From Deltaproteobacteria bacterium (lineage in GTDB: Bacteria > Desulfobacterota > Syntrophia > Syntrophales > UBA2210), in NCBI GenBank assembly GCA_016930775.1, contig JAFGGB010000009.1:1-32846 (forward strand): 32,846 bases of DNA, in the 5' to 3' direction. A model generated the notes under the pieces. That model was not told the origin of the DNA. It did not search any database and saw only the letters and a program-made list of their open reading frames with translations. The position numbers were made by a program, and so were the translations under genes. This document shows positions 1 to 32,846 of the stretch, piece by piece. Position 1 is the stretch's first letter; each line of letters starts with the position of its first letter.

Positions 1-621
1 CCCATCATCAACGGAACGCCAGGCATAGACATACCGCGGGTGAATCCCGACCCGCTGGGCGCCCTTGACCCCACCTCGACGCTCGGTCAGAAGTTTCAGG
101 ATGTCATAACAAACAACGATAACAACACTGTTCCCGGTCTCACCGGCAACACTTCTATAGATCTCGGCAATGGCGAGACGATGACCCTGACTGCAGGGGA
201 TTATTTTCTCACCGATATCGTTCTTCGGAACGGCTCTATCCTAGAGATCGACGCCACAGGCGGCCCCGTGAACATCTACCTCAGCGGCACCCTTGACACG
301 GAGGACGGCGAACTGGAGGCGAAAAACGGATCGCAGATCAACAATCAGTCCCTCCCCACCGATTTTTACATCTATTCGAATTCCTCCCAGTCGATTATTT
401 TAAAACATGGAAGCGATCTAAGCGGTATGGTGTACGCGCCCAATGCACCGGTGGAAATCCGCAATTCCGGCGACGTTTACGGTCTCGTCTGGGGCAAAAC
501 AATCGACATCAAAAATTCGGGTCAGTACTTTTTCGATATTGCCTTTAAGGATAAGTTTACAAGCAACAATTATGATATAAATGTTGCATCCTGGAAGGAT
601 ACGAGGTACAAGCGAAATTAG
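1..621 (+). CDS. PilX/DUF7305-like surface protein, C-terminal part (5' truncated)
   Basis: The frame is open from base 1 to the TAG at 619-621, so the gene starts outside the window; the GTG at 40 is internal. The visible 206 residues contain the DUF7305-like pattern of PilX-related proteins: an NPDPLG segment, alternating short beta-rich segments (IYLSGTL, FYIYSNSS) and the motif GMVYAPNAPVEI followed by VYGLVWGKTIDIKNSG. The same motifs recur in the same order in the complete gene just downstream, so the two are tandem paralogues. By analogy the missing N-terminus should carry a hydrophobic prepilin-like segment. Known relatives are minor components of type IV pilus or pseudopilus systems; the exact role here is unknown. 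Stop and frame are certain, family assignment is fairly sure. Confidence 0.7.
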   Translation, partial: PIINGTPGIDIPRVNPDPLGALDPTSTLGQKFQDVITNNDNNTVPGLTGNTSIDLGNGETMTLTAGDYFLTDIVLRNGSILEIDATGGPVNIYLSGTLDTEDGELEAKNGSQINNQSLPTDFYIYSNSSQSIILKHGSDLSGMVYAPNAPVEIRNSGDVYGLVWGKTIDIKNSGQYFFDIAFKDKFTSNNYDINVASWKDTRYKRN

Positions 622-720
622 GATCCAATAAAGATCTGAACAGTGCTAAACACTTACGCAGCGGCCCGACAGGGTTTCTGATTCAGACGGCGCCGGCTCT
701 CTGCGACTGGGAGTGCCGCC

Positions 721-1980
721 ATGCAACGGATCTCTATCACAGAACCCCTCCGTTCCAACAGGGGTTTCGTTCTCGTTACAACACTGCTTTTGCTTGCCGT
801 TATGATTGTCCTGGGCGCTACCGCTCTCATGCAAACAAGCATGGACAGCAGCATTGCCGCCAATTATCGCGCCCGTCGTCAAGCCTTTTACAACGCCGAA
901 GCCGGTTTGCAGTATGTTCTCCTGAAAATCAGACAGGGACTCGATGCGGGAAACATAACCCTCCCCGCCGCGGCAGGCCAGGGGAACGGAACGGCCTTGT
1001 CCTTATCGGTTCCCTCCGGCTTCGGCTGCACGCTTCCCTCGGAAATCGAACTGGCAACCCCCGGAAGCGGCCGGTACCGTGTGGCCGTCACAGGAACAGC
1101 GCCGCCCAACGGGCAGTGTCATCTTGAGGCTCTCTTCAATACAACGCAATCGAGTCTCTTCGATTTTGGTCTTTTCGCCGACGGCGTTGTCGATCTCAAA
1201 TCCATGTCCAGCATTTACAGTTACGACTCTACGACGACGCCCAATCCCACGCCCGCCAATTCGACCGCCAGTGGCGATGTGGGATCGAACACGGAGGTTA
1301 AAGCCTTCAACAACACGTACATTGACGGCGATGTCGGTCTGGGCGCCGACACCTCGGGAAACTCCGCCGTTTTTACGGCCCAAGGGAACCCAGGCCCCAC
1401 GGTAACAGGAACGGCCGGCATATCGCTGAGCCGCATCAATCCCGACCCATTGGGGGCAATAGGCGGCAATCTTGCTCAGCAATTCGTCGCCGCCATCGTC
1501 TCTAACGACAATGCCGCGGCAGGCATTGCGGGAACTGCCGTCACCGTGAAAAACTCCCTGACGCTCACGGGCAAGACCGGCGGTGCGTCGTACTATTTCA
1601 CAAACCTGACGTTAAAAAACGGCGCCGTCCTCACTATTGACGCCTCGTCGGGCCCTGTTACAATTTACCTTTCAGGCTCTCTCGAAGCCAAAAACGGATC
1701 CACGATAAATGTCACCGGCAGTCCCTGTGACCTTTCAATTTTTTCCAATTCCACAAGCGGCATCGTTTTGAAACACAACGGCGACACGAAGGGCCTTATC
1801 TACGCCCCCTATGCTTCCGTGGAACTCAAGAACAGCGCACAAGCTTACGGCCTCATATGGGCCGACAGCATCGATTTTAAAAATTCGGCGCAATTTTTCG
1901 TTGATACGGCCGTGATGGATCGGCACTCGGGCGGTTTGCATACGATCCAGGTTCTTTCCTGGCGAGACTTGAGCAACTGA
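721..1980 (+). CDS. PilX N-terminal / DUF7305-like pilus assembly protein
   Basis: 419 residues. The N-terminus has a PilX-type signature: a short basic leader, a Gly-Phe junction (NRGFVLVTT) and a roughly 20-residue hydrophobic stretch. After it come SSIAANYRARRQAFYNAEAGLQ, typical of PilX/minor pilins, where an AEAG motif follows the membrane helix. Position 5 after the Gly is Thr rather than the Glu of major pilins. Residues about 235-415 are the DUF7305-like beta-rich domain (NPDPLGA, IYLSGSLEAKNGS, GLIYAPYASVELKNS, YGLIWADSIDFKNSAQ), closely matching the truncated upstream gene. GGGAG lies 9 bases before the ATG. It is probably a membrane-anchored, pilus-associated surface protein. No pil operon partners are visible, and a terminator follows about 100 bases downstream. 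Confidence 0.75.
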   Translation: MQRISITEPLRSNRGFVLVTTLLLLAVMIVLGATALMQTSMDSSIAANYRARRQAFYNAEAGLQYVLLKIRQGLDAGNITLPAAAGQGNGTALSLSVPSGFGCTLPSEIELATPGSGRYRVAVTGTAPPNGQCHLEALFNTTQSSLFDFGLFADGVVDLKSMSSIYSYDSTTTPNPTPANSTASGDVGSNTEVKAFNNTYIDGDVGLGADTSGNSAVFTAQGNPGPTVTGTAGISLSRINPDPLGAIGGNLAQQFVAAIVSNDNAAAGIAGTAVTVKNSLTLTGKTGGASYYFTNLTLKNGAVLTIDASSGPVTIYLSGSLEAKNGSTINVTGSPCDLSIFSNSTSGIVLKHNGDTKGLIYAPYASVELKNSAQAYGLIWADSIDFKNSAQFFVDTAVMDRHSGGLHTIQVLSWRDLSN

Positions 1981-2076
1981 CCTATCGCAACCTATTTGCC
2001 GATAATACTTGACTTCTCCACCGGTAATCATTAATAAGGTACCTTCACGAAGCGATGGCCAAGGCCGCCGCTGAAT

Positions 2077-2100
2077 AGTTGGCTCACGGCCAACTTTTTC
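2077..2100 (+). terminator. Rho-independent terminator between the pilX-like genes and argS
   Basis: AGTTGGC (2077-2083), a 5-base loop and GCCAACT (2089-2095) form a perfect 7-bp stem, followed by a run of five T (2095-2099). It lies 97 bases after the pilX-like stop and only 27 bases before the argS ATG. It therefore either ends the upstream unit or acts as an attenuator in an argS leader (see findings). Confidence 0.75.
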
Positions 2101-2126
2101 ATTTAAAATGAGCGAACGATACCAAT

Positions 2127-3788
2127 ATGAAAAAGAAAATTCTTGAACTCCTCGGACGCGCCATCGAGGCCGCTTTCATCGACGGCTCTCTTTGCCGGGC
2201 AGAAGCGCCCATTATCGAGATTGAACTGCCTCGGGAGGAAAACCACGGCGATTACGCTACGAACATCGCCATGATCCTCGCCAAGACCCAGAAAAAATCG
2301 CCGAGACTCGTAGCCGAGACTATCATGAACCATCTCCACTGTAACGGAATTCTGGAAAAAGTCGACCTTGCCGGACCGGGTTTCATTAATTTCTTCGTGA
2401 AGAAAGACCTCTGGGTGACACTGTTGGAAGAGGTCGACCTCAAAGGCGATGCCTACGGCAGATCAGATCTGGGATCGGGACAACGGGTTCAAGTAGAGTT
2501 CGTCAGCGCCAATCCTACCGGCCCTCTCCATATAGGCCATGGCCGCGGCGCCGCTGTCGGCGACGTCCTGTCGAGGATTCTCGAAGCGACGGGGCATGCG
2601 GTCGTTAAGGAATATTACATCAACGACGCCGGCAACCAGATGGCCAACCTGGGAAAATCCGTCTACTTCCGGTACCTCGAACTGCTCGGTCAGTCCGTTT
2701 CTCTCCCCGACGGCTGCTACCGGGGCGATTATATTATCGAACTCGCCCGCACTATGCTTGACAGGCACGGCGCCGCATTGCAATCGACGACGCCGGAGGA
2801 GGTCATTCCCCTCTTTACCGACTATGCCGCTGGAATAATCATGGAGGGAATCAAGGAAGATCTCCGTATCTTTGGGGTGGAATTCGATTGTTACTTCAAG
2901 GAGAGTGAACTCCACAAGGACAGAGGCGTCTTCAATCTCCTGGAAACGCTTCGGTCCAGAGCTTTTGTATACGAACAAGAGGGCGCTCTCTGGTTCAAGA
3001 GCACCGCTTTCGGCGACGAGAAGGACCGCGTCGTCATACGGGAAACGGGTGAACCGACCTACTTCGCTGGCGATATCGCATACCATAAGAATAAATACGA
3101 ACGGGGCTTCGATAAAGTCATCGATATCTGGGGCGCCGATCATCACGGCTACATCCCGCGAATGTCCGCAGGCATCCAGGCCCTTGGACGTTCGCGGGAT
3201 GACCTGAAAATAGTACTGGTTCAACTCGTGAATCTCCTGAGAAACGGCGTTCCCGTTGCCATGTCCACGAGGGCCGGTGAGTTCGTTACCCTTAGGGAGG
3301 TTATCGATGAGGTAGGCGCCGATGCGGCCCGCTACAATTTTCTCATGCGACGGTCGAACAGTCATCTTGACTTCGACCTGGAAATCGCTAAGAAGCAGTC
3401 CGACGAAAATCCTGTCTATTATGTCCAGTACGCCCATGCCCGGATCGTCAATATCCTTAAAACCGCGGCTGACCGGGGATACGGCGTTCCCCGCTACGGC
3501 GAAATTAATGCAGGGCTGCTGACGGAACCGGAAGAGCATGAATTGGTGAAGATGATTGACCGCTACCCCGAACTCATAGAAGGCTGCGCCCTATCGCTGG
3601 AACCTCATCGCATAACCTTTTACCTGAACGGACTTGCAGCTCTGCTGCATAGCTATTACAATAAACACCGCGTGGTCTCCGACGACGGGGAATTGACGAA
3701 AGCGCGCCTTTTCCTCGTATATTCAATCGGAGTCGTACTGAGAAGCGCCCTCGGTCTTCTTGGCGTCGCCGCACCGGATCGCATGTAG
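2127..3788 (+). CDS. argS: Arginyl-tRNA synthetase
   Basis: 553 residues, normal length for bacterial ArgRS. It charges tRNA-Arg with arginine using ATP (class I synthetase, cytoplasm). Visible marks are the N-terminal Arg-tRNA-synthetase domain with PREENHGDYATNIAM (residues 36-50), the HIGH motif in TGPLHIGHGRGAAVGD (HIGH 135-138), a MSTRAGE segment near residue 378 replacing KMSKS as is common in ArgRS, and the C-terminal DALR anticodon-binding domain (YVQYAHARI to LLGVAAPDRM). The ATG at 2127 fits the family N-terminus but has no obvious Shine-Dalgarno sequence. It sits directly downstream of an intrinsic terminator. The TAAAAT at 2104-2109 could be a -10 element, giving a very short leader. 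The SPOR gene follows after 58 bases. Confidence 0.97.
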   Translation: MKKKILELLGRAIEAAFIDGSLCRAEAPIIEIELPREENHGDYATNIAMILAKTQKKSPRLVAETIMNHLHCNGILEKVDLAGPGFINFFVKKDLWVTLLEEVDLKGDAYGRSDLGSGQRVQVEFVSANPTGPLHIGHGRGAAVGDVLSRILEATGHAVVKEYYINDAGNQMANLGKSVYFRYLELLGQSVSLPDGCYRGDYIIELARTMLDRHGAALQSTTPEEVIPLFTDYAAGIIMEGIKEDLRIFGVEFDCYFKESELHKDRGVFNLLETLRSRAFVYEQEGALWFKSTAFGDEKDRVVIRETGEPTYFAGDIAYHKNKYERGFDKVIDIWGADHHGYIPRMSAGIQALGRSRDDLKIVLVQLVNLLRNGVPVAMSTRAGEFVTLREVIDEVGADAARYNFLMRRSNSHLDFDLEIAKKQSDENPVYYVQYAHARIVNILKTAADRGYGVPRYGEINAGLLTEPEEHELVKMIDRYPELIEGCALSLEPHRITFYLNGLAALLHSYYNKHRVVSDDGELTKARLFLVYSIGVVLRSALGLLGVAAPDRM

Positions 3789-3846
3789 TGAATTCGACCG
3801 ATGCTCGACGGTCTCTTCCGGGAAACGCCGGGGCGGGGGTTCGACA

Positions 3847-4482
3847 ATGCCTCAGAACGAACGAGAAATCTCTTTAAAATTCAGCCGGTTCGGGCTCATC
3901 CTCTTTATTGCGTCAATAGCACTGTTCTTTTTCGTTGCCTTTGTCGGCGGCCTCGTGGTTGGAAGAAACCTGGGAAGCTACCCCCATTTTATTTCCCGCG
4001 AACTTCCTTATAAACTGAGGCAGCAAATCGTTGCGGTTTTCAAGGGTTCCGAGACGGTGCCGACATCATCATCAAAGCAGGACGAACCGCGACGGTCAAG
4101 CGATCCCGACCTTACCTTTTACGATCGCCTTACACAAGAGCAGCGATCGGCGCCGGCGTTGCAAGCGACAGCGGAAATTCCGGTTCCACCACCTGCAACT
4201 ACTGTCCAATCAGCGCCGGCATCCCCTTCACGACCTGAAAAGGCCTGCTACGTTCAAGTAGCGTCGTATAGAGAAATGAAGGCCGCTGAGTCTTTGGCCA
4301 AAAACCTCTCTCCTCTTGGATATAAAACTCTGATCGAGAAGGTGTCGCTGAAGTCGAGCGGCACATGGTATCGGGTTGTTCTGGGGGCCTTTTCATCCAT
4401 CGAGGATGCCAAGGGAGCCGCAAAAACCATTGAGGGACGCTACAGGGGCGTCAAATGCCTCATTATTCGAGACAAGGGATAA
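3847..4482 (+). CDS. SPOR-domain membrane protein
   Basis: 211 residues from the ATG at 3847. An in-frame upstream ATG at 3760 would overlap argS and adds no family-like sequence, and a GGGGCGGGGG stretch lies just before 3847. A short cytoplasmic N-terminus is followed by one transmembrane helix (about residues 14-36, very rich in F, I, A and V). A low-complexity Ser/Pro/Gln linker comes next, then a C-terminal SPOR domain (residues about 132-211: CYVQVASYREMKAAE, YRVVLGAFSSIEDA). SPOR domains bind denuded peptidoglycan glycan strands, usually at division sites. The protein is probably an inner-membrane, periplasm-facing envelope protein. The argS-SPOR-ffh order is one I associate with deltaproteobacterial genomes. 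The specific cellular role cannot be read from the sequence. Confidence 0.85.
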   Translation: MPQNEREISLKFSRFGLILFIASIALFFFVAFVGGLVVGRNLGSYPHFISRELPYKLRQQIVAVFKGSETVPTSSSKQDEPRRSSDPDLTFYDRLTQEQRSAPALQATAEIPVPPPATTVQSAPASPSRPEKACYVQVASYREMKAAESLAKNLSPLGYKTLIEKVSLKSSGTWYRVVLGAFSSIEDAKGAAKTIEGRYRGVKCLIIRDKG

Positions 4483-4490
4483 ACCTTAAC

Positions 4491-5822
4491 ATGTTCGAAA
4501 GTCTGACAGAAAAACTGAACGGCATTTTCAAAATACTGAGGGGCCGTGGCACACTCGATAGCGAAACCGTATCGGCCGCCATGAAAGATATCAGAATGGC
4601 TCTCCTGGAGGCCGATGTAAATTTTAAAGTGGCAAAGAAATTTATTGCCGAAGTAACGGAGCGCTCAATCGGGACCCAGGTTCTCGACAGCATATCTCCG
4701 GGCCAGCAGGTCGTGAAAATCGTCCATGAAGAACTGGTGAACCTCATGGGCTCGCAAGGAAGCCGTCTTGATCTGGAAGGCCGTTTCCCTGCGCCCGTTA
4801 TGATAGTGGGGCTTCAAGGAAGCGGGAAAACGACCACTGCCGCAAAGTTAGCCAAACATCTCACAACCCAGGGCCGCAAAGTTTCCATGGTTTCAACCGA
4901 CATCCATCGTCCTGCCGCACGGGAGCAGTTGAAAATCCTCGGCGAAAAAACCGGGACCTATGTACACTGCGATGACAGGGGGGACAACCCCGTGGCTATC
5001 GCCAAGAAGGCCCTCGAAGAAGCGCGGCTGCAGGGCTATGATACGCTCATCGTAGATACTGCTGGGCGGCTTCACGTGGATGAGGAACTTATGCAAGAAC
5101 TGGCGCAGATGAAGGGAGTCCTCAATCCGCCGGAAATTCTTCTCGTTGCCGATGCCATGACCGGTCAGGACGCCGTATCGGTGGCCCAGGCCTTCGACAG
5201 CAGGGTTTCCATAACAGGCGTCATCCTCACGAAAATGGACGGCGATGCCCGGGGAGGCGCCGCCCTTTCGCTCAGGCAGGTAACGGGGAAACCAATTAAA
5301 TACATCGGCGTCGGAGAAAAAACCGACGCGCTCGAAGTCTTCCATCCTGAACGAATGGCCTCGCGGATTCTCGGCATGGGAGATATTCTGTCTCTCGTAG
5401 AAAAGGCCCAGCAGTCGGTCGATGAGAGGACCGCACGGCGGATCGAGACCAGAATCAGGAAGGATGGACTTACCCTGGACGATCTGAAAGAACAGATTCT
5501 ACAGATCCGCAAGATGGGATCTCTTCGGGAAATTCTGGACATGCTTCCTGGCATGGGCCAGATGAAGGCCCTGAAGAGTCTCTCTCTCGATGAGGGAGAA
5601 TTCGTCAAAACCGTTGCCATTATCGATTCCATGACGAGAGCGGAACGACAGAATGCCAGAATCATAGATGGACGCCGCCGTATTAGGATTGCCCGGGGAA
5701 GCGGGACCGATGTTCAAGACGTCAATCGTCTGCTGAAAAATTATGAGCAGATGAAAAAAATGATGAAAAAAATGACGAAAGGCGGTATGAAAACTCTATC
5801 GCGGGGCAGATTGCCCTTTTAA
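4491..5822 (+). CDS. ffh: Signal recognition particle protein Ffh (SRP54)
   Basis: 443 residues from the ATG at 4491; an ATG 36 bases earlier overlaps the SPOR gene and precedes the conserved MFESLTEKL start. It is the GTPase of the signal recognition particle and delivers ribosomes translating membrane proteins to FtsY. The N domain occupies residues 1-90. The G domain has GLQGSGKTT (107-115), DTAGRLHVD and TKMDGDARGG. The Met-rich M domain (LPGMGQMKAL onward) binds 4.5S RNA and signal peptides. The C-terminus carries a Lys/Met stretch (EQMKKMMKKMTKGG). The gene lies 8 bases after the SPOR gene and immediately upstream of rpsP, the common ffh-rpsP arrangement. Confidence 0.97.
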   Translation: MFESLTEKLNGIFKILRGRGTLDSETVSAAMKDIRMALLEADVNFKVAKKFIAEVTERSIGTQVLDSISPGQQVVKIVHEELVNLMGSQGSRLDLEGRFPAPVMIVGLQGSGKTTTAAKLAKHLTTQGRKVSMVSTDIHRPAAREQLKILGEKTGTYVHCDDRGDNPVAIAKKALEEARLQGYDTLIVDTAGRLHVDEELMQELAQMKGVLNPPEILLVADAMTGQDAVSVAQAFDSRVSITGVILTKMDGDARGGAALSLRQVTGKPIKYIGVGEKTDALEVFHPERMASRILGMGDILSLVEKAQQSVDERTARRIETRIRKDGLTLDDLKEQILQIRKMGSLREILDMLPGMGQMKALKSLSLDEGEFVKTVAIIDSMTRAERQNARIIDGRRRIRIARGSGTDVQDVNRLLKNYEQMKKMMKKMTKGGMKTLSRGRLPF

Positions 5823-5895
5823 TCACAAATGATCTATGGTAGAAAAAGCAGCTTTTAATAATGGAACTTGATACAGGAGGTTGTAAACCGCAAGA

Positions 5896-6171
5896 ATGGC
5901 TGTTAAAATTCGCTTGACACGGATGGGAACGAAGAAGAAACCATACTACCGCATTGTGGTGGCCGACAGCGACGCTCCCCGGGATGGCCGGTTCATCGAA
6001 ATAGTTGGGAACTATGATCCCAAGGTTGAACCGTCGGCGGTAACGCTCAAAGAAGACAGGATTGTTGATTGGCTTCAGAAGGGGGCAATCCCAACGCAAA
6101 CCGTATCGAACCTGCTAAAGAAGAAGGGTGTCGATATATCCACGAAGGGGATGAAGGCACAGGGCGCATAG
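5896..6171 (+). CDS. rpsP: 30S ribosomal protein S16
   Basis: 91 residues. It starts [34 protein letters not shown], the canonical S16 N-terminus, followed by NYDPKVEP and the [20 protein letters not shown] block. It is a structural protein needed for 30S assembly. A strong Shine-Dalgarno sequence, AGGAGG, lies around 5876-5881, 14 bases before the ATG. First gene of the conserved rpsP-khpA-rimM-trmD-rplS cluster that begins 73 bases after ffh. Confidence 0.97.
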
Positions 6172-6229
6172 AGGTTTTTGGGCTGGACAGTGAAAGGCAA
6201 TCTCACAGAAAGGAGTGGAGGTGGAAACG

Positions 6230-6460
6230 ATGAAAGACTTGATCAAGTACATAGCTCAGGCTCTCGTTGACAGTCCCGATCGCGTCGAGGTCTCCGAAGT
6301 TGTGGGTGAGCAGACATCGGTAATAGAACTCCGGGTTGCCAAGGAAGACCTTGGCAAGGTCATAGGCAAGCAAGGAAAAACTGCCAAGGCCATGAGGACG
6401 ATCCTTAGTGCTGCATCCTCAAAATTACACAAGAGGGCGGTTTTAGAAATCATCGAGTAA
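6230..6460 (+). CDS. khpA: KH-domain RNA-binding protein KhpA
   Basis: 76 residues from the ATG at 6230, preceded by a purine-rich GGAGTGGAGG stretch; a GTG at 6215 would add five residues not typical of the family. The KH domain is compact, with the GxxG loop in [18 protein letters not shown] (residues about 44-61). The family (KhpA/YlqC) binds RNA and in Gram-positives forms a heterodimer with KhpB/Jag; its function here is inferred from the family. It lies between rpsP and rimM as in many bacteria and abuts rimM with no spacing. Confidence 0.92.
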
Positions 6461-6964
6461 TTGAAGGATCTTCTCGAAATCGGAAAAATTGTTAAGCCCT
6501 GCGGCTTCAAGGGTCGTTTGAGGGTTTATTCGTACCTTCAATCGAAAGAGTCGTTGCGGACGCTGGATGAGGTAATCATTGCCGACCGTGGGGGCGAGAA
6601 CAAGAGCTACCGGGTCAGGGGAGTTTCCTTCCAGGGTTCCTGCTTCATCCTTGACTGCGAAGGCATAGAGGACGTGGACGGCGCATCGGCGTTGCGAGGC
6701 TGTCCCGTTTTTATGTTCTCTGACAAATTGAATGTTCTCCCCGATGGAGAATATTACTGGAAGGACCTCATTGGTCTTTCCGTAATTACGGACAAGGGAG
6801 ACCGGCTCGGCGCCATCACGTCAATAATTCCAACGGGAAGCAACGACGTCTACGTGGTGGGAAGCGGAGAGCGGGAGGTCCTAATTCCGGCGCTTACCGA
6901 TGTAATCCTGTCGGTGGACCTCGATAAGGGCGTTGTCGTTGTCAGTCTTATGGAGGAATTGTGA
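6461..6964 (+). CDS. rimM: Ribosome maturation factor RimM
   Basis: 167 residues, starting at a TTG directly after the khpA TAA. The N-terminal RimM barrel begins [22 protein letters not shown], and the C-terminal PRC-barrel runs from about [22 protein letters not shown] to [22 protein letters not shown], with the family's closing hydrophobic strand. It binds S19 and helps 30S head maturation (family knowledge). The TTG is the only start that keeps the conserved N-terminus, and translation probably depends on coupling to khpA. Confidence 0.93.
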
Positions 6965-6971
6965 GGAAACC

Positions 6972-7712
6972 ATGAGATTCGACATACTCACGCTGTTTCC
7001 CGAAATGTTTGCCTCAGTTCTCGGCGCAAGCCTTTTTAAAAAGGCTGTTGAGCGAGGCGTTATCTCTGTCCGGCTTCACGATATTCGAGATTATGCCGAG
7101 GGAAGGCACCGCGAGGCCGATGACGCGCCCTTCGGCGGAGGCGGCGGCATGGTTATGAAAGTTGAACCTATCGCCAAGGCCCTCGAAGCTCTCGGTCCGA
7201 AGACTGACGGCGCTCAGGTAATACTCCTGACGCCCCAGGGATGTCTTTTTTCCCAGGAAGCGGCCTTTGAACTGTCACGTCTTCCCAGGATCATCCTTCT
7301 CTGCGGCCATTACGAAGGAGTAGACGAGAGGGTTCGTCAAAATCTCGTAGACAGGGAGATTTCCATCGGTGATTTCGTTCTAACCGGAGGGGAGTTGCCG
7401 GCCCTCGTGGTGCTCGACGCGGTGGCGCGTCTTGTGCCTGGCTTTGTGGGAAACAGTGATTCCATAATAAATGACTCCTTCGCCGAAGGACTGCTCGAGG
7501 GACCTCAATACACACGCCCCAGGGAATTCGAGGGATGGGAGGTGCCGGAAGTTCTCCTGTCCGGTCATCAGAGGCGAATAGACGAGTGGAGAAAGCGTCA
7601 GTCGCTGCAGCGGACATTGGAACGGAGACCCGACCTGCTTGACAAGGCAAATCTCTCGAAGGAGGACCGCCGCATCCTTGAGGATCTCCGCCTGACGATG
7701 AAGGAGACCTGA
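6972..7712 (+). CDS. trmD: tRNA (guanine-N1-)-methyltransferase TrmD
   Basis: 246 residues from the ATG at 6972, which begins the conserved [13 protein letters not shown]; an upstream ATG at 6933 would overlap rimM. TrmD makes m1G37 in tRNAs with SAM and prevents frameshifting. The SPOUT trefoil-knot motifs are present: [26 protein letters not shown] and [29 protein letters not shown]. The C-terminal part carries [21 protein letters not shown] with the conserved C-terminal helices. It lies 7 bases after rimM and is followed at once by a second SPOUT-type methyltransferase gene. Confidence 0.97.
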
Positions 7713-7713
7713 A

Positions 7714-8337
7714 CTGAAAACCCCGACCGTTTTCGTCGCTCTCCTCCACTATCCGGTTCTTGACAAACGGGGATCGGTGGTAACGACGGCTGTGACGAAT
7801 CTGGATATTCACGACATCGCTCGATCATCGGCAACCTACGGTGTGACGCAGTTTTATGTCGTGACGCCACTGGAGCGGCAGCAGGAACTGGTGAAAAAAA
7901 TTCTCCGCCACTGGCAGGAAGGCTACGGGGCGACATACAACCCGGCCCGACGCCAGGCTCTCGGCCTCGTGGACGTAAAGAACTCGCTCGATGAGGCCCG
8001 CAGGAATGCCGCGGGCAATGCGGGGCGCATTGTACGCACTGTGGTAACGAGCGCCTCAGAGCAGATAAGGACCGTATCCCACAGAGCCTTGAAAGAACTT
8101 ATCAACGGTTCTGGAGACAATGAGGCCTATCTTATCCTCTTCGGAACAGGGTGGGGACTTGCGGGAAATATTGTGGAAGAGGCCGATTATGTTCTGGAAC
8201 CCATATGGGGTGTTGAAAAGTATAATCATCTCTCGGTGCGATCGGCTGCGGCAATCACGCTCGACCGTTTACTCATGAGAGAGAATCATAGCGAAGTATC
8301 AGTATCGGGAGGAAATGAAGACAATGAATGCAATTGA
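7714..8337 (+). CDS. SPOUT-type RNA methyltransferase (Methyltrn_RNA_4 family), CTG start
   Basis: The conserved N-terminus ([27 protein letters not shown]) begins well before the first ATG/GTG, which is the GTG at 7777. The only usable upstream start in the open frame is CTG at 7714, with AAGGAG at 7701-7706 at good spacing; an in-frame TGA at 7699-7701 closes the frame upstream. This gives 207 residues. The sequence matches the SAM-dependent RNA methyltransferase family that often sits next to or fused to Trm[13 protein letters not shown] near the start, [26 protein letters not shown] and [17 protein letters not shown] at the end. It presumably methylates RNA; the substrate is not known to me. 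Its 3' end overlaps the rplS start. Confidence 0.85.
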
Positions 8338-8671
8338 AATACTTGAAAAGGAACAAATGCGGACGGACATACCGCCCTTCAGAGCCGGGGATACGGTAAA
8401 GGTTCATGTCAAAATCGTCGAAGGGCAGAAAGAACGCATCCAGATTTTTGAGGGTGTCGTCATACGGAAAAGACGCGGGCTCTGCCGTGCAACTTTCACG
8501 GTGCGGAAGATTTCTTACGGAGTCGGAGTGGAAAGAACCTTCCCCGTCCATTCTCCCGTTATCGAAAAAATCGAGGTCATAACGCGGGGTCGAGTGCGCC
8601 GGTCGCGGCTTTATTATCTGCGGAGCCTCAGGGGAAAGAAGGCTAGGATCAAGGAGCTGGGCAGACGCTGA
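8324..8671 (+). CDS. rplS: 50S ribosomal protein L19
   Basis: 115 residues from the ATG at 8324; an in-frame ATG at 8315 is only 2 bases from the GGGAGG at 8307-8312, so 8324 is more likely. L19 motifs are [42 protein letters not shown] and [21 protein letters not shown]. It is a structural protein at the 30S/50S interface. The start overlaps the end of the upstream methyltransferase gene, consistent with translational coupling in the rpsP operon. Confidence 0.96.
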
Positions 8672-8672
8672 A

Positions 8673-9263
8673 ATGCGTTTTTTCGAGTCCCAGGCCCATA
8701 ATTTGGGCTATCGGACAATCGCCGGCATAGACGAAGCGGGCCGGGGCCCCCTGGCGGGCCCCGTTGTCGCAGCAGCCGTCATCCTTCCCGATGATTACGG
8801 CAACGTCGATATTCGTGACTCGAAGGCGCTGACGGCCCGTAAACGGGAACTGCTCTATCGCCTGATTATGACGGAGGCTCGTTCCGTCGGCATCGGAATA
8901 GTAGAGTCCGTCGTAATAGACAGGATCAACATCCTGCAGGCCGCACTGAAGGCCATGAAGCGGGCGGTAAACGGACTCAAGGAAGCGCCGGATTATTTGC
9001 TCATCGATGGACGGGACACCATCGATCTCGAAATTCCGCAGCGGGCCGTCATCAGGGGAGATCAGCAGAGCATCTCCATTGCAGCCGCTTCCATCGTGGC
9101 GAAGGTATGCCGAGATCACCTTATGGAACGTTACCACCTCCAGTATTCCCAGTATAACTTCGCCAGGAACAAGGGATATCCCACTAAAGAGCACCGGGAG
9201 GCCATACACCGTCATGGCTTTTGCAAGATTCACCGGCGTTCCTTCCTTTGCAAGATCGACTAA
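8673..9263 (+). CDS. rnhB: Ribonuclease HII
   Basis: 196 residues. It cleaves RNA in RNA-DNA hybrids and removes misincorporated ribonucleotides. The active-site motif GIDEAGRGPLAGP (D20, E21) is intact, with YLLIDGRD supplying the third carboxylate region. SISIAAASIVAKVCRDHLM supplies the fourth, and the C-terminal NKGYPTKEHREAIHRHGFCKIHRRSF is conserved. It starts 1 base after rplS and overlaps the 5' end of the next gene by about 50 bases. Confidence 0.96.
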   Translation: MRFFESQAHNLGYRTIAGIDEAGRGPLAGPVVAAAVILPDDYGNVDIRDSKALTARKRELLYRLIMTEARSVGIGIVESVVIDRINILQAALKAMKRAVNGLKEAPDYLLIDGRDTIDLEIPQRAVIRGDQQSISIAAASIVAKVCRDHLMERYHLQYSQYNFARNKGYPTKEHREAIHRHGFCKIHRRSFLCKID

Positions 9264-9624
9264 TTCAACTTTAGGCGCATATGCAGAGGAAATTGCGGCA
9301 CATATTCTGAAGGACAGGGGATACCTCATCATAGAAAGGAACTATCGCTCCCCCGTCGGCGAGATCGACATTATCGCCCGAAACGAGAGAGATATCGTCT
9401 TTATCGAAGTAAAGGGTCGCCGATCACAGCAGTTCGGAAATCCGGAAGAGGCTGTCTCTCCGGCAAAACAACGGAAACTAATCAAGACCGCCGAAGGCTA
9501 TTTGTCCGGGAAAGGCCTCATCGATCAACCTGCCCGCTTCGATGTGGTTTCCATAATCTTTGACAGCAAGGGAGATCCGGTTATCGACATCATCAAAAAT
9601 GCCTTTCCTGCAGGACTGCGATAG
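9214..9624 (+). CDS. UPF0102/YraN-family endonuclease-like protein
   Basis: 136 residues from the ATG at 9214, inside the 3' end of rnhB; no other start precedes the conserved LGAYAEEIAAHILKDRGY. The restriction-endonuclease-like core is visible: NYRSPVGEIDIIARNERDIVFIEVKGRRS, i.e. the D and E-x-K residues of a PD-(D/E)XK fold. The family sits beside rnhB or rsmI in many bacteria and its cellular function is not settled. The first 20 residues, encoded within rnhB, are not family-like. A downstream non-canonical start is possible, but none is evident. Confidence 0.88.
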   Translation: MAFARFTGVPSFARSTNSTLGAYAEEIAAHILKDRGYLIIERNYRSPVGEIDIIARNERDIVFIEVKGRRSQQFGNPEEAVSPAKQRKLIKTAEGYLSGKGLIDQPARFDVVSIIFDSKGDPVIDIIKNAFPAGLR

Positions 9625-9640
9625 ACCTTCGGAGGGATTC

Positions 9641-10492
9641 ATGAGCAAGCAAGGGAAGCTCTATGTCGTCGCCACACCCATAGGCAATCTGGAGGACATA
9701 ACTCTTCGGGCCATACGCATCCTTGCCGAAGTGGATCTTATCGCAGCCGAGGACACACGGCGGACAAAGATACTTTTGGACCGTTACGGCATAACGACGG
9801 CCGCAACGAGCCTTTACGACCACAATGAAGCGGGGAAAACCCCCCGTATTATAGAGCGTCTCACCGAAGGCGCAGCAGTCGCCTATGTCTCCGACGCTGG
9901 AACCCCAGGCATATCCGATCCGGGATACCTTTTGATAACCGAATCGATTGCCCGCGAGATTCCCGTCATACCGATACCCGGGCCCTCTGCCGTTGTTACC
10001 GCTCTTTGCGTCTCAGGGCTTCCCATGGATCGTTTTGCCTTTTATGGATTCATTCCTCCGCGCCGGGGCAGGCGCAGAACCTTCCTGGCATGTCTTTCGA
10101 AGGAAAGGAAATCCATGGTTTTTTACGAATCGCCCCGACGGCTGAACGAGACGTTGCAGGACATGGAAGATATTCTCGGCGACAGGAAAATAGTTCTGGC
10201 CCGGGAACTGACAAAAATTCACGAAGAAATGCTTCGAGGCCGGCTGTCGGAAATAAGGGGCGCATTAGGTGAAAAAACGTTGAAGGGTGAAATATGCCTT
10301 ATTCTTGCGGGCGCGGGAGAAGATCCTCCGCCCCAAAGCGACGAAATTATAGATAACCTGATCGGACGACTGGCGGCCGATGAAAATCTGTCGACAAAGG
10401 ACATAGTCGAACGTATCGCCTCAGAATCAAATATTCCCAAGAAAAAATTATACGAAAGAGCGCTGAACGTACGCAGGAAGCCAAGCAAATGA
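9641..10492 (+). CDS. rsmI: 16S rRNA (cytidine1402-2'-O)-methyltransferase RsmI
   Basis: 283 residues from the ATG at 9641, with GGAGG 5-6 bases upstream; the longer frame from 9560 overlaps yraN. A tetrapyrrole-methylase-fold enzyme that 2'-O-methylates C1402 of 16S rRNA using SAM. Motifs are LYVVATPIGNLEDITLRAI, AEDTRRTKILLDRYGI, YVSDAGTPGISDPGYLL, PIPGPSAVVTALCVSGLPMDRF and FYESPRRLNETL. It is the last gene of the ribosomal/RNA-processing run, and a new promoter follows. Confidence 0.96.
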   Translation: MSKQGKLYVVATPIGNLEDITLRAIRILAEVDLIAAEDTRRTKILLDRYGITTAATSLYDHNEAGKTPRIIERLTEGAAVAYVSDAGTPGISDPGYLLITESIAREIPVIPIPGPSAVVTALCVSGLPMDRFAFYGFIPPRRGRRRTFLACLSKERKSMVFYESPRRLNETLQDMEDILGDRKIVLARELTKIHEEMLRGRLSEIRGALGEKTLKGEICLILAGAGEDPPPQSDEIIDNLIGRLAADENLSTKDIVERIASESNIPKKKLYERALNVRRKPSK

Positions 10493-10523
10493 ATACTGAT
10501 CATAGGCCCTTTCATTTTTCGCC

Positions 10524-10552
10524 TTGACATTTGCCCTCCCCTCTTTTATTAA
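10524..10552 (+). promoter_or_regulatory. Sigma70-type promoter upstream of the ychF-like gene
   Basis: A perfect -35 TTGACA (10524-10529), a 17-base spacer and a -10-like TATTAA (10547-10552, four of six matches). Transcription would begin about 50 bases before the GTG start at 10609. It lies in the only sizeable gap between rsmI and the GTPase gene. Confidence 0.65.
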
Positions 10553-10608
10553 CCACCGTTCGATCATTCAAGAGACCTCGACAGAGTAAGAACAAAGGAG
10601 ACAGTATA

Positions 10609-11673
10609 GTGAAACTAGGAATCGCGGGACTGCCCCGGTCCGGTAAAACAACGATCTTTTCGGCCCTTTCCAGAATACCTGCAACAACGGCACAGATGCA
10701 GAAAAAGGAGCGGTCTTGCGCGGTCATCACTGTATCGGACAGCCGTATAGATCGCCTTTCCGATATCTATTCTCCGAAAAAGACAACCTACGCGACCGTC
10801 GAAATCGTCGATTTTGCCGGATTCACCGAACTTTCTGCCGGACAGAAGGCAGGATTATCGACCGAGTATCTGGGTCAGCTTCGGGCTATGGATGCCCTGG
10901 CGGCAGTCGTCCGAAATTTCTCTGACGATATAACGGGCAAACCGACCCCGACAACGGACATCTCCACCGTAATCGATGAATTCATAATTGCGGATCTTAT
11001 TTCCGTGGAGAATAGACTGGAGCGCATCGGCTGGGCAAAACAGCGTGGAAAAGGCACGCCCGCGGCCGAAAAGGAGGAACTTCTTCTCAAGCGCATCACC
11101 GAGCATCTCTCAGAGAAAAAGGCTCTCGACAGTCTGTCGATTGCACCCGACGAAAAGCCCCTGATTGACGGCTTCCAATTCCTCACGAGTAAACCTCTGC
11201 TGATAATCCTCAATTCAGCCGATAGTACGTTCGGAGGGAATCAAGAGATTATCGAGTTATTGGGCGATCGTTTTTCCGTCATCGAATGCGCCGGGCAGTT
11301 CGAAGAGGAACTGGCCTTGCTCGACGATGAGGAAAAAGCGCTCTTCATGGCCGATATGGGTATCAGCGCCTCGGCCAGGGACCGTCTCACCTGCGCTCTA
11401 TACGAAACGGCAGGATATATCAGTTTTATCACGGTCGGACCGGATGAAGTGCGCGCCTGGCCGGTGAGAAGAGGAACTATCGCCGTCGGCGCAGCGGGCG
11501 CCATACATACAGATCTGGCCCACCGATTTATTCGTGCCGAGTGCTGTTCCTTCACGGACCTTATTACGCTTGGATCGGAAAAAGCAGTGCGCGATAATGG
11601 CCGCCTCAGGCTCGAAGGAAAAGAATACATCGTGCGCGACGGCGATATTCTGAACATTCGCGCCAGCCGATAA
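10609..11673 (+). CDS. YchF/OLA1-like GTPase-fold protein (divergent)
   Basis: 354 residues from the GTG at 10609, which has AAAGGAG 8 bases upstream and begins VKLGIAGLPRSGKTT. The P-loop (residues 7-15) is intact. The block DSRIDRLSDIYSPKKTTYATVEIVDFAG follows the YchF pattern, and the C-terminal TGS-like domain (RAWPVRRGTIAVGAAGAIHTD, HRFIRAECCSFTDLI, GRLRLEGKEYIVRDGDILNIR) is clear. YchF proteins bind ATP/GTP and associate with ribosomes. The segment after DFAG (FTELSAGQKAGLSTEYLGQL) departs from the usual GEGLGNxFL pattern, and the NxxE-like motif reads NSAD, so this may be a separate subfamily. Not assigned the symbol ychF for that reason. Confidence 0.8.
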   Translation: MKLGIAGLPRSGKTTIFSALSRIPATTAQMQKKERSCAVITVSDSRIDRLSDIYSPKKTTYATVEIVDFAGFTELSAGQKAGLSTEYLGQLRAMDALAAVVRNFSDDITGKPTPTTDISTVIDEFIIADLISVENRLERIGWAKQRGKGTPAAEKEELLLKRITEHLSEKKALDSLSIAPDEKPLIDGFQFLTSKPLLIILNSADSTFGGNQEIIELLGDRFSVIECAGQFEEELALLDDEEKALFMADMGISASARDRLTCALYETAGYISFITVGPDEVRAWPVRRGTIAVGAAGAIHTDLAHRFIRAECCSFTDLITLGSEKAVRDNGRLRLEGKEYIVRDGDILNIRASR

Positions 11674-11691
11674 CCGACAGGATAAGCGCTA

Positions 11692-12000
11692 TTGACCACA
11701 CCTGCCTTTAACGATAGACTTACAAGCATGACGCCGGAGATGAAAAAAAAGATCGATGACATCCTCGAAGAAGTTCGCGACCCGGAAAGCGGCCTTTCCG
11801 TCTCTGAACTGGGACTCGTTCGCAGGATTCGGTACGTAAAAGAAAAGAACCTCCTCTATGTCTTCACCGACTTTCAAAGCCACAATCCCGGTTGCGTTGC
11901 CTGCGCCGGCGTAGCCATGGCGGTTATGGCTTCGATCCTAAAGAAACTCGACGAAGCCTTCCGGGTCGCCTTCCCGGACTGTGCGATAGAATTTATCTGA
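11692..12000 (+). CDS. DUF59/MIP18-like small protein (putative Fe-S assembly)
   Basis: 102 residues from TTG 11692, with AGGA about 10 bases upstream. The N-terminal half (MKKKIDDILEEVRDPESGLSVSELGLVRRIRY) has the MIP18/DUF59 pattern, in which a helix is followed by DPE and SV.ELGLV. The C-terminal half (FTDFQSHNPGCVACAGVAMAVMASILKKL) carries two Cys spaced CVAC, possibly metal-related. MIP18-like proteins act in iron-sulfur cluster maturation; the role here is inferred. It is 18 bases downstream of the YchF-like gene and probably cotranscribed with it. Confidence 0.65.
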   Translation: MTTPAFNDRLTSMTPEMKKKIDDILEEVRDPESGLSVSELGLVRRIRYVKEKNLLYVFTDFQSHNPGCVACAGVAMAVMASILKKLDEAFRVAFPDCAIEFI

Positions 12001-12105
12001 AACATTCCACCGCACCATTGGTCACTGCATCGAAGGCCGGAGCGATTCATGGGGGCAACGGTTCCCTTTGAAGTGCGGGGGCTTCGATTTTCTTTACAAA
12101 GACTT

Positions 12106-12153
12106 AAGAAAAAACCGGCGCCTTATGCGCCTTTTAAAGACGCATCGGCGCCG
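12106..12153 (-). terminator. Rho-independent terminator of the putative DNA-binding protein gene
   Basis: On the minus strand a GC-rich hairpin (arms CGGCGCC at 12116-12122 and its complement at 12146-12152, extended by ATGCG/CGCAT with one bulge) is followed by TTTTTTCTT (plus positions 12114 down to 12106). It lies about 75 bases after the stop of the minus-strand gene at 12229. The plus-strand side lacks a T-run, so it is one-directional. Confidence 0.75.
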
Positions 12154-12228
12154 TAGCCTGTTTCTAAAGGTCTGCTGCTCCATATCCCGACCTTGCTGAG
12201 CGAGAGAGTCATTATATTCTGAGTGACT

Positions 12229-12717
12229 TCAGGCCGGTGTTATGATTTTAGCCTGCCTGCCTCCCTTTCGAACGATAAGTCGCTTGGCGGTTATGCGCCG
12301 GGCCGGTTCTATCTGAATTTGCGCTTCAAGTTCATCGATTCTCTGCTGAAGGTAATGAATGTAATCGATGATGGCGCTCCCGATATCATTCGATTCGAGA
12401 CCGCTCAACGACTCATAGCGCCCCACAGACGCATTAGCAGACTTCACTCTGGCGGTTCTTTTTCGAGGCGCCGGCGACTCATCCTGCTTTACGTAGTACC
12501 AGACTTCCCTGTTGCCGCTCTTGCCCTTTTCACGCCGCGCAAAACCGCGTTTCTGCATCCTTTGAAGGAAAGTCGATGTGTGGGAAGAGTTAATGTTTTC
12601 ATCGAGCTTCTTTGCAAATTCCGATGCCGTTAGTTTTGTTCCCTGTGGAAGCTCGTTCCACAGCTTAACTGCATCAGCCGAAATAGCATAACCTCCACTG
12701 CCATAGGGTTTCTTCAT
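12229..12717 (-). CDS. Hypothetical small putative DNA-binding protein
   Basis: 162 residues from the ATG at 12717, preceded by GAGGAGG at ideal spacing; an in-frame ATG 21 bases further upstream is less likely. I do not recognise the family. The first ~75 residues (AVKLWNELPQGTKLTASEFAKKLD, then SSHTSTFLQRMQKRGFARREKGKSG, then NREVWYYVK) look like a winged helix-turn-helix. A basic linker (PAPRKRTARVK) follows, then an amphipathic helix (IGSAIIDYIHYLQQRIDELEAQIQ) that could dimerise, and a basic tail (RRITAKRLIVRKGGRQAK). It is a monocistronic gene with its own extended -10 promoter and intrinsic terminator, opposite in direction to the genes on its left. It may be autoregulatory; the function is unknown. 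Confidence 0.75.
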   Translation of the reverse strand: MKKPYGSGGYAISADAVKLWNELPQGTKLTASEFAKKLDENINSSHTSTFLQRMQKRGFARREKGKSGNREVWYYVKQDESPAPRKRTARVKSANASVGRYESLSGLESNDIGSAIIDYIHYLQQRIDELEAQIQIEPARRITAKRLIVRKGGRQAKIITPA

Positions 12718-12746
12718 AAGATCCTCCTCGATGTTCAATGGTTTTG

Positions 12747-12755
12747 ATTATAACA
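12747..12755 (-). promoter_or_regulatory. Extended -10 promoter for the putative DNA-binding protein gene
   Basis: The minus strand reads TGTTATAAT (12755 to 12747), a perfect extended -10 element (TGn plus TATAAT). No good -35 box is present at 17 bases. The start of transcription would fall near 12740, about 23 bases before the ATG at 12717. The surrounding ~100 bases (12740-12830) are markedly AT-rich compared with the rest of the window. Confidence 0.7.
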
Positions 12756-13062
12756 GAAAAAATAATCAAAAAATAGATTAATACTTTATATTGATATAAA
12801 TCCTAAATTATTTTTTTATGCTCTGTTGCTTTCAATGGTCTCGGATGGTTAGGGAGATCTGCTGTTTTGGACCGTGGCTTCTCCGCAGAACAGTGCGAAA
12901 CTGACTGCTTGAATCGATTTGAAAGTTCAAAGAAGGCGCCGCCGTTCTTATGGCTTGACGTATAAAAACGGCTGCAAACAAGGGCTCAGCAATTGAATAT
13001 CTTGTTCAATATATTCAGGAATACTGTCTGAAACATTGGATGGTTGAACAGTTGCCGATCTC
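12756..13062. other. Intergenic region between the putative regulator and pyrG
   Basis: No convincing gene is seen here. The part near 12756-12830 is AT-rich promoter-proximal DNA. A hairpin lies at 12941-12972, listed separately. A 7-bp dyad (TGAATAT ... ATATTCA, about 12993-13018) and a short GCCGATC/GATCGGC dyad straddling the pyrG stop (13054-13073) are also present, neither with a T-run. Confidence 0.5.
12941..12972 (-). terminator. Possible terminator hairpin downstream of pyrG
   Basis: On the minus strand GCCGTTTTTA, a 12-base loop and TAAGAACGGC form a 10-bp stem with one G-U pair. A pyrimidine-rich stretch (TTCTTT) appears several bases after the stem rather than a clean U-run. It lies about 90 bases after the pyrG stop, so it is a candidate end of the long minus-strand unit, but weak as an intrinsic terminator. 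Confidence 0.35.
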
Positions 13063-15495
<2,433 letters not shown>

Positions 15496-15502
<7 letters not shown>

Positions 15503-16146
15503 GTTCCATCCTTTCCGTCCCAGGAACAGAATTCTCTCAGAAACCTCAATCCGCATCTCCCGCTCTTCTCGGGATGGAACTGCGTCGCGATAACATTGCC
15601 CCTGCCGATGACCGATGGAAAGGTTATTCCATACTCCGTGCGGGCTACCACGGCATCGTCGTTGCGGGGTTGCGGATAGTAGGAATGAACGAAATAAAAC
15701 TGAGACCGGGGATCCACAGACCTGAAAAGTGGGTGATCGCGGCAGACCTTCAGGTTGTTCCAGCCCATCTCGGGAACTTTCAACGGTCCTTCGGGAAATC
15801 TAAGGGCGCCTCCGGGAATTATGTCAAGGCAGTCCGTGCGGTCGTCTTCTTCGCTGTAACTCAATATAATCTGGGCGCCCAGGCAAATGCCGAGAAAGGG
15901 GACGCCTCGACGAACGATTTCCGATATGACGCCTGCCAGACCGGAATTTGCGATACTCTCCATGGCCGACCGGGCCGCTCCGACGCCGGGGAAAATAACC
16001 CGTTCCGCAGCCCGCATTTCCACCGGATCGGCGGTTATACGTGCCGGCAGGCCAAGATGGTCAAGGGCACGCTTCACCGATCTCAGATTTCCCGCCTTGT
16101 AATCGATTATGGCGATCATTCCTTCATATCGCTTTCGGTCCGTCAC
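15496..16146 (-). CDS. hisH: Imidazole glycerol phosphate synthase glutaminase subunit HisH
   Basis: 216 residues from the GTG at 16146 (GGAG just upstream). The ATG at 16119 gives the family-typical start [11 protein letters not shown] and is the main alternative. A class I glutamine amidotransferase that feeds ammonia to HisF. The nucleophile is in FLGICLGAQ, and the His/Glu pair is in [21 protein letters not shown] and PEMGWNNL are HisH-specific. It follows kdsB by about 9 bases and overlaps hisF, so it is coupled to both. Confidence 0.93.
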
Positions 16147-16155
16147 TGTCTCCGC

Positions 16156-16902
16156 TCAATCGCCGCATCCCTGAACGATATCGCATACCCGGGCCAGTTC
16201 TTCCGGAGAATCAACCTCCACGGAATCATGGTCGGTCTCGGCGACCATGATCCGATATCCGTGTTCCAGGGCCCTGAGCATCTCAAGAGACTCTCGATGC
16301 TCCAGATAACCTGTTTCAAGCCGCGCAAAGACATCGAGAAACCACCGGCGATAAGCATAAATGCCGTGATGTTTGAAATACGCAGTTTCTATGCCCTTGT
16401 CCCGTACAAAAGGAATAGTGGCTCTTGAAAAATAGAGAGCCTCTCCCTTCGCGGTAAAAACCGCTTTAACCGCGTGAGGATGAGTTATCTCCTCCGATCG
16501 TTGAATCCTGAAGACCAGGGTTGCCATCGGCAGCGTTCGATCTTTTAGAAGCGGCTGTATCACCTCGTCAATATGAATAGGGGTGAAGAGCGGCTGATCG
16601 CCCTGAACGTTGACAACGATATCGTCATCGTCGAGTCCGCAGATCCCGGCGGCCTCGGCGATGCGATCTGTCCCGGAGCGATGGGAGGATGCCGTCATGA
16701 CAGCCCGGCCTCCGAAGCGCCTCACGGCATCGGCGATGCGTTCATCATCCGTTGCAACTGCTGCGAAAAAAAGGCTTCCAGCCCTGACGACCCGCTCGTA
16801 AACATGCTGGATCATGGGTTTCCCGCAGATATCGGCAAGAGGCTTCCCCTGGAAGCGCGACGATGAATATCGAGCCGGTATGAAGCAGACTATTTTCCCC
16901 AT
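16156..16902 (-). CDS. kdsB: 3-deoxy-manno-octulosonate (or Kdo8N) cytidylyltransferase KdsB
   Basis: 248 residues. It activates Kdo-type sugars with CTP to CMP-sugars for lipid A inner-core synthesis. The motifs are the N-terminal nucleotide-binding segment CFIPARYSSSRFQGKPLADI, then ATDDERI, SSHRSGTDRIAEA, VVNVQGDQPL and the family C-terminal EVDSPEEL. An AAGGGATAG Shine-Dalgarno-like stretch precedes the ATG at 16902. It lies directly downstream of kdnB-kdnA-like genes, as in the Shewanella Kdo8N locus, so its natural substrate may be Kdo8N rather than Kdo. It is also four genes from pyrG, which makes its cosubstrate CTP. Confidence 0.93.
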   Translation of the reverse strand: MGKIVCFIPARYSSSRFQGKPLADICGKPMIQHVYERVVRAGSLFFAAVATDDERIADAVRRFGGRAVMTASSHRSGTDRIAEAAGICGLDDDDIVVNVQGDQPLFTPIHIDEVIQPLLKDRTLPMATLVFRIQRSEEITHPHAVKAVFTAKGEALYFSRATIPFVRDKGIETAYFKHHGIYAYRRWFLDVFARLETGYLEHRESLEMLRALEHGYRIMVAETDHDSVEVDSPEELARVCDIVQGCGD

Positions 16903-16940
16903 TGACTATCCCTTTGTTCTTCCGTCGCCGCCCCAGAAAC

Positions 16941-18143
16941 TCACAGAACCGCAGAAGCTTTCCTGACGGCGCCGGCGATTTTCTCGAATTGTTCGTCGGT
17001 CATCTTCACGGGAACGCCCGTAAAGAGAGTCCGTCCGAGAATGTCGTCGGCATAAGGAATCATGTCGGCCGTCACCTTCCAGCGATCTTTGAAAACACTG
17101 CTGCTGAAGGGGTATTGTTTTGAATTGACCGTGGCCTTTGACAGGAAATGCTCCCAGTTCAGCACATAATGCCAGGCGTTGTCCTTGAAGAGCGTCGTGT
17201 CCAGGCCATGAGGCGACGCAGCCTGCTGGAACCTCTTGGCCTCGGCATAGCCCGGAAACGTGAAGGCCAGAAAGGTTGCCGTGTCGCCCTGGGGATCAAC
17301 CATGCCGCGGAAGGCGATTCCTTCGATCTCCCGAAGAAGGGCCTTGATCCGCGCCTTATTTGCACGCTGTGCATTGATAATGTCGTCGATCTTTCTCAGC
17401 TGCGCCAGGCCGATGGCGCCTTGCAGTTCTCCCATGCGGTAGTTGAAACCTATGAGATCGTGTTTCTCCAGAGCCCTCGGAAGGCTCGGATCGTGAACGT
17501 GCCCCTGGTCATGGTATTGATCGGCTCTGAGGTAGAGGCTTTCGTCGTCGGTGACGACCATTCCACCCTCGCCGGTAGTGATCGTTTTAACGAAATCGAA
17601 ACTGAAGGCGCCCATATCTCCGAATGATCCGACCTTGCGTCCGCCCAAAGTCCCGCCGCAACATTGAGCTGCATCCTCAAGGACAAGCAGTTTGCGCTTC
17701 CGGGCCACTTCGATGATTCGCTGAATGCGGGCTGGGGCGCCGCACATATGGACGGGGATAATAGCCTTCGTTCTCGGCGACAGGCACTGTTCTATCTTTT
17801 CGGGATCGAGATTGAAAGTATCGTCGATATCGGCAACCACCGGCAAGGCGCCCACTTCAAGAACCGCCGCATAGGTTGCAACGAACGTGAAGGCCGGAAC
17901 GATAACCTCGTCTCCCGGACCGACGTCCAGCGCTTCCAGGGCTGTTTTCAGGGATGAAGAACCGTTGGCGACGCCGAGGGCGCGCCGCGTGCCGCAGAAA
18001 ACGGCAAAGGCCTTTTCAAATTCCTTGACCTTAAACACTCCGTTACGCTGTTGATCGAATCCGTATCTCGTGAGGACGCCCCGCTCCATGACCTCCATAA
18101 CTTCCTGAAGTTCCTCGCGTCCTATAACTTCTCTTCCAGGCAT
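16941..18143 (-). CDS. kdnA: DegT/DnrJ/EryC1-family aminotransferase, probable Kdo8N aminotransferase KdnA
   Basis: 400 residues, with GGGAGGAA upstream of the ATG at 18143. A PLP-dependent sugar aminotransferase of fold type I. The PLP-binding Asp is in LVLEDAAQCCGG (D157), and the Schiff-base Lys is K186 in FSFDFVKTITTGEGG. The SFDFVKTIT context, with Asp-Phe-Val before Lys instead of His, is how I recall KdnA from Shewanella. KdnA transfers an amino group to C8 of the keto form of Kdo produced by KdnB. Its gene lies between an iron-type alcohol dehydrogenase and kdsB, in the same order and direction as the known locus. The family is certain; the KdnA assignment rests on context and motif memory. 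Confidence 0.75.
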   Translation of the reverse strand: MPGREVIGREELQEVMEVMERGVLTRYGFDQQRNGVFKVKEFEKAFAVFCGTRRALGVANGSSSLKTALEALDVGPGDEVIVPAFTFVATYAAVLEVGALPVVADIDDTFNLDPEKIEQCLSPRTKAIIPVHMCGAPARIQRIIEVARKRKLLVLEDAAQCCGGTLGGRKVGSFGDMGAFSFDFVKTITTGEGGMVVTDDESLYLRADQYHDQGHVHDPSLPRALEKHDLIGFNYRMGELQGAIGLAQLRKIDDIINAQRANKARIKALLREIEGIAFRGMVDPQGDTATFLAFTFPGYAEAKRFQQAASPHGLDTTLFKDNAWHYVLNWEHFLSKATVNSKQYPFSSSVFKDRWKVTADMIPYADDILGRTLFTGVPVKMTDEQFEKIAGAVRKASAVL

Positions 18144-18167
18144 GATATTCCTCCCTCAGTCGTAGTC

Positions 18168-19325
18168 TTAGAAAGCATCCCGGTAGATCTCGACAGCCTC
18201 TTTCGGCGTGATTTTCCGGGGGTTGTTTTCCAGCGGCCTCGCCACCGTCATTGCAATCCCGGCCAGTTCCTCAAAATCCTCTTCCAGAACGCCCACATCG
18301 GCAAGGGTCGAAAGGATGCCGCAGTCTTCAATGAGAATCCCCACGGCCTCGACGGCCATTTCAGCCTGCTCGCGGAGAGACAGGCCGTCGCCAACCTCGC
18401 CCATGGCATCGGCCACTATGGCGAATTTATCCACGGCGCCGGGCAGGTTGTAACGCATCACCGCCGGGAGAAGAATCGTGTTTGCCAGACCGTGAGGCAC
18501 GCCGTATTTTCCGCCCAAGGGGTAGGATAGCGAATGAACGGCCGTGACGCCTGCGTTCGCGAGACCCAGACCTGCATAGAGACTTCCCAGCAATTGCGCC
18601 TCTCGGGCATCTAGATTCTTGCCTTCGTGAACACAGGTCCTGAGATTTTCGGCGATGAGACCGATAGCCTCGAGAGACAGAAGTTCACTCATGGGGTTCG
18701 AGTTTATAGAGGTAAAGGACTCGATGGCGTGACAAAGAGCATCGAGCCCTGTCGCTGCCGTTACGTCAGGGGGCGCCGTGAGTGTCAAACAGGGATCGAG
18801 AAGCGCTATTTCGGGATACAGAAAGGGACTGTTCATGCCCTGCTTCTTTTTCAAGTCTTTTCTGACAAACACCGACGTGAAGGTAACTTCGCTGCCCGTT
18901 CCCGCCGTTGTCGGCACCATGATCTTCGGCAATCCCGGCGCCGGTATCTGATTGAGTCCGAGGTACTCAACCGATTTACCGCCGTTTGTCGCTACAACGG
19001 CTATGGCCTTTGCCATGTCCATGGCGCTGCCGCCTCCTATTCCTACAACAATATCGCATTTTTCCTTCCGCGCCCGGCGGGCGCCACCGTCGACGGATTC
19101 AAGAAAAGGTTCCGGCCGGAAATCGGAAAATAGAACAGCGTGCAATCCGACAGCGGAAAGCACTCTTTCAATGTCCTTGGCGATTCCTGCCGACTCGAGA
19201 CCCGGGTCGACGACGACGAAGGGACGGGCGCCCTTCAACTCTTTCAGACATTCTCCAAGACGTTCGAAAGACCCTCTTCCGAAAAGAATCTTCCGGGCGC
19301 CCATAAAAGAAAATATTTTATTCAT
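18168..19325 (-). CDS. kdnB: Iron-type (group III) alcohol dehydrogenase, probable Kdo 8-dehydrogenase KdnB
   Basis: 385 residues, with GAAGGAG upstream of the ATG at 19325. Fe-ADH family. The NAD-binding region is IVVGIGGGSAMDMAKAIAV, then PTTAGTGSEVTFTSVF. The metal ligands are the Asp in EIALLDP and His in GLDALCHAIESFTS, HSLSYPLGG and YGVPHGLANT. In the Kdo8N pathway KdnB oxidises the C8 hydroxyl of Kdo before transamination by KdnA. Here it stands 24 bases upstream of kdnA and two genes from kdsB, supporting this role. A different substrate alcohol cannot be excluded from the sequence alone. Confidence 0.75.
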   Translation of the reverse strand: MNKIFSFMGARKILFGRGSFERLGECLKELKGARPFVVVDPGLESAGIAKDIERVLSAVGLHAVLFSDFRPEPFLESVDGGARRARKEKCDIVVGIGGGSAMDMAKAIAVVATNGGKSVEYLGLNQIPAPGLPKIMVPTTAGTGSEVTFTSVFVRKDLKKKQGMNSPFLYPEIALLDPCLTLTAPPDVTAATGLDALCHAIESFTSINSNPMSELLSLEAIGLIAENLRTCVHEGKNLDAREAQLLGSLYAGLGLANAGVTAVHSLSYPLGGKYGVPHGLANTILLPAVMRYNLPGAVDKFAIVADAMGEVGDGLSLREQAEMAVEAVGILIEDCGILSTLADVGVLEEDFEELAGIAMTVARPLENNPRKITPKEAVEIYRDAF

Positions 19326-19405
19326 TTAAAACTCCTTCGCATCTAAACAATTAATAATCCATGACGACGCAAAATCGTCACGCAATTTCGAAGACTCCAG
19401 GCACA

Positions 19406-22400
19406 TTATGCCTTTTGCCTGTTCGCCGTTCCCTCCAGAATGCGCCCGGCAATCCGATCGACCGATTCTCCCAAGAGGTAAGCGGGGGGCAGTTCTTCCA
19501 GATAACGGTCCTCCCACTGCAGATTGTATTCGTTTACCAGGTTTCTCAAGGCATTCCATTTGTCGCCCAGAATTGCCCTGGCAGTTTCGCCATCGAAGCG
19601 ATCCCGGAAGTTAACGTGAACAAGGAGAATATGGGCAATATGGCAGTCCCGGCCCCTCAGGGGAATGATCACGATAGGACGGTTGTCCGACCGGCCAAGA
19701 CCGGCATAGACGTCGCCGGACTCGATAATCGACCTTTTCGTCCCGCTCAGGATCTTCGATGTATCGGCGCGGGAGTCCATGGCCGCGGCAATTCCTTCCT
19801 TTCTTAAAATAGCAATAGTCGTTGCCTCCGCGGGCATGCCCTCGTCGTTGAGATCTGCGATCCTGTAGAGGGTGTAGCCCTGGACCTCCAGGAGGGCGCC
19901 CTGAAGTCTTCGAATGGCCAACCCGTCTTTGACGGTGAGATTTTCCAGGGAAAAATCAAGGTCTTTCATGAGATCAAAAAGAATCCCTTCGAGCTGTTCT
20001 TCCTTTCTGCTCGTTCCCACCGTTACTGTCTTGGCCTGGTGCCGTATTGCATCAACGGGACGGGTCAGTTCATCCACAGCCTTCCCTAGGATCAGATCGA
20101 GCATATCCAGGGGAGAGGAAGAAATCCTCCGTCCCTCGAACTCCCGCCAGAAATCTTCCAGGGGCAGTTTCCCCGTGGCATAGCGCAAAAGAATCACCAG
20201 ATCCGTAGCTGCATCGACACTCATGTTTGCAAATTTGCCATGGTTCTTTCGCTCCCTGAAACATTCCTCGAAATCACCAACCTCGCGATGCAGATCCGTA
20301 TCGGCGATAACATCGAAGAGGGAGAAATTCTTCTCATCGCAGGCTGCCAGGCGGTTTGCCAGCACGGTCCTGAACAGGCGGAACATCTCCGCCTCTTCGC
20401 TGATGCTGCAGGCGGCGTAGTAGCCCACAAGATGACCCGCCAGGGTGTTTACGATAACATAACCCGGAAATCCCGTAGGAGGAACGGCTATAACCGCATC
20501 AGAAACATCATCAAATCTGCGTTCTCCCTCTTCCGCAATAACGACTACAGAGGCGGCATGGGCCTTGAATATGGCTGCATCTTTCACTATGTCTTCTGTT
20601 ACGGTTTCTGGATTTCCGGCAGCGCATACGAGTATGAGAGGTTCCGACGAGAGATCGATGTGCTTCTTGTCTTCGATGACGTCGGAAGAAACGGTTTTGT
20701 AGCAGAGTTCGCTGAGCTTTATCCTTATCTCGTCGGAAGCGATCTTGTTAGGGCCGCTCCCTACTACGGCCCAGTAGATTTTACGCTTCACAAGATCCCA
20801 GACCGATGCCTTAATGCTCTCGCGCCTTTCGATTACCCGATTCATCACCGAGGGCAAGCCATCGAGAACCCTGATCGTTTCGGCGATTGCGCCATCTTTC
20901 ATAGTTCCGAGACGTTTCGCAAAAAAGAGTGAGAGAATCGAGCCCGCCACAAGCTGGGAATAGAAGGCTTTCGTCGATGCCACGGACATCTCGATATCAC
21001 GGCCGTCGCTTGTATAGAAGACACCGTCCACCTTGTGTGTAATATCGGACTGCCTCCTGTTTACGATGGCGATGAGGTGGGCGCCTCGACCTTTAGCCAT
21101 TGCCACCGCCCTGTTCGTATCCGTAGTGGTGCCCGATTGGGTGACGGCAATGACGATTGTGTCGCTCATATCATTGCTGATGAAAAAGCCGCTGAGGTCA
21201 GTAGCTTTCCGCGCCTCTACCTTAATGGGAAGCCCGCCGATGCAGTGAGTCAGAACCTCGGCAATTCCGGCGCCGGCCACGGCAGCCGTTCCTTGCCCGA
21301 CAACGTAGATGGTCTTTATCTGCCCGGCCTTGAGGGCCTTGAGAAGTCGCGGACTTATTATATCATCCCCGATGTTGAAAACCACCTCCTGGGCGCCTGA
21401 ATGGTCCTGAATAATGCGGCATTTACCCAGAAGCGTCTTTTTCACCGACAATGGCGCCTCGGTTATTTCCTTCAGAAGAAAATGGGGATAACCCTTGCGG
21501 TCGATGTCCCGGGTGGTGATTTCGGCCCGTTTGATATCATCCTTCCCCAGCTTCCAGAAGGAACCGTCGTAGGAATAGGCCTTTATGTCTTCCAAGGCAT
21601 CGTTTGCATCTTCATCGAGAACGACTATTTGGCCTTTCGTTGCAGGATCTCCGGCAACCCGCTCTCGTTCACCGTCCATTTTGATAAACCAGCGGGTCCG
21701 TTCCACCAGACCGTAGACCTCGGAGGAAAAAATATACTGATCTTCACAGAGTCCCACATAGAGGGCTTGGCCGCTTCCCCGCTGAGCCAGGAAAACCTTT
21801 CCGGGCTCAAGGTTGCTCTGCATGGCAATGGCGTGGGATCCCTCAAAATCGTTGAGGGCGCGACGGAAGGATTCAAGGAGATCGCAACCTTCATTGAGGT
21901 ATCTCTCTATCTGCAGGGGAATTATCTTGGTGTCCGTCGTCACGCGGTGATTGATGGTTCCATAGTCGGCGCGCTCCAGCGCCTTTCTAAGGGGAAGGTA
22001 ATTATCCACATCGCCATTCAGCGATACGTTGATGTGCCATTCGCCTGCGCCATATGCAGGATAGCTCCGTGAAATCTCCCGTTGCACCGTTGCATCGGCG
22101 GTTTCCGTCGGCAGGGTGAAGTTATTGATTGGATGGCAATTCTCTTCTATTATCGAACCGACGGAGGCCCACCGTGTATGTCCTATGTAGACTTCCGAAG
22201 CGTCGTCGGATTGGAGAGCGCAACTGAGTATGGCGTCGGATTGTATGCGCTCTCGAAGATACAAGCCATTCTCGCCGAGCCTGCCCGTTACGGCTGCCTT
22301 TTTGTAAAAAAAGGAAAGACATGGTCCGCCGCCGCTTGTCTCTCCCGTCTGAATAGTCCCATCCATAAGGTCTTGTGGAATCGACCGGCCGAGAAACTCT

Positions 22401-23167
22401 CCGTCAAGTTTCTTCTCCTTCAGTACATCTTTGAACCGCCGGAAAGGCTCTTGGCCTTCAAAAGACAGTGTAACCTGTATGCCCAAGGAATCTCTCCCTC
22501 GGACCTCCAGACGGTCCAGTGCGTTTATAAGGAAGTTGATCTTGCGGTAGCGCAGTCTGGTCGCGTGGCTTAACAGTTCACAACATCCTGCGCAGGCGAT
22601 CTTCGAACTCTCCTCCGCGGCAGCTAGAATATCCTGGTCAAGGGACCATGCCGCGTCTTTAATTCGCTCCAGGAAACTCGTCACTTGCTCCAAAAGAGAG
22701 GTGGACATGCCCGGCGCCTCGCGCTCGATAGCCGATTCCTCTTCAGCCGCGATGCCCTTCAGGACCGTTGCAGTTTTTTCAAGAATCTTCAAAGCCTCGT
22801 TGTCGCCAAGAATGTCGATGAAGGTTTCATCGCTCCGATATCGATTGATAGCGCTCTCAATGGCATCAAGAGTCAGCCTTCCGCCAAGATAATCAACCGA
22901 TTTGATTGATCCGTTCAGAACATGCCGAATTCCTCTTCGTCTGGCTCGTTCAACGAGGGAAGGCAAATCGACGGGCAGTTCGGGGGTTTTCTTCGGCCGC
23001 TTGATCGTTATGATTCCCGCAAGGCCGCAACAGAGGATTCGAGTGCAGAGAGGAAAGATTATGATGGCCTTGGAATCTATGCCTTCGGGATCACGACCCA
23101 GGTACAGAAACCAGCTCCCAAGCCATCCCAGAATAAGCTTGAATAGACATCCCGCACGTTTCTCCAT
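19406..23167 (-). CDS. Extended GlmS-like protein: class II amidotransferase with insertion, two SIS domains, unique C-terminus
   Basis: 1253 residues from the ATG at 23167, preceded by GAAGGTG; the frame is open further upstream but without family-like sequence. Canonical GlmS has ~610 residues. The class II amidotransferase nucleophile motif CGLAGI is at residue 47, preceded by a hydrophobic leader. An insertion of about 170 residues follows before RGRDSLG (223-229), HTRWAS (330-335), LNGDVDNY and TTDT (410-413), so the glutaminase residues are present. The linker KEITEAP leads into SIS domain 1 (TQSGTTTDT 676-684, VASTKAF 729-735) and SIS domain 2 (about 795-920). The usual GlmS C-tail (PRNLAKSV) is absent; instead some 320 residues of unrecognised sequence follow. 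It probably aminates a sugar phosphate with glutamine, but not necessarily fructose-6-phosphate. It is preceded by glutamate synthase genes and followed by kdnB. Confidence 0.8.
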   Translation of the reverse strand: MEKRAGCLFKLILGWLGSWFLYLGRDPEGIDSKAIIIFPLCTRILCCGLAGIITIKRPKKTPELPVDLPSLVERARRRGIRHVLNGSIKSVDYLGGRLTLDAIESAINRYRSDETFIDILGDNEALKILEKTATVLKGIAAEEESAIEREAPGMSTSLLEQVTSFLERIKDAAWSLDQDILAAAEESSKIACAGCCELLSHATRLRYRKINFLINALDRLEVRGRDSLGIQVTLSFEGQEPFRRFKDVLKEKKLDGEFLGRSIPQDLMDGTIQTGETSGGGPCLSFFYKKAAVTGRLGENGLYLRERIQSDAILSCALQSDDASEVYIGHTRWASVGSIIEENCHPINNFTLPTETADATVQREISRSYPAYGAGEWHINVSLNGDVDNYLPLRKALERADYGTINHRVTTDTKIIPLQIERYLNEGCDLLESFRRALNDFEGSHAIAMQSNLEPGKVFLAQRGSGQALYVGLCEDQYIFSSEVYGLVERTRWFIKMDGERERVAGDPATKGQIVVLDEDANDALEDIKAYSYDGSFWKLGKDDIKRAEITTRDIDRKGYPHFLLKEITEAPLSVKKTLLGKCRIIQDHSGAQEVVFNIGDDIISPRLLKALKAGQIKTIYVVGQGTAAVAGAGIAEVLTHCIGGLPIKVEARKATDLSGFFISNDMSDTIVIAVTQSGTTTDTNRAVAMAKGRGAHLIAIVNRRQSDITHKVDGVFYTSDGRDIEMSVASTKAFYSQLVAGSILSLFFAKRLGTMKDGAIAETIRVLDGLPSVMNRVIERRESIKASVWDLVKRKIYWAVVGSGPNKIASDEIRIKLSELCYKTVSSDVIEDKKHIDLSSEPLILVCAAGNPETVTEDIVKDAAIFKAHAASVVVIAEEGERRFDDVSDAVIAVPPTGFPGYVIVNTLAGHLVGYYAACSISEEAEMFRLFRTVLANRLAACDEKNFSLFDVIADTDLHREVGDFEECFRERKNHGKFANMSVDAATDLVILLRYATGKLPLEDFWREFEGRRISSSPLDMLDLILGKAVDELTRPVDAIRHQAKTVTVGTSRKEEQLEGILFDLMKDLDFSLENLTVKDGLAIRRLQGALLEVQGYTLYRIADLNDEGMPAEATTIAILRKEGIAAAMDSRADTSKILSGTKRSIIESGDVYAGLGRSDNRPIVIIPLRGRDCHIAHILLVHVNFRDRFDGETARAILGDKWNALRNLVNEYNLQWEDRYLEELPPAYLLGESVDRIAGRILEGTANRQKA

Positions 23168-23280
23168 GATTATTGCACCTTCGGAACCAGATGGACGAGC
23201 CGACATCCCTTCGATGACCCGGAAAAAAACATGGCGAACTGTACACCAAACGGGACGATATTTAAAGAGTGAATTTAAGG

Positions 23281-23302
23281 GAGGCGCCACTGTCGACGCC
23301 TC
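23281..23302 (-). other. Intercistronic hairpin after the GXGXG-GltD gene
   Basis: GAGGCG (23281-23286) and CGCCTC (23297-23302) form a 6-bp stem with a 10-base loop, located 33-54 bases after the fusion-gene stop. There is no U-run, so it is unlikely to terminate by itself; possibly an RNA processing or stability element. Confidence 0.3.
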
Positions 23303-23334
23303 AAAGTTTCGGTTGAATGCGCAGGTTATGTCCG

Positions 23335-25506
23335 CTAATTCCCAGATGTCGCTCCAGGGAGATCTTCCGTCTGAATAACGCCGCGGGGACAGACGCCAAC
23401 ACAGGTGTAACAGAGGGTGCACCGTTCTGAATCGACGGTAAATATCTCACCATTGCGGCTGAGGGCTTCCTGGGGACAGTTTTCCACGCAGCGGTCGCAA
23501 AATATGCAGGTCCCGCAACTTATACAGCGGTCTGTCTCTTCTTCTTCACCGCCGAAGTATGCGAATCTTATCCGACGCTTGCCCACAGGATTTTTCTCGG
23601 GGTAGAAAAACTTTCCGCCTCTGAGAAAACCGTCAATTTCCATGGCGGCAAGCCTGCCCGAACCTACGGCATCGGTCGCCAAGCCCTGTTTTACAATATC
23701 GCCGCACCCGAAGACCTTGGGATCATTGCTCTGAAAAGACCTTTCGGCCGTCTTGATGTACCCTCTGTCATCAACGTAGACCGATTCAGGCAGATAGGAG
23801 GCATCGGGAACCTCTCCGATGCTGAAAATAACGACATCTGCCTTCAAGGGGCTTCCGTCGGTCAGATGAATCTTTTTTTCATCGAGAGAGGAAACGAATT
23901 TCGGCCAGAGGATTTTAGTTCCCCGTTTTTTCGCCGTCTCCAGTTCTTTTCCGAAGGCCAAGGGCTTCTGAATATCCAGGGCTGTTACCTTCGATGCCCC
24001 GAGACGCCAGGCCTCGCAAGCGATATCCATCCCCACATTTCCGGCCCCGATTATGACAACTTCCTTTTTTGACACGTCCATAGGGCGACCGTCGTTGATA
24101 TCGGTAAGAAAAGAAAGTCCCGGGAGAATCCGTTCGCCTCCGGGATAAGAAATTTTTTTCGTCAATTGCGCTCCCGTGGCGACGACCACGGCATCGCTCT
24201 CATCGTAAATGAAGGCCATTTTCTTGCTGTCGACAGCAGTTCCTTCGAAGAATTCAATGGGAAGCGTGCGAATCCTGCGGATATCCTTTTCGAGGATCTC
24301 GTCGGGCAGTCGATCTTTCGGTATGGCTCTTCGGATCTTGCCGCCGATATTGTCAGTTTTTTCGTAAACCCTGACACGGTAGCCCCTGCGGGCAAGTTGC
24401 CAGGCAGCCGAGAGTCCTGCCGGTCCGGCCCCGATTATCGATATCAGTTCCTTATGTTTTTTCCGTGCCACGACCGGTGCATAAGAGGGATAGTACGTCC
24501 TGGCAAGTTCCTGAATCGCCACAGGGCCGTCAAGGGCGTTCCTGCTGCAGGCTTCCATGCAGGGGGCAGGACACACGGCGCCGCAGACGGACATGCGAAA
24601 AGGAGTATATTCATCCATGAGAAGCTGCGCTTCCTTCAACTGGCCGTCTTTGATCAAATTAAAAAAAACGGGCGTCGGTATCCCCGTCGGACAGGCAAAA
24701 GCGCAGGGAGGTGTAAGATTGAAGTGGCGCGGCTGGGTCGTTTTGAGGTTCATGGCCGGCGAATAGAGATTTCCGAAGGGACGATGTCCTTTCTTCGTAA
24801 TCTTCGTGAAATCGGCGCTGGAGATTCTTCCCAGATTACATCCGAAATCGGCTGCATACTCGTCGAGGGTTCTTTTCAAGAAGCTCGCGTCGGCATCATC
24901 CATGGGCGCGATAACCGCCCCGATGCCGAGCTGGTGAACTTCCACGGCGCCTCTGACATAGATGGCGCCTCCATGAATGCCTGTTCCGAGGCCGCTTCCC
25001 ACGGGAGAACCGGCTCTCCCGTCAAGGTTAAGGACGATGATTCTTCCCCCGGCCATATACTCTCCGCAGTAATCTTTAGCGGTGCCACCGATGACTATTA
25101 CAGGGATTTTTTCCAGATACTCCTTCATGTGGATTCCTGCACGGTATTCCACATCGCCCTTTATGAAAATCTTCCCGCCCCGCATTGAATGGCCGGGTAT
25201 TTCGCCGACTTTCCCGTGAACGATAATTTTTCCATCGTTCATCGTATTGCCTACCCCGTCTTGGGCATTCCCGTAAACTATGAGCTTGGTTCCATTCATG
25301 AAAGCGCCCAGATCCTGTCCGGGGGTTCCATGGATTTCAATGGCTCTTCTGTCGCTGAGTCCGCAGCCTATATATCTCTGCCCCAGAACATTGCGAAGAA
25401 CGACGGCCTGTTGATTCCTTGAAAAACAGGCCCTGATCTGTCTGTTCAATGCCTTGTAATACAGACCTTTGGCGTTGATTGTTGCCAGGGAATTACGCTC
25501 CGGCAT
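23335..25506 (-). CDS. Glutamate synthase GXGXG domain fused to GltD-like oxidoreductase and two [4Fe-4S] clusters
   Basis: 723 residues. Residues about 40-210 form the GXGXG beta-helix that normally ends GltB (GTPGQDLGAFMNGTKLIVYGNAQDGVGN, GGKIFIKGD). Residues about 265-650 are a GltD-like small subunit: an Fe-S Cys region (CAFACPTGIPTP, VCGAVCPAPCMEACSRN), the FAD motif IIGAGPAGLSAAWQLARRG, the NAD(P)H motif VVIIGAGNVGMD and the family's closing GCGDIV. The C-terminus is a bacterial two-cluster ferredoxin (CISCGTCIFCDRCVENCP, CTLCYTCVGVCP). It supplies electrons to the FMN subunit encoded next to it. The start overlaps the FMN gene end by 14 bases. In standard bacterial GOGAT the GXGXG domain belongs to the large subunit, so this is a rearranged architecture. 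Confidence 0.9.
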   Translation of the reverse strand: MPERNSLATINAKGLYYKALNRQIRACFSRNQQAVVLRNVLGQRYIGCGLSDRRAIEIHGTPGQDLGAFMNGTKLIVYGNAQDGVGNTMNDGKIIVHGKVGEIPGHSMRGGKIFIKGDVEYRAGIHMKEYLEKIPVIVIGGTAKDYCGEYMAGGRIIVLNLDGRAGSPVGSGLGTGIHGGAIYVRGAVEVHQLGIGAVIAPMDDADASFLKRTLDEYAADFGCNLGRISSADFTKITKKGHRPFGNLYSPAMNLKTTQPRHFNLTPPCAFACPTGIPTPVFFNLIKDGQLKEAQLLMDEYTPFRMSVCGAVCPAPCMEACSRNALDGPVAIQELARTYYPSYAPVVARKKHKELISIIGAGPAGLSAAWQLARRGYRVRVYEKTDNIGGKIRRAIPKDRLPDEILEKDIRRIRTLPIEFFEGTAVDSKKMAFIYDESDAVVVATGAQLTKKISYPGGERILPGLSFLTDINDGRPMDVSKKEVVIIGAGNVGMDIACEAWRLGASKVTALDIQKPLAFGKELETAKKRGTKILWPKFVSSLDEKKIHLTDGSPLKADVVIFSIGEVPDASYLPESVYVDDRGYIKTAERSFQSNDPKVFGCGDIVKQGLATDAVGSGRLAAMEIDGFLRGGKFFYPEKNPVGKRRIRFAYFGGEEEETDRCISCGTCIFCDRCVENCPQEALSRNGEIFTVDSERCTLCYTCVGVCPRGVIQTEDLPGATSGN

Positions 25507-27007
25507 GTTTTATCCCCAATACACGCAATTCTTCTTCGTTCAAACCAACAGCCCGCAACCGATCGCGATTGCTCCGAAGGGCCTCTATTGCACTGATTCC
25601 CATGGAGCCCATCAACTCCTTGATCTCCTCGCCCCAGGCATGGAGGAGGTTTTTCAGGGCCTCAGCCGCTTCATCCACGTCGATCCGTTCGGCCAAGCCT
25701 GGGCGGTTCGTCGTGATGCCATAGGCGCACTTGCCTGAAAAACAGCGTTGGCACATCCCGCAGCCCAGCGACACGAGAACCGGCGAGGCCACATAGACGG
25801 CATCCGCTCCCAGACAAATGGCCTTGAGGACATCGGAAGAACACTGGATGCCGCCGGATGCAATGAGAGTTACCGTATCTCTGATGCCTTCCTCCCGAAG
25901 TCTCTGGTCCGCGCTCGCGACGGCGAGTTCGATCGGTATTCCCGTGTTCTGCCTGATCTGGAGCGGCGTTGCTCCCGTACCTCCACGGAATCCATCGATA
26001 GCAATAAGATCGGCCCCGGCCCGGGCGATCCCGCTTACAATGGGCGCCACATTATGGACAGCCGCTATCTTCACCGATACGGGCACGCGATACTCCGTCG
26101 ATTCTTTGATCGCATAGATAAGCTGGCGAAGGTCCTCTATCGAATAGATGTCATGATGGGGAGCCGGTGAAAGGGCATCTGTGCCCATGGGAATCATCCG
26201 CGTTCGCGACACAGCCTCGGAAACCTTTTCTCCAGGCAGATGTCCTCCGATTCCCGGTTTAGCGCCCTGACCTATTTTTATTTCAACGGCTGCGGCAGCA
26301 TTGAGATAGTCTTCGCTGACGCCGAACCGGCCTGAGGCGACCTGAACGATCGTATTGCCCCCGTATTGCCGGAGCTTCTCATGAAAACCTCCTTCTCCCG
26401 TATTCCAGAAGGTTCCTACCGCCCTGGCGGCCAGGGCCTCCGCCTCCTGGACCCGCAGATTAACGGCGCCGAAACTCATGGCGCCGAACATAATGGGCAC
26501 TTCAAGTTTCAACTGAGGCCCCACGGGTTCTCCAACGCCCAAAGGTTTTCTGCCTAGGTAGCGCCGTATCTCCATAGGTTCCCTCAGGGGATCGATCGAA
26601 GGATTTGTCACCTGGCAGGCATCGAACATGAGGTGATCGAAATAGCGGCGCTGCGGTCCCGTGGCGCCCGTGCCGACGAGGAGCACTCCGCCGGCGGACC
26701 GCGCCTGTCGCCATATGTTGCCCATCTTCTCCGCCGTCCAGTAGCCGTGGGAGCTTACCATGGGATGAGAGACGATATGAATGGCCGTGTGGGGACACAT
26801 TTTGACGCAACGCTGGCATGCGTTGCAGGCGCTGAGGTTCGCCCAGGGCCGGTAGTGAACGGCGCCGCCGGTTCCCTTGACGGGCGTAAGAGAAATCTCC
26901 CCGAAGGAACACTCATGTACACAGATGGTGCATCCGTTCTCGTAATCGCATCGCCCGAGATCGAAGGTCGGATGAAAGGCAGGAATTGTCTTCCAATTCT
27001 CTATCAT
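25493..27007 (-). CDS. Glutamate synthase FMN/Fe-S subunit (archaeal-type GltB central domain)
   Basis: 504 residues. It reduces the iminoglutarate formed from 2-oxoglutarate and ammonia. An N-terminal ferredoxin-like region contains CDYENGCTICVHECSF and CNACQRCVKMCPHTAI. The FMN-binding TIM barrel has PIMFGAMSFGAVN, NTGEGGFHE, KIGQGAKPGIGGHLPGEKV, HHDIYSIEDLRQLI, IDGFRGGTGATP and IASGGIQCSSDVLKA. The cluster-binding loop is GCGMCQRCFSGKCAYGITT. The ATG at 27007 overlaps the amidotransferase stop as ATGA, indicating translational coupling. The glutaminase and GXGXG parts of GltB are encoded by neighbours, so a holoenzyme needs several chains. Confidence 0.92.
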   Translation of the reverse strand: MIENWKTIPAFHPTFDLGRCDYENGCTICVHECSFGEISLTPVKGTGGAVHYRPWANLSACNACQRCVKMCPHTAIHIVSHPMVSSHGYWTAEKMGNIWRQARSAGGVLLVGTGATGPQRRYFDHLMFDACQVTNPSIDPLREPMEIRRYLGRKPLGVGEPVGPQLKLEVPIMFGAMSFGAVNLRVQEAEALAARAVGTFWNTGEGGFHEKLRQYGGNTIVQVASGRFGVSEDYLNAAAAVEIKIGQGAKPGIGGHLPGEKVSEAVSRTRMIPMGTDALSPAPHHDIYSIEDLRQLIYAIKESTEYRVPVSVKIAAVHNVAPIVSGIARAGADLIAIDGFRGGTGATPLQIRQNTGIPIELAVASADQRLREEGIRDTVTLIASGGIQCSSDVLKAICLGADAVYVASPVLVSLGCGMCQRCFSGKCAYGITTNRPGLAERIDVDEAAEALKNLLHAWGEEIKELMGSMGISAIEALRSNRDRLRAVGLNEEELRVLGIKHAGA

Positions 27008-28077
27008 TTCTTCCGTCTACCCTCCCCCGTAGCTTCTTCCTGCAAATCGACAATAACCGGCTCGCCTCCCCGGGGAGACCAGATATCATCGACCCTGGCA
27101 GAAAGCAGCCTGATGCTGCATTCCTCCGACGAGGCGTAATATGTATTGTCCTTCCGGGCGCATACAACGGGCCTCAGCTTATTCCGGTCATTCAGAATAA
27201 TGGCGCCGCCGTCATGAGTCAGGACGATCCCGAAAGGACCGTTCACAATGGCAGATCCGTAAATCTGCCTGAGCGTTCGCTTTGTTACGCTCTTTTCCCT
27301 GTCGATCTCCTCCCAGAGCGAAGGCGCCATGATATAGCAGGCATCCTTCGTGGAAAGCCCGTCCTGTCTCGTCAGTTTATCGTAAATATAAGATATAACT
27401 TCCGTATCGGTTTTAAGAAGGCAGAAATAACCAAACATTTCGAGCCAGCGGACGTTTGTCCCATAACTTGTTATTTCTCCGTTGTGAACAACCGCTTTGT
27501 CGAGAATCGTGAAGGGGTGAGCTCCTCCCCACCACCCCGGCGTGTTAGTAGGAAATCTATTGTGGGCGGTCCATAGATAGCCGCGGTAATCCTCTATTCT
27601 GAAGTAATCGGCAATATCTTCGGGAAAACCCATACCTTTGAAAACGCCCATATTTTTGCCGGACGATACAACAAATACGTCCGGCATTTTATTAAGGGCC
27701 ATCACCGTCTCGACGACATAGCCCTCCTCCGACTGGTGAGGCTGCATATATTCTTCTATCGGTCGCAAAAAATATCGCCGGAAATAGGGTCCCCTGGGCA
27801 GCCTGTCGTGGGGATACACGGGGATCTCCTCGGAACGCACGATCAGCATGCGCTGCTTCAGGTATGTTTCGGCTGACTGAATGGCCGGACTGTTGCGGTC
27901 GCCCTCATACATAATATGAAAGGCATAATCGTTCCTATGCTCTGGATAGCACCCGTACACGGCAAATCCTCCGCCCAGACCGTTTCCTCTGTCCCGCTGT
28001 ATGCGGATGGCTTCACGGATCAATCCTCCGTCAATCAGTCTCCGATCGGTATTGATTATGCCCACAATGCCGCACAT
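27004..28077 (-). CDS. Class II glutamine amidotransferase subunit of glutamate synthase
   Basis: 357 residues. The N-terminal nucleophile follows the initiator Met (MCGIVGIINTDRR). Other active-site elements are WTAHNRFPTNTPGWWGGAHPF (the Arg-containing loop), VVHNGEITSYGTN and LLKTDTEVISY. It hydrolyses glutamine and passes ammonia to the FMN subunit. Its length and sequence match the stand-alone GltB amidotransferase found with archaeal-type split GOGAT. It starts 35 bases after the ferredoxin gene and overlaps the next gene by 4 bases. Confidence 0.92.
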   Translation of the reverse strand: MCGIVGIINTDRRLIDGGLIREAIRIQRDRGNGLGGGFAVYGCYPEHRNDYAFHIMYEGDRNSPAIQSAETYLKQRMLIVRSEEIPVYPHDRLPRGPYFRRYFLRPIEEYMQPHQSEEGYVVETVMALNKMPDVFVVSSGKNMGVFKGMGFPEDIADYFRIEDYRGYLWTAHNRFPTNTPGWWGGAHPFTILDKAVVHNGEITSYGTNVRWLEMFGYFCLLKTDTEVISYIYDKLTRQDGLSTKDACYIMAPSLWEEIDREKSVTKRTLRQIYGSAIVNGPFGIVLTHDGGAIILNDRNKLRPVVCARKDNTYYASSEECSIRLLSARVDDIWSPRGGEPVIVDLQEEATGEGRRKK

Positions 28078-28112
28078 TACCGGTTCCCATCCTTTTTTTC
28101 GGTGATTTCAGC

Positions 28113-28418
28113 CTAACCGGCCGTTCGAATGGCGAAATCTGGACAGATCATGGCGCAGAGGCCGCAACCTGAACAGGGCTTGCCGCCCTCTGCTGGCGCG
28201 AACTCAATTACACGATAGTCACGGGCGTTCAATGCCTTGGAAACGCTGATGGCCTTCCTGGGACATATCTCTATGCAGAGAAAACATCCTTTGCAAAGAT
28301 CGGGTTCAAAGATGATCCTTTCATGGACGGTACGGACCGCCGGCGCCGGCGCCGTCGCCGCAGAGTGTTCATTAAGCGATTGTCGGAGCTTATGAGATGC
28401 AAGGTTATGTACCGTCAT
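28113..28418 (-). CDS. Ferredoxin with two [4Fe-4S] clusters
   Basis: 101 residues. Two binding motifs are seen: CKGCFLCIEICPRKAI and CSGCGLCAMICPDFAI, each followed by a distant partner Cys-Pro as in 2[4Fe-4S] ferredoxins. The N-terminal 35 residues are an Ala/Pro-rich extension with no known motif. It lies between the degenerate amidotransferase and the glutamate synthase genes and most likely carries electrons for glutamate synthase or links it to another donor (e.g. oxidoreductases of 2-oxoacids), which is an inference. Confidence 0.9.
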   Translation of the reverse strand: MTVHNLASHKLRQSLNEHSAATAPAPAVRTVHERIIFEPDLCKGCFLCIEICPRKAISVSKALNARDYRVIEFAPAEGGKPCSGCGLCAMICPDFAIRTAG

Positions 28419-28467
28419 TGTCCCTGTTCATTCCTCCCGTTGCAGTGTCGTGTTGTTCGCCCGTTCT

Positions 28468-28482
28468 ACCCGGCGCCCGGGT
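28468..28482 (-). other. Short GC-rich intercistronic hairpin upstream of the ferredoxin gene
   Basis: ACCCGG, a CGC loop and CCGGGT form a perfect 6-bp stem with a 3-base loop in the 91-base gap between the degenerate amidotransferase stop and the ferredoxin start. No U-run follows. Confidence 0.35.
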
Positions 28483-28509
28483 TAACTCAAACCCTCAATT
28501 CCTGATATT

Positions 28510-29265
28510 TCAGGCAATCTTCCAGTTATTGAATTCAGCCTGCCCGATCAGCCATCGTTCCGAACCCATTTCGCTGTCAAAGGCCTTTGCCCTCATATCG
28601 GCAAGCCACAGGAAATTGAGATAAATGCCGCGAGTCTGCATGTAGAAGCTTTCCGTAAGATCCGACAGCGTTTTCCCGTCGAAAAGAACTTCGGACTTGC
28701 TGCATTCCCCCGTAGTTCTGCCGGAGAGACCCTCTATGGAAAAGTGAAGACCATAGGCATTGTGATACCTGAAAGCCTGGTTTGGCATGGACTTGGACGT
28801 GGCAAGCAATGTGGCGCCGCAGGGCAACTCAAAGGATTCGCTCTCGTTATTGGGGAACCACATTGATCGCGGGAGCCCGTAAAAGAGAATGTCGCGCTTG
28901 CCGGTATTCGTGAGCAGGACGTTATCCCAGTCAGGACGAGTTCCCTCAAGGGCAGAAATTTCGGCTGAACAGGCCTGTGCAATCAACCGCGCGCCAAGGG
29001 ACGATCCAAGAACGGGAATATCGGCGCCGATTGCCTTTTTTAGAAAGGCCCTCTCGGTTTTTATGAAGGGGCAGCGGTCATCATCGGCGGCATTCATCAG
29101 ACCGCCAAGGCTGATTATCCCATCGAAATCGTGGATTCTCTCTGGAAGCTGATCTCCCTTGAAAAGATTAACGGTCCTCAGGTAGGCGCCCCCGGATATC
29201 AGCGTTTGCCAGAAGATTTCAGAACCGCTCGTCTCGCCGTGGACAATCACGAGAACGTTTTTCAT
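28510..29265 (-). CDS. Class I glutamine-amidotransferase-like protein lacking catalytic residues
   Basis: 251 residues from the ATG at 29265 (AAAGGAGA upstream; the frame runs to 29301 but that start has no Shine-Dalgarno sequence). It resembles the GMP-synthase-like type 1 amidotransferases: GIISLGGLMNAADDDRCPFIKTERAFLKKAI, then IPVLGSSLGARLIAQA, SESFELPCGATLLATS and QAFRYHNAYGLHFSIEG. Where active members have GICLGAQ the nucleophile is Ser89 (GSSLGAR), and where they have QFHPE/QFHLE the sequence is HFSIE, so the His is Ser176; the Glu remains. Both changes are clear codons (TCC at 29001-28999 and TCC at 28740-28738). The protein is therefore unlikely to hydrolyse glutamine. It may sense or bind glutamine or assist a neighbour. 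It stands between glnA and the ferredoxin. Confidence 0.8.
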   Translation of the reverse strand: MKNVLVIVHGETSGSEIFWQTLISGGAYLRTVNLFKGDQLPERIHDFDGIISLGGLMNAADDDRCPFIKTERAFLKKAIGADIPVLGSSLGARLIAQACSAEISALEGTRPDWDNVLLTNTGKRDILFYGLPRSMWFPNNESESFELPCGATLLATSKSMPNQAFRYHNAYGLHFSIEGLSGRTTGECSKSEVLFDGKTLSDLTESFYMQTRGIYLNFLWLADMRAKAFDSEMGSERWLIGQAEFNNWKIA

Positions 29266-29313
29266 GGCATCGTCTCCTTTCCAGATCTGGACCGCCTTCA
29301 TTCCGTCGGCTTG

Positions 29314-29342
29314 AAGGACGGCCGGTCAATCCGGCCGCCCTT
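29314..29342 (-). other. Strong GC-rich hairpin between glnA and the amidotransferase-like gene
   Basis: AAGGACGGCCGG (29314-29325), a TCAAT loop and CCGGCCGCCCTT (29331-29342) form a 12-bp stem with one wobble, 10 to 40 bases past the glnA stop. A U-run does not follow. It may act as an RNA stabiliser or partial transcription stop setting glnA output above the downstream genes. Confidence 0.5.
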
Positions 29343-29352
29343 CATCCGTCCG

Positions 29353-30690
29353 CTACAGAATGGGCAGGTACTTCTCCAACTCGTAGTTGCTGATGTGAAT
29401 CCTGTACTTATCCCACTCGATCTTCTTGTTCGATATGAACTTCCCAAAAATATGATCGCCGAGGGCCTCCCGGACGAGATCGCTGCCTTCCGTCAATTCG
29501 ATCGCCTCTCCCAAGCTGCCCGGCAGTGACGTGATGCCTCTTGCCTTGCGCTCCGCGTCGTTCATTTCAAAGATGTCTTCTTCAATCGGATCGGGCAGCG
29601 CCAGTTTCTGCTCCATACCCTTCATTCCGGCCGCCAACATGACGGCAAAGGCCAGGTAGGGATTGCAGGCAGGATCGGGGCAGCGGAACTCCATACGCGT
29701 AGCCTTCGATTTTCCTGGCTTGTACATGGGAACCCTCACGAGGGCCGAGCGGTTCCTACGCGCCCAGGAAACGTAGACCGGCGCCTCGTAGCCGGGGACA
29801 AGACGCTTGTATGAGTTGACCCACTGGGCGACAATACAGGACATTTCCTTGGCGTACTTCAGAATGCCTGCAATATAGCTTTTGCCTTCAACCGAAAGAA
29901 AATACTTGTCATTGGGGTCGAAAAAAACATTGTCGTCACCCGCGAATAGAGACTGATGAACATGCATGCCGCTGCCGTTCTCGCCGAAGAGAGGCTTGGG
30001 CATGAAGGTTGCGTAAACCCCGTACTTCTGGGCGATTTCCTTCACGGTAAGCCGGTAGGTCATCGCCGCATCGGCCATAGCCAGCGCCTCTCGGTACCGC
30101 AGATCGATCTCATGCTGACTGGGAGCGACTTCATGATGACTGTACTCGACGGGAATGCCCATGGATTCGAGTGCGATAATCGTATCCCGCCTTAGGTCGC
30201 TTGCCACATCGAGGGGCGTCAAATCAAAGTATCCACCCTTGTCCAGGATCTGCGGCTTGCCCTCGGAACTCTTGAAATAGAAAAATTCCAGTTCGGGACC
30301 CACATAAAACTTATAACCTTTATCGGCGGCCTTCTTGAGGTTGCGTTTCAGTGCATATCGGGGATCGCCTTCATATGGCGTTCCGTCGGGATTCTGAATG
30401 TCGCAGAACATCCGTGCGACGTTCATTCCCTCGCTGGCCCGCCAGGGCAAAAGGACAAAGGTATTTGGGTCCGGCTTGGCGATCATGTCGCTCTCTTCGA
30501 TCCGTGCGAATCCTTCGATCGAGGACCCGTCGAAACCCATTCCTTCGTCAAGAGCGCCTTCCAGTTCTTCCGGCGATATGGCAAAGCTCTTCAACATGCC
30601 GAGAACATCTGTGAACCACAGACGGATAAAACGCACGTTATTCTCTTTTACTTGTTTGAGGACATTTTCTTTCATTGCATCGATTGTCAT
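29353..30690 (-). CDS. glnA: Glutamine synthetase type I (GSI-alpha-like)
   Basis: 445 residues from the ATG at 30690, with AAAGGGGA upstream; the frame extends to 30795 but that part overlaps the promoter. It makes glutamine from glutamate, ammonia and ATP. Motifs are MGFDGSSIEGFARIEESDM, KFYVGPELEFFYF, HHEVAPSQHEIDLRY, FGENGSGMHVHQSL, KRLVPGYEAPVYVSWARRNRSALVRVP and EFRCPDPACNPYLAFAV. Its length near 445 and lack of the adenylylation-type insert place it with GSI-alpha. The Arg in EGFARIEESDM corresponds to the feedback-inhibition Arg62 of Bacillus GSI-alpha. Regulation is likely through a sigma54 promoter upstream at 30779-30794 and the enhancer-binding protein encoded just beyond. Confidence 0.97.
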   Translation of the reverse strand: MTIDAMKENVLKQVKENNVRFIRLWFTDVLGMLKSFAISPEELEGALDEGMGFDGSSIEGFARIEESDMIAKPDPNTFVLLPWRASEGMNVARMFCDIQNPDGTPYEGDPRYALKRNLKKAADKGYKFYVGPELEFFYFKSSEGKPQILDKGGYFDLTPLDVASDLRRDTIIALESMGIPVEYSHHEVAPSQHEIDLRYREALAMADAAMTYRLTVKEIAQKYGVYATFMPKPLFGENGSGMHVHQSLFAGDDNVFFDPNDKYFLSVEGKSYIAGILKYAKEMSCIVAQWVNSYKRLVPGYEAPVYVSWARRNRSALVRVPMYKPGKSKATRMEFRCPDPACNPYLAFAVMLAAGMKGMEQKLALPDPIEEDIFEMNDAERKARGITSLPGSLGEAIELTEGSDLVREALGDHIFGKFISNKKIEWDKYRIHISNYELEKYLPIL

Positions 30691-30778
30691 ATAGTTCCCC
30701 TTTCTCATTAAGTCTTCATATGAGGAGGCCGCTCTAATTCCAAACCTCCCTTGATTTCCCTTCCGTGATGAGCCTGTT

Positions 30779-30794
30779 TGCAACATCGGCGCCA
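30779..30794 (-). promoter_or_regulatory. Sigma54 (RpoN) promoter for glnA
   Basis: The minus strand reads TGGCGCCGATGTTGCA: the -24 GG and -12 GC elements are separated by exactly 10 bases, and TTGCA matches the -12 consensus fully. Only one base of TGGCAC differs (A to G). Transcription would start near 30768, about 78 bases before the glnA ATG. The neighbouring gene encodes a sigma54-dependent activator, which strengthens the call. Confidence 0.8.
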
Positions 30795-30824
30795 CGATAG
30801 CGCACTGTCCTGCAATTAATGAAA

Positions 30825-30894
30825 ATATATCCGTTATTATTGACTATTCTATATCCAAAAAATGACGTATACCGCCCATGTATCGTGGATATAT
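30825..30894. promoter_or_regulatory. Possible enhancer (UAS) region between glnA and the sigma54 activator
   Basis: The AT-rich spacer contains ATATATCC (30825-30832), CTATATCC (30849-30856) and the inverted copy GGATATAT (30887-30894). They lie 31 to 115 bases upstream of the sigma54 promoter, the usual distance for an enhancer-binding protein. This is only a pattern of short repeats, not a known NtrC or NifA consensus site. Confidence 0.35.
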
Positions 30895-30929
30895 TACAAT
30901 ATGGTAGGATTTAACTGCGCTGTCTACCG

Positions 30930-32504
30930 CTAGGTACGAAAGCGTCGTGGATCGACGGCAAATTTCTTGATCCGAAGTCCCAGTATCCGTTCGCTTGTCC
31001 CGAGGATTTTCGAGGCCTTGGCAACATTTCCTCTTGTTGTTTTCAGGGCGTCCATAATGAGATCTCTTTCGAGTTCGCTGAGCGAGCCTTGAAGGCTCCC
31101 GTCATAGACCGTTCCCGAATAGGTGGATGTCTGCAGCGAGGGCGCTAGATGGTATCCGTGAATGACGCCGTCCTGACTCAGAATTACGGCTCGTTCGATG
31201 GCGTTTTCAAGTTCGCGGACGTTGCCGGGCCAGTGGTAGCTCATGAACATATCCAGGGCGTGGGTGCAGATTCTGAGGATCTTCTTGTTGTTCGCCTTGG
31301 CATAACGTTCGGTAAAAAAATCGGCCAGGAGAGAAACGTCCGTTTTCCGCTCCCGTAAAGGAGGTATGAAGATCGGGAATACATTAAGACGGTAATAAAG
31401 ATCTCCCCGAAATTTCGACTCCTCCATTAATGTTTCAAGATCTCTGTTTGTGGCGGCTATGATCCGAACGTCGCCTTTGATGAGCTGGGAACCTCCGACC
31501 CGTTCAAATTCTCGCTCCTGTAAAACTCTCAGAAGTTTTATCTGGACTGTTGGAGGAAAATCGCCCACCTCGTCGAGAAAAATAGTCCCTCCCTTGGCCA
31601 ATTCGAATCGTCCCATCCGCTGAGCTATTGCGCCGGTAAAGGCGCCTTTTTCATGACCGAAAAGTTCGCTTTCAAGAATCGTCTCAGGAAGGGCTGCGCA
31701 GTTGACCTTTATAAAAGGCTTATTCGCCCTGAGGCTGTTATAATGAATTGCGTTGGCTACAAGTTCCTTGCCCGTGCCGCTTTCGCCGCGGATGAGCACG
31801 GTAGCGTCGCTCTTCGATACCTGGGCGATGAGCTTATAGACTTCCTGCATGTTGCGGGAGTTGCCGATGATGTTCGCCGGATGGAACCGCTCCTTCAGTT
31901 CGCTCTGAAGCCGGAGATTTTCCTGGATCAGGAGTTCTCTCTCCTCCTGCACTTCCTGGCGCAGCCGGACAGCCTGGGCCACCATAGCGGCAATGATAGA
32001 CAAAAGACGGGCATCCTCGCCAAGATCAAGATCCGGTTGATTGTCGCGATCTACGCTCAGAGTTCCGATCACCTCATTGCCGAGCTTTATCGGCACGCAA
32101 ATGAATGAAACATCCCCCTTGGCAAGATCTCCATGAGACCCCGTACGATCAAGGAAAAGCGGTTCCTCTCCGACATGGGGCACAACCTGGGGCTGTCCCG
32201 TTTGAACGACTTTGCCGATGATTCCTTCGCCCACCTTATATCGGCCTCGCCGCTTCTGAGTTTCCGAAAGACCGTGAGCGGCCTCAATGAAAATCTCTCC
32301 CGTCTGGCGATTCAAGAGCGTCAGAATCCCACGGACCATACCCATGCGATCCGCCAGGGCTGAGAGAACCGGCCCCACGACCTCCCGGAGATCGAGACTG
32401 TGGTCCAGCGCCTTGCTGATCTCCCAGAGCAGTTCCAGTTTCTCGTATTCCAGACTGCGTTCTGCTGCTGTCTTCTTTTCTTTTGCGGCCGTCGCCTTTG
32501 TCAT
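30930..32504 (-). CDS. Sigma54-dependent GAF-AAA+-Fis transcriptional activator (NifA-like architecture)
   Basis: 524 residues from the ATG at 32504, with GGGAGG upstream; the longer frame from 32549 lacks a good ribosome site. The N-terminal GAF domain (about 35-185: [57 protein letters not shown]) binds a small effector or a partner. The AAA+ domain carries Walker A GESGTGKE (240-247), the sigma54-contact GAFTGA (287-292) and Walker [11 protein letters not shown] (306-315), then [15 protein letters not shown]. The C-terminal Fis-type helix-turn-helix is [39 protein letters not shown]. No receiver domain is present, so it is not a two-component NtrC. By architecture it is NifA-like. It probably controls glnA and the genes after it. 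Confidence 0.93.
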
Positions 32505-32846
32505 ACCCAGCCTCCCGACAAGTTCAGGAAAGGATCCTGATGCAATCACGAACGATGAATGATCCCTATCATACCCTCAAAAAAGGATCAACCTTGCAGA
32601 GGAATTTCAGGGATTGAATCTGCTGGATGAACTGGCGGCATCGACACCCATGATATTATCGACTCTTCCGCCGGGCAGTTGATCGGACCCTGGACAATTC
32701 GTTAATTCCTACCTATATGTCATTACTCGCCATATCATATAACGCAATGGTATGATTTGCTATCATGCAAATTGTCCGTCTTAATGCTTGTATTATCTTA
32801 TATTATAGATACTTATAGCTATTTGTTATTCTGGCACAACATTTGA
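32505..32846. other. Right-edge intergenic region upstream of the sigma54 activator
   Basis: No gene is supported here. The last 150 bases are AT-rich. For the minus strand, TATGAT (about 32567-32572) could be a -10 element for the activator gene. It sits inside an inverted repeat (TGATCC at 32560-32565, GGATCA at 32585-32590), a possible operator. Both are weak and only inferred. Confidence 0.3.

Follow-up and report, generated by a model that had tools for sequence, protein, structure and literature searches.

An oversized GlmS-like protein with a displaced C-tail and added domains as the probable GlcN-6-P synthase of syntrophic bacteria

The window (the whole stretch of 32,846 nucleotides analysed here) encodes a giant GlmS-like protein of 1253 residues on its minus strand (positions 19406-23167; ATG at 23167, stop at 19406), with the same frame running unbroken upstream of the ATG as far as a GTG at 23422. 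This protein is very probably the GlcN-6-P synthase of the window's organism, where it would have displaced the canonical GlmS (probability about 0.8), because no other GlmS was found, the catalytic residues are invariant, the folds are those of GlmS, GlmM is present, and glm genes occur as neighbours. GlcN-6-P is the first amino sugar required for the cell wall and outer membrane, and GlmS, which textbooks describe as an essential enzyme and which serves as a drug target, has a layout that is, to our knowledge, regarded as nearly invariant. A search of the available literature found no paper on GlmS in this bacterial group. If the replacement is true, an essential textbook step is carried out by an unstudied form of the enzyme that is twice as large. 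The assignment also fills an annotation gap, in that the genomes bearing the giant otherwise seem to be without GlmS, and full-length GlmU is missing from them too.

The GlmS-like glutaminase and SIS content described in the earlier note, which was made from the sequence alone, is borne out by Pfam matches to GATase_6/7 (residues 325-487) and SIS (a single match, residues 617-744) and by a match to the NCBIfam glmS model, and GlmS and GFAT rank first in a PDB sequence search. The highest NCBIfam scores, 242 and 224 bits, are against GlmS models, and both fall well below cut-off. Since the score against TIGR01135 (NCBIfam glmS) is 223.9 bits for a curated cut-off of 418.05, the giant is a variant or sister form outside this equivalog as defined. 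The note's overall description also holds, with corrections of detail given below: the protein is GlmS-like and oversized, its amidotransferase domain is split, and its C-terminal domain is novel.

Cys47 of the giant (23027-23029, on the minus strand like all other features of this gene) corresponds to catalytic Cys1 in GlmS, is invariant in 51/51 members and begins the motif CGLAGI. A fold model of residues 16-560 (pLDDT 87, pTM 0.86) superposes on the glutaminase domain of E. coli GlmS (1xff) with a Z-score of 28.1 over 238 of 239 residues, and the structural alignment starts exactly at Cys47, opposite chain residue 1. The domain is split by an insert, residues 58-205 (22553-22996), which is modelled as helices; the remaining glutaminase domain, residues 206-541 (21545-22552), carries RGRDSLG (223-229), HTRWAS (330-335), NGD (384-386) and Asp412. 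An insertion between CGLAGI and RGRDSLG had been noticed earlier and put at about 170 extra residues; the insertion stands and its size is to be lowered to about 150, the two motifs being 176 residues apart versus about 25 in E. coli GlmS. A second, smaller expansion of about 60 residues lies between RGRDSLG and HTRWAS.

The double-SIS isomerase region, recognised by Pfam SIS and the residue map, occupies residues 556-920 (20408-21502) and includes K817, E820 and H836. The canonical C-tail (PRNLAKSV), previously reported as missing, is present at residues 1036-1054, RPVDAIRHQAKTVTVGTSR (20006-20062), and escaped the earlier reader because it lies more than 100 residues further on. Residues 1036-1051 of this displaced tail, RPVDAIRHQAKTVTVG, compare with TDVDQPRNLAKSVTVE in canonical GlmS; A1045 and K1046, the latter equivalent to Lys603, are invariant in 51/51 members. 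In all 51 the displaced site is the top-scoring place for the canonical tail, and the motif score by itself, matched in 28 of 3000 shuffles, is of moderate significance. For residues 541-1253 the fold model (pLDDT 86, pTM 0.68) shows the C-tail as flexible and coming after a long helix. Its fold-search alignments to GlmS and GFAT, which spanned model residues 12-513, reach a Z-score of about 41 over about 360 residues and end at model residue 513, i.e. residue 1053 of the giant, opposite residue 608, the last one of E. coli GlmS. Residues 921-1035 (20063-20407) are therefore read as a helical insertion between SIS2 and the tail, and residues 1057-1253 a domain added after it. A global profile alignment pushed the canonical tail next to SIS2, and the displaced position rests on motif, invariance and fold. 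What had been described as some 320 unrecognised residues is thus really an insertion of about 115 residues, a recognisable tail, and a domain of about 195 residues to which the description still applies.

This last domain (19409-19999) is of alpha/beta type, and its strand pattern prompted the conjecture that it may be GAF-like. Searched alone among 395 genomes sampled over the phylum, it turned up in the same 50 as the giant, nearly always within it. Profile searches of Pfam, NCBIfam and PDB with the glutaminase insert, the 921-1035 insertion and the C-terminal 200 or so residues, as the earlier note had suggested for insertion and C-terminus, gave chance-level matches only, and no known family was matched.

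The catalytic residues of GlmS, as given in a review, are Cys1, Glu488, His504 and Lys603 (PMC9272926). Residue mapping was based on a profile alignment of the 51 giants with E. coli GlmS (locus L091, b3729). In the glutaminase domain the equivalents of R73, W74, N98, G99 and D123 are invariant in 51/51 giants, as are those of K485, E488 and H504 in the isomerase domain (K817, E820 and H836); K1046 is invariant at a place structurally equivalent to that of K603. Near the phosphate site, Ser303 is replaced by Ala and Glu351 by Thr in all 51 giants (E. coli GlmS numbering), and Gln or His is found at the position of C300.

Class-II amidotransferases work via the free amino group of an N-terminal Cys, so that the N-terminal extension of the giant, residues 1-46 (23030-23167), is most simply a propeptide. 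Such a leader precedes the Cys in 45/51 members; it is about 41-55 residues long, a Gly and a Phe-Pro in it are conserved, and none of these 45 has an ATG, GTG or TTG codon directly 5' of the Cys. The remaining six (L055 and the divergent L064-L068) are leaderless, with a Met/Val-Cys-Gly start in which the Cys comes directly after the start codon; in L055 an upstream KdnB-like gene stops just before the ATG of the giant. Residues 40-46, the seven preceding Cys47, have a pLDDT below 50 and are the least ordered of that region. Because Cys47 is internal in the primary product of most members, a pro-enzyme is most likely, and we infer that the leader is probably cleaved off.

The giant is present in single copy in the window's genome and has a match in 51 of 60 order-level relatives, most of them full-length, single-copy and 45-62% identical over known and unknown parts alike. 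A search of the 395 phylum genomes with a 24-row profile (A1) found it in 44 at more than 1240 bits, and six more encode a more divergent, shorter version (complete ones of 1137-1170 residues); the architecture is spread over many families of the phylum. A scan with one giant sequence returned only deltaproteobacterial or unclassified proteobacterial records, the named ones mostly Syntrophaceae and other deltaproteobacteria, and none was found in plasmids or viral contigs. No canonical GlmS above the glmS cut-off was found in the window's genome or in any of the 60 order relatives, and the same model reaches its cut-off in 14/14 control genomes. Across the phylum sample the canonical enzyme occurs in 311/395 genomes. 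When the two lists were compared by hand, it was found in one of the 50 giant-bearing genomes (G239) versus 310 of the 345 others (Fisher p 2e-38, a value overstated by the relatedness of the genomes, which are not independent). Four families (f54, f70, f76 and f88) have the canonical enzyme in some members and the giant in others, which suggests displacement of canonical GlmS. Two fairly complete genomes (G021 and G381) show neither form. In a third genome showing neither (G022), this is explained by a contig end, 215 bases past a GlmU-C-like gene, where a sister species (G054) has the giant. A whole order of syntrophic bacteria seems to have replaced ordinary GlmS by the giant form.

Of the other pathway enzymes, GlmM is present in the window's genome (612 bits) and in 56/60 relatives. 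Full-length GlmU was not found in the 60 relatives; the window's genome encodes a GlmU-N-like uridyltransferase of 264 residues and a 415-residue protein with weak GlmU-C similarity. In 18/39 genomes a GlmU-C-like gene is no more than 500 bp from the giant, and in some members of families f52 and f54 the giant, GlmU-C-like and glmM genes adjoin. NagB acting in reverse was considered as a source of GlcN-6-P in the window's genome and rejected, there being no NagB match.

The earlier note had placed the gene between GOGAT and Kdo8N genes, and it does lie between split GOGAT genes (GXGXG and GltD-like, FMN-domain and class-II GATase by Pfam; 23335-28077, minus strand) on one side and a DegT aminotransferase/Fe-ADH pair on the other. 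The Fe-ADH family gene (18168-19325, minus strand), a neighbour of the giant in at least six families, and the DegT/DnrJ aminotransferase gene (16941-18143, minus strand) are presumably KdnB-like and KdnA-like, respectively, the families matched here being Fe-ADH and DegT. In the window the pair comes after the giant and is followed by kdsB, hisH, hisF and pyrG, further members of the same-strand run (13063-16902, minus strand); it also adjoins the giant, in opposite order, in several unrelated families. Glutamine synthetase is encoded at 29353-30795 (minus strand; NCBIfam GlnA above cut-off). In the window's family and in f15 the order is glnA, a class-I GATase gene, three GOGAT genes, pyrG, giant, hisH and hisF, all in one direction, and glnA, GOGAT, pyrG, giant and hisHF are co-directional in many relatives; nearly all of these genes make or use glutamine. 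In the window a GAF/sigma-54 activator gene adjoins glnA; a search 5' of glnA for a sigma-54 promoter pattern found none.

Given its unusual size and extra parts that no Pfam or NCBIfam family describes, the giant might be thought an artefact, either a fusion or an assembly error joining a GlmS fragment to unrelated sequence. However, dozens of genomes have this architecture at a length of about 1250 residues, some of them single-contig assemblies such as G052 and G217, and its retention as a whole in 50 of 395 phylum genomes excludes chance; conservation leaves this explanation with a negligible probability. A glutaminase half that is inactive, with Cys47 never exposed, free ammonia as the nitrogen source and the leader a permanent part of the fold, would agree with the lack of a start codon directly before the Cys in most members, and the fold model does show short strands, of fair confidence, in part of the leader. 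Against this, every glutaminase residue is invariant, the six leaderless members have the Cys right behind the start codon, the residues immediately ahead of Cys47 are predicted to be disordered, as would be expected of a cut site, and the gene lies in a run of genes for making and using glutamine, all of which renders an inactive glutaminase unlikely.

The possibility of a different sugar substrate had also been raised, and a GlmS relative aminating another keto-sugar phosphate, e.g. in the synthesis of lipopolysaccharide or of a Kdo8N-type sugar, could account for the aminotransferase/Fe-ADH neighbours, which occur in either of two orders in the window and several other families, and for the invariant S303A and E351T changes, which leave a little room for such a substrate. 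It would, however, leave these genomes without a source of GlcN-6-P despite their GlmM, and is opposed by the retention of the catalytic residues, including the displaced equivalent of Lys603, by the near mutual exclusion with canonical GlmS (exception, G239), by the absence of another GlmS from the genomes of the order examined, and by the glmM and GlmU-C-like neighbours. The evidence does not support this proposal, which we judge improbable, and the giant is preferably read as a GlcN-6-P synthase. Points that weigh against the synthase reading are the score below the TIGR01135 cut-off, the S303A and E351T changes, the genomes with neither form or with both, and the moderate significance of the tail motif by itself.

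As such a synthase, the giant would hydrolyse glutamine at Cys47 in the glutaminase domain and hand the ammonia on to the double-SIS domain, where fructose-6-phosphate would be converted to GlcN-6-P by Lys817, Glu820, His836 and the C-tail Lys1046, as invariance and fold indicate. The tail would be presented from the end of the long inserted helical segment, and the leader of about 46 residues would be removed ahead of Cys47 in the fashion of PurF and GltB. The helical insert, residues 921-1035 and the C-terminal domain may be modules for assembly or regulation, which is a guess; a regulatory role for the added parts has somewhat less than even odds. Regulation by a nitrogen signal, as suggested earlier, is possible and mildly supported by the gene context, on account of the glutamine gene run and the sigma-54 activator gene beside glnA. 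It is tempting to speculate, tentatively, that this is a pro-enzyme GlcN-6-P synthase whose insert, tail-carrying insertion and C-terminal domain together act as a new control module coupling the supply of glutamine or nitrogen (or UDP-GlcNAc) to envelope synthesis, and that canonical GlmS has given way to it repeatedly across the phylum. In GlmS the C-tail closes the active site and bears the catalytic Lys; the giant indicates that this tail can shift by more than 100 residues and be followed by a new, fused domain, and that a leader is apparently tolerated as well. Whether a GlmS glutaminase needs processing, and how extra domains act on tail closure, thereby become testable.

Among known systems, the giant is closest to GlmS/GFAT (TIGR01135; E. 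coli b3729, 2j6h; human GFAT-1, 6r4e), with which it shares an Ntn glutaminase ahead of a double-SIS isomerase and equivalents of Cys1, R73, W74, N98, G99, D123, K485, E488, H504 and K603. It differs in its length (1253 versus 608 residues), the leader before the Cys, the helical insert of about 150 residues and some 60 more in the glutaminase domain, about 115 residues separating SIS2 from the C-tail, a domain of about 195 residues after the tail, and the S303A and E351T changes. PurF and GltB are class-II amidotransferases with a cleaved leader, and the giant resembles them in that its leader before the catalytic Cys would need removal; its acceptor domain, however, is SIS, whereas theirs are phosphoribosyltransferase and glutamate synthase, respectively, and the Z-scores of its glutaminase domain to PurF (20-23) and GltB (18) are both lower than to GlmS. 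GlcN-6-P deaminases and SIS isomerases of the NagB-II type (8eym, 2cb0) have the same double-SIS fold (Z about 31-32) but no glutaminase, and score 60 bits compared with 242 for the GlmS subfamily model.

The giant GlmS gene lies within a run of genes on the same strand (window 13063-32549) that features glnA, a GATase gene, GOGAT, pyrG, the giant gene itself and hisH/hisF, nearly all of which make or use glutamine. A gene for a GAF/sigma-54 activator adjoins glnA in the window, and the gene order of this glutamine-associated run is kept in relatives.

No full-length GlmU scored over the cut-off among the 60 order relatives. In its place, both these genomes and the genome under study encode two proteins: one is GlmU-N-like and about 265 aa long, the other, of 411-430 aa, has weak similarity to GlmU-C, and a Pfam search with it returned no match. 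In the genome under study the two genes are at loci L096:4263-5054 and L095:4091-5335, and the gene for the 411-430 aa protein is often adjoined by glmM or by the giant gene. In about 20 of the 60 order relatives, glmM is also directly flanked by a gene for a NagB-like protein, typically of 320-365 aa (e.g. loci L093:6263-7219 and L094:3020-3979); no NagB-like gene adjoins glmM in the genome under study.

Across the phylum sample, the giant and canonical GlmS were found together only in genome G239 (locus L063, family f69). Genome G021 (L125), 97% complete, has neither of the two; glmM and a GlmU-C-like gene are present. In genome G094, a second, isolated piece of the giant's C-terminal domain (C41:28433-28621) was detected in a 154-aa frame some 7 kb away from the giant. 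Two sequence subtypes of the giant were noted within family f54, one in G128 (L052) and the other in G161 and G190, with scores of approximately 1390 versus 1750 bits against the same profile, and other members of f54 carry canonical GlmS. The occurrence of both subtypes and of canonical GlmS in a single family hints at horizontal transfer.
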